Below, one piece after another: positions 1 through 64,000 of a stretch of 64,000 bases of DNA. How positions within the stretch are numbered: the stretch's first letter is position 1; every line of letters begins with the position of its first letter. The notes beneath the pieces were generated by a model. The model was not told where the DNA came from, searched no databases, and was given only the letters and a program-made list of their open reading frames with translations. Position numbers and translations under genes: made by a program. This DNA is from Henckelia pumila (lineage: Eukaryota > Streptophyta > Magnoliopsida > Lamiales > Gesneriaceae). The stretch lies in assembly GCF_033568475.1 (NCBI RefSeq), contig NC_133121.1, positions 2,170,001-2,234,000 of the forward strand, written 5' to 3'.

Positions 1-932
1 CTCTTAGCTCATGGGATATCTCTCATCCATTGTCCTCATTTTCTTGAAGTTGTTTGTGAATTTTTTTAATTTTTTTTGGAAATGATTTTTTCACCATTAA
101 TCAATATGGGTTTGCACAGGAGAAGTTCATGAAACACCTCTCATTTATTCCATTGATGATACCCGGTTCGGTTTTCCTTTCAAAAGGAAAATAGTGATTT
201 CGTCACGGGCCAAGGCAGATGCTGGTTTACCATAATCTGTTATCTGGTAGAGGATATAGTTGGAAAACTCAGTTATTATTATTTATGGTGTTTAAATGAA
301 AATTCACGTATTAAAATTTTATTTTGTAAAAGTTAGAGAAAAACATGAAGCAAAAGATGTATTGTCTGCTACAGAATCAGTTACACGCGTTTCTATATAT
401 AAAAAATTAATCACGCTATTTCTTCTCAATTTGTTGACCTTCAGGATTTCAACACCAAAAATTGTATTTGGTTGCTTTTCGTTTGGCTAAAATGAACTTT
501 TTTGATGGGCACTCTACACATTCACTCAATTTACGACATATGTACAACAGTACAAGTTAAAAATTATATGTAACACACATGGTTTTATTTATTTCTAAAA
601 AGTACTTTAGAGTTCAAGCTATTTGAGTTTTTTGGAGAGTGTCAATAATTATGTACAATTTGACATTTTTTAAAAAAAAAAAATAAACTGCTGAAAGAAG
701 AAGACTGAAATAGATTATTTCCTATCTATTCCTCATAGTAATATTTAATGTTTTCTTTCAAAAAAAAAAAAAAAAGTAATATTTAATGTTTATTATCCAA
801 GTCAACTCTCGATTCTTCCCCTATTTCCTTGGACAGTTGGATAGAATTTTGAAGCCAAGAAAGTAGAAATACCCCCAAATCAGAGCTCTGATGCCTCGTT
901 TATATTCTTCGTTAATGCCCCACTAAGCTGAA
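1..932. other. Intergenic, upstream of FBPase2
   Basis: I see no credible coding sequence here; the one short open frame (296-490) has no recognisable features. The stretch is AT-rich and should contain the promoter and 5' leader of the fructose-bisphosphatase that starts at 933. It holds one small oddity, a 16-bp direct repeat around an A-tract at 737-790, listed separately. Confidence 0.6.
737..790 (+). repeat. 16-bp direct repeat flanking a short poly(A) insert
   Basis: The 16 bases at 737-752 (agtaatatttaatgtt) recur exactly at 775-790. Between them lie 22 bases, ttctttc followed by 15 A. This is the layout expected of an extremely 5'-truncated retroposed copy: a target-site duplication around little more than a poly(A) tail. 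Replication slippage is the alternative. Confidence 0.6.
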
Positions 933-3900
933 ATGTGCTCCGCTACCATATTCTTGAACCCCATCTCCAGTTACCCTTCAGCAACACACATTTTCCCTCC
1001 AAAACTTCAGTATTTTCAGCCAAGATTCAATTTTTGTGCTCTACCCTCAAAGAAGATGTTTAGTCTTGGTGGGTTTGACTTCAAAATCAGTGCGAGTGGG
1101 AATTATGGTGCTGTTAGTGATGATGGTGGGATTGTTACACTGAGGGAATATATGGGGAAAGGAGGAGAAAATGTGGGAGATGAATTGGTGGTGCTGTTCA
1201 GTCATTTGGAGTATGCTTGCAAGAGGATTGCTGCGCTTGTGGCTTCACCTTTCAACTCCACTCTTGGCAAAAATTTTGGTGCTGTTGGTGGGAGTGATGA
1301 AAGGGATAAGCCTAAGCCTCTTGATGTTGTGGCCGTAAGTTTTATTGACTAAATTGGCTGTTGAAATTCCTGATATGGATATGTTCTTGTTTGGACTGTT
1401 ACTCTTATTTGTACAAGTTCTCGTTTTCATAGAGCTTCATTTGTTTGTATGTGTTGGTGTGTGTGTGAAGGCATGTGAAATCCGAATTGGAGAGGATGGC
1501 ACTAGGAGAAATACGACTTGCGTGTGTGATTTTTAGGAACATTGAGTTTTCCTCCCTTGATAGCTTGCCTTTGGGTCACCCGAACCTAGTATTTAAGTTG
1601 ATATCGATGTTTATGTTTTTGGAATATTACATTCAGTTTTCCCGGTCGATTCTGTCACGGCCCATGGTCGTGGCTCATGGTCGACTAAAGGCAAAATTTA
1701 TCCACCAAGTTCAGGATGGAATGGTGTCGTTCCTCTATGCATTGTATGCGAGAAGATTAACCTCGAAAATACCAATTGAAGATAAGATAGCTAACTAAGG
1801 TCATAAGGCTGTGATATTGTTGACCTTGGTATTGTAAAAATATAAAATATTTTGATGAAGTAGTGAAATAAATAGTTGTCTAAACTTCTTGTGTGGAAAA
1901 ATTGGCTACAAAATGGTGATCCATATCTTTCTATGATGATAAAGTTTCGATTTGTTAAGTTGAAACACATAAAATTCCACCAGGAAGTTAGTTTGAAACA
2001 AAGGTACCCATCATTAACAGCATGTTGTTTAAGTAGGAATTATCTACTTCCAAATTTTGTGTGTTCTGGGGGGAAAATAGCATTGAATATGAAAACCAAA
2101 AAGAAAAAAAAACACATAATCCTATCACGATGTTTTAAATCCCGTGTTCATAAAATCAGTCGTAAAACCCCAAGTAAATGGGGCAAAATGTGCCTGACTT
2201 TTGAAAAACACAGGATTTGGAAAGACTTTTAATTTTATATTTGGGGTTTTATGTTTTTGTCAATATTTTACATGGTTGGTAAACACAATTTGCTCTTGTT
2301 CTATGTTGTAATCCCATGCAAGGCTAATGAACCTGTATTCGTCTTGACATTGCCTGATGCTTGTTTCACCATATGTTGATTCATTAACAACTAGATGTAA
2401 AAGCATTCATTATTCTGATGTCTACGATATATTTCTTCTAATGCAGAATGACATAATATTGTCATCGTTAAGAAAATCTGGAAAAGTTTCAGTAATGGCC
2501 TCTGAAGAAGATGATGCTCCTGTTTGGCTAGCTGATGATGGCCCTTTTGTGGTTGTATTAGATCCTCTTGATGGATCCCGAAACATTGATGCCTCTATTC
2601 CTACCGGAACAATTTTTGGTATCTATAACCGCCTCATAGAACTTGATCATCTGCCGGTAGAGGAGAAAGCAATGCTGAATTCCCTCCAAAGTGGGGCTAA
2701 GCTTGTTGCTTCTGGATATGTCCTCTATTCATCGGCTACAATATTGTGTACCAGCTTTGGGTCTGGTACACATGCATTTACCCTTGATCACTCAACAGGC
2801 GACTTCATTCTAACACATCCAAACATAAAGATTTCTCCTCGAGGTAAAATGTCTCGTGTATGAACATTTTTTATCATATGCTGCAATGAACCACAGAACG
2901 AATAAAAAACTATGCTTTAGCACCCTTAGGCGAATCCCACAACGGCAAAACACGAGAGAGATGCTGGACATTTAAGTGGGCATGCCGCATGTGACAACCG
3001 CTGATGAGCGTTTTAAAGCCGTGAGACCGGTGAGCTAAAGAGGACAATATCACTAGTGGGTGATACTGTGGCATTTGGTATCATGGCGGCTCCAAGTCTC
3101 CTTGCATGGTACAGCAAACCTCAGCGAAGACACTGAGTCTCGGAAGGGGGTTGGGCGGGTTGGGGGTGTGGTTGACGTAGCACCCTAAGGCGAATCCCGC
3201 ATAGGCAAAACATGGGAGAGATACTGTGTATTTAAGTGGGCATGTGACAACCCCTAGTGACGGCTTTTAAAGCGAGGGTTGGGGGTGTGGTTGACGTAGC
3301 ACCCTAAGGCGAATCCCACAGGCAAAACATGGGAGAGATACTGTGCATTTAATTGGGCATGTGACAACCCCTAGTGACGGCTTTTAAAGCCATGAGGCCC
3401 TTAGACCAAAGTAGACAATATCACTAGTGGGCTATGCCGTGACATATGCAACACTTAAGTAGGCTGCTGCTGAATACTTTCCTATTTTTTATATTCAAGT
3501 GCATGATGAATGTTTTTAGCCGATTCAAAATTTTGGATGGAAGCTTGGAAATGATCTTTAAATTTTCGCCTCGAATTCGGTTCAATAATACATTTGAACA
3601 TGTTCGAGCTCAGCTTTCATTCAATAACTGGATGCAAGTTGAATAAACAATGGTCAATTGAGTTGACTCGATTCAGTAGTAGCCTGACTGAGAGCTCATC
3701 GCTGATTATTGACGTAACTCATATATTTCCTTTTTACTCTGTCAGGGCAAATTTATTCAGTCAATGACGCACGATACTTCGACTGGCCTGAAGGTTTAAG
3801 GCAATATATAGATACAGTAAGACAGGGCAAGGGCCAACACCCTAAAAAGTATTCGGCCCGGTACATATGTTCACTTGTTGCTGATTTTCATCGGACACTG

Positions 3901-4146
3901 TTATATGGTGGGATCGCGATGAATCCGAGGGACCATCTTCGCCTTGTGTATGAAGCAAATCCGCTTAGTTTCCTAGCTGAGCAAGCCGGGGGCAAAGGCT
4001 CAGATGGTAAAGGTAGAATCTTGTCCCTCCAACCGGTCAAGCTGCACCAAAGACTTCCTCTATTTCTTGGAAGTCCAGATGATATCGAAGAGTTGCAGAG
4101 TTATGGAGATATACAGCAGAAAGTGAATCCTGGATATGAAGTTTGA
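933..4146 (+). CDS. CFBP2: Fructose-1,6-bisphosphatase 2, chloroplastic
   Basis: Hydrolyses fructose-1,6-bisphosphate to fructose-6-phosphate in the plastid. Three coding exons close in phase: 933-1334, 2447-2843 and 3746-4146, giving 399 residues and a stop. The first about 60 residues are Ser/Pro/Phe-rich without a clear fold, as expected for a transit peptide. Catalytic and metal-binding signatures are SEEDD (153-157) and DPLDGS (173-178); the sugar-phosphate region has YGGIAMNPRDHLRLVYE, and the C-terminus is VNPGYEV. In the light-regulated FBPase1 a cysteine-bearing loop provides thioredoxin control; here the matching stretch (IELDHLPVEEKAMLNSLQSG) has no cysteine, so the enzyme is the second, probably redox-insensitive plastid type. 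The start is the first ATG of a frame that runs straight into the transit peptide. Intron 2 carries a three-unit direct repeat. The identity is secure; the symbol rests on similarity to the Arabidopsis protein as I remember it. Confidence 0.93.
2920..3443 (+). repeat. Three-unit direct repeat in FBPase2 intron 2
   Basis: Three head-to-tail units start at 2920, 3180 and 3299. Each opens with gcaccct(t/a)aggcgaatccc, followed by a gcaaaaca..gggagagat stretch, then ttaagtgggcatg, and a ttttaaagc block. Unit 1 (about 260 bp) and unit 3 (about 145 bp) also share the segment gacaatatcactagtggg. Unit 2 (about 119 bp) looks internally deleted and ends with the same ggttgggggtgtggttgacgta junction as unit 1. 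It is GC-richer than the rest of the intron. It resembles a widespread plant interspersed repeat, but I cannot assign a family. Confidence 0.75.
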
Positions 4147-5009
4147 TCATGTAGTCGAGTTTTCTGAGTGTTTTCGCACATTTAAGTTGTTGTTCATTGG
4201 ATCCGGAGGTATACGTTTCAATAGTGTGTACATGGTAGAAATGTAAAAATGATGGATTCATGTAAAAATGTGCCTCTTTTTGAACGGATTTGTCAAGATT
4301 ATTGGAGCCATCTCATTTCTTGCATAGTCCCGTTGGAACTATGTTATGGCGATTCTTGGCAACAATTGGAGTGATTAACCAAATGCTAAATCGTTTGTGT
4401 CAATTTTTTACGTGTTCTGTGTGTCATCGGCAGCTTAAAATTTGACCACAATAAGTGAAACACTTGTGCTCTTTTGGTCACACAGGCTATCATTCACCGT
4501 CTGACCCATATATGCGACACCAGAGGCCCTATTGATCGATCAGATTGATGCTGCTTGCAGATTTCATCATGGAATTTTGTTTCAACGATGTCCACAAAGT
4601 GTGAATAAAATAGCTCATGTTTTGGCTAAGTGTAAGCTTTTTTGCTCCTCATTCCTTTAATTTTTATGCAAACAAAAATCTCCCCTTAGACCAATAATAA
4701 AAAAAATTTACTTTTTTTTATATATATTTTTAAAATAGGCAACATAACAGAAAATAACAGCTTAAATTTTAACCAATTAGTTACTTTATGGATTATTTTA
4801 ACAGAATATAAAATGTTTTTGTTTCTAAAAAAATAATAAAAAAATAAATGTTTTTAATTTTTATTTAGTTGTGAGTCTCTGAAAATGATTCTCCTATGCA
4901 TCTTCCTTCCCCTCTTCTTCCGCCCAGCCACGCACTGATACGCCATAAGTATACGTATATGTATACGTGCATACATACAGAGAAACTCAAACCATAGTGT
5001 GTATGTACA
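4147..5009. other. Spacer between FBPase2 and HEN4-like gene
   Basis: Both flanking genes are on the plus strand, so this should contain the FBPase2 3' UTR and the promoter and leader of the KH gene. AT-rich runs lie at 4640-4870. I see no coding sequence. Confidence 0.6.
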
Positions 5010-8000
5010 ATGGAAAGTTCCTTCCACTTCCCACCAGCAAAACGCCATGTTCACTCTGCTTCAACCACAATGGACGAACCCACCAATGATCCCAACTGTA
5101 CGACCCATTTCACCCAATCGCTTGATGGAGGAGCCGCGCTTTCTTTACGTTCCAGGCCTCATCAATCGACTCTATATGTTCCCCCGGGCCACGTAACTTT
5201 CCGCATCGTCTGCCCCGCCTCATGTGTTGGTGGGATTATCGGAAAGTCGGGCTCCATCGTCAAGAACCTAGAGCAACTCACCAAGTCCAAAATCCGAGTG
5301 GAAGAACCGAAAAACTTGTCGGAACACCGGCTCATCACTGTTAGTTCCTCTCCCCTTGCCACCAATAGAATCACGCTCCATGGGGATGAGTGGTTTGAGG
5401 TGTCGGCTGCACAAGAAGGTGCGTTGAGGGTTTTTGAGAGGGTGGTGGAGGTGGCGATTGAGGCAGACTCTGCCGCTGTTGCAAGGGCGGTTGAGGGTAA
5501 TGTGCTATGTAGGCTGTTGGTGTGGAAGAATCAAGCGGGGGCCATCATAGGGAAAGGGGGTAAAGTGGTAGAGAAGATCAGGGATGACTCGGGGTCCCGA
5601 ATCAGAGTCTTGAAGCCTGAAGAGTTTCCCTCTCTCGGGTCGCCTACTGATGAAATCGTGGAAGTGAGTTCAGAACTTAAAAGGATGCATTTGTTAGTTT
5701 GAGTTCATGGCAATGGGAACAAATTAATTTAAAGTACAATTTTTTATTTGAACCGGTATCGATCATGTACATAGATATGCTGCTGTCCTGATACTAAGAA
5801 TTGCCCCATGTGAAGTAATTGATTCTGTTGAATTATCATTTGTACTATAATTGATCAAATGATTGTTCTTTGTAAATGTTAATGCTGCCAAAAATAAACT
5901 GAAAGTACATTAGGAAGCTCCACATAATATTGTCCGGATAACACTTGAAGTGTAGTATTTGGGTTAGTACTTTTCCAAAAATAGACATGCAGTTGTGGAG
6001 TGACTGGAAAACATCTCCATGCAATTGAATTTAATTTAAATTGCGGAATGTTCCAGCAATCCAGCTCACTGGCAAAAGATTTCTAAATCCAAACTAGCAA
6101 AAACACCATGTACCTGAGATGTGTTTAGTGATGTAGCTTCAAAGGGGATTCATTTCGACGTTGTCATGTCTTCTTCTTTTATCTTTAGAATTCAGTTAGT
6201 TAAAATTTTTGCAAAGCATAGTTTCTCTCAGTCGGTTGTTTGTGCTGGTTAGGTATGTGTGCCATGAGAACTTTTTGCAATGGCATTTGCCATGTATGAA
6301 CTTCTAGAATTTTTTTGTTCTCTCTGTTACATAACACTTAGCATGCCAGGTTCACACTGGTTAGTTTCTTGTTGTTACTGTTTATCACTTATTGGCTCGA
6401 TGTATTTACAGATTGAAGGAGATGTTATGGCCGTTAAGAAAGCTCTTGTGGCTGTCACCAGCCGCCTACAAGAGTTTCCACCATTTGAGAGAACAACAAC
6501 GCATGGAGCCAGACCTTCTGAGGTGGAGTCTTCATCAATTCCACCTGTGAGTTTACCTCGGCACCAGAGTCCAATGCTACAATTTATGCCTTCAAACTCC
6601 ATTAAGCAAACTTTAAGAGATGATACTTTACTGTCCGCACCTGAAAAGATTTCTACCGAGGACTCTATGACATCACGGCAAGAAGTTGTTTTTAAGATAC
6701 TATGCCCGAACTACCAAGTTGGTGCTGTTATTGGCAAAGGAGGATCAGTTGTCAGGGCTCTTGAAAGTGAAAGTGGCGCTTCCATACGTGTTGGGCGTGC
6801 TTTAGCTGAGTGTGACGAAAACATAATAACTATCAGTTCTATGGAGGTATTTTCAGTTTTCGCTTTCACTACTCTTGTTTTGTTTACATGGGCATATGAG
6901 TTGATTTTTTCCCCTGTTTTGGGGTTGTGTAGAATGTGGAGAGACAACACTCGCCTGCACAAAAAGCAGTCATCCTCGTCTTCAATAGGTGTATGGAGGT
7001 TCGTATGGAGAAGGGGTGGTATTTGGATTCAAAAGCGTCACCTGTATCTGCTCGACTTTTGGTACCATCGAATCAGGTCTTTTGTCTGTTGGGGCAAGGA
7101 GGCGCAATAATTTCAGAGATGAGAAAGGTAACTGGTGCTGGCATATGGATTATCGGTGGCGACCAAGTTCCTAAGTGCGGCTCGGAAAATGAAAAAGTTG
7201 TTCAGGTGCAATAATTTTGAATTTTTGGTGTTTCACTTGCTGCCTTCAATGTGGTCGTTGTGCCTTTTGTGCAATGATGGTCACGTAAGTGCTAAGTAGT
7301 TGTAGGACTTTTCTATTTTTCAGATAACTGGGGAGTTTGGAAATGTTAAAGTTGCTCTCAGTAAGGTGACTGCTAGATTACGAGATAACATCATGTCTGC
7401 AAAAACATCAATTGGAAGTGGAACTATCCAGAACAATCCTTACTTGAGAGTAAGAGATCCTATCCCACTTGGGTTGTATCAATCTTTTGGCACACCCGAC
7501 AATCTTAAAGAGCTCAAGTCTTTGCCACAAAGTATATATCATCGAACTTCCTACGATATTGACCGGCCTATGTCACCTAGTTTATTGGCATCATTGGTAA
7601 GAATTTTAGATATTTTTCACCATTACCTCTTCTTTTATCTATCTTTATCATTTTGCTGATTTTTTGTCCGATGAATGACTGTTTGTAGACAATTTCTGGG
7701 GAAGACCAGGAGCGTGGTACGGAAATGGACAGAAAGTTACATTCAATTCAAGGTGCTGTGGAACTTGGCAGGTCGGTGTTGTTTATGACTTTCAAAACCT
7801 TGGTTATTTTACACTATTATTTGTGATTGACAATATAACATATGCTAGGTTATCTTTTTAAATTATATATTTTGTTAGAAATATATGAAATTTCTGATGA
7901 ACCGAGTGCTAATGAAAAATAGTGCTAGGAATCCTAAGTAATTGTTCTGTCATTTTCTGATACCTTCAGAAGGCATACCTTATATTGGCGAGGTGTTTTT

Positions 8001-9498
8001 TGTCAAGGTAAGAAAAGAAACAAATTTGAAATGTGGAAGTACATCACTAAGTGATATTTAATGCCTATAAAGTTATGATATTTGGTAGTCCCGGGATCTG
8101 ATGGACAATAAGTAATGATAATTATGGTCAGCTGGTTTGCTTCATGGTACTCTGTATATGAGTGCTATTCATGTTATGTGGATCACGAAAAAATTGATTG
8201 GCCTGTTGTATTTTTTAAACTGGTCACATCTGATCAAGGCTAAACGCCAATGTTTATTTTATCCTGGAGAACATTTTTTTGTCAAAATATGAAACTTATT
8301 ATTACTTGCAACATAGGGTGCCTGAACTTTTTTGGTGTATCATTGTTCAGTTTAAGCTTTGATCCGAGTCATGGCCCTTCAAGTAATACGTTGCCTTTAG
8401 CTGGACATTCTTGAGCTGTCATTCACATACTACACATAGCTGATAAGCACAGTCCTTTATGTTCTACGCATCTGGAAAGCAATATATGACTTTTCTCCCA
8501 GTGGTGGATCAGTCAGTGAGGCTTAGTCCTGGCATCTAGATGCAAGCTATGACCCAACCTCTCAATCAAGGACCGGCCTTAGCCGAGAAACACAAGTTTA
8601 ACTGCACTTCAAAGGCTCGGGATGCAACATATTAGTATTCATTTATTTTCTCCTGAGAACTACAAAATGTGTTATTATTGCTCATCAATATTTTAAGCAC
8701 ATCTTGTCTTCCCAACTACTTAGATTCTGGTATTTTATCCTAATACTTATGTGCCTTGCCCAATGCCTTGCATCTATGCTCTATACCCATATGTCTTAGT
8801 GCGCCTTGCACCTCTAGTATCTATGATTATACAAAACTGAGCCCTCAACACCATGTTGTTGATGTAAAGATACTATCCCATGTACTAACTCTTCTGGTTG
8901 TCTCGTGTAATGAATGCCATACCATGAGATGGCCATGGTTTGCTTGCATGTAGAAAGAAAGTAAAGTTTACGAAGTGTCCAAAAAAAATACTGAGTGCTT
9001 CTTTTCTATCTGTGTTGACAGTGGAAGAGGATCTGAAACTGAGGCAAACACGACTGTGGAGATTGTTGTACCTGGGAATGCCATTGGTTCCGTTTATGGG
9101 GAAAATGGGAGCAACTTGGATCGTTTGAGACAGGTATCTAAAGTTACCGTTCTGCCTGTTTTTTGTGGAAGGCACTTGGCATCAGCGCATCGCTTTCAAT
9201 AATGATCTGATGAAAAAATTTGGGGGGTTTTGGGACCTTCTAATCGAGTTCTCTGTGTTCCCATTGGCGATGAAATGCTGATTTCATATATTAAAATTTG
9301 ATTCAACTACAGTAAAGTTTTTTGACAAACTATGTTTATTAGACTGTTTTTCACTAGTGAAATTGTGATAAATAGATCTCTGGAGCAAAAATCATTGTTC
9401 TCGAGCCCCAGCCTGGAGCCACCGATAGAATAGTCGCCATATCCGGTACACCAGATGAAACATTGTCTGCTCAGAGCCTACTCCAAGCATTCATATGA
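5010..9498 (+). CDS. HEN4: KH domain-containing protein, HEN4-like (five KH domains)
   Basis: Single-stranded RNA-binding protein; the Arabidopsis HEN4 family member acts in the nucleus in AGAMOUS pre-mRNA processing. Seven coding exons close in phase: 5010-5663, 6412-6846, 6933-7205, 7324-7596, 7689-7771, 9022-9133 and 9376-9498, giving 650 residues. Five KH domains are visible by their IIGxxGxxI loops: KH1 near 63-135 (GGIIGKSG), KH2 near 166-245 (GAIIGKGG), KH3 near 309-375 (GAVIGKGG), KH4 near 397-475 (FCLLGQGG) and KH5 near 575-645 (IGSVYGENG). KH4 and KH5 have less canonical loops and may bind RNA more weakly. The KH2 and KH3 pair are separated by a Ser/Pro-rich linker. The start at 5010 is preferred over an ATG at 4999, which is in another frame. 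The 1250-bp intron before exon 6 has no obvious inserted gene. Exon boundaries are inferred from GT-AG signals and phase. Confidence 0.9.
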
Positions 9499-10529
9499 TC
9501 AGGTTCAACATGAAAAAAGACTCCGCAATTTTCTGCCGACATTCTTTTAGCATTTAATGCCTACCCACCACGACTCGACATATAGATAATTGATGAAGAT
9601 TCAATTGCTGGCAAAGTTAAGAGTTGGCTAGTTTTGTTCACGTTAACTCATAGATAGGGGTCTGTCTGATGATCCGGTTCAGTTTCTTCATGCACTTATA
9701 TACGCTTTCAGTGAAAGGCCATACCTGTGAGAAATTCAACCCAATATTTGGGCAAGGATTTTAGAAGTTAGTTTTGGGAGATCAAAGGGATATTACTTAT
9801 GTTTTGTCGAGATACTTTCTATCATTCATATTGCATCGTGTAATATACTGACGGCTGTTTAAGAAGTTGAATCAAACATTACGTATTGAGATGTATATGA
9901 TTGACAAAGATTTAATTTTAAGGTTGGAGAAAATATTGAAAAATGAGTCCAATGAATTAAAATTAAATAAATGGCAGATCTGTGGAGTATCTCTTTTCAT
10001 TGTAACTCTGTCAGCTCACAGTATCTTTTTATGCTATATTTAGCAGTCAAAGCAAATGCTTCTATGCACAAAGTAACTGTTAAAAATATTGTTGGATATG
10101 ACAATTATAATAAATATTATTAGTTCTAGTAAAATTATATTCAAATAAATGAAATTTGGGAATTAGAAATGAAAACAAAGGTATCCTTGACGAATCAAAG
10201 AGATTTATTGTGAAATTCGATTATAAATAGTTTTTCGGTTGTTACAACACCACTTTAATAAAGCAAAATTTCTCTAAAGAAGTTATGAGGCATGACTCTG
10301 TAGCACATACAAGTTTAGGCCACCATGGTTTTCTTAAACACAATTAATCACTATTAACATAACAGGTCACTCAAAAGTCTCAAACCGAGAGAGCTCAAGA
10401 GAGAGTTAAACAAACACCACAAAAGTATACAACATTGGAGTTTACAATCTTCAAACAATATTTCATTGGACAGAATAGAGCACCAATTTTTACCCGTAGA
10501 AGGAACGGGACACTTTAGAAGATGATATA
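9499..10529. other. Convergent 3' spacer, HEN4-like and Costars genes
   Basis: The plus-strand KH gene and the minus-strand Costars gene end towards each other here, so the spacer should hold two 3' UTRs. No coding sequence or named repeat was recognised. Confidence 0.6.
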
Positions 10530-12393
10530 TTAACTTTTCAGAGGGACATCACTTGATGTTGCTTCGGGTTTGAGAATTATTTCGACATTGTCATGAACTC
10601 CTTGCAACAATAGCTCACCATCATAGGTTAAAACCTTGCGTTTTTTTGCTGCACGTAGTGTTCCAACTAATGCTTCAAATATGTTTGCACACCTATCGTC
10701 ATTAAACAGCATGCCAAAGGTGACCTTCAAAATATAAAAAAGTAAACATTGCAGCAGAAGAGTTAGAAGATCTATGAGATGGACAATCTATGTAACTCAA
10801 ATTCGGTAATCTCCCACAAGTTTTTCTGTTAAGAGGATGGTTCTTACAAGATACCAAATAAATAATGTTTTGATAGATGAAACATCATATTTGTTGATAG
10901 ATTCACACTATATATGCATTCATCTTCTTTATACAGCATAATGAGACAGAATTACAGCACATAGAACCTTTTACATCTATTGATGAAAATTTGCACAAAC
11001 CTGTAAGAACTCATATAAGTTCTGAAAACAGAACTTGTGAAACTTTAAGCTGTTCCAGTATTAAATGAGTAAGACTATCTCTCCATGAGGTATAATCAGG
11101 AGACATGCTATGTAGTTAATTCATCTGATGCATCTTTTAAACCACTTCACCATTTTTTTCAAGAATTTTGACAAAATTTTCGAAGATACTAAACCAATGT
11201 CACACCAACAGTTAAATTGTTGCGTATCATCTAAAGATACCTGATGCATATCATATATATTTTGGCACCATCAGCCTCCTGTGCAGATGATCCAGGAAAT
11301 AATGTAAAATTATGCAAAGTTACAAAATATGAAGGGAATAAGAGGTTTACTTGAGCTGGGCATTTCTCCATCTTACAATAATACTCAAGTATCCTCAAAT
11401 ACAAGAGGAATGCTTGTCTATATCTACCTATGGTATGCAGGCTATTTTGGGAAAAACCATCAATTCGGATAGCATTTTGCATCAGTTTATAAACTTGAAG
11501 AATAATAGTAAAACCATAAAGCATTCAAGCTATTTCTGAGTCCATCACCATTTATAAAACAGTTTCCATGTGGTTCAATCCATAAAATAAGAGCTTGGAT
11601 GTTTGCCAAACAAATAGTGTGTGTACATTTGATTGAGCAGTAATCCCAAAATTCACTCTTCTTAGAAAAACCATTAGTTTCATGGTTCATCCTCACTAAT
11701 TCACGAAAACTTACCAGTAGCTTGTTAATTGCAAGAGCCTTACCCCAAGAATTCGATTCATGCTCAAACTATTGACAAATTACACTTGATAAGATTTTGG
11801 TCTGAAAAATTAATACAGAGGCGGACCTCAAGATCTAAGCTCTGATCTTCAGTGATCTTTTTTGACCCAACAGTTACTATAACAAAATATGCATTCATAC
11901 AGGTTCAGATAACTGCATTCGAAGCTAAATAAATTAATTAATCAATATGAAAATTTGAAACATATAAACAGGTATTCAGTCATAATCCAACCACAGAGCA
12001 GAATCCATATTAAAGAAAAACTGAATCTTGCACCTTACATCCAAAAACAAGCAATGCAATGTGAATACGGTGATCGAGTGGGATAAATTAACATGGATCT
12101 GAATCAAATCAACCAAAACATTAAAAAATGACTACTCCTAGAACCAGCAACGCGAAGGGAAAAATGCGGGATCAATCCGAAAAACCAAAAAAAATTAACA
12201 ATCCTACAAATCTGCTATCCAAGTTGAGAATTACATCCTAAAACGAGTGATACAATGGAAATGGTGTCAATAAAATAACATGGGTCTGAATCAAATCAAA
12301 AAGAATGTGTACCTTGTAGGAGCCATCGCCTTGGGGTGTACCCAGACGTTTGATCTCCTCTTTGAGTCGGCCAACCTCTTCTTCCACGTTCAT
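10530..12393 (-). CDS. Costars family protein (ABRACL-like)
   Basis: Small protein of the Costars/ABRACL family; animal and Dictyostelium relatives influence actin dynamics, while the plant role is poorly defined. Two coding exons on the minus strand, 12393-12313 and 10724-10530, join in phase 0 to give 91 residues, the usual plant length. Exon 1 encodes MNVEEEVGRLKEEIKRLG plus a short glycine-rich turn, an amphipathic helix typical of the family. Exon 2 begins VTFGMLFNDDRCANIFEAL, the core Costars motif, and continues through GTLRAAKKRKVLTYDGELLL. The 1.6-kb intron is noncoding. The gene is divergent from the CHCH gene and converges on the KH gene. Confidence 0.92.
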
Positions 12394-13272
12394 TTTTCTT
12401 GAACTATGTTCTTCTGGTTTTTGTAGCTGACTTAATAAAAAGGAATAAACATTTTGTCCAGCCTAATTATTTCACGGGAATTATTCCATCTTACCCACGC
12501 TGAAAATTCTAAATCACGACTATGACCCACCCACCCCTTGTAATATCTAAAAATGATTTAGAATTCCCACAAGCCAATGCGGCACTGTTTCATATGAGAT
12601 GGAGTCTTTTTCTAGTTCAATTTTTTTTTTAAGAAATGATTTATGTCGGCTAAACTCGAATCATGTGTACACTGAAAAATAATATCTTTTTATGAATATG
12701 ATTGCATAGGACATGACATCTCACAAGAGTTTATTTGAAATATTTAATATTTTACTATCTTCGTTTCCGTTTATATAGTTTTACTTTTTAAATCAATGGA
12801 ATAACAAATTATGTATTCACTTACTATTTGATCTTAATTTAATGCATTCAAAAAATAATTTCACAATTCAAGATGATTTAATAAGGATATGTAAGTAAAA
12901 AAGTGTAAAAAACTATTAGTAAATATTATGTGTCTATATATTTAAGAGATAAAAAATAAATATGACTTATATAATCTAAGCGAACCATAATATATCTTCG
13001 AATTTTTTAAAAATTAAGTGCATAATAATAAATAATTAAGTTATTGTTGGAATGGATTGACCCAGCCATTTGATGGATTTGGATGAAATTTATCTGTCTT
13101 CAAAAAATAAATTATAATATTTTTCAGCCATTCAGAAACAGACACGTATCACCATGGCAATTCCAAGATTCTTTATTTTCGCCTTTAAATGCATATCTAG
13201 GGTTTTCATTTCAAGCCATCAAGGTCCAAGCTTCATTTCGTCGTTGCTCTACCCCCAAACCTCGAAGAAATC
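12394..13272. other. Divergent promoter region, Costars and CHCH genes
   Basis: About 0.9 kb separates two outward-pointing start codons, so both promoters must lie here. The middle (12600-13060) is very AT-rich. I could not identify individual promoter elements with confidence and see no gene. Confidence 0.55.
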
Positions 13273-15316
13273 ATGCCTCGCCGTAGCTCCGGAGGTTGAT
13301 TTCCTGATTCTTTCACTTTATTGTATCTTCTGAAACGAATAAATATTGGTCCGATCTCGAACTCGCCCTCGCCCTTTGTTTTGTTTCATTTTCTGTTAGA
13401 TTTATATGTATATGTGTGTGATACGAAACAATTTTAAAGGTTTGATATTTACGAATGATTTATGTTTCCAACCAATTCTTGACCATCTGGGATTTTTCCA
13501 TTTAAGATTGATTGCTAGTGTGCTGGGTCTAGGGTTATGCAAATTTTAGATGTGATTTGTGCTGCTTTGGGCAACGAATGCTTGCTTGGACTGTTATTTG
13601 ATTGTCTAAAATTTTCTACGTCTGATTGATTGTGAAAGATCTTTTCTTTTTCACTATTGATGGTTATGGCCTTGGTTTTTAAGGGATTTTAAAGATTTAA
13701 TTGCGATTAGGATTTGTGTTTCTGGAGATTCTGCTTAGCCATTATTTGTATATTCTGCTAGAGTTGTTCTGGATGTTGAAAAAACAATCACAAGGGTTGT
13801 TATTGTTCATCTATGCTTAGACTTGTTTTCAGTTATTCTTTTAAATATGTTTTTAAGACAACAACTCCCTTAACTTGTATTGGAGGTATTTTTAAAAATT
13901 TTCATAAATAGTTGAGGTGATGATGGTATGTGTTATAGATTATGCAACTCTTCAATGAGTATGCGGTGCCTTTAAAATTTTACAACTTAAAAAACAGTTT
14001 ATTGGAGTAGGATATAATTATAGACAAGAATTGATTATGGTTGGAGATGTCAAAAAACAATTGGGTTTTGGGAAACAGAAAGGTAATGTTTAGTTTCATT
14101 TCCGAAATAAGAATAAAAGAGCTAGAAAATGAATCCAACATACCCTTGTTTTTCCGAACTACTTTCTTTTGTTATTTTGAATATTGTGTTGCCTCATGTG
14201 CTTGGTGGTTTGACTCTGTCACTGAAAACAGAACTTGAGTACTTATTCTCTTGTATTGCTTCATTTGACAATACAGTTTGACAATACACATTTGACAATA
14301 CACATTTGACACGCTAAAGTAGTTATGTTTACGGTTCCCCACTTGGCATTGTAGTGTATAGGCAGAGTCGTAGATGTGCGTTTGCATTTAAATGGCTTTG
14401 ATTTTGGTATAGATCGGCTACCATATGACTTTGAGTGCTTATTTTCTAGGAACAGTCCATTTAGCTTAACCCATGTAATTCATTTTACAGGAAGATCAGC
14501 ACGTCCAGCTCCTCGTCCGGCTCCAGCCCGGAATCCACCTCAACCAGGTAATTTGTTCCTAACCATTCAATCGATTATAAATTACAAGCGAGATTGGATC
14601 GGCGTCGGAGCTATGTATGCTAGTTTTTTTTCCCAACATTCAATGTTTAAGCTATGTAAAAGATCCTTGTTAGAATCATTTGAAACAATGTCCGTACCAT
14701 ATTAAGTATGCTATGTGATGAATGTTGCTTCCAATCTCATCATTTTTTCGCCTAATCCATGCAGTGAATCATGCTCCTCCACCAGCTCCTCTTCAAAGTA
14801 GTTCTGGTGGATCCATGTTCGGAGGCATTGGTTCAACAATAGCCCAAGGTTAGCCTTTTTAGCCAACCGAAGCTTTGACGTATGACCTGGACATTTTTTC
14901 CCATTTGGCAGAAGTTTATCTTTAATGCATTTGTTTTTTCTATTCAACTTCAACAGGTATGGCATTTGGTACTGGAAGTGCAGTAGCACACAGGGCTGTG
15001 GACGCCGTTGTGGGTCCTCGTACAATTCATCACGAAACAGTCGTCTCTGAGGCTGTTGCAACACCAGCATCGTCCAGTATGGGTGGCTCTGATGCTTGCA
15101 TGGTGCACTCAAAGGCATTCCAGGATGTAAGCTTCTTAGCATTGTAAAACAGTGACACGATTCTAACTTAATATTGAATGGGTTTTTTATTTATTGGACT
15201 GGTGATTATTTCTGCAGTGCGTCAATAACTTTGGAAGTGACATCAGCAAATGCCAGTTCTATATGGATATGTTGGCTGAGTGCAGGAGAAGCTCAGGCTC
15301 CATGATGAGTTCCTAA
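13273..15316 (+). CDS. CHCH domain protein, CHCHD2/MIX17-like
   Basis: Small twin-CX9C protein of the CHCHD2/CHCHD10/MIX17 family, which acts in the mitochondrial intermembrane space and is imported through the Mia40 oxidative pathway. Five coding exons close in phase: 13273-13294, 14491-14547, 14765-14848, 14957-15126 and 15218-15316, giving 143 residues. The N-terminus (MPRRSSGGRSARPAPRPAPA) is Arg/Pro/Ala-rich and basic, as is usual for this family. A Gly/Ala-rich middle helix (GMAFGTGSAVAHRAVDAV) follows. The CHCH domain has Cys102/Cys112 and Cys123/Cys133, each pair separated by exactly nine residues. The first exon is only 22 nt; it is accepted because its phase-1 donor fits exon 2 and it supplies the family's MPRR start. 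Confidence 0.92.
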
Positions 15317-16626
15317 GAAATGCTCTTAATCAACAACTTGGTCTTATGTTACAAAATTTAATCTTGATCATTGAACTTTTTATGTCGCTTGAACTTATGG
15401 CATTAATAATGTTGGCCCAAGCACGACTGCCTTTTTCTTATTTGAAATCTTATGAGTTGTGTGTTTTGGATTTGGATTATTGTTTCTCTTTATAATTTGG
15501 AATTTCACCTGATTTTTAATTCAAAATTTTATAATAATGTTATGTTTGTTGGTTCTTCGTATCGCTACTTAATACTTCATACTGTGCAACGATATAAAAT
15601 GTTCAACAGAGCCGGTTATCTAACAGTTTTACGTTACTGCGCAAGAAAAATAATTGATATGCAGAAACGCTACCATATGGATTTTGCCCGAGAACGATTA
15701 AGACAGCATCCATTGCAGAGGAAGCAATTATTTCATCCAACTATTGGTTTGGATTTCATAATAATTAAAATTAAAATAGATTTTATTATTCATATTATTA
15801 ATTTGTATTATCGTGTTATAAATTTTTTTATTTTATCATCCACGAATCCGTTTTTGTTTTGTTTTTGTTTTTGTTTTTTTTTAATATATATAAAGGATTT
15901 CGTTGGCATTAATATTTAGCATTAATCCTAGTAAAATCGAATGAAACACAGATGTGGATAAAGGTGCCCATGTAATGACTGAAAAATTGTGTTACATTTT
16001 TACAATTTAGGATCATGGCAAATTTAAGAAACTCAACAAGAGCAACAATTTAATGTATCTTCGGGCTTCTTGTACAACTTAAAGTCCCCAAAATTGTTGT
16101 CAACTTAATATTTAAATAGTTAAAACATTTTCTGCAGTTCAGGTGGAAAGAATGAAAACTATATTACAAAATCTGCTCCTAGATTATTTATTTATTTTAC
16201 CTTGCAATGAGAAGAGAAAAGTGCAGCAATTATTTAATCTCGCGAGCCAAAAACTGTGGCAAGTTAGCATAAAAAGAATTAGTTTATGCATTCACGTGGC
16301 CAGGACTCGAGTAATCATCTTCTTTGCCGCCGAATAGAGCAATGAATACAGTTGAAATCTCAGAGAGATCCTTAAATATTCAAACCAAATCTATCCCTGC
16401 ACCTACACAGTCCATGTAATTGTCTCTTAAACCTCCTCTTTCTATGGCCGTTTTGTTACTTCTGCAACCAATCACATTATCACAGAAATACATGAGCGCA
16501 CATCAATTATGTGTTCGAGGTTCTCCTAAAATATAGGATATAATAAGAGAGCCCATGACCCAGCAATTACCTTGCATTGTAAGCGTAAGAGGTTTTCACA
16601 ATCACATCATGTGCCAAGTATTTAAT
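15317..16626. other. Convergent 3' spacer, CHCH and PORR genes
   Basis: Holds the two 3' UTRs of facing genes. Open frames at 15280-15495 and 15452-15919 are AT-rich, lack domain features and overlap the CHCH 3' end, so they are not taken as genes. Confidence 0.55.
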
Positions 16627-17925
16627 TCAAGCATATTGTCTGTTCGTACCAATCACTTCATCTATGCCATCCATATTCTCTAAACTAAACTTTTCTTCAT
16701 CAAATGCCCTTCTGCCATTCAACTTTTTATTCCTCAAAATAACAACTGATTCCTTCATCAAATCGATGTACTTCTTTCTGACTTCTGCCAGAGGATGTGG
16801 TTCTATGGTCAGTTCATTGCCATAAGCCTCTTTCAGAATAACAGTGCAGGTTTTATTCTTCATCGACAAATAAAACATGTGTGGATGCCTCTCAAATGCC
16901 TTGTGAATCTTCTGCGGCAAACACAAGCATTTCCTCAGACATAAAAAGGCCTTTCTTTCCGCAGCATGCTCGACAAACAGACTCAACAACTCATGAAGCA
17001 ATCCCACGACCCGTTTCTCAGATAAATCACTGTCTGGTTTCAAGAAAGAAAAGTCATCGTAAGGGGAGACATAAGGGAGGCACTGAAATTCGTTTAACCA
17101 ATCATTTATCTTCTGTTTCAGCCTTAGTCCTTTAGAAGGAAACAATGGGAAAGCAATTGCCTCATCCGCACCACCATTATATAGGCCTTTCTTCATTGCA
17201 GTCTTCTGCATTTGCGACCAAAATTTCCCATCTTTATTATCGTCATTACCTTCAAAAACTGCCAAACCCTTCAGTCCATCTTCTATGTCCACTATGCGAA
17301 AACACTCACTATCTTTCACAAAATCTGAAGGGTCTTCCCAAAATTCATCAGGCAACCCTAAATACCAGTGCAAGCCTTTAATTACCTTCAAAGGAATCAC
17401 CTTTCTACCACCACTCATCAAGATAAGCTTCTTTAGCCTACCCATGATATCATCTTTAAAATTTTCATAAATCATTCTTTCCTCTTTATTAAGCTCAATG
17501 GCTTTCTGAGTCAGTCTAAACCAAGGCAAATTGTAAAGGGGCCCAGTAAACTCCTCAAAAAAAGAAGGATAACTCCTCAAGAACCTTGCCACTCTTATAT
17601 TTAAACCAAAATTTAAGCCTTTTTTGGAGACAGCTGAGATTGGAATACAATAGTTGTCATGAGGTGAAGAGGAAGAAGATAAAAAGAAGTTTTTCATCGA
17701 GATGATGGGCTTGAGTTGAAGAGATTTGTGAATGGAATCAATGGAGTCAAAGTATGAGTCTTTTTTCCATTTCATGCATACATTCACATGAGTTTGTTTC
17801 TGGATGTAGGAGTGCCAAGAGAGAGGAAGGATTTGGATTTGCGGAGCCGAGAAGAGAAGTTTGTGAAAGAAGACCATTTCAGGGTTTGTTATTTTCTTGG
17901 ACATTTTGTAGTAACAGCTGTGCAT
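16627..17925 (-). CDS. PORR domain (plant organelle RNA recognition) protein
   Basis: PORR proteins bind group II intron RNAs in chloroplasts or mitochondria and promote splicing. This one is a single uninterrupted exon of up to 432 residues. Family hallmarks include an N-terminal organelle-targeting region, the RVARFLRSYPSFFEEF block, the LTQKAIELNKEE segment, the LPDEFWEDPSDFV motif and the C-terminal PQKIHKAFERHPHMFYLS and TVILKEAYG motifs. Three in-frame ATGs lie near the start (17925, 17904, 17877). The third, beginning MVFFHKLLFS, gives the more typical mitochondrial presequence and a 416-residue protein. Length is close to the usual 390-450. Arabidopsis relatives include WTF1, WTF9 and RPD1; I cannot say which is the orthologue. 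The tail after the domain (residues 400-432) is unconserved in appearance. Confidence 0.9.
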   Translation of the reverse strand: MHSCYYKMSKKITNPEMVFFHKLLFSAPQIQILPLSWHSYIQKQTHVNVCMKWKKDSYFDSIDSIHKSLQLKPIISMKNFFLSSSSSPHDNYCIPISAVSKKGLNFGLNIRVARFLRSYPSFFEEFTGPLYNLPWFRLTQKAIELNKEERMIYENFKDDIMGRLKKLILMSGGRKVIPLKVIKGLHWYLGLPDEFWEDPSDFVKDSECFRIVDIEDGLKGLAVFEGNDDNKDGKFWSQMQKTAMKKGLYNGGADEAIAFPLFPSKGLRLKQKINDWLNEFQCLPYVSPYDDFSFLKPDSDLSEKRVVGLLHELLSLFVEHAAERKAFLCLRKCLCLPQKIHKAFERHPHMFYLSMKNKTCTVILKEAYGNELTIEPHPLAEVRKKYIDLMKESVVILRNKKLNGRRAFDEEKFSLENMDGIDEVIGTNRQYA

Positions 17926-19599
17926 TTTCAGAAACTCTTAGTGATTTTTCAAATTGAAGAAGATAGAAACGTTTAGGAAGGCCATATACTGATTTACAGC
18001 GGCTTAAATGGCATACTAATATACCTTCTTCTTTTTTACCCCAAAGGGCTAGCAATTATCTATCCCATATATAATATATGGGGTCGGGAATACTTGAAGC
18101 CAGCTGATAAATATGACAAGAAGCCAAGAAGGCCGAAGAGTGCAAAATTATAGCGAACAAAAGAATTTCTAATCTCACACAAGCTCGTATATTTGCAAGA
18201 GGGGAAATGATGGGAGAAAACCCGATTTAAGTGCCTTATTTTGGTCACTAAGTTCAAATGGTCTCGTTAAATTGAAATAGCCCAAACAAGTCCTCAGGAG
18301 ACAAGGGAGACTCCATCCACAAAAAGTTCCGCAACCAAATTCAGATTGGCATTTGAAGATCTAACACTAAAAAGTTCCGCCTTTCATCTTCCCGTAACAT
18401 GTGAGAGGTGACAGTACCCCTTTACACCTAAGCATAAAACTAATATTCATGAACTCAGAAAACTAAAAGCAACTGATATTTTAACGAATTCAGAAAAGGC
18501 TTGATCATCTTTCATCAACAGAAGAAGACCGAATACCTTATACCCCGATAAACCCGTCGAAGGTTCATTATTGAAATAATCAGCAATTAAATCCAGGAAA
18601 AAAAAACGAATTTCTTACTCCGAACCTAAAAAATCTTCGCCGCAAATCACGGTAGCAAACATTCATTTGTTTTAGAGCAAATCGAATATGAAGCCGCACA
18701 AATTTTGAGAAGTTGTAGATTACGCAGAATGGAGGTAACTGAAGAGAAGCAGCTTGAGAAATGAGAAGTTTAGGAAAAGTGTGAGGTCGGGAAATATGGT
18801 TTTATTTTTTTTATTTTTTTATTTTAAACCAATATGGTTTTATTTTAAAAATAAAAATAAACAAATTGAAGGATAGTATTTAAAAAGATTTCTTTCTTTC
18901 TTTCTTTCTTTCTCGAGTGAAAAAAATATTTCATTTTTCATTAAATTACTATTAGTTAACAAATATCACAAAAATGCAGCAATATTATGACGCTTCATTC
19001 TTAGGTTTAGAAATAAGTTATTTATTAAGGATATTGGTTACAAATAATTATTGTTGTTTATCTATAAAAAAGATTTTAACTTTAGTTTTATTTAAAGTTA
19101 TTATATCCTTTTTGGATGAAATTTGACCCCCTCATCTAATTGGGACTTATTGGGGCTTCTTCAAGACCTTTTACATTTAATCACCATAGTATGTTTTCCC
19201 ATCATACAAACACGTAGGTTGTATTATATAGATTTTTTTGAGCAACTATTTTGTATGGTATTGTAGCACATCCGAATCAGAGACTCATCTAGAGGTTTAA
19301 ACAAAATGAGCCCGAGTTGCGAGCTTTCCGAGAGTTCTAAAAACATTTGATTTGTATTCGATAGCTCATAGGTCATGCTTACATATTCGATTCGATTCAG
19401 TTCATTTATACGCCAATTTTTTTTTACCTCTGTGTCGTGCTTATTGGCAGGGTCTCTATCAGACCACTCACTCAATTTCTTTGAAAAGAAAAAAAGAAAT
19501 TTCATTACATATTCATTTGTTAAGATGGCTCTCTGATCTCAGAAGAAATTCATCTGATAATACAAGATTTTCAAATATTCAGAGGTCCCTAAACATTTT
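17926..19599. other. Spacer between PORR gene start and MMSDH 3' end
   Basis: Should contain the PORR promoter and leader on the minus strand (pyrimidine-rich minus-strand sequence near 18600-18780 looks like a 5' leader) and the 3' UTR of the dehydrogenase. A (TTTC)n microsatellite lies at about 18890-18913. No coding sequence was accepted. Confidence 0.5.
18890..18913 (+). repeat. (TTTC)n microsatellite
   Basis: About six uninterrupted tttc units are visible next to an AT-rich stretch. Likely length-polymorphic. Confidence 0.8.
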
Positions 19600-22500
19600 T
19601 CAAGACTTCTGGGAAGTTGGCATGGCGAGAGAAACTCCGCCACTTGGTAAATCCTTCCACTGCTGAGTCACAGTTTTGATCTGTGTGTAAAACTGTACTC
19701 CAGCCTTACCTGCAACCAAATGATACATCACCCAGTAAAACAAAGCGAAGATCGGGGCAGTTTAGCTCATGGAATAGACACACAATGCTAAACCATGAAA
19801 AGATGGTGAAAAAAAGGAACGACGAAATTTGTTTAGGCTGGGTTAGGCTGTGTGTTTAATGTGACGAAAGCGAGCGATTTTATTTGTGATGAAAGGATGG
19901 AGCTGAGTTTGTCTTACCGTAGAAATTGAGATCCCCTGCAAAAGATGCCTTGGAGCCAGTGAAGGAGAAGAAAGGCAGAGGAACAGGAATGGGAACATTG
20001 ATACCAACCTGAAGCAAAACAATTCAAGTCAATGTACGCTGGAAAATCAGTGGCGTACTGATGCTTTCTTGGGAAAACAAGGCACTGATTCTTTCTTGAT
20101 AATAGACGGTTTGAACTGACAATAATTCGAATCAAAGCCATGAAATAACTGAACTCGGAAAAAAAGACATGAAACAACTTAGTTACCTGGCCCGCCTCTA
20201 TCTCAGTTTGGAATTTCCTTGCAGCGAATCCAGACGATGTAAAAATAGCCGCACCATTCCCATATCTTAAAATTTTGGATGAGAGAGTCATGAAATTGCT
20301 CAAAGAAAGAATAACTTGACGATTAAAGAGACAAAAGAAAGTGGAAATACTTATTTTCGTTGACAATCTTTATAGCTTCTTCTATACTGTCAGCCTGAGA
20401 AAAGGAATTGAATTTAATAATACTTGGAAAGAACACATGATATGAAATATCATATGGATAATCAACGACATACCTGCATGCAAATGAGAACAGGACCAAA
20501 TATCTCCTCCTAGAAACCCACAATAAAAGAAGTTAAACATAAAACCCCCGACAAGATTCCCATGAACTTCATGAGATACAAGGAAAAGAACACAAAAAGG
20601 GGTACCTTGTAACACTCCATATCAGCAGTGACATCAGCCAAGATGGTGGGACCAATGAAATTTCCTTGTTCATACCCTGGAACCTATTACTCCCATGAAA
20701 GAAAAAGGGTAACCGTTCATTTAATCCATCCAAAGCTCTTCAAATTCATCATCTATTTCCAACCATGGGTACAAATACTTGAACAAATACAAAAGTAAAG
20801 CACATTTAGAGACACAATACTACTTATTTCACCAAACTGCATGTATATCTAGTATCTACCAAACATGATCAAATTAAATTAGTCTACTAGATGAAAATAG
20901 GTTCTACCCAAATTAAATTTGATGTTATTTTATGAAGGGCTTGTGGTCCAAGAAAAGATGTATAAACCCTTGCTGAAAGTATAACTTATGATTAAAACCT
21001 GAACACTTGGAGCATCTCATCAAGAAACTGGTCGACAACTCGAAAGCTGTAATACCAAGTAGCTAAACAAAAAAGTACCTTAATAGCTCTTCCATCAAGC
21101 AATAGTCTGGCCCCATTCTCAACCCCGCTTTGGACCAAATTGCATACTCTGTCCTTCGCCTAAGAATATAGATGCGAGTTAGAGAAACAAACACGCCAGA
21201 ACCAAAAAACAACAGATATCCGTACAAAATTTTCCAATTATCATGGCCTAATCATTGGAAATAGACAGCAAGATTGCCACTGCACTGACCTGCTTACTGA
21301 TGACTGGACCGAGGTCTGCCTCAGGATCTATACCAGTATTCACTTTAAGGGCTTTGGCACGCTCCACCAGCTTTTCTTCCCTACAAAGATCCAAATAGTT
21401 CACTGAACATGGAACTTCTGCTAAACTAGAACATACTAACAAAAGCAAAGATCTTTTGAAACAGACCACATAAGAGAACAGAAGCTTGTTTCACTTGACA
21501 AAGTAAAATCCTGGATTATAAATATTTTCTGAAACAAAATTTAAAACAGAAAATCATAAACTGAAAGACTGCCTTTCTGAGTTTTGCTAGTAAACCTTTG
21601 AGCAGTTGTTAAATGAAATGGATACAAAAAATGAAACGAACTGTGTGATGCACATCAAGAAAGAAGATTACCATGATTTCGAGCCCCCGACAAACACCAC
21701 TGTGCTAAGAGCCATGCACCTTTGTCCCGCGGCACCAAAACCAGCTGCAACTAAAGCATTTAAAGTTGCATCCAAGTTAGCATCAGGCATCACAATTCCA
21801 TGGTTCTTTGCTCCCATGTTGGACTGCAAGTGTTTGTTAGTTAGAAAGTTAATTTTAATTTCAGAAATAAAAGACACTTGAAACAAAATATGTCTGTGCA
21901 TAAAAAGAACATAAACATTATGCTCCAGAAATAGATTAACAGCAATGACCTGAACGCGTTTTCCACTAGCCGAAGCTCTCGAATAAATATGCATGCCAGC
22001 CTAACAAATGAGAATCAAAATCAGGTCCCTCAATATAACAGAGATGGAACCAATCGGTTGCCAGACAAACCATCCAAGATCAGAAAAGATGCTAAACTGT
22101 ATCCTCAGAATTGGAACATCACCGTACCAGATTGCAAAGAAGCTAACTAGCTAAGATAGGAACAAACAACTTATCGTAACATTTAAGCGCTAAATGGCCG
22201 TATTATATAGTACTATTGAAAAGTATTTTTGTTTTGCCGACATTATAGGGGAGATAGTATTTTGTAAGAGAGAGGTGTTAGACATCATAATTCTTGTCTA
22301 CCATCTTGCACAGAGTTGGCATCATGGTTCTAAAATTCGCTAGGCGCTAGTCGGGCGCCAGACCAGCGCCTAGCGCCTAGGCCGCCTAGGCGGGGACTAG
22401 GCGGCACTAGGCGGATTCCACGGTTTCAACTTAATAAATGAAATATTATAACTCCAAGACAATAATATCAAATTTAAAATGAGTTCAACATTTGAAGAAA

Positions 22501-25500
22501 GAGCAAACACCAATTTTTTCTTCAAATATGGCACTCAAAATGTGGGCTTCTTCATTCGCTTTAATTCTTCAGCCTTATAATTTGCGAGATGCTCTGGTTA
22601 CTCAATCATGTAGACAATGAAAGATGAATTTTGATCTAGGGCAAGCCAACGAATCAATTTTCTTGTCGTACATCAGTTTAGGGCTTATAAAACTTAAGCC
22701 CAACAAAAAAATTACATTTCGGTTTTTTTTTTTGTAATTTGGGTTTTGAATTTAAAAGCCCAAATTAAAAAAAAGAAATCTGAAAATCCTACCCTATTTC
22801 CGCCTAGCCCCGCCTAGGACCGCCTAGGCGCCAAGGCCGCCTAGGCCGACCGATTAGCATGTTTTCGGTGCGGCCACCCGGCGCCTAGCCCGAGTTTTCG
22901 AACACTGGTTGGCATAAAGAATGTTCGTGTTGCATCCTGCAAATTGGTCACTGACCCATTACCTTAATAGAAACTGCATGCATGTACTCGCCAAAGAGGG
23001 GAGATCGGGAGAGAGTCTGAATTTACGTGATGAATATGGGAGAAAAGGTCTCGGACTTGAAGACAGAGCACGTGGAACCAGCTCACATGTGGTCTAGACT
23101 AGAAGTTAGTGCCCAATAATTAGCAACAATTTTTAGATGTGTGAAGGGGTTGGTATATATGGTTTAGTGGTTTTCCTTGGGTGCCTGATTTTGTATCTGA
23201 TCCATTTCAACTCTATATAGTCAAATCACAAGTGACATGTGGATTATTTTGGGCGAAACTGACAGAATTTGGTGCTATTTATTTACAATTTGACTTCAGA
23301 TACATTCAGATTTTTAATCCACCTAACCAACTAAATTAGCAGAATGAAACTATAACCAGCAACAAAGAACTTCGCTTGAATAGGCAAAGTCAACTCAACC
23401 TGAAAGGTAAGTGTGACATGGATAGCTTCTTACATACCGTGTTTGAACCAACAAATGATACGGCCCTAATATCTTCATCATCACATATAGCATTAACCGT
23501 GTCCTGCACGAATGAGCATTGACATAAAAAGTATCAGATTTATAACTAATCAATAATATTTGCTCATACTCTGGTATTGGGCAAATGATCATTGTTTTCC
23601 GATTCAAAAGGATCATCGAAGGCATGATAAGGGAGTATAGATGATTACAAATTGAAAAACAGGAACGTACAGTCGTGCCATGAACAATGTTAAGGACACC
23701 ATCGGGCAAACCAGCCTCCATGGCCAATTCTGCAAGGATCATAGAAGCCCCTGAAAAAGTAAAAAAGGAAAAGCAGAGCAAAAATTTAGTGGCAAACCAG
23801 GCACTTAAATATTCAGAAACATTATGCAAGTAATACTTGTCAAATCGTTGAGGAAAAACTATGTAATACATTCACAACAAAGACTAACTAATACTAACAG
23901 TAATATAGAACAAAAGATCTGAAGCAAAGAGTCACCTGGATCTTTTTCAGATGGCTTAAGAACAAAAGTATTTCCACAAGTCACTGCAACCGGAAACATC
24001 TGGTACGAGACATTAGAAAAAGATGGCTTATTACCATGGAATGTTTTGAAATTTCATAAGATAAAATATAATTAATGATTATTAAACATAAGGAGGGCTG
24101 AATGTAGGATAAATGAAAGAATCAATCAAACTTAAAGATTATGTAAGATTGTAAGTATAAGAAACCAAAGGCAGATTTACCCATAACGGAATCATTGCAG
24201 GGAAGTTGAAGGGGCAAATCCCAGCACAAACACCAAGTGATTCTCTAATGCTGTAGGTGTCTATTCCATTTGACACATTGGAAACATATTCTCCCATCTG
24301 GAGAGTGGCCATTCCACACACATGTTCCACCACCTCTTCACAAAACCACCAAAAAAAAAGAACTCGAATCATTATATGTTCTCCAAAACAGTAAAATCAG
24401 CAAACACGTAGGTTACTAACCTAGACCACGGAACACGTCACCTTGAGCATCCTTCAATGTTTTCCCTTGTTCCGTGGTAATGTTCAAAGCAAGCTTATCC
24501 TAGCAAAAGTTATGTTCTGTTGAATTGATGCCATGGACATAAAAATAAATTATTTTCAAAGAAATTAAACCACTAACCATGTTCTTACGAATAAGATCTT
24601 GAAACTTTAACATTACGCGTTGTCTTGTTGTTATAGGGGTGCTCCTCCATGATGGAAATGCTTGTTTGGCAGCAAAAACAGCAGACTTGAACTCATCCTT
24701 TGTTGTAAGAGGCACTTGTGAAACCACTTCTTGTGTTGCCTGAGGTAAAATGACAAGTAATCAAAATGAAGGGCTAAAGAACTACAGGAAACTCACACAC
24801 ATATACAAACATAAAAAAAAATAAGAAGAAGAATTGCAATCATTTTCAGCATCTAAAATCACTTACCGGGTTTATGACATCAATTGAATCAGATGAATGT
24901 GAATCTACAAAGCTTCCTCCAATAAGATTCGGCACCCTCTGACACAAAAAGATAACGTAGACGTAATCCCCTTGAACTTCATCGATTAAAAAAAAGGCAA
25001 TGCAGTGCATAGAGGACACTACTGCCCATATTATTGTTTCATATTTTTCTTGATATTAATTTTTTTTTACTTCCATTTGCTTGTTGCCTTTTTAGTTAAC
25101 ATGCCACCATTTCAAAGTTCACCGGAAAAAAAACAAAAAAAAAAAAAGTAAAGTTCAAAGCAAGCACGCACCTTTATTGTTTGTGATCCATATTTCCAAA
25201 ATATGTTCTTTATTCAACCAATTAAAAAAGAAACCGGAAAGGGGAGAAAAAAACTCACAAGCGAGTTCCCATGCCTCCAGGATGGTTCAGCAGCAGTTGA
25301 AAATCCAGAATTCGAAATCCCAATTATCCCATAATTCAACCTCCTCATATTTCTCACTAAAATAAAACCAAAATCAAAATTAATTCATAAATGCATTGAC
25401 AGCATGAACAAAAATTTTGTAAACAAACATGAACAGAAACTCATCAATCAGCAAACCCATAAACAAAATCACCATAAATAAGCTTACCTCGTTGAACTGA

Positions 25501-25512
25501 AAACCGCAACAT
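19600..25512 (-). CDS. ALDH6B2: Methylmalonate-semialdehyde dehydrogenase (acylating), mitochondrial
   Basis: CoA-acylating aldehyde dehydrogenase of valine, thymine and inositol breakdown; makes propionyl- or acetyl-CoA in mitochondria. Nineteen coding exons on the minus strand close in phase: 25512-25488, 25356-25259, 24938-24867, 24739-24578, 24499-24421, 24335-24181, 23999-23936, 23750-23671, 23503-23438, 22000-21950, 21823-21672, 21380-21290, 21159-21079, 20683-20606, 20509-20474, 20394-20351, 20265-20187, 20008-19918 and 19709-19600, giving 537 residues. [18 protein letters not shown] is a typical basic mitochondrial presequence. The enzyme body starts near RVPNLIGG, has the PFNFP motif, and carries the catalytic Cys320 in [14 protein letters not shown] replaces the usual ALDH ELGGK block, as is normal for MMSDH. 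It ends [19 protein letters not shown] hAT-like MITE sits in its largest intron. It lies about 0.9 kb from a diverged second copy. Confidence 0.95.
22323..22907. mobile_element. hAT-like MITE in MMSDH intron
   Basis: A 585-bp element is bounded by an exact 8-bp target duplication, gttggcat, at 22315-22322 and 22908-22915. Ends are imperfect terminal inverted repeats: catggttctaaaattcg on the left against cagtgttcgaaaactcgg on the right (reverse complement), both followed by a ctaggcgc block. An 8-bp duplication and CA-beginning termini are hAT characters. Subterminal regions are GC-rich, with many ctaggcgg-type repeats that could fold. No transposase frame is present, so it is non-autonomous. 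Confidence 0.85.
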
Positions 25513-26434
25513 CTTGAATTTCAGCTCAAGAATTGACTGAAATGAAATGCAAATTAAAAAACTACTCGACTGTGTACTGATCTTCGGTCAGTCTTTTAAA
25601 TTCGTTATGATTTTGTATTTTTCGAAAGAGATGGACTACTTTGTTATTTAATAAAATAGTGGGGCAACTGTAGGTATTTATCCGATGTGGCCAATTATTT
25701 TTGCAAATGTAAACAATTTTTTATATAAAGATTTATGTAATTGATGATAGCAAAGAATTTCATTAAGAAGAAATAAAATAATGTTAAAAAAATATATGAA
25801 TTAAATAATATAGTAAATTTCAATCTTTGCAACACGTTTTTTGTTTACGAAGTATCTTTTCAATATTTATACTATATTTGTCACCTAAAATTATATGATT
25901 ATAAGTAAAAGTACCAAAAGAGTGATCGTTTAGTTATAATATTTTTTTAGTAAATATAAGTATTGTCAATTAAAATACTCGGATTTGGGATCTGGGATTG
26001 ATGCATTTTGGGTGTTCAAAATCAAAACAATTAAAATTTGATTAGAATCGATCCAAATAAAATATTAGCCCATCATCATAATTTTAAATAGTTTGTTCAT
26101 AAGCATGTCAACCATTTTAGCAAAACATATTCGAATGAAGTGGGGAATATTTGATGAAATATAATTAATTCCACCTTGAAAAAACAAAAATGACTTGATC
26201 TTAGATTAAAAAACATAGAAATTAAATCCCAATGCATCAAATACATTAATATTCACAAACTCGTGAATTCCATGATGCAACTAAAATACCTTAACAAAAT
26301 TGCAGAAACTTTAGCTCCAAATCTTTCGCACAAACTAAGTAAATATCAATTCTACATACAAGAGGATTCCTCCGTTTCCACTAGCTGCATTGCCGCCACC
26401 CCTGGTCGCCGGTCGGCCCCTCATAGGTGAAACA
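25513..26434. other. Spacer between the two MMSDH copies
   Basis: Contains the promoter and leader of the upstream-facing first copy and the 3' UTR of the second copy, both on the minus strand. Very AT-rich at 25660-26000. No gene seen. Confidence 0.55.
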
Positions 26435-29400
26435 CTAAAAGTGAAGGGTCCAATGTGATCCATCTAAAATGGGGATTGTTGAAGATATGCCCACACTACT
26501 TGGAATGTCCGTCGATTGTTCGACCAGAGACTCCTCGTCGTTGCCAGGGAAATCCTTCATAGACTCCCCTTCATGACTTGGAATATCACTCGGAAGCAAT
26601 GGCAAAGATACCCCTTCACCATTTGGGAAGTCCCTCAACTGCAAACCTAGGGGGCCATCATTACTTGTGAAATCTATGGAATGGAACGTACTGGGGTCTC
26701 CATTTTCACTTGGAGGATCATATGAAGCCAACGTTGATACACTGTTGCTTGGAAAGTCCTTCCATTTCTGAGTCACGGTTTTTATCTGTGTGTAAAACTG
26801 AAGTCCTGCTTTACCTGTAATTTGCGACATAAACGATAGGCAGTCAAAATGCTTATCGTACTTCGGCAGTCAAAATGCTTAGATAGATGTAACACACAAA
26901 CAAAACAACACAAACCAAAAAATTGCTCGGATAGATGTCATGTATTTGTGATGCTTTACCATAGAAATTGATGTCCCCAGTAAATGATGCTTTGGAGCCA
27001 GTAAAAGAGAATAAAGGCAAAGGTACTGGAACAGCCACATTTACACCAACCTAAAACCAATTAAATTAGCATGAGAGCTGAAAGCTACAAAACAATCTAG
27101 ATCAGTACACATTTCAGAATAGTAAAAGGTTGGATGGATATCCAGAAACGGATAAACTGCTTCTGCCTCGGGTGGAACGGTATTCAATTTAGTTGGATTT
27201 ACCTGTCCAGACTCCACCTCAATCTGAAATTTTCTTGCGGAAGCAGGGGATGATGTAAATATTGACGCGCCATTCCCATGTCTGCTCAAGAAAACAACCT
27301 CATCAGCCCAACATCAACCTACATAAAATGTTAAAACTCAAAACACCCAAGAAATTTTGGTACTTGTTTCTGTTTACAATTCCTATTGCCTGGTCCAAGT
27401 TCCCCACCTGAGCACAAGACGATGAATAGTTAATTGATAAAGACACATATGGGCCAAAAATTACATTAGACGTTTTCATTTTTCATATTTTATTTTTAAG
27501 TTAAGCAATACAATAGATCACCTTCATACAAAGAAGAACTGGGCCTAATATCTCCTCCTGCATGCAACAAGAGTATGGAGAGTCAAAAAATACCAGTTTC
27601 TGGATGCAAGCCCCAGAGGCAGCACCAAGCAGAGGTCAACCAAACCTAAAGTCATCACATCAAAAGCTATATACCTTGTAACACTCCATATCTTCGGTGA
27701 CATTAGTTAAGATGGTGGGACCAACGAAGTTTCCCAGCTCGTGTTTGGGGACCTGTTTATTCATCAATAAAAACTCCCAAGTAAATAAATATGTCCTCCT
27801 CACTTAACAATAGACACTTGATGGAAAAACTTTCATATACTAGGAAGTAAGAATTAGATTACTACAATGAGTCCAACTATCATATTCCAGTGATAGATTT
27901 GTTGAATTTCCAGGATATTAGGTCTTCGGTTCAAATCACTTTGGACGTGAATTTAAAATTTTTAAATAAGTACCTATATAAACTATACTTCAACGTGCAT
28001 TTAAAACAAGTATCTAATGCGATCTGCATATCAAATAGTATGAAGGAAAACAAAATCATGTTATCTATGTTTCTTCTTTTGTATCCGTATTTTTCATGTT
28101 TCTTTCTCTTATTCCATGTTAGTGTCGTATAAACGTGCGTTGTGTGAGGAGAGCCAGAGTACATATGTAACAATGTTATTTCGAAGGAGTTAAGTCAGCA
28201 TTATTATATTGCCACCGAATTACCCAAGAATTGTTCATACTGTCCATCGGAATGTATCAAGTATTATTTTGGATTTAATTACCGTAAGCAAGTGTCAGAA
28301 TAAGAGGAAATCTGTGGGGCATACCAAAATTTTTCTCCCATCAAGAATCAATCTAGCACCATTATCAACAAAAGTTTGAACCACTCTGGAAATTCGTTCA
28401 CTAACCTGCGCATATGGATAAAGAAAGCAAGCTTCTGCTCTGGTTACTTGTGATGAATTCTAATTGATATAATGTAATAACATTTCTCAACTTAATTAAA
28501 GCAATCCAACTACTTGACTACTAACAAAAACAAATATAATTGAGTGCACCTGCTTACTAATCACTGGACCGAGGTCCACGCCTGGTTCTGTTCCAGCATC
28601 TACTTTGAGAGTCATGGCATACTCCACTAGCTTATCTTCCCTGATGAAATTAGTTTTATCACTATTCAATTCAGAATTCCACACAAATTTGTTACAAATA
28701 GCATAAAAAAGAAATACTATGCATTGAAATAGTCACAAACCACGACTTAGAGTCTCCAACAAAAATGAGAGTGCTGATTGCTGTACACCTCTGTACTGCA
28801 GAACCAAGGCCAGCTGAAATCAAAGCTTTGAGTGTGGCATCCATATTTGCATCTGGCATGACAATTGCATGACTCTTGGCGCCAACATTCGTCTGAAGGG
28901 AACAATCAATGAACTCGAGAACAAATACATGCCAGAACAACTAAAAAGTTTGTGTTACCTGAATACGTTTGCTGTTGACAGACGCTCTTGCATGAATATA
29001 CATCCCTGGCTGGTACAGAAAAGCTAAATGAATATATAGATGTACCCCATTATTCCTTCATAGTCAACTCACAATGTAAATAAATGTGAGGTAAGGTGAG
29101 AACATGTCTCTACTTGTATATCTGAAGCAATTATCATCCTTCAAAATGTTTAATGGCCGATGAATGTAAAGTAAGCAAGTTAAATTATGAATCACAAGCA
29201 ACTACTTATGACAAAAAACTATCAAACCTTCAGCGCAGATCAAAGAACTGCAATTGGCATCGACAACTATCGGGTAATAAAATAGCACAATAGATTCCAC
29301 ACACTCTATCATTAATAAACACATGAAAACAGACTCACTGCATCTGAACCAATATATGACACAGCTTTGATTTCCTCGTCGTCACAGATGGCATCAATGA

Positions 29401-32400
29401 CATCCTACAAAGATATAAAGGACATGGGATAAATAGCAGTTAGAAAAAATCTCACACGAACAGATTTACCTACAAGCAAAGCAACAGATCTCAACGATTT
29501 TCAGGAAGTTACTAAGTAATATTTTAATGAAAAAGAAAATCCCTTCCAAATTGTGATACTGTAAATATATACTAATATTTGCAGTTTAATATGGGATCCA
29601 TGGGCTTATATTAAATTCCTGTGTGATTGATTGCAATGCTAGTTCATTTTTATTCAAGCATGCTCTGCATCATATATATGAAATACCATAATAAGATACT
29701 TTCTCATTCCAAGTTCAACATCTATTCCTAAAAGCTTTTACTTTCTGTCACCTTCAAGCTAATGATAAAAAATTTCCTAAGTTCTCCTATTTTACACACT
29801 TTCATCTGGTGGGACTCGAAACCCAAACTTATGTGCTTAGAAGTAAACTAATCCAGCATTGTACTTATTAATCAGCCACTAAAACTTTAATCCAACATAA
29901 AAAGCCAATCATTAACCAATTTTAAATAAATACTATATCAGCCACTTAACTAGTCTCGTGTGGTCCATTTATGTTATAGAATTTTAGTATTTATCCTATC
30001 CAGAAAATACTCAAATCCCAAGTTCTTATCAAAGAACTATTGATCGATGAACACATACTTTGCTACTACGGTCGCAGTGATGCAGCATTTTTAAGATCGC
30101 ACCTTCCAATGGAATAAAGCCGAACAAGATTGCATCGATGGTTTGACGAATCGAACAAACCATTCAACAGAGCATTCAATCTTATCCTGAATTTTTTTAT
30201 TTAACTTGAAAATGAGTTTTGAGACTGGATTGATTATTAAACCCACTAAGCTAAGCTCAAGCAACTTTAATCAAGTCAGTGGCGATCTGAGCTCAGGTGA
30301 ATCTAGTTTTTGAAATCGATATCAATTTTAGCATATAAAAACAACCTCACGCCAAGCTTCAAAAGGCTTATCGAACAATAAAAGTTTAACTTGATTTGTA
30401 ACGCATAACAACTTGATTTTGGACAAGCTTTTATAGGTCAATCTTGAAATGTATTTAGCATAGCTTAATTCTTAGAAACGTCATTTGCCATCGTAAAAGG
30501 GGACATAATCCACTTAGGCTTCAATGAGCTTACATTGCTTCCTTGAATAACATTTAGGACACCATTCGGAAAACCAGCCTCCATTGCTAACTCCGCAAGA
30601 AGCATACAGGCCCCTGAAAGCACAAATGAGGGAAAAAGTGGCTATATTTATTGGCGTTCTCTAAGAAAAAATTAATCGTATGAATGTAAAAACTACAAGC
30701 ACATCAAAGTAAAGAGATCGCCGTTACCTGGAGCTTTCTCTGATGGTTTTAGTATAAAGGTATTACCACATGTAACAGCAATTGGAAACATCTGGAGAGA
30801 AACAGATGGCAATAAGTAAAAATATATATTTTATTTTAAAAAGTACAAGACATAAAAAGAGTACAAAAATATATTTGATAGCAGAGACGGACTTGATTCC
30901 AAATCCTCAATAATAGATGTATATTGTAAAGGCGTTTCTATTTCATTTTTTATAGATCTGCTGAATAACTTGACTAAGGCGCTCCTTCCTTTTCTTGCAT
31001 AATCATCTGTGATCCCCTTTTATTTGAGACGAGCTTATACCACACAGGCAAGGTTCAATAAATCTGAGAAGTATTCATCGCCAACAGTTCACTAAAATTT
31101 GGTCGATAAGATGTTTGGTCCTTTGAATATGAAGCTGATTAAATAAATGCAGTTTCCTTGTCCTTTCCTGATTTCACCTTTAAATACTGAATCTACAGCG
31201 ATTTCGACAATTTCTTGGATGTAGGTTTGTTTGGCTTTATAAATGGCATTTGAGTTAGCAAGGAAAAAAGCAATTTCCTTTCAAAAAGAGGTTCCTTTGC
31301 ATCTGTTGTCGAAATAGTGAATCTAACAAAGTGCATTCACAACATACAAAATTTACAGGGACACGGTGAAAATATTTAAGATATCAAACTGAGTGAGCAG
31401 AAGACCCAAAACACAGCATACAAAAGGAATGATCAGAAACAAACACAGCATACCATCAATGGAATCATGGCTGGAAAGTTGAAGGAGCATATCCCAGCAC
31501 AAACACCTAAAGGCTCGCGAATGCTATAAGTATCAATGCCAATTGAGATATTTGAAACAAAGTCCCCAATGTGCATGTTTGCCATTCCGCAAGCATTTTC
31601 AACAAGCTCTGTAAAACAATTTTATATCAACATGTTCAATGGGCAACAAACTAAATGAAGAATTTTGAATATGCTTGAATTTTTAAAATGATTATTTTTT
31701 CCTTCTTAAGGCTTGGTACCATCACCTAAGTAATGCGGAAAAACCTTTGGAAAGAAGATCCAAGTAAGTTCACATTTCATTGTCTTGTTCCCAAATCCCA
31801 ATAAAGTTTCACAAACATATAGGCAGATAGAGAAATCCCTCACCTAAAATAAACACAAATTTAATCAATTACCCAACTCTATTCATCTATTTAAGTCTAT
31901 ATTTTAATCCCTGAATTTCAAATCAAAGTTCTCTAGGGCCACTCAACTCAAGTTACAAAAGAAAAATGAGGAAACTCACCGATGCCGCGAGACACATCAT
32001 TAAACGCATCCTTTAAGGTCTTACCCTGCTCTGCTGTTATATTGCTGGCAAGCTTGTCCTATAAAATGATAGATACATTCATGTTACTAAATAAGTAAAT
32101 ATCTAAAACAGAGATTTAAGATGTGATATTGCTTGCTCACAATATCTCGACGTATAAGCTCCTGCAGCTTGAACATAATGCGCTGGCGAGTTGTAACCGG
32201 GGTATTTCGCCACGATGTAAAAGCTCTTTTTGCAGCAAACACTGCAGCCTTAAGTTCCTCTGGCGTTGATAAAGGAACTTGGGCAACCACTTGCTGCGTT
32301 GCCTACAAGTTTGTATAGAGTGTCAGCATAAAATTCTTGCAAAATGACAAGTGGTGAAATTCACAGTCTCAGCACTTACAGGGTTCAACACATTGACTGA

Positions 32401-35292
32401 TGTTGATGATTGTGAATCAACAAATCTCCCACCAATGAAATTTGGGACTCGCTGCAAGATTAGTTAGAAGAAAGTCTAAAATCTAACATTGGGTATTCTT
32501 TAAATCAAAGTACTACTTCGTTGCTGACATGAGATAACCGAAGGATGAGCAATCAAAAGTAATAAGAAATTAGAATATGGGAATAAATAATGCAGTCATT
32601 GTAGTGTGATAGATATATGGCCTCTGGTATGGTTTAATATATTTAATTAATTTTGTGTATTTTCTTGCAATGAGCAAAATACACCAACTGTTATGGAATT
32701 AAAATACTCTTCTTTGAAATTAAATTACAATTATGGATTAAAAATTACACTTTGGATACAATTCCACAATATATATTTTACTTTCCAATATAAAAACCAG
32801 TTCTTACTAATTTTTCCAATAATTTCTTTAAATTAATTTATTTCTTTTTTCGGCTACCATAAATCTTGAAATACGTTTTCACAATTCAGCCATTATAAAT
32901 TTATCCATCTTCATTTTAGCTAATTAATATTGTGATTAAAATTAAAGAATAGAAATAAAATTTCATCAAGGATTTACTAGTATGAAGTATGAACATAATT
33001 ACAACCAAAAATATAAATGTTTCCATTTTTAACATACTATATTTCTATTAATTGATCACATAAATACCAATTTAAATAACATTTAATAAATGATAGCATA
33101 AAATTTTTATTGATTTGTCCATATTTACCATAAAACATCATTACTAATACATGATATATTTTACTCTCCAAAATATTTTTATTTAACTTCAATATTTAAT
33201 ATCTTTCTTCGCGGCCACTCTCATATGATTTACTGGGGCCTTTTCATTGTAAAACAAGGATAAATATGCAATATTATACACATTATTCATGGATCAGTAG
33301 TTAGGAGATGGAGCATCTCACATCTGCCAAAGAATTTCTTCACATGACAGCATAACAATTGCTAAAGGGCCCAAGGTTTCTCAAAGATTGAGTCAAACGT
33401 TAGATGGCGAAGGATTTGAAGATTTTCCTTTCCTTATTCGCTACACCAAACAGTAACTAAATAGATGACAATCAATCATGGCACACAGAATCCAAATAAT
33501 AAGTTATCATAGTGTTCATAATTACATCTCTCAGTGCACATTTACATGAGAGAATCTAAACAAGGTGGTAACACATTTTCTTTCATGTGCAATCATGATT
33601 GTTAACAAATAGACAATGCAATTGAAATTCAACAACTTTTACCAGAAATTAGTATAAATAACTTCTCAAAGCTTCAATGAGGAATTGTGTTCCTCAAACA
33701 AGCCTCCAATAGAATTATAGTAAAAATAAAAGAAAAAGTCCTTAACTTGGTGATGGAAAACAATTTTATATAATTTCCGAGTTGAACTAAGTGAAATTAC
33801 CAAAGGATACCGTTTCTTCCACGATGGTTCGGAAGATGTGGAAGGTTCAGGATTTCCCTGAGTGCCTGTAGGAGAATTAAGTGTCTTCAATCTTCTCACT
33901 GCAGCACAATACATGAAGAAGGTATTTAGCAAATAGGCAGCTTATGGTGCACAAGAAAAATCAGCCCCGGCGACATATTAACATAACCCCTCAAGTTTTA
34001 AAATCAGATGTGTTTGACAGTTTAAGTATTGATAGTCCAGGAAATCGAAATCAAAGCTTATATTGCATAATCCCCTATGTGATATTACTAAAAAACTCTC
34101 TTGTTTCATTTTAATAAAATTTGAATGACTTCTTGTAATATACTCAATCTATTCACTCATCCATGCAAATGGTTGAAGGTTGTATTGAAAAATAAGCATA
34201 TTTAACCTTTCGGCATTTGTACGTCTGCGTGACGTTAATGGAACATTACATGTTGCCAATTTCTCCTTTCACCATATTCTTACCATTTCAAAGTTAACGC
34301 AAGAATATGTTCTTCATTGTTTATGTGTCAAGTTTACTAAACAGAAGCTTGATTACTTGGTCATCTGACTAGGTAGGTTTTTTAAAAAAATATCCATGTA
34401 GGTTTGATTTTCTCCTAGTCCACCTTCATCTGATATGGTACTTTTCAAAAACTTGGTCAAAGTTTTTCATTTCTGTTCCCGTATCACAAGGAGGCCACTA
34501 CTCCACCGATATGATCTCTCCTTAAAATTCAGTGTCACTTCAAAAATTAAAAATTGAAGGAATCCCATTAATTTTTTTTAAAAAAATTTTGTGGTCTTAA
34601 ACAACTACAGATACATGAGATGCCCAAAAAAAAAAAAAGAAAAAGGCACTCAACACGCTCGTACAGTAGTATTCCAACAAAGTAACCAATTCAAAACATA
34701 AGTGGTACTGGCCAACACAACATAAAAGTGATGGTAAAGAACATTAAATGTTAAAGACACCTGTAAGATTCCCTTGCCGGAGCTTTGCCTTAACGTTATA
34801 TATATGCTTTGGTGTCGATAGAATCTCAGGGTTAGTTTGTCGAAGTCTTTTTAGTATTTGGCGTGGTTTTAGACCCGATTCGGTCATCTCTTTGATTAGC
34901 ACCACTTCTTTCTCATTAAAACGACGAGCAGATGGATGTTCTGTCATGTTCTTCATTGGTTCATGATTATGTGAACCGTTCTTCACTGTGAGAACCCATA
35001 AGCCATCCTCCTTCTTACCCACAAGTTCGAAAGGACAGTTTGTGAGTCGAGAGCCTGATTTCCTCTTGCGCATATGTTCACCAGTGACCTCATCAATGAG
35101 CTTACGCCTATCTCGGTAGACGCCTCCTCTGTCGCAACCAAGGACAACTACTTTCTCTTTTTTTGACTGTTTAATGGTGACCACATATCCCTGGGAGATA
35201 GCAAACTCCCCCACATGTTGAATGAGTTCTTCACGATCAATGAAACTCCCGGGTGGAGGAGGGAGCATCTGTGGAGATTCATCTAACTCCAT
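26435..35292 (-). CDS. FAR1-type zinc finger fused to an MMSDH/ALDH6 enzyme
   Basis: A second MMSDH copy with a foreign N-terminus. Coding exons on the minus strand: 35292-34761, 33898-33801, 32451-32380, 32302-32141, 32058-31980, 31608-31454, 30791-30728, 30613-30534, 29404-29339, 29009-28959, 28892-28741, 28640-28550, 28405-28325, 27752-27675, 27557-27522, 27407-27364, 27281-27203, 27050-26960 and 26814-26435. Phases close for 796 residues. Residues 1-177 form a FAR1/WRKY-GCM1-type domain with Cys53, Cys86, His108 and His110 as likely zinc ligands, rich in Lys/Arg. From residue 178 it aligns with the neighbouring enzyme, and all 17 internal exons match it exactly in length. Catalytic Cys489 is kept (VQRCTAIST); the usual PFNFP is SFNFP. 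The last about 105 residues are a repeat-bearing tail. The exon 1 donor (ag|gtgtct) is weak, and the first exon alone would end after 182 residues, so a separate FAR1-like gene remains possible. An ATG at 33932 could start a form without the finger. Confidence 0.72.
33801..33932 (-). promoter_or_regulatory. Possible alternative first exon of the second MMSDH copy
   Basis: Reading through the acceptor of exon 2 into the preceding intron, the frame stays open to an ATG at 33932. The resulting start, [20 protein letters not shown], is hydrophobic then basic, like a mitochondrial presequence. A transcript begun inside the 862-bp intron would give an enzyme without the zinc finger. This is inference; no promoter element was identified. 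Confidence 0.35.
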
Positions 35293-37262
35293 TTAACTGG
35301 TCTTATGACAATGCAAGGCCTATAGATGAAGTGAAGTCAACATAACCTCCTGAAACCAAATAAATGCCTTAGAAACAACTCTGTGCATGTCAAAAAGAAG
35401 AAGGATGAAGTGCATACTTAAAGATTGGCAAAAAAGTGTAGCATGGAAATGCACATCTCATACAATTGGTTTTATGGTTTTGAGAGCATAACCTGAAACC
35501 TTAGTGTAACAAGTCCCACAGAACAATTTTTTTATGGACAAGTTCTAATAGTACATTATTTTAAGCTCAAACATCATCACATAAAGTGATAGACATCACC
35601 TCCAAAAGTAGCTATTTAGGGTACTTGGGTTCTTTTATCAAGTCCTCGCTAAAAAGATTATTAATGAGCAAACACGCCTTGTCAAATAATAGGATCTACG
35701 AAATTTGTAGACTTCTGTTAACAAATCAAATTGGTCATAGAATGAATCAAGGCAATATATAACCAACCTTAATGATTTCACCACTAAATCACACTCTTTC
35801 CACAATTCATGAAAAAAATAATGATGATTATAATACTGGCCATATCATTCCACAAAAAAAATTATAAACATAATTATAAATGAACCGTCAAGGTATATGG
35901 AATCATTAATGGAGTACTTAGCTCAGTTCAATCTCTCCGAAACCTCATTCTCAAAAAGTGCAAGCCTGGCATTCAAATTTTACAATATCACACAAAATTT
36001 TCTTTCCAGGCCGTCAGTCTCCAATCAACGTCAAAATTACTAGTCGTCTTTGCACCAGCAGCGAATTCCAGTGAGCTATCGTTTTATTGACTCGTTGAAC
36101 TATCTCATACATTCTACATTACAATAACATAGCTTATAATCGAAGCAAAGCTCATGCCTTACAAAAAAAAATGCAAAACACTTCTAAATTCAAATAATAG
36201 GAAAATTTATAATAAAACATCATAAATCAACCGGAATTCTCGACGAACTCGATTTTCTCCAATCATTTTGGCAAATTTAACAAAGAGATCAAACGAAGAG
36301 GACGTACCGCTGACGGAACGCGCGAGTTTCAATTGCATCAAATCGAATTGTTTAAATATTCTGAGTCGGAAGGAGAAACGACCGTTTGGCCGTTTGTTTT
36401 TCTTCCATGTATTTTCCTTTTCTTTTTTTTTTCCCCCCGTAGAGAAGTGTGGAAGCAACGATGGAGAACTGGAGATAGCGAAAACCCTAATCGATAGATA
36501 TCACGTAAATCCAACGGCAATAAAATTGGCCTATGCCAACTTATTAGGTTCCAATTAATTAAAATAAATATTTTTAAATTGTTTAATTTAATACTATATA
36601 TTTTCAATATAAAAATTAACTGATTTTTATTTTTATTTTTTTTAATTAACGACTCAATAACTAAAAATACATGTTATTTTCGTTTTATTTTTAAAAATAT
36701 GTTATAGTTAAGGAAAGAATCATTTGCAAAAATAAGTCGGTTTGAAATTTTTCTTTAGATGTCTATCTATTATATATTATATATTATTGTTTTAAAAGCA
36801 CCGAATCTTATTTCCAAAAAAAAAAAAAAAAACGTTTCTTGAAGAGTTTCAAATAGTAAATATTTAACATTCATTTATATTGCAACTGATACCATAGGAT
36901 ATACACTTTTATGAGAGTCAGCCAAAAATTTCATCATATCCCATGGATTTTACCCCTTACATGATAGGTGGAAGCACATGGTTGGTCAAATTATGCGGGC
37001 TCCACATGATTGATGTGGGACTCCATGATTTAGAAAAAGATTTCCACCTACCCATGGGCATGCCAACAGCCATACATAAAAAGACTGAACATGTAGTATT
37101 GTATAAAGAGACTGTTAGATACAGAGTTCTTTGTATTGGCCATGGCCATATCGATTACTGCCATTTTAATCCTTGATGATACATACAGAAAAACGTGGAA
37201 GAAGATTAATTCTTGGAACAAAATAGCTTAAAACTCTACTGAAGTACAATGATGGTTACGAT
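35293..37262. other. Spacer: 5' leader of FAR1-MMSDH and 3' side of OPT gene
   Basis: The minus-strand leader of the fusion gene probably contains an intron: an acceptor-like ag lies about 60 bases upstream of the ATG at 35292, and the leader carries a short upstream ATG frame of seven codons. Pyrimidine/purine-skewed sequence near 36400-36450 may be the transcription start region. A 77-codon plus-strand frame at 36943-37176 has no recognisable features. Confidence 0.4.
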
Positions 37263-40200
37263 TCAGTGAACTGGGCAGCCATCTACTGATATGCCTTTAG
37301 CCGTCGGGCATGTCGCTAGCGGGCAGTGTTCGCCTTCGGCGCCCCACCAATTTAATGATATGTTCTCTATTCCCAGTGAAAAGTACAGCAACACTGCCAT
37401 GAAAGCCACACCAGCATCCATAGCCGCGGAAACGATATAATTATATCTCTGCCACCACTTTTTACGGTACCGGAAAATAAAGAAGTTGAAAATGGTGCCA
37501 ACAATGATCCATGCATTGTAGTTGAGTGGTGTTGCTGCTGGCATGTAAGCTGTCGCTCCGAGAAGGACAGGTAAGTTAACTAGCGGAATCCAAGATTTTT
37601 CCGGGAAGGCCCTGTGGAAGAGCCAAACTATTATTGGTCCTATCGCGCCTCCAAGAAAGAACCAGTTCATAGAACTGTAGTCACCGAGTCTGCCAAAGAT
37701 TCGTCTTGGCCCTACTAAACCCCATATGACTGATGCATCAAAGAAGACACGATCACCAGGGCACGTCCATGGACTGTCCAGTGGAAGTAGATCGTCGTGG
37801 CATATGTTCTTTACCGAGGTAAGTAGCCACCAAGCAACGCCAATGTTGACTGTGCCAGCAATGATTGTTCCTATGAACTGGTGGAGGCATTTCAAATATT
37901 TTAATACACACTTGATCCTCATGTGATTATATTGAATCTGTTTGAACGAATGAACAATTAAATTTACCTGAACGATGAACATCGATCTTGGAGGGATCTT
38001 CATGTAGTGACCGAGCTTGAAATCGCTGAGGAAAGATACAGCCTGTGTCATGCTAATGTAGCCAAAGGTTTTGAAGCAGACGTTAGCTATTGGTCTTCCA
38101 GGATATATGATACCCATAACATACTCCGTGATAATATTCAAACCAGGCGTCTGCAAATAAAACACGTTAGTTTCAACACGAATTTAACTAGAACGATAAA
38201 ACGCTTGGATTTTTTAGTATTAGGATTCTTTTTATGTTTGTATCTGCGCTCGCAGGTGCACTAGTATATGTTCTAGCTAGCTAGTATTTAAACGAAGGCC
38301 TCGCAATTTAGTCTCGAGTTACCTGATTGGTTGTGGCTGTGATTATGCTGATCGGAAGTGTGAAAATAAAGGCCATGACACACGCAAAGAGGAGACCCCA
38401 CCATGGCATCTGAACTTGGTCTTTCAGAAAGATACAAAGAATTAAAGATGCTCCAATTGTTACTGCCAATAGCACATAAAACCACCACGAAGGTATATCT
38501 TGGTATCTCTTCATAAGCCTCGTGTGAATATCCTCTTTTTGCTTGTAGGAAGCACGAAATCTTCCGTATATTTCCCTGCATAACACAGTTAATCCATTCT
38601 TAAAAATGTATTCCTGAAACCGGCGAAGCAAATGAACAAAAGATGCATAAAATTAAACATACCTTCCGTAGAAACAGGCGACATGAGTAAGAGTAGAAGC
38701 AATCGTAGCAAAACCGAACCCATAACTCAGGGCGAAAAACATGCTGAGATGTATCCGTCCCTGCTGTTCGTAACTATTCACATCCAACTCGAACTTGTCG
38801 TTAACTATAGCTGGTATGTTGTACTTCTGACCCTGTGCTGTGAACAAGTGTGATGAAAAAATAGGAAACTTTCGAGCGCCGTATAAGTCGAACCCCCAGT
38901 AAGCCACAGGGAGTGCTACATAGATTACCAATGCATAGCCCGCAAAGATGTTCATAATCGAAAAGAATGGGGAGATGAGAGGGCTAAACAAGAACGATGC
39001 TACAACTGTCCAGTCTAATGTTACGGCACCAAGGCCAAGTCCACGCATCCCAGATCCAATCTGTTGAGCTGTAACGGATTTCGGAAATATCCAACAGATC
39101 CATGAAATGGTTGAGAGAGTTGGAAAGAGGTATCCCGGCATCACATACCACGAAAAGCTGCAAATTAGTACGATAAGGAAGAACTTTGCCCGAGACATGC
39201 GCTCCTCGTCCTTTTCATGCAAGGCCCTGGGAAATTTAGATGCTCTGGTTACTGTTTATGACTTTGAACAGAGATATGTAAGAAAACCACAACGGAACAT
39301 CGGAATGGAAATAGTAGTTTGCTGTAGTACAGCCTACAAATTCGCGCAGAAGTACATCCCGGCAACGCTTCATCCATTGAAATGGGATGGAGAAATTCAC
39401 AAGTTCATGGTTCATAATGAATAATGCAGGGTAGAAACTCATGCACGTCATTTAATATCTAATCCCCTGCACTGTTCAAAATGTCAAATTTAAGGCTCTA
39501 CCGTTTGGTTATGGGATAGTTCTACTTCCAACGATGTCCCATGATCGATCTTTTTAGAGGCTACACTCGAGTCTTACCAAGACTTTCGAATTTTATTGAA
39601 GATAAAGTGATGATGAAAGGTTTGAAGATACAGTAGATTCTTGATCTTACTAGTGTCAATGCAGCAATCAGCATTGCATTTTGGTGTATCAGAGTATCAT
39701 TTCATTCAAGTGAGTGCTTTCTTTCACTGAAGAAATGGCTCTTATTTTATCAAAGTCTAATTATTAAAATCCATCAAATTTATAGAATAAAGCAGTCGTT
39801 TAAAAACTTTTAAAATAATTAGATAATAAATAATAAAATTCGAAACTATTGTTATTAATCTTTCAACAGCATGCACGCAGCAACACAGTATATAGCGAGC
39901 CGAGAGTTTAACTCTCTATTTTAAGACAAATTTGTCCGCCTAGGTGCTTACGGGTTGGTCAAAGTGTCTCCCAAGATAGAACGTTATCTCCAACTTCGAT
40001 TAGTAGCACTACAAAATCGAAGCACTACGAACACTTGAAAATGTTTACGAAACTCAGACTCGATATGAGTATGCAAAAGAAGAAAAGAGAATTCAGAAAT
40101 GAGCGAGTTGGAATGAATGGGGAGAGGTCTATTTATAGACGTTGGAATGCTGCTCGATGGGTTGCATCACTTCAGACGTATCGGTTCAGTCGAAGAGATG

Positions 40201-42337
40201 CACTGATTCGGTCTGAAGAGGCACACCCGTTCAGCCGAAAGGATGCACTGGTTCGGGCTGAATGGTTGCACTGTTTCGGAAACAAAAATAAAAAATTTAA
40301 TTAATTTTTGTCCAAAAAAGTTATATCATGTCAAAGCCCAGCCCAGCCCAGCCCACGCCGTGCCGGCCGGACGGCGGCGCGCGTGTGGCTAATGGTTCGA
40401 ACCTAGCCTAGACTAGGTCCGCTCCTCTTAACAAACATGAATATTTGTTACAACTTACGATCTCTTAAATAATTTTTCCAAGACTTTAATTAAAACAAAG
40501 AAGGATCTACAAAACTACAACCTGCTAATTTAATATAAGATCAAGTAATTTAAAAGATCATAATCTTATAAGTTAAGCTGGAATTTAGGGGTCTCCAATT
40601 AGCCAAATCTTGGAGACAGTTGTATTTATTTATTATTAATTATTAATTAATGTAGCTAGCTGTTACCAAGCGAGCTGAAGTCAAAGTCAATAGATTTAAT
40701 AATTAAAAAAAAATTGTATGAAAATTTGTATATAAATAGAACAGGCTTGCAATAAATGTAATCTGAGAATAATTATTATATATTTAAAAAAGGCTTGTTT
40801 ATTTATTTTATTTTATTTTTAGGACTTGAGAATCAGCCGTCATTATTTTTCGGTATGCACCGAGTAAATCTCGAACTAACGCAATAACTTGCAAATTACG
40901 TTAACCACACTAAACAAGCCTTGTGTGACAGGCTAGTCCAAGAAAGTTTATTAATTGCACGTCGGAGGTTAATATTATTATTATTGCAAATTTTATTTTT
41001 GATAATTATAGAAAAATGGGGGGAAATTAATTATTAAAACAGAAGCACCGTGTGGAGAAAGAGGGTGCTTACCGGAAAAGGGAGACTTGAACGAGAGTAC
41101 TGGGCCACCACATGTGAGCCGGATCCACCACATACTTTCTGAGAAGCCCAGCCCAACCATATCCTAATACCTACAAGACATATTTTATTACGGACCTTCG
41201 AATTTCTAATTCTACCCAAATATTTGGAGGGAAAAAAATCCCTTTTTTTTATAATGATGAACTTATACCTTAAAATAGCCACAAAATTTATGTTTGTGTA
41301 AATGGACATGATAACTCATATCTCATGTCTATACAATATTGTATAGGCATCATTTGACTCGTGTAATGGCACGAAAAAATATGTACATAAAATTCTGATT
41401 ATTTGCAGAATCCGAATTAAACAACAAAACAAAAAGTTGATGTATGTTAAAACATAATATCTTACATGATGAACCCTTTTCTTTTATTTTCTTTTTTTTT
41501 TAGCATTAGCTTACAAGAATTTAAATATATATTATTTGTTTGCCTTAATTGGATGGAAAATGGGGGGGAAAATGTCACATCTACATATTACGCACATAAG
41601 GCATCTTATAATTTCTACAAAACCATGGGAAGTTCGATTGGGATAGTTTTATAATTTAAAAAATCGTTTTCTATTGACTCTTTTAGGAAAGCTCATCTCG
41701 TATTTCAATTTCATTTGATTTCAATTTCATTTGATATTTGAACAACTTGTCGGCAGGTAAAGGTCAAATCGTACGAAACGAGAGTGATAATTACCTGAGT
41801 TGTGATAATAAGCAACCAACCGGCGACGAAAGAGATACTCCGACCGTAGAAAGCTTTGATAATCGTCACAATCCCCACCGCGTACGCCGATCCGTTCCCG
41901 AAAGCGCTCCCGGCATTCGCGAATATGGAGATGAGAACGTGTTCCTTTATGTTAAACGGGCTCGGGTTCAGGGAAAACCGCCTCGGCCCGAATCCGGGTA
42001 TCCTGAACTTGGCCTTCGGCAGCACCGCCGCCATGAAATGCCCGATCGGAAGCGTCGCCACCTGAACCGTAATCTGCGTGATCACCAGCGGCTCCGTCCG
42101 GTAAGCGAAGAATTGGTTGAGGAAGGAGAGAAGTGCGCAAGATACCAGACCCAGAAACCACATCCGGAAGGTCCATACGGGCAGTGTCGGGTCGTCGTGG
42201 TTGGGTACGGTCAGCCGGACTTCTTCGATTGGGGACTCTTCTTCGTCCTCTTCGCCGGTGGGGATCTTAACACGGTGGTGGTTTTCGGCGGCGGCGGAGA
42301 GGTGGGCGGGATCGATGTCTGCTTCTAGAGTTCCCAT
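37263..42337 (-). CDS. OPT4: Oligopeptide transporter, OPT family
   Basis: Plasma-membrane proton-coupled transporter of oligopeptides and related metal chelates. Six coding exons on the minus strand close in phase: 42337-41795, 41170-41073, 39226-38663, 38575-38323, 38150-37968 and 37877-37263, giving 751 residues, the normal plant OPT length of about 740-760. The cytosolic N-terminus carries the family signature [19 protein letters not shown], and exon 1 also has [20 protein letters not shown]. Later signatures include [21 protein letters not shown] and [11 protein letters not shown], and the C-terminus is the cysteine-containing [20 protein letters not shown]. Many hydrophobic stretches fit the roughly 14-16 membrane helices of the family. 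The start at 42337 (MGTLEAD) is preferred over an ATG nine codons earlier. The symbol is a proposal based on gene order shared with Arabidopsis; family membership is secure. Intron 2 contains an LTR-like fossil. Confidence 0.92.
39885..40433 (-). mobile_element. LTR-like fossil, probably a solo LTR, in OPT intron 2
   Basis: On the minus strand the stretch begins TGTTAAGAGG at 40433, has a GC-rich section (about 40325-40400), imperfect internal direct repeats around 40190-40280, and a TATAAATAG-like promoter box near 40130. That is the arrangement of an LTR. No internal coding region of a retroelement is adjacent, so it looks like a solo LTR. The left boundary is approximate and I found no convincing target duplication. 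Family unresolved. Confidence 0.5.
40840..40915 (+). repeat. Dispersed repeat, copy 1
   Basis: The stretch reading ggta-tgcaccgagtaaatctcgaa, then ctaacgcaataa and caaattacgttaacca, resembles 57625-57700 on the same strand. Family unknown; probably the end of a repeat element. Confidence 0.5.
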
Positions 42338-43415
42338 TGCGAGGAACTGTAGAATATAATACAAGACAATTGATTGTCAGCTGAGTAAAGGAATCTATTT
42401 ATTGAGCTAATGGAAGAAACTATAATAATAATTTTATATAAAATATAATGTATTGTATATTGAATAATTTGTTAATTTTAAAGTACTTGTTTATTTATTT
42501 TTAATTATAAAAAAAAAGTTAGCCATAAATGATATTTAGTTTTAAATTGATGAAAAAAGATATGATAAAAGAATTAAAGGATTTAAGCCGTTGAGAGAAA
42601 ATGTGAGATAAGTGAGTTGGAAATAGAAAAGTGTAGCGATATTTAAGGAAAAAATTGGAAAATAGATCATAACACCAAAAATAGTTAGAATAGGATACGC
42701 ACATTTAATTAAATAATAAAAATAATAATTTAATTACGGGGAAGTTTCGTGGATATTTTGTAAACGACCAAAACTATAGTGAAAATGTCTCATGTATCAA
42801 TTTTATAAAATGAATTTCGTTCCGATTCAAAACATGAAAAATTAATAATTTTATGTATAAAATATCAATTTTTATGGTAAATATGAACAATTCGATCAAT
42901 CTCACATATATAGACTCGTGAGATAGTCTCACAAAATACCTACTATTTTGTAAGAAAGTCTTATTTGATAAGTAAACGATTAATGTTTTTAATGAAATAT
43001 AATAATTTTAATATAATTAATCGAGTCAAATTAAACATATATATCACAAAATTGATGTGTGAAACGTGTTTTATCGGTTTTTTTATATGTACATTTACGG
43101 TCCAGTTGTATAAAATTTCCTTTCATAAAAAAATGTATAAAATTATAAGGCTGTCAACTTGATTCTGGTGGGCTCAAATGTGAGTGGAAACTTTTAGACT
43201 TGTATCATTTTCAAGATTTGTGTCCTCCCCCATAAAAGTGGAGGCGTGATTGGGAAACATGAATGTAATTAATAATATTTTATAACTTATGGTAAGATGA
43301 TAGGATTTTGGCATCTTTATATGATTTAAAGCAAGAGAAAAAATATATTAAATAACGTTACTTTACTCTTGATTTGTTGCATATATAAAAATATATAAAG
43401 CATGATTACTATTTA
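42338..43415. other. AT-rich intergenic, upstream of OPT gene
   Basis: Should carry the OPT promoter and leader close to 42340-42420. Near 42900 a cgtgagatagtctcac block resembles a common plant repeat also hinted at elsewhere in the window. No gene is supported. Confidence 0.5.
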
Positions 43416-44318
43416 GAGTTCGTTTGGATTTTATAGATTTTTTTTTTCAAAAAGTGTTTTTTTTAGCTTTAATTTTAGACTTTTGAAAAAACTCTATATT
43501 TGACATTTTTTAAGCATTAAGGAAGTGTTTGGTAGAGCTTTTACAAAGTGTTTCTTAGGTTTTTATGTACATATAAGTGCTTTTGAGTGTTATTTAAAAA
43601 AAATGATTTTGAGTGTTTTTAATGTTAAATTCTACTTTAGCTTCTACAACTTTTAATCAAAAGAAAGAAGCTAAAATTTGATGTTTTTTTTAGCTTCTGT
43701 TTTTTTTATTTGGGGTATAAAATTACAAGTTGACATATATATTCTTAATAAACTTATCATATTACATATAATTTTATTATTATTTTTAAATATTTTTTAA
43801 TTTTACATTATTATTACAAGTATTTTTTAAAATTTTACATTATTCTTACAAACTTTTTTTAAAAAATATATTTTTTAAGAGTTTACATTATTATTACAAG
43901 CATTTATTCAAATATATATTGTATTTTCATACATTTTTGTACATATCTTGTATATTTATACAAATTTTTTCATTTTTTATATTTTATTTTTATTAATCTT
44001 TTATATTTTTCAAGTATTCATCTTATAAAAATAAATATTTTTTAAACAAAATTTATAATGTAAAATAATATATAAACTCATTTTTTATAGTGTGAGTATC
44101 AAAAATTAAATAATCAAATAAAGGTATGATTGTTATTTAGTTAGAAAATTAAGTTTGAAAGCAATTATTCTTCAAGCACTAAAATTTAGATTGTATTAGT
44201 CTTCAACTTCTATTTCCAAATACTCCCTTAAATGATCATTCAAACATCTTATAAACTAAAAAAATCATTTTAAAAAAATAATAATTTTTTGGTTTGGCTT
44301 TTGATACCAAACGAAACC
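43416..44318. mobile_element. Tourist-like (PIF/Harbinger) MITE, outer element of a nested pair
   Basis: Termini gagttcgtttgg and ccaaacgaaacc form an inverted repeat flanked on both sides by TTA (43413-43415 and 44319-44321), the usual PIF/Harbinger duplication. The outer element would be only about 195 bp after removal of the inner insert at 43520-44227. No transposase frame. Confidence 0.55.
43520..44227. mobile_element. Tourist-like MITE inserted in the outer element
   Basis: A 708-bp AT-rich insert has termini aggaagtgtttgg and ccaaatactccc as an imperfect inverted repeat, with TTA at 43517-43519 and 44228-44230. It sits wholly inside the other element, so it is younger. Non-coding. Confidence 0.55.
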
Positions 44319-45741
44319 TTAATTCAATATAGCTTCACTTTTCGAAGATATTCTAACCACCATTTATTTAAAAATGAGTTTGGATTCAAGAATGCGAATT
44401 TAAGCAAATATTTTGAAAAAAAATGATTTGAAATAACATCACATTGAGATACATTTAAATTTTCTTATAATAATTCGAACAAAAAAACAAGCTAAGAATT
44501 TGAAATCTTTCACTTCAGATGTATCGGCTCAAATATAAAATAAAAAGAAACTATAAAACTTTATTTTTTAAAAAAAAATTAATACTCGGCAAATAATACA
44601 TATATTTTATATTACTACTAGCCGTCGGGGCACACGCAATGCGTGTACAACGAATAAAATTTGATATATAATTTATTATGATACGATAATATTTTTATAA
44701 TAAATATTTTTTTATATCTACTTATATAAAATATACGTATATTACTATATATTTTAATGTGAAACCACTTTAATAACAACCTCAATTCAGCGTACTGGTC
44801 AAACATTTATTTCTCGATGACCATTAATTCTCCAGAATACGAAAGATGAGGCTCCGCTTTTATATTCTCAGCTCTCTCGCAAGTCACATGGGCCACACTT
44901 CCATATAACACGGTCATAAATATAGATTCGGTAAGATACCATATAAGTTTTTTATTTTCTTATTTATTAAAAAAAACCATTAAGTATTCGAAGAAGTGAA
45001 TATTATTTTCAAATACATGCGTCGTATTTAAAAATTTCCTCAAGCTATGTCTTATAATGATAATAATATAAAAATTAAAGTATTTTTTAAAGATACATAA
45101 TTTAAATACAATAATATCACATGTGAGTCCGTTGTATATTAATCACTGCTAATCCGACATCATGGTCCGGAATTCACACGGCATATGCTTATCCAAGTTT
45201 GACTCGTGATCATAATCACCAAATTTTGAGCCACATTTTGTTCTATAAAAAAAATGTCGAAATAGTTATTGTACTATCGTCATGTGAGATAATATACTAA
45301 TAATTAATTAAATATTCTAAAAAGATCATTAAAATATCCACGGTTATCATTTAAAAAAATATTTGTGTGTGTATGTATTATTTATTTAATTTGATTTATG
45401 AAAAAATATCATTTTTTAAAAAAAATATTAATTTTTATTTTATATGTAAATAGATTAGGCCCAATCCATGAAATCATTTATTTTCTTACAAAAAGTCAAC
45501 TACGTCGCTAAAATTCAAAGTCCACGCCTCCACGGCATGGAAATAAATATAAAATCTATTTAATAGCATCGCTTGTCTTTATTTGACCAATTGCCTAAGG
45601 TTTTGTTTCGCAGTTTTTGGCCCATGCGTTTTTTCTGAAACAAACACCATAAATATATTGATTACTTCCAATCACACACGATAAAATGTTAGACAAACAA
45701 AGTAGAAAATCACCGTACAACCAAAGAAGAGGAGTTGAAGA
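44319..45741. other. AT-rich intergenic
   Basis: No gene seen. Near 44620 the sequence ctagccgtcggggcacacgc, followed by aatgcgtgtacaac, resembles a motif at about 56326 and may be a repeat-element end. Remaining sequence is AT-rich and unassigned. Confidence 0.45.
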
Positions 45742-46023
45742 TTAAAGAGCTTTTCTAGCCAACAAATGTGTCACTCCATTCGCACTCCTTCTCACATGTG
45801 ATATCGATATGAAAGTTGGGGGATTGATTAAAGACTTAATCACTACCACCATTATACCGTCTGGACCAATATAATCTTCAGGCGAGTGAACTACTTGAAC
45901 CGCCTTTAAAGAATCCAAAAAAACGCATACATTCGAGAATCCATGATCAACACAAAAATATATCCCAAACCTTATAGCCGCAAGTTTCGCACTAAAACTA
46001 ATCCCGAATTGCGAATAACACAA
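45742..46023 (-). pseudogene. LINE-type RNase H domain fragment
   Basis: A 93-codon frame reads like the C-terminal half of the RNase H domain found in plant non-LTR retrotransposons. Visible are the helix after the first acidic motif (AKLAAIRFGIYFC, with Lys where the family has a catalytic Glu), the strand-and-Asp motif VCVFLDSLKAV and the end motif VRRSANGVTHLLARKAL. No reverse transcriptase or upstream part is present. It is therefore a fragment of a dead LINE or of an RNase H-domain gene copied from one. Confidence 0.65.
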
Positions 46024-46280
46024 GCTTGTTATCGAAAAAAGTGTGATTGGTTTTGTGATTTAAAAAATAACAAAATAAGGATGATAAAAACTTGTACTTA
46101 AGCCTGAAGGTGCAAGGTTCTATCTTTGGGGATGGCAAAAAAATCTACTGGCAGGAGTGGGGAGGTCATGAGTGTGATGTCCGTCAAACCATGCGGTCCG
46201 AGTCCATGCTATAGGTTGGGAAGGGATGCGGTGGAAGGACGTAGGTCGTAACAAAAAAAGGGCGCCCTTTTTTGTAATGG

Positions 46281-46407
46281 GCTGGCCCAACCATTCTTGC
46301 ACTCATAACCTTCTCCCCCTAGTGGGGAGTTTTTGCTCTCCTCAGGAATCGAACATTGTACCAAAGACTTAAATACAAAGTTTTATTATTCCTGGTACCA
46401 TTGAGCT
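46281..46407 (-). mobile_element. tRNA-derived SINE
   Basis: A 127-bp insert is flanked by an exact 18-bp direct repeat (cgcccttttttgtaatgg at 46263-46280 and 46408-46425). On the minus strand it starts agctcaatggtacc, a good RNA polymerase III A box, and carries tgttcgattcc, a good B box, about 42 bases further on. Box order, spacing and the long duplication are those of a plant tRNA-derived SINE. The body beyond the B box is short. Confidence 0.8.
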
Positions 46408-47896
46408 CGCCCTTTTTTGTAATGGACTGAGTTGGGCCATGAGTGGAAGAATGGCTGGGTTTATACTAAATAATTAATATATTATCCATAATTTGAGTGT
46501 ATAATATTATTGGATTGAAATGAAATTATTTTATTATGATAATTTTAGTATAAAAATGGATCATTATTATGTTTTTTGGCTAATAATTATTAATTAATTA
46601 CAAGTTGATAAATTTTAACTTGTGACAATATTTTTTTGTCTTAAATATTATCAATATATATTTGAAATGAAATTTAATGATTTTTATTACTTTTTAAACT
46701 TTTAAAATTTTAAATTTAATAATTTTAAATTTATTTAATTTTTTACGAGTCCAACGGATCTAACCCGGATAAGATCCGTCGGGTTCGCAGGAGCGGACGG
46801 GTCCAAAGGGATGCAGGGCGGGTCTCGGGTTTATCCAAACCAGCCCCAAACCCGCTTTGTTGTCATCCCTAGTCTCCTTCATGGTTATTTAGATTTTAGA
46901 TTTTAAAAAAAGGTCTCCAATTTATGATTAAATTATTAAACACGAGTAAAAAAAGGTCGATATTTGGTTATATAGTGATTGATTATTGCACGAACCAGTA
47001 TATGACTCTCCCTATTATATTGAAATTGACTATATAAGATTATTTTTCATATTGAAATTTTGATTAAAGCAAGTAAAAAAACAATGATTTTATTGCTCAA
47101 ATGTAACTTATCGATTTGAACCGATGACTTACGCTAACAAATGACTCAATCAAGGAATATTATATGGAAAATTTCATCCAAATGAAACTTTTTTTCTCAA
47201 TTATTACGCATGAGATTTTTAAAGCAAAATTTAACTTCTACGATAAGTTATATTTGGGAGAATTACGCTACTTAAATAGCACTCTCGATCTATTTACACA
47301 ATTGAAATCAACTTGTTGACCGCAACTTTAATAGACAAATATACAGTACATTTACAGTCGTGTATATCAATATTTAATTACATCGATTATATTATGAAAT
47401 CTCGCTATTATACTACGACATTTTGTATTCAGTGTATAATGAGATTTTGACAAATTAAATTTTTGTGCTTAAAATTTTGTGATATACAAATATTGATGTA
47501 ATGTATTTATAAATTGTGGCAAAATTGTTTTGGATGAAATCGTAATAGTATTATTATTCACTAAAACCATGATCAGTTAAAAAGTGTTTTAAAAATGTAC
47601 ATTTTTATTCACGGCATATTTCCAAATTCCAATGATGAAAGTTATTTCATTACTCTATATGGATTTAAATTTTAGACCATCCTCGCTCCATTATTTAATA
47701 TTCGTTATCATACGTAGTCTAGTCTTTTATATTTTCAATAATAATGAGATGAAATTTTAATGAAAGACCGACTATTTCGAGATGTCTATTCTTTAAGTAG
47801 TAAAAAAAACCGACAATCAATATGATATACTCACTCGTAAAACAATTATTTAATGTCACGCGTTTTTATAAATTACAACAATTCAAAGAAAATGAT
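46408..47896. other. AT-rich intergenic left of the LTR element
   Basis: Near 46745-46870 there is a GC-richer patch that ends ttgttgtcatccct and may be one arm of an old hAT-like MITE. The rest is AT-rich, with no coding sequence recognised. Confidence 0.4.
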
Positions 47897-47901
47897 CCCA
47901 C

Positions 47902-48171
47902 TATTGTGAAAAAGTAAAAATTTACGGTAAAAAGTAAATATTCCAAAAACTCAAAATATATCAAACTCTACACTTTATAATATTTTTCTCTCAACTTCAA
48001 TTGTATTTTTCATCACAAATGAAGACCTATTTATAGATCCACATTTGAAATTAGTCCAAAAATTAAAACATCATCATCTACATCATCACACACTAATTTT
48101 CCACATTTTACAACTCAATATTCAACATTCAATATTCAATATTCAACATAATAATAATATATTTTTCAACA
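47902..48171 (-). repeat. Left LTR (3' LTR) of the copia fossil
   Basis: 270 bp, near-identical to 53973-54242. Followed inside the element by a purine tract on the minus strand. Confidence 0.9.
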
Positions 48172-48336
48172 CTCCCCCTTGTGATGATGACCGTGATATG
48201 ATGACTGTATTCATTACGTATTTTATACTGCCTCGTTAAAAACCTTACTAGGAAAAACCCAGTGGGATAAAAACCATAGTAAGGGAAAAAGAGTGCAGCC
48301 ACGTAAACTCCCCCTCATGTTAACATGAGTGATTCT

Positions 48337-51300
48337 TCACATATTCCGTAGATTGCGCATCCCAATGTTGTATATATGCTTTCTGAATATCGTCGTGGGA
48401 AGAGCCTTTGTGAAGAGATCTGATGAGTTCTCACTTGATTGAATGTAACAGATATCAATATCTTTATTCTTCTCAAGCTCTTGAGTGTAGGCAAAGAATT
48501 TTGGGGGGATATGTTTGGTTCTGTCACTTTTGATGTATCCTTCTTTCATTTGAGCAATACATGCAGCATTATCTTCATATAATGTCACAGGCTTCTTTTC
48601 TACTGTCAATCCACACGATATTTGAATATGTTTGGTCATTGACTTTAACCATACACATTCACGACTTGCTTCATGTAATGCAATAATCTCGGCGTGATTT
48701 GATGAAGTTGTTACGAGTGTTTGTTTCTGTGAACGCCAAGAAATTGCGGTGCCTCCACGAGTAAATACATATCCGGTTTGGGAACGTGTCTTATGTGGAT
48801 CAGATAAGTATCCAGCATCAGCATAACCAATGATACTTTGATTGGTGTCTTTTGAGTACAAAAGTCCCAAATCTGTCGTTCCTCGTAGATAACGGAATAT
48901 ATGTTTAATTCCGTTCCAGTGCCTCTTTGTTGGATATGAACTGAATCTTGCCAATAAATTTACAGCACAAGATATATCAGGTCTAGTGCAATTTGCAAGA
49001 TACATAAGGGCACCAATGGCACTTAGATATGGTACTTCTGGACCAAGAATAACTTCATCATCTCCACATGGACGAAATGGATCCTTTTCTATGTTTAATG
49101 ATCTTACAACCATTGGAGTACTTAATGGATTTGATTTATCCATATTAAAACGTTTAAGGATCTTTTCTGTATAATTTGTCTGGTGAACAAAAATTCCACA
49201 TTCTTTTTGTTCGATTTGCAAACCCAGACAATACTTGGTTTTTCCAAGATCCTTCATTTCGAATTCTTCCTTCAAGTACATCATAACTTCTTGAATTTCT
49301 TTATTCGTTCCAATGATGTTTAAATCATCAACATATACAGCAATAATTACACATCCGGATGTTGTTTTCTTGATGAAAACACAAGGGCATATTGGATCAT
49401 TTACATATCCCTTTTTCATCAAGTGCTCACTTAGCCGATTATACCACATTCGGCCGGATTGCTTTAACCCATATAATGATCTTTGCAATTTTACAGAATA
49501 AAATTCTCTGGGTTTTGAACTTTGTGCTTCAGGCATCTTAAATCCTTCAGGGATTTTCATGTATATATCACTATCAAGTGATCCGTATAAGTAAGCTGTA
49601 ACAACATCCATAAGACACATTTCCAAATTTTCAGAAACTGCCAAACTAATCAAATATCGAAACGTAATTGCATCCATAACAGGAGAATACGTTTCTTCAT
49701 AATCAATTCCAGGCCTTTGAGAAAAACCTTGTGCAACAAGTCTAGCTTTATATCTGACTATTTCATTTTTCTCATTTCGCTTTCGAATAAAAACCCATTT
49801 GTATCCAACAGGTTTTACACCTTCAGGTGTGAGGACTATAGGTCAAAAAATATTACGTTTATTCAGCGAATCCAATTCAACCTGGATGACATCTTTCCAT
49901 TTGACTCAATCATGACGAGTTTTACATTCACCAAAAGATTTTGGTTCATGATCCTCATTTTCATTTACGATGTCACAAGCCACATTATAAGAAAATATCT
50001 CATCAATATCTTCTATGTCTTTTCGGTTCCATATTTTTCCAGTATTAATATAATTGATAGAGATTTCACGATTTTCGTCAGTTTGTGGTTCTGACGGAAT
50101 ATTTTCATCATCAGGTGATTCTTCTGGAACACCATTTTCTATTTTATGATCGTCGTGTTTCTCTATGCCTTTTCTTTTTCGAGGATTTTTATCCTTGGAA
50201 CCGACTGGTCTTCCACGCTTCAAGCGTTTTATGACATCATGAGTGTCTTCAATTTGTTTCTTTGGAATTTCAATTCGAGCAGGGGCATTTACAGCATGTA
50301 TATATGATTTTGTTATCCCTTTTGTGTCTGCAAATGCATCTGGCATTTGATTTGCAATTCTTTGCATGTGCACAATTTGCTGTACATCTTTCTCACATTG
50401 TTTGGTCCTTGGATCCAAATGTAACAATGATGGTACATACCATGTGATTTTTTTTTCGATGTGTTTCTTTTCTCCCCCTAACACTGGGAAGATTTCTTCA
50501 TTAAAATGACAATCAGCAAAGCGTGCTGTAAACACATCGCCTGTCTGAGGCTCAAGATATCTAATGATTGATGGACTATCATAACCGATATAAATACCGA
50601 TTTTTCTTTGAGGACCCATTTTTAATCGTTGAGGTGGTGCAATAGGCACATACACCATACATCCAAAATTCTCAGATGAGAGATATTTGGTTCTTTACCA
50701 AATGCAAGTTGCAATGGGGAGAATTTATGATATGCACTTGGTCTGATGCGAATTAATGCCGCAGCATGTAAAATTGCATGTCCCCATATAGAAATAGGGA
50801 GTTTTGTTTTCATAATCATTGGTCTAGCAATCAGTTGTAGACGTTTAATCAATGATTCAGCTAATCCATTTTGCATATGAACATGAGCTACAGGATGTTC
50901 AACAGTGATTCCCATTGACATACAATAATCATTGAAAGTCTGGGATGTAAATTCTCCAGCATTATCAAATCTTATTTTCTTGATTGTATAATTTGGAAAT
51001 TGATTCCGCAATTTTATTATTTGAGCCATTAATCTTGCAAATGCCACATTCCGAGTTGACAATAAACATACATGTGACCATCTGCTAGAAGCATCGATCA
51101 ATACCATAAAATATCGAAATGGTCCACATGGTGGATGAATTGGCTCACAAATATCACCCTGAATGCGTTCAAGAAATATGGGTGATTCTGTTTGGATTTT
51201 AGCTGGTGATGGTCTTATAATAAGTTTTCCAAGAGAACATGCTTTACATTGAAACTTATTATTCTGAAAGATCTTCTGGTCTTTCAATGGATGACCATGC

Positions 51301-53018
51301 GTATTTTCAATAATTCTTCGCATCATTATTGAATCAGGATGTCCCAATCGATCATGCCAATTTGTTAATATTGAAGAACTATTAACCACCATATTTGATT
51401 CGATTGGCCTTATATGTGTATAATGCAATCCAGTAGGGAGCATTGATAATTTTTCAACCACATATTTCTTTCCTGATTTATATGTGGTAAGACACATATA
51501 TTTCTGATTTCCATCAGTTATCGTCTCAGTATCATACCCATGAGAGTATATGTCATTAAAACTCAACAAATTTCTTTTCGATTGTGGTGAATATAAAGCA
51601 TCATTTATCAGAAATTTTGTACCATTAGGTAACAAAAAATGTGCTTTTCCACAACCTTCAATCAAGTCTACAGGACCTGATATGGTATTTACCATTGTTT
51701 TTGTTGGTTTTATTTCCAAGAAATATCTTTCATCTCGCAGAATAGTGTGTGTTGTACCACTATCTGGTATGCAAATTTCCATGATATTATTTCCATGTTT
51801 GCTCATAGCATTTTCCATATCAAACTTCACAAAAAATGCAATAAAAAAAAATTAAGTACAATACAAATGCAAAATATAACATGCTTTATAATACAAGAAT
51901 GCATTAAAAATACAAATTTGTTACAATATAGTCCCACCAATCTTTTAATCAATGTCTTCGAAATCATTCAAAAAATCTGCAGCATTGAAACTAGTTGAGC
52001 CAATTAAATGGTCACTATTTTCAACAAAATTGGTCTCTTTTCCTTTCCCTTTTGTCGATTCTTTATAAAGCTTACATAGATGCTCAGGGGTTCGACAAAT
52101 ATGTGACCAATGTCCTGGAGTGCCACATCTATAACAAACACTCTCAGATCTTTTTGAGTGATTTTCATTTTCACTCGGGTTTTCATGCTGCCTTTTTGGT
52201 GGGTGGTTCGCGACGTTCTTTTGAGATGAGTTATTGAAGTAACTATCTCTATTATTTTCATATCCACGGCCGCGACCACGACCGCGATCATTTTTACGTC
52301 CACGTCCACGTCCACGCCCACGTCCTCGACCTCGTCCACGACCAAAATCTGGTCTATGCCTTTGATTTTGATTTTCATTTTTCATTACGACATTTGCTTC
52401 AGGAAATGCCGTTGATCCAGTGGGTCGGGATTGATGATTTCTTATTAACAATTCGTTGTTCTTTTCCGCCACAAGAAGACATGCAATGAGTTCGGAATAT
52501 CTTGTAAAACCACGCACTCTATATTGTTGCTGTAGAGTTATATTTGATGCGTGAAAAGTGGAAAATGTTTTCTCAAGCATTTCCATCTCTGTGACTTCAA
52601 GTCCACAGAATTTTAATTGTGAGACTATTCGATACATTGTAGAATTATATTCACTGACTTTTTTAAAGTCTTGGATTCTCAACGAATTCCATTCATCACG
52701 GGCGGTCGGAATTATTACTTCCCTTATATGCTCAAATCTTTCTTTCAACCCTTTCCATAAAATCATTGGGTCTTTTTTTGTGAGATACTCACATTTCAAC
52801 CCTTCATCAAGATGTCGGCGTAAGAAAATCATTGCCTTTGCTTTATCTTGTGAGGTTGATATATTAATTTCTTTGATGGTATCACTTAGACCCAATGACT
52901 CAAGATGCATTTCTACATCGAGAGTCCATGGCATATAATTCTTTCCAGTGATATCGAGCGCAACGAATTCAATCTTTGCCAAATTTGACATGGTGGTACT
53001 AGAAAAATAACAATACAT
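48337..53018 (-). pseudogene. Broken gag-pol region of the copia fossil
   Basis: Recognisable blocks, from right to left: gag with an RG-rich stretch and CCHC knuckle (about 51945-53018), integrase with its pre-integrase zinc region (about 50622-51830), a linker region (about 49906-50658), and reverse transcriptase plus RNase H (about 48337-49677). All are typical Ty1/copia. The frame is interrupted; treated as a fossil. Confidence 0.88.
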
Positions 53019-53130
53019 TTTATTAGTTAATTTCCATTAATATGACAATACAAAATAATGGATAAACGAAGATTACAAGTGCGTATACAAATAGAGAAAA
53101 AAGGCAAACACTTGTATGCAACCGTTGCAC

Positions 53131-53251
53131 GGGTCATATTCGTGTGACGGGTCTCTTATATGGGTTATCCATTAAAAAGTATTACATTTTATGTCAAAAG
53201 TATTACTTATTATTATAAATATGGATAGGGTTGACCCGTCTCACGAATGAG
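53131..53251. mobile_element. Small inverted-repeat MITE inside the copia fossil
   Basis: A 121-bp insert is flanked by an exact 10-bp duplication, accgttgcac (53121-53130 and 53252-53261). Ends are inverted: tcatattcgtgtgacgggtc on the left against ctcattcgtgagacgggtc on the right (reverse complement). Duplication length suggests the Mutator-like class. It lies between the 5' LTR and gag of the retroelement, so it is younger than that insertion. Confidence 0.75.
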
Positions 53252-53972
53252 ACCGTTGCACAGGAGTGTTACTCGAGAAAAAATAGGTGGTGGAAAATCG
53301 CTGGTGAGTACAAAACTCGTGAACATGATGATCATAGTCGTTATGAAAAATATCCTTAGAAAAGCCAAAAACTCCATCTTCTTTTTCGAAAAAAAAACCG
53401 AGGAGAATGTTTTGAGATGAAGAATGAATTTTGGTGTGATTGAGAATGAGTTTGAGTGAACATATTTATAGGCAAAAAACTAGCCGTTTATGACCGTTTG
53501 TGACCGTTGAGGGTAAGAAAAAAATGATTATGTGTTGAATAAAAATTCGTGATAATCATGTGATGCGTATAATGATAATCATAATTAAATATACGCAATA
53601 AAATATATATCATATCACGTTATTATAAGGTCAGTGTCCTAGACAACCTCTTATATAATAACATGAAATTATATATTGATATAGTTAGTATATATACATA
53701 TATCATATCACGTTATTGTTTAAAAACCTTAGAGGCTTTTATACTTGTCGTATCCCTTACCGGGAGTGTGGGATGTCGTCTTAACATCCTCCCAGGATTT
53801 ATAACAAGTTTTTAAAAACTAATTTTTTTTTCATAACATGATAATATATATTAAATATATACACAATAAACAATAAAATAATTATTCTTACTTGTTGAAT
53901 ATTTTTGACTTCTTCTTGTATTTTGGATCGTCGGAAAATATAGAGAACCTTCGAGCGATCGTGCTGATAACG

Positions 53973-54242
53973 TGTTGTGAAAAAGTAAAAATTTACGGTA
54001 AAAAGTAAATATTCCAAAAACTCAAAATATATCAAACTCTACACTTTATAATATTTTTCTCTCAACTTCAATTGTATTTTTCATCACAAATGAAGACCTA
54101 TTTATAGATCCACATTTGAGATTAGTCCAAAAATTAAAACATCATCATCTACATCATCACACACTAATTTTCCACATTTTACAACTCAATATTCAACATT
54201 CAATATTCAATATTCAACATAATAATAATATATTTTTCAACA
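53973..54242 (-). repeat. Right LTR (5' LTR) of the copia fossil
   Basis: 270 bp, near-identical to 47902-48171, followed on the right by the cccac target duplication. Confidence 0.9.
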
Positions 54243-54247
54243 CCCAC

Positions 54248-55359
54248 CATATTTGTCTCACAAAACTTCGTAATTTGACTTGAATTTAACTAGGACAAAT
54301 TAGAGATGCAAGTGGTCCAGCTAGCTACACACACCCCACATCGGCTAGTTGGCTAATAAAGGGATGTCAACGAGGAGAGACGGTGAGTTTGATATCTCCG
54401 AGTACTTCATTCCGTTTGTCTTAAATTTTATTTAATTGGTAGAGTTTAAATCCGCATAATTTATTTTCTAAAAAAAAACAATAACATATTTTATTGTTTG
54501 TTACATCTTTGTCATTCATAAAAATTATTTATACAATAATCCAATGTTATATATAAATATTAAAATTACTTAAATAATACACGTATGATAATAATATTAT
54601 TTTCGGATGTGTCCCAGAATGACATCATCATCATATATATATTCATATTCACTCTCAGCTGTTGCATGGATTTGAAAATTTTCCCAAACTCGAAACCACA
54701 CCTAACAACGCACACCTAATCTATTAAATTTACCGATAAAATTTTATTTATCTTACATATTATAAATGACCCACCCCATACTCTTTTATATAGAGTTTTT
54801 ATAGCGTGGATAACCACCATGGGTACTATATAGGAAACAATTGATGTGACATCTTATATATCCAATCAAATTGTCACGTTAGTTTTTGTTTATATAAGTG
54901 CTCATGATGATTCTGAATAATTTCTAAATTCCTTTTATATATACATCTCCGATATCATTTTCTTCTATGAATTGGTCTCCTTCTCTGCGTTAATGTTACG
55001 GGAAAATTACAAATTAATAGAAGAAACAAAGCCATTTTTAATGTGGATGTTATAGTTGGGGTTATAAATCCAAGACAAATCTCTAATGAAAGTGATCGAA
55101 TTGAAAGATTAACGGCTTGGACGAGTCATTTTTTTTAATATAGTTTTCATTCACGGATACAAATTACATTATCGACACTTATCTAATAGATGTCACGTTA
55201 GTGAATCAAAATAACTAGAAAAAAAACATTATTAAACTAAAATTTTATTAAAAACCCTAACCAAAACTCAAAATTTGGCAACTTACTTGAAAAACACATC
55301 AATTTTTCTAAATAATGTATAAAATAAATTACGGTTTTGTATATATATATATATATATA
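54248..55359. other. AT-rich intergenic right of the LTR element
   Basis: No gene recognised. A stretch near 54780-54920 shares short words (gtgacatc, atccaat, agtgctcat) with the MITE at 55360 and may be a decayed relative. Confidence 0.4.
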
Positions 55360-55499
55360 AGATTTTGATATTGTGAGCACCCATAATGTGCACTTATGTG
55401 TGCACCGCTGACGTGACATCCTCTACATCCAATAGATAAACGCCACATCAACAGGTGCACTCATAAGTGCACATGATAGGTGCTCATAATATCAAAACT

Positions 55500-55500
<1 letters not shown>
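55360..55500. mobile_element. Inverted-repeat MITE in TA-rich DNA (family A)
   Basis: The arms, about 45 bp each, are imperfect inverted repeats: ttttgatattgtgagcacc on the left against ttttgatattatgagcacct on the right (reverse complement), then atgtgcacttatg in both. The loop contains gacgtgacatcctctacatc. It is embedded between long TA runs, so the exact target duplication cannot be told. About 140 bp, non-coding. Confidence 0.75.

Positions 55501-55502
<2 letters not shown>

Positions 55503-55550
<48 letters not shown>
55503..55550. repeat. (TA)n microsatellite
   Basis: About 24 TA units directly beside the MITE. Shorter TA runs occur at 55341-55358 and 55890-55930. Confidence 0.9.
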
Positions 55551-55551
<1 letters not shown>

Positions 55552-55928
55552 TATATTCAAAATGTAAATTGTAATAAATTTAATTCAACCTTCCAACTTA
55601 CAAAACACTAGTCACGGTGCGTCCGTGACACCTTCAACACACGAGAATATCGACTTATTTCTCCACTTCAATCAATTAATTCATCTAAGTATATTTCGTG
55701 AAGACAATGATTATTGATTTCAGGTCAATTTTCAAACTGTTTTTCCAATGAAAAAAAGCGAGTTACCTAACTCATTTGATTTAGCAAAATTATTTTAAAA
55801 GTATCAAAATAATATATAGCGGTAAGATTTCATCGTGTAATTCCACCTTTATTTGATCCATTATATTTAAAACAATATTTTATATTAATATATATATATT
55901 AATATATATATATATATATATATATTAA

Positions 55929-56079
55929 TATAGAGTTCTTTTATGGTGCCCAACATTATATTCCCATTCATGTCCACCATGTACAATAGATGAGTTGACC
56001 GGTACAATAGATGAGTTGACTTGTACATGGTGGGCATGAAATGGGCATATAGTGTTGGGCACCATAAAAGAACTCTATA
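55929..56079. mobile_element. Inverted-repeat MITE in TA-rich DNA (family B)
   Basis: A 151-bp element with an essentially perfect terminal inverted repeat of about 27 bp: tatagagttcttttatggtg continuing into cccaaca, mirrored at the right end. The middle holds a head-to-tail duplicate of gtacaatagatgagttgac. TA-rich flanks hide the target duplication. Young by the intactness of its arms. Confidence 0.82.
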
Positions 56080-57624
56080 TATATATTAATATATATATAT
56101 ATAACACGTGCAAGTGACTATAAATCTGAATGTATAATGTTTTAAAGTAACTAATTTGATCATTTTAGTAAATAGAGAAAAATGTTCTTATTTTCTTATT
56201 TTGATAATTTTATTATTTATTACTTATATTTATCAACTTTCATATTTTTTAATTTAAAATAATTAAATAATTTATCTATAAATATAATATAAATTATTTA
56301 TGCATGTGAATCTTGCGTTTATAGATTACTAGCGGTAACGCACATGCATTGCGTGTGTAACATAATACATAAATATTATATGTGGTGCATATATTATAAC
56401 ATTTATTTTTAAAGGTTTGATTTTAGTATGATATGCATTTTTCTTAATTTGACACTTTTATGATGATTTTTTTTTCTTTTTTTGCAATTTGAGGTTGGAG
56501 TAGGGGTGCAAACGAGTCGATTCGAGCTCAAATATCATACTGCTCGAGCTCGACTCGTATTTTGTCTACTCGAGCTTGAGCTCGATCGAGTGAATAATTT
56601 CATACTCGAACTCGAAAAATAAAAATATATATAACTATAATATTATATTTATATATTTTTATCTTATAAAAATAATAATATATAAATATAACATATATAA
56701 TAAAAATGGTATAAAAAATATATAAATATAATATTATAGTTATATATATTTTTATATTATTTATATTTATATAATTATATATATATATATATGTCTTATC
56801 AAGTAGTTCGCTATAAAAAAAATATTTACGAAATTGAGTCAAACATTAAAATTGAAAACAGCGAAAAAAATATGTACGAAATTCGATTATCCTAATATTT
56901 TTTTATGATACTGATATTCATATACTTGCTTACATTTTCTCATGTTTTACAGATTATTGATTATTTTATATTCTCTACAATCCAGATGATTTTGTTACGG
57001 TCCTATGAGCTTGGTTTTCATTTTATTCTCGATTTCTCTCATATTTTTTTCAACATAATATTATTCCATTCCTGCATGCAAATAATCTTTATATTATATT
57101 ATAATTATAATCAGATAAAGTTATAACTTTAAATTTAAATACTCCTCAATTAATAAGACCAGATTCAACGCACAACATGATCTCAACATAGCAATATGAT
57201 AAGGAAAAATTGCAGCTATGGTTATGTATCTAGTATATTTGTTTATTTACATTTTAGTTATAGTTATTTATGTTATCGAAGTTTAGTCTAGTTTCATATT
57301 TCGATCTTTGTAAATTTTAATCATTTTTTTTTTTATTTGGAGTGTTGAAATATCGATATACATGCACGTCAGCGTCACATTAGTGTTATATCGACATCAC
57401 GTTGAAAAAAGACCAAAATTGTCAGAAAATAAAAATATGGACTGAAACTTAAAATTGACAATACAAAAAACTACAATTGCATAGAGATGACCATTTTTTT
57501 TAACAAAAAGATAAATAGATAAATTAATAAATGAAATTTTCTCGCATAATAATATTATCAATCCTTTTAAATACTATATGTCAACCAAGTAGTTCATATT
57601 TTTTTTATGACGTAAGAACCCACA

Positions 57625-57700
57625 TTCACTATCTTTCAGTACACATTAGCTAAATCTCGAATTAACGCAATATTCTGAAAATTACGCTAGCCAATGATCA
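57625..57700 (+). repeat. Dispersed repeat, copy 2
   Basis: Reads agtacacattagctaaatct, then cgaattaacgcaatattctg and aaaattacgctagcca. It resembles 40840-40915 in OPT intron 2. Confidence 0.5.
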
Positions 57701-57814
57701 TACTCTTGCCTCTTTTGGGGTTGTTCAATAGAAACTGTTGGATTTCAAAGAATTTTATCCTTTGTTTAGTTTGTAAATATTGATTTGGTTGGGTTGTAAT
57801 GAAATGCTATTTTC

Positions 57815-57817
57815 GTA

Positions 57818-57859
<42 letters not shown>

Positions 57860-57861
57860 TT
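57815..57861. repeat. Compound (TA)n(TG)n microsatellite
   Basis: An uninterrupted TA run passes directly into about nine TG units. Confidence 0.85.
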
Positions 57862-58728
57862 AATTATTAATCGAAACTTGTATGCCACGGCCCACGAGGA
57901 AAGTTAAAGCTCAGCCCAGATAATCTATTTGGCCCACGTAGCTCGTACTGGGCTGGGCTGGGCTGGATTTAACAATGTTAATTGTTTAAAGGAAGCACAA
58001 ATGCACAATGCCTATTTTCAAAAGAATCAGGGGTTCTGAAAAATGGCAACATCATCTTTAAATAATTTGCTATCATTAACAAAATTATAATTAATGATAA
58101 CAATATGGCTCGATTCTTTCAAATTATACGACCATCCAGACGTTATGTTTTGATATGATCTCTTGTAACACAATTGACTATCGTTCTATAAAAATTCTAA
58201 TTATTTGCATTATATGTGATTCCCATTAATCATACATTAAATTCAATATCAATTATAGTATCGAACAATTGTTATATTATCGAACATGATAGTTGATGAC
58301 AATTATAACTTAATCACCATAGCAATTAGCAACATGCAAAACGGCGCATTTCGATCTCCTATATTATAAAACGGTATAATATAATTACAATTATATGGCA
58401 TTGATACATTTAAGTAACCATTCATACATTTTAATTATTCGAAATGTAATATTCAACAGTGATGAGTCATGTTTACTCATGTATTTGTACAAAATATTAA
58501 TACATCATGTGAAACATCAAGATCTCAACCATCTATGATCATACTTTTTAGAGTAAATATATTTATATTTGTTTTTTAATAGAGTCAATATATTTATATT
58601 TGTTTTTTAATAAATATGAATATATTTGTGATATTATTATTGTATACTCTAGCATTTCTTTTGAGCGTGCATGTTTTATAAAAAATTAATTAATGAATAA
58701 AATATATGTATGACAATGCAATATTTAT

Positions 58729-58925
58729 ATTTTTTTTTGACCGCAAATAACAATTTCCATTAACTCAAATATATCACTTTATACAAAAGACAGATCCTTA
58801 GATACAAATAACTCATTGCTATGGGACAAAAGTTCGCGACACTCCAAGTTATGCCAACACTGAAAACTTTTCTGTGCAAAGAAATGTGTTAACGTGTTAG
58901 CAGCACGTGCACAATGATCTAAAAT
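58729..58925 (-). pseudogene. 5'-truncated LINE 3' end with poly(A)
   Basis: On the minus strand a short frame reads HCARAANTLTHFFAQKSF, then CWHNLECRELLSHSNELFV, matching the C-terminal end of the plant LINE RNase H domain (RxAN..TH..A). After the stop comes about 60 bases of 3' UTR and a run of about nine A at 58730-58738. Only the last roughly 200 bp of the element are present. Confidence 0.65.
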
Positions 58926-61111
58926 GAATAATATTAAAAAAATTATCACAAAATTCTCATAATCTCGTAAGGCCGTCTCATGAATTAATTATATAAGATA
59001 AATCTCCTAATATATCATACCCATGAAAAAATATAATATTTTAATATTAACTCGTTTGGTAGATTTGATAACTTCAGGATTAATTTGCAAGCCCATGTTT
59101 GTCTCAATTTTCGAGCTTAAATAAACATATGGATTGATAGAAATATATTGTAGTAGCTGGATAATGAATCTAACACTTTTGCCATTGATTAATTTTGTCC
59201 ATATGGATTACACACCATCATTTACCATACTACCCCTTCAATATAATAATAAATAATAAAATCACAACTTATTCATGAAGGGGTGGATGAGAGAATTGAG
59301 GGAAGTAAGGGTATTTTGGTCATGACATAAAATATATATTAATCAATACCACTAATATATCACACACCAAACATAATATTAACTATCAAATACAAATATA
59401 ATCTTTTTTTATTAAAGTATTATTTTTTAATTTATATATAAATTGGTTGGACTATTCTCGTGAAAAATATCTGTGGACTCTCTTATACTTATTCAAAATT
59501 TTAATACTATAATGAATTAGTAATAAGTTTTAAAAATTCATAAAATTTCAAAATAATTACGAATGTTCCCTTTTAAAAATATTATTTTAAAGTCAAAAAA
59601 AGAGAAAATACTTAATCACTTATCTAAATCTTACTATTTATTAAAAAAGAAAACGGAATCTGACTATCTTACAATTTAATTACGATTCTATTAATTACCA
59701 ACTAACTTCTAAATTTCTAATTGACCTGTGAACTTTTATTTAAAAATAAAATTATCCTCGTTATATAACTTTCCATATCCATGAAAATAATTTTTTTTAT
59801 TTTTTATTTTTAAATGTTCATGCATATTTTTATATTATCTATAATTTATCATATTCTACTAAAATACTCTTTTTTTTTAATCTCTATCTTTATCCAACTT
59901 TTAAAATTTAAATTAAATAATCATATCAATTCATAACATAAAGAATTATTATATATCAGCGTTCCTTGAATGCGATACATGCATATACATAACATTTTTT
60001 TTGATTTTGTTGGAAATTAAAACATAATCGCAATTTTATCTCACACTTCACTAATTAATTAAAAATTAGTTAATTAAAGAATCTCATAAAATATATATTT
60101 AAAATTTTAATATAATCTCGTGAAATTCACAAAATATCATAATTTCGCGGACACCACTACTATTAATTAAATATAAAATATTTAAATAAAACTTGTTATT
60201 TTTTAAAGTTTCGTCACAATCAAAACCCAGAGATTATCATAATAAAATCCCAAGGTCAGATTTTCTCCTATAATCTCGTCGCATGAAGAAATTTCGAGGA
60301 AACCACCTTTACGTGATGATTATATTATTTTAAACTCTCGTATGCAAATCCTTGCTGCTCTCTCGGACCTCTCTTTGTTTTCTCTTTCTGCACGATTGAA
60401 TCACACCCATCTCTTAATAGTTATTTTAACCAATACTGCGTAAAGGAAGCAATTCGTGATCTTCTTTTTCATACTCTTTGGTCATTTTCATGCATATATA
60501 TCTTTGAAGTGGACGAACGCCAGAAAAGATTGCTACTTTTTTGTTTTTTCGGTTCAAAAGCCGTTTGTCTCATTGGGTTGTTCTTGATTTCACCTGGGTT
60601 TTCTCGTATTCAAGCTGCCTCTGACTTTCGGAAGGTTCGCATTAAAAAGGTGAAATATTTGCGTTAATGTTGTATGCTCATACATTTTTTCTCTTCTGGT
60701 TATTTCGCGTAGATTAATGCGACCGATGATGTATAAATTTTGTTGTTTCAGCAATTTTGAGTCATTGTTGGGAATGGTTGTTATTTTGTATTTATATGCT
60801 TTGAGAGTGGATCAACGATGATTGTTGAATCTATATTTGAATCAACATGTTTGAATAGTTTAGCGGATGTGATGAGAAGTATTGATTTTGTGATAATTTG
60901 AAGATGCACACCTGATGATTTGGTGATCTAAGCTATTGGATTTCACGCATTCTTTCAGGGTAAGGAGCTGTCAAAAGGGTGATTTGGTTGTTATATACTG
61001 TTATCATCCAACTTGACACGGGTATTGAGGTTGAACAAGAACTGTACAGTATCACATCTTGTTTTTCCGCGAATTTTGGACTTGATTGATGAATGATTGA
61101 TTAGCATATTT
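58926..61111. other. AT-rich intergenic and CorA-like gene leader
   Basis: 58926-60250 is AT-rich without a recognised gene. From about 60350 the sequence becomes less AT-rich and probably holds the promoter and 5' leader of the CorA-like gene. A leader intron is plausible, with donor aaag|gtgaaa near 60648 and acceptor tttcag near 60958. Confidence 0.45.
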
Positions 61112-63956
61112 ATGGCTCTTCATCGGGTACACTCTGAGGGCGAGGATCTGGACAGAGAACCGTTGACTACCACCAACTTTCGAGGTGTTCATCTTCATAG
61201 CTCGCGTAATCCTGGTGCAGTGAGACCGAAGGCCTCTATATTTGATGGAGATGGCAATTATTATAACAAGGAATGGGATCTTTTGGAGGGCAGAGGCAAA
61301 GAGTTCTGTTGGTATCATGTGGAACTTCCGAAAGGGAATCAAAAACTATCACAATCTGCACAATACCTCATTGACTTGCTCTGTCCGCCCCTTAAACTTC
61401 AAGACATCCTCTCACTTGTTAGCAATGGACCCTTCTGTGGACATGTAGATGGTGCTCTGGTATTCAGAGTTAATTCACCTGGCCCTGCTTCTAGTAGATT
61501 TACATTCAGAATTGCTGCAAGAGTTACAGAGAATTCTGTTATAACGGTGTCATTAGGTCGTGTCCCAAGATTGGGTTTCTCCCCAGCTAACAAGTCGCTG
61601 CTATCGGAGATTCCAATCGTGGAAGGTTCGAATTATGGTGGCAGTGAAGCGAAGGATAGTGGTAGGATGGTGATTAAGGAACATGTCCTTGATTTTCTGT
61701 TGACAATGAATCATTCAGAGGGGGCTGATAATCCTGTGCCGAAATCTATTTCCAATCTCGTCGTTCACATAATTGACACACACGTAGATCACCTTCAGGA
61801 TGTTGTGATCAAGCTTGAGCTTGATCTGGATTCAGTTGAGTTGGAGATGGACAAAGGTTTGCTCCCAATTTCTTTACTTTGTTCCCATATTGCAATCTTT
61901 CGCCTGACCACCATAATAATACACTGCTAGGATACCATCCTATTTTCATGTTACAATTTTCTATAGTTCTTCCTTTTCTAATCTTAAATTAAAGGCTATT
62001 TTCGAGCAGATAATAAAAGATATACTTGTGTTACGACCATTTATGCAAGTAATTTAAACTTTATGGTTTGTTCTTGGGCTCATTCCTTCTTGTTTTTATT
62101 TGATCTTTGATTCTTTGCTAATTATGAACAAATTGATTTCCGTGTGTTGCCTACAATTTTAGGCAAATATCTCGAGTTCTTTTGAAGTGGTTACTGTGAA
62201 TTATAGCTTAAATGGGCTTAGCTGGTCTATTAGGAAACATTGTCTGTCAAGAAATCAATGTTACTCATTAAGTTTCTACATTGAATCAAACCAACATGAT
62301 AAGTAATGAAAATTCTGCATGTATAATCTTAATTTGATCTATTTCTTTCAGAGTATGTAATAGTGAAGGTTGGGGCATTCAGAAAGAACTTTCTCATCCT
62401 TGATCATATTATCTTGAAGCAAAAGAAAATAAATTAATTAAGATTAGTAGCACGTGTCTGGTCAAATCTGTTTAAGATTTAACCTTAGATTTCAAGATAA
62501 AAACCAAAAACAGCTGTGTTTATGGAAATTGTAAGAATATCGATCGTTTCAATTAACAATCAAATTAAGTTCGTTTATACTTCAATTTGTTATTTCTTCA
62601 TTTGGTAGACTATGTATATCAGAAAATGACTTCATCTCGAACAGAAAATCGAATTCTTGAAAAATATCTGAAATTGGTAGGTTATCAAGACACAGTTTAT
62701 TGTTTTCTGCATGGAGTTGTAGGTCAATAAGTGTGGCGCTAAATTGTGATTCATACATAAAACAGTAAGAAAGAGGTGGCTGCATTAGCTCTGCTCTTGA
62801 ATCCCGAAAAAAAGCAGAAAAAATGGTTGAACTCGATGATAACCCACATGTTTCTTGCATAGTTACTTGGCTGATTTGCTATATTGGTGGCATCGTTTTT
62901 ATTCTCTGCCTCGTGATGTTTGTTTTGAAACCTGTTTCCTGATCTGGTTATAGGTGGCTCTGCTCTGAAGAAACAGATGTTAGACGACAGAAAATTCCCC
63001 AAAATGCACCTCGATTTGCAACGTCTCTTGCAGGTGCGTACAGGTTTAAGTTCAATACCCTGATCCCCTCGAAAGTCTTCCTTAGAATAACTTTGACTTT
63101 CTGAATTGGTATAGCTCTGTGGCTGATTCATTAGGCAGGTTACCATTTCATGGTTGTCTAGAGAAGAATTTTCCTTCCATTTACCAGCATAAAAACAAAA
63201 GCTACGTGGGACGATAGCCGATAGACTAATTTGTAAACATCTTGTTCTATATTGCAGGTGATTGCACATGGTGAGCAAGTCTTCCCTCGTGTTAAAGAGA
63301 AGTGTTCGTTTAAAGACTGGTTCACCAGTGAAGATATCAATGCTTTGGAAGAATTGATTGGACGGATACGCAGACTAAAGGAGAATGTTGGGTTTATAGC
63401 CAACCGTGTCACAGCAATTCAAGCCGGCCTAGACAGTTGGCAGTCCGAGCAAATAAATAGAAAACTATATTATCTCTCATTCCTCTCCATCATATTTCTA
63501 CCATTATCAACAATTACCGGAGGTCAGATGCCTCCCTTCTCACCTTTTCCTTATTCAAACTTTGAATCTTTATTTTCCTCACATGGATTGTAAAAAATCA
63601 AGTCTTTATCTGTCACACTGATATTTCCATCTCATAAACTCATACAAATTTTTTGATAAATTGACAAATGCTTTCTTGTGACCACAGTTTTCGGGATGAA
63701 TGTGGGAGGTGTTCCTTGGACTGGACAAAAGGATCCGGATTTAAGCGATGGTTTTCTCAGCGTGATGTTGATATGCATTGCGATGGTTGGAATTGTTCTC
63801 CTATGCTTCCTTTTCCCGAGTCTTTACAGTCATGTCATGGCATGGCGAAGAAGACAAGTTTTGAGAAGAAGTTGGTCCATCAACCATAAATCCTTCGTCA
63901 AGAGAACCATCGCAAATGAAGAAAGAAACGGCACAGGAGGCTACCTTCCGCTTTAA
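61112..63956 (+). CDS. CorA-like divalent cation transporter
   Basis: Membrane protein of the CorA superfamily (2-TM-GxN type), which moves Mg2+ or other divalent cations. Four coding exons close in phase: 61112-61856, 62954-63033, 63258-63522 and 63688-63956, giving 452 residues. The large N-terminal cytosolic domain (about 1-340) contains an acidic helix (KLELDLDSVELEMDKG) and a later helical region (INALEELIGRIRRLKENVGF), as in CorA stalk helices. Two membrane segments end the protein: TM1 at about 344-363 (YYLSFLSIIFLPLSTITG) and TM2 at about 385-410. The pore signature GMN is intact at 366-368 (VFGMNVGG). The tail is basic. The start at 61112 (MALHRVHSEG) is the first ATG in frame. It is closest to the plant CorA-like group separate from the MRS2/MGT family, as I remember it; the ion carried cannot be read from sequence. 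Confidence 0.88.
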
Positions 63957-64000
63957 GCTGTGAATACATTTGTTCTTTCCGAGTCATCCGCCGAGGCCTT

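Follow-up and report, generated by a model that had tools for sequence, protein, structure and literature searches.

Bacterial PutA combines a ribbon-helix-helix domain with proline dehydrogenase and P5C dehydrogenase, and its DNA binding is switched by metabolic state. In vertebrate host-transposase fusion genes, a transposase DNA-binding domain is spliced to a host domain. The yeast iron regulator Aft2, which has no enzyme domain, carries a zinc domain that we take to be of the WRKY-GCM1 type (4lmg). ALDH6 enzymes, for their part, are tetramers. Within plants, the excerpts of published work used here describe the FRS/FRF family (FHY3, FAR1, FRF1-4) as bearing an N-terminal C2H2 domain of the WRKY-GCM1 type and of transposase origin; according to the same excerpts, Arabidopsis has FRF proteins with nothing but a FAR1 domain, and competition between FRFs and FRS proteins for DNA sites has been proposed.

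The window (the whole stretch of DNA analysed, 64,000 nt) contains two ALDH6 (methylmalonate-semialdehyde dehydrogenase, MMSDH) genes arranged head to tail, the ordinary copy lying 922 nt downstream of the stop codon of a copy with a FAR1-like first exon:

26435..35292, minus strand: FAR1-ALDH6 fusion gene, 19 coding exons, 796 aa
19600..25512, minus strand: neighbouring ordinary ALDH6/MMSDH gene, 19 exons, 537 aa

The fusion resembles PutA in placing a DNA-binding domain, whose DNA binding is here predicted, on an enzyme of the aldehyde-dehydrogenase superfamily; PutA differs in its ribbon-helix-helix domain, proline pathway, bacterial setting and unrelated origin, and Pfam finds no PutA domain set in the fusion. 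Vertebrate fusions mostly have a transcription or chromatin domain as their host partner; here it is a metabolic enzyme. Such a partner also sets the fusion apart from FRS proteins, as do a FAR1 score below the Pfam cut-off and the lack, at E 0.01, of any Pfam match to a MULE transposase core or SWIM domain along its 796 aa. With ALDH6B/MMSDH enzymes (the neighbour; human ALDH6A1, 8xxq) it has in common the ALDH domain, a match to the MMSDH model and the catalytic Cys and Arg, and with the neighbour gene also its intron positions; it departs from plant ALDH6B/MMSDH in having no presequence exon, and in its FAR1-like first exon, acidic tail and 27 private changes.

Gene structure and the first exon

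Exons 2-18 are of equal length in the two genes (17/17), and length differences are confined to the first exon (25 nt in the neighbour and 532 nt in the fusion) and the last (110 and 380 nt, respectively). Both first exons end in phase 1 and complete the same joint codon, G/TG, followed by AGA. In the fusion gene an in-frame TAA lies immediately 5' of the ATG, intron ends are GT-AG and the frame is open across 19/19 exons. A first-pass annotation had described a 532-nt FAR1/WRKY-GCM1-like exon standing in place of the 25-nt presequence exon, with the phase of the exon it replaces, and 796 residues open through 17 internal exons and a longer last exon; coordinates, both exon lengths, phases and frame were all re-derived and agree with that description. 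As a gene structure, the observation of a FAR1-like exon placed in frame with MMSDH is confirmed. The 5' part of the gene comprises the following features:

34761..35292, minus strand: exon 1, 532 nt, phase 1 end, with the ATG and the FAR1/WRKY-GCM1-like region
34960..35208, minus strand: Pfam FAR1 match, residues 29-111, containing Cys53, Cys86, His108 and His110
35059..35070, minus strand: RKRK basic cluster, residues 75-78, candidate nuclear localisation signal
34777..34914, minus strand: block predicted to be helical, following the zinc domain, residues 127-172
33801..33898, minus strand: exon 2, 98 nt, homologue of exon 2 in the neighbour

Exon 1 looks coding. Taking the stop frequency of the fusion gene's own introns (0.068 per codon), its 182-codon open frame has a chance probability of 2.5e-6, and its codon usage reaches +0.30 bits per codon, the highest value among 161 overlapping intron chunks of equal length being -0.27. 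A coding signal was found for exon 2 and the C-terminal tail as well. Exon 2 of the fusion encodes a polar linker with two acidic residues, whereas that of the neighbour encodes an Arg-rich, acid-free presequence.

The four zinc ligands named in the first-pass annotation are all present, in the order C-C-H-x-H (C53, C86, H108, H110). The Pfam FAR1 model (PF03101) scores 21.9 bits with exon 1 and 18.6 with the whole protein, below its curated cut-off of 28.1; the earlier call of a FAR1 domain therefore stands for the ligands and the FAR1/WRKY-GCM1 likeness but not for Pfam strength, and the label 'FAR1-type' rests on the ligands, weak Aft2 matches and knowledge of the family. Aft2 is the best PDB match of exon 1 by both sequence and fold, each weak. 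The sequence search placed the yeast Aft2-DNA entry first at E 0.37, with Cys, Cys, His and His aligned. AlphaFold gave a poor model of exon 1 (mean pLDDT 50.6; 71-73 at residues 131-160 and lower elsewhere), and Foldseek with this low-confidence model returned Aft2 in its top three rows (E 0.007, rmsd of about 12 Å), with unrelated KA1 domains close behind at E 0.018 and zero matches at E <= 0.001. The candidate nuclear localisation signal was called by a simple four-residue rule, by which the neighbour protein has no basic cluster. Gene structure, open frame, coding signal and zinc ligands are thus directly supported.

Intron 1 and possible alternative products

Two features lie between the FAR1-like exon and the remainder of the gene:

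33899..34760, minus strand: intron 1, donor CAG/GTGTCT; if retained, the protein stops after 182 aa
33912..33914, minus strand: ATG, the only one of 22 between 34743 and 33899 that is open into exon 2

The donor had been flagged as weak (gtgtct). This idea was rejected, as CAG/GTGTCT ranks 28/36 among the donors of both genes (1 = weakest; score 7.85) and is the highest-scoring GT of the first-exon ORF. The acceptor of intron 1 ranks 17/36 (1 = weakest). With intron 1 retained, exon 1 reaches its own stop at 34744.

Splice sites and intron-1 stop are well placed for one gene to yield both forms, a spliced fusion and a 182-residue FRF-like competitor at shared DNA sites, arising by intron retention or early polyadenylation, with an ALDH-only form that could come from an internal promoter; the competition suggested for FRFs, in the excerpts cited above, would suit this arrangement, which we nevertheless consider unlikely. 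Two separate genes are, in our judgement, improbable: a stand-alone 182-residue FRF-like FAR1 protein, with intron 1 unspliced, and an ALDH6 copy that starts independently, for example at ATG 33914 or in a small first exon elsewhere. The exon's own stop speaks for this arrangement, as do the FAR1-only FRF proteins described for Arabidopsis in those excerpts and ATG 33914 itself, which reads MYCAA into exon 2 and at which a FAR1-less form could begin; 3/22 ATGs between 34743 and 33899 precede a possible phase-1 donor, although with poor scores (1.3, 2.4 and 3.3). Against it, the best GT of the exon-1 ORF lies at its end and in the required phase, and the acceptor tract overlaps ATG 33914, which would give a polar N-terminus with two acidic residues, unlike a presequence. 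In addition, a poplar tandem copy tabulated at 713 aa is close in size to the fusion without its long tail (697 aa). The first Met past the exon 1/exon 2 junction is residue 277. Since it falls within the ALDH domain, translation of the ALDH part requires a start further upstream.

The ALDH6 part and its C-terminal tail

The remainder of the protein divides into an enzyme domain and an extension:

26735..32451, minus strand: ALDH6/MMSDH domain, exons 3 to 19 (part), with Asn358, Lys381, Arg488, Cys489 and Glu589
26435..26734, minus strand: acidic C-terminal extension, 99 residues plus stop, in the enlarged last exon

Pfam reports Aldedh in the 796-aa protein, together with FAR1 and SatD, both below cut-off, and nothing else. 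The MMSDH subfamily model TIGR01722 scores the fusion at 635.2 bits, its cut-off being 448.5. Between the ALDH parts of fusion and neighbour, dN is 0.21 and dS 1.89, near saturation, giving a dN/dS of about 0.11-0.16. As a yardstick of conservation we used the best 80 of 595 bacterial ALDH6 loci, a narrow set (mostly Pseudomonas, Burkholderiales and Acinetobacter) from which the ORF best matching the neighbour was taken per locus. Residues C489, R488, N358 and K381, which presumably have the catalytic roles of ALDH enzymes, are identical in 80/80 of these bacterial enzymes (best 80 of 595), the human enzyme and the neighbour; Glu589 is also kept. At 27 columns invariant in the best 80 of 595 bacterial enzymes, human ALDH6A1 and the neighbour, the fusion alone has changed; the neighbour alone departs at 3 otherwise invariant columns. 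Changes in the fusion include P356S, W366M, G486V, M490T and F591L, of which the first, second and last presumably lie close to the active site, and positions 486 and 490 flank Cys489. G486V removes the Gly three residues before the catalytic Cys, which is part of the ALDH cysteine signature. For the ALDH part, a low dN/dS of the pair is observed, as is an accelerated change of the fusion in columns that are otherwise invariant, its catalytic Cys being retained. The tail looks coding, less clearly than exon 1: a 98-codon frame would stay open by chance with a probability of about 1e-3 at the intron stop frequency, and a Pfam search with 95 residues of the extension gave no match.

An ALDH score far above the MMSDH cut-off would suit an extra-mitochondrial ALDH6-like enzyme with the FAR1 part as a tolerated passenger, but the four intact zinc ligands, the basic cluster and the alteration of the ALDH part around its active site (the five substitutions above) make this distinctly improbable. 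A decaying chimeric pseudogene, non-functional and open by chance, could account for the 27 private changes, some beside the catalytic Cys, but is very improbable given the dN/dS with dS near saturation and the five retained active-site residues, to which the 19/19 open exons with GT-AG ends and the long paralogues retained in several plants, as tabulated in survey excerpts, may be added.

Origin, relatives in other plants and proposed role

The first-pass annotation explained the exon by capture of a transposase domain. This is supported in part: frame and splice sites fit a transposase-like domain joined in frame to a host domain; the transposase source is putative, and no donor transposon was found in the window. 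The 64,000 nt hold no second FAR1 copy (a chance match at E 4.5 only), intron 1 has no ORF of >=60 aa wholly inside it on the gene's strand, and 11 pairs of inverted repeats around exon 1 (16-22 nt, mostly A+T-rich) include none convincing as transposon ends. Scans of viral contigs with exon 1 and exon 19 found no relatives. Just short scattered matches to a neighbour-type presequence exon were found near the fusion gene, in a test of low power, in which even the homologous second exon scores no better than E 0.49.

Excerpts of published genome surveys tabulate long ALDH6 paralogues in poplar, cotton, melon and grape, and 5/7 of those with a stated location are predicted to be nuclear. The proteins (PtALDH6B5, PtALDH6B7, GhALDH6B2A/D, GhALDH6B3A/D, melon CmALDH6B1 and VvALDH6B7) are enlarged like the fusion, 6/8 exceeding its 796 aa. 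In poplar and cotton, long copies lie in tandem beside a normal copy, as in the fusion locus. The poplar pair comprises proteins of 542 aa (predicted mitochondrial) and 713 aa (predicted nuclear), with a Ka/Ks of 0.113. The cotton pairs, in an order identical to ours, have both genes on one strand; a protein of 539 aa is paired with one of 825 or 705 aa, whose gene lies upstream and which is predicted to be mitochondrial (825 aa) or cytoplasmic (705 aa). For melon, proteins of 537 aa (predicted mitochondrial) and 1043 aa (predicted nuclear) are listed, both with 19 exons, the long gene being of low expression. Grape ALDH6 exons are near-identical except that the first and last vary, and the tandem grape copy has just 571 aa. 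The excerpts on sorghum, Arabidopsis, Brassica rapa and liquorice list no long ALDH6, so the long gene appears to be missing from many plants.

As these paralogues were compared by lengths, exon counts and predicted locations rather than sequences, a FAR1 domain in the long poplar, cotton, melon and grape proteins is something we infer; the swap of presequence for DNA-binding domain may be old and shared with other plants. Of the initial picture of a lone oddity in one gene, the fusion itself holds and its isolation does not, the tables suggesting an old lineage kept in several plants; the fusion thereby gains in credibility and looks less like a local accident. A literature search found no publication joining FAR1 to plant ALDH6. 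One Silene publication was considered as a precedent and set aside, the excerpts used here listing FAR1 and aldehyde dehydrogenase as separate genes.

Overall, the explanation that we regard as probable is a real, selected FAR1-ALDH6 gene with a nuclear product acting as scaffold or sensor, and not an annotation accident; an old nuclear FAR1-ALDH6 protein is most likely. In one member of the ALDH6 tandem pair, a first exon with a FAR1/WRKY-GCM1-like domain, such as Mutator-like transposases carry, would have taken the place of the 25-nt presequence exon, with one 796-residue protein as the result. Because there is no presequence exon and a basic cluster is present, the predicted destination is most likely the nucleus. 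The ALDH6 part would probably be an oligomerising scaffold, offering several FAR1 domains to DNA, and would probably retain binding of NAD+ and perhaps of CoA or an aldehyde; contact with DNA may in this way depend on metabolite state. In-vivo splicing, a nuclear destination, binding to DNA, tetramer formation and sensing are predictions, and moonlighting or metabolite sensing by the fusion protein is a hypothesis. A wider proposal, tentative and on present evidence somewhat doubtful, is that a family older than the split of the main eudicot lineages, tabulated only as long ALDH6, may be a transposase-derived nuclear regulator in which an ALDH6 tetramer has taken over from the former core and multimerises FAR1 DNA-binding domains, and promoter binding depends on NAD(H), CoA or methylmalonate/malonate semialdehyde, an exon-shuffled plant counterpart of PutA.

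If confirmed, this would be a plant case in which a transposase DNA-binding domain was captured by an enzyme of primary metabolism and kept over a long evolutionary span. It would also explain an anomaly of ALDH6 length and localisation that several genome surveys, in the excerpts used here, list without a reason, and would tie gene regulation to the breakdown of branched-chain amino acids in a way that can be tested.

Gene structure of the tandem ALDH6 pair

Two ALDH6 (methylmalonate-semialdehyde dehydrogenase, MMSDH) genes lie head to tail on the minus strand of the Henckelia pumila window, with 922 nt separating the stop of the upstream gene from the start of the downstream one. The annotated features are:

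2348-2863, FBPase-like gene (Pfam)
4998-5702, KH-domain gene (Pfam)
16627-17937, PORR-domain gene (Pfam)
25512-19600, minus strand, ordinary ALDH6/MMSDH gene, downstream; 19 exons, 537 aa
35292-26435, minus strand, fused FAR1-ALDH6 gene, upstream; 19 exons, open frame of 796 aa
37263-42376, OPT oligopeptide transporter gene (Pfam; 37263-38652 by eye)
47904-54248, retrotransposon-like unit with four separate minus-strand ORFs, flanked by 274-nt direct repeats

The direct repeats (47904-48177 and 53975-54248) are 99% identical over 274 nt, and the ORFs between them presumably represent Ty1/copia gag, integrase and reverse transcriptase, judging by eye. Long AT dinucleotide runs with large potential hairpins occupy 55475-55946. 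Intron 9 of the ordinary gene contains a G+C-rich stretch (22350-22900) packed with GCCTAGGCG-like motifs, while the other introns are AT-rich; it is possibly an inserted mobile element, and no repeats of at least 40 nt were found within it.

Exons 2 to 18 of the two ALDH6 genes match exactly in length (17/17), and the length differences are confined to exon 1 (25 nt in the ordinary copy, 532 nt in the fused copy) and exon 19 (110 and 380 nt). In both genes exon 1 ends in phase 1, and the junction codon is the same, G|TG followed by AGA. The first-pass annotation, which had a 532-nt exon replacing the 25-nt exon in the same phase and a frame open for 796 residues across the 19 exons, was correct in both respects. 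As read from the DNA, a fusion gene is well supported and very probable.

At intron stop frequency, the 182-codon frame of exon 1 would remain open with a probability of 2.5e-6, and the 98-codon C-terminal tail (26435-26734) with one of about 1e-3. A codon-usage model trained on the coding sequences of both ALDH genes gave +0.30 bits per codon for exon 1 in its own frame, +0.20 for exon 2 and +0.16 for the tail, compared to at most -0.27 for all 161 overlapping 531-nt intron chunks and at most -0.14 for all 167 of the 300-nt chunks. The coding evidence is less clear for the tail, because one of its reverse frames reaches +0.15. It is acidic (pI about 4.05), and by eye a D(F/I)P motif seems to recur loosely along it, resembling degenerate short repeats.

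The exon 1 donor (CAG|GTGTCT), previously described as weak, scores 7.85 and ranks 28/36 among the donors of both genes (1 being weakest); only 9 of the 552 GTs in the region score as high or higher, true donors included. The acceptor of intron 1 ranks 17/36 on the same scale. Since the first Met past the exon 1/exon 2 junction is residue 277, within the ALDH domain, the ALDH part needs an upstream start. Between 34743 and 33899 there are 22 ATGs, of which one (33914) is open into exon 2, reading through the acceptor, and three precede a poor phase-1 donor (scores 1.3 to 3.3), so that a small alternative first exon there appears unlikely.

The putative zinc domain of exon 1

Pfam FAR1 matches exon 1 with E 2.9e-4 and AFT with E 0.003 (18.3 bits, under the cut-off of 21.6). 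In a phmmer search of the PDB, Aft2 (4lmg) is the top but weak hit (E 0.37), aligning the putative ligands Cys53, Cys86, His108 and His110 with Cys, Cys, His and His of Aft2, which we take to be its zinc ligands. The AlphaFold model of exon 1 is poor (mean pLDDT 50.6), with four main strands followed by helices. Foldseek with this low-confidence model gave no match at E 0.001; the leading hits were three Aft2-DNA chains, with E 0.007 to 0.009 and an rmsd of about 12 Å, followed by unrelated KA1 domains (E 0.018 and 0.063). Taken together, these weak signals and the four ligands point to a divergent zinc domain of the WRKY-GCM1 type. The FAR1/WRKY-GCM1-like domain first proposed keeps its four ligands, but its FAR1 score (21.9 bits) falls under the Pfam cut-off of 28.1. 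Past this domain, the model predicts helices at residues 127-172 (34777-34914), possibly a helix-turn-helix-like second DNA-binding unit; a Pfam search of 34761-34962 returned no match.

According to the available text of two papers, FRS proteins bearing such a zinc domain derive from transposases (PMC6000157), and plant MULE groups carry FAR1 (PMC6446971). Pfam found no transposase core in the 796-aa protein, and intron 1 holds no ORF of at least 60 aa lying entirely inside it on the gene's strand. Neither a second FAR1 copy in the 64-kb window nor convincing inverted repeats near exon 1 were found.

Divergence of the ALDH part

The two copies are identical at 349 of 520 locally aligned residues. 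Their dN and dS are 0.209 and 1.888 by NG86, and 0.218 and 1.362 by LWL85, giving dN/dS of about 0.11 and 0.16, respectively; dS is nearly saturated. Against the MMSDH model (cut-off 448.5) the fused copy scores 635 bits and its neighbour 746. As a yardstick of conservation for human and both plant copies we used 80 bacterial ALDH6 enzymes (the best 80 of 595 loci). Among 227 columns invariant across the bacterial enzymes, human and both plant copies agree at 148, the fused copy alone departs at 27 and the neighbour alone at 3, the remaining 49 showing departure in human or in both plant copies; at a 95% threshold the counts are 283 columns, 171 agreeing, 30 fused-only and 5 neighbour-only. 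With human as reference, a relative-rate count over 482 sites gives 64 to 22 for the two plant copies. The fused copy retains Cys489, Arg488, Asn358, Lys381 and Glu589, and has private changes P356S, W366M, G486V, M490T and F591L.

Long ALDH6 proteins in plants and a candidate nuclear role

Other plants were compared through published tables of lengths, exon counts and predicted locations, not sequences, as given in the portions of the surveys available. In poplar, PtALDH6B3 (542 aa, best prediction mitochondrial) is in tandem with PtALDH6B5 (713 aa, best prediction nuclear), with Ka/Ks (0.113) and Ks (1.44) near those of the H. pumila pair; PtALDH6B7 (958 aa) is predicted nuclear (PMC4409362). 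Cotton has two pairs, GhALDH6B1A (539 aa) with GhALDH6B2A (825 aa, predicted mitochondrial) and 6B1D (539 aa) with 6B2D (705 aa, predicted cytoplasmic), both laid out as in H. pumila, the long copy lying upstream of its partner on the same strand with about 1.3 kb between them; 6B3A (1072 aa) and 6B3D (1134 aa) are predicted nuclear (PMC5425181). Melon CmALDH6B2 (537 aa, predicted mitochondrial) and CmALDH6B1 (1043 aa, predicted nuclear, low expression across surveyed organs) each have 19 exons (PMC11510909). Grape ALDH6 genes have nearly identical exons apart from the first and last. A chestnut paper describes widely varying family 6 lengths in a set of 139 proteins from six species, and gives 1065 aa for the longest chestnut ALDH without naming it in the text available (PMC13273040). 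The survey texts give no long form for sorghum (540 aa), Brassica rapa (1.584 kb), liquorice (510 and 483 aa) or Arabidopsis, whose longest ALDH (726 aa) is from family 18; common bean has a single ALDH6 gene named, and potato has StALDH6B1 (19 exons, at most 717 aa) and StALDH6B2 (88 aa). By these survey lengths, several eudicots therefore have a long ALDH6 that others lack. Layout, protein size and predicted location lead us to infer that the long forms elsewhere carry a FAR1 domain. Longer versions of the acidic tail might account for the 1000-residue paralogues.

In the main texts of openly licensed papers we found none joining FAR1 to ALDH6/MMSDH in plants and none with PF03101 and PF00171 together. 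No title among the matches listed for FAR1, aldehyde dehydrogenase and MULE or domestication concerned a FAR1-ALDH pair, and no openly licensed co-mention of FAR1 and ALDH6 was on plants, judging by title and abstract. The available part of a Silene paper mentions FAR1 and aldehyde dehydrogenase as separate genes; the main text of a grape FRS family paper lacks aldehyde and ALDH. The domain pair may already be visible in annotation databases.

Residues 1-31 of the neighbour contain five Arg and no acidic residue; the counterpart in fused exon 2 (residues 178-204) is polar with two acidic residues. The first exon of the fused gene encodes a basic RKRK cluster, which the neighbour lacks. We propose that the fused protein would most likely be in the nucleus, where its FAR1-like domain would contact DNA and its ALDH6 part would multimerise the protein and bind cofactor. 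Retention of intron 1 would yield a 182-residue FRF-like protein, and such a product may arise in this way. Nuclear DNA binding is moderately supported by the sequence and somewhat probable. PutA, an ALDH-superfamily enzyme carrying a DNA-binding domain, can act as a metabolite-responsive regulator; metabolite sensing by the fused protein is a tentative and rather doubtful hypothesis. As a proposed case of transposase-domain capture, the fusion has an unusual partner enzyme.
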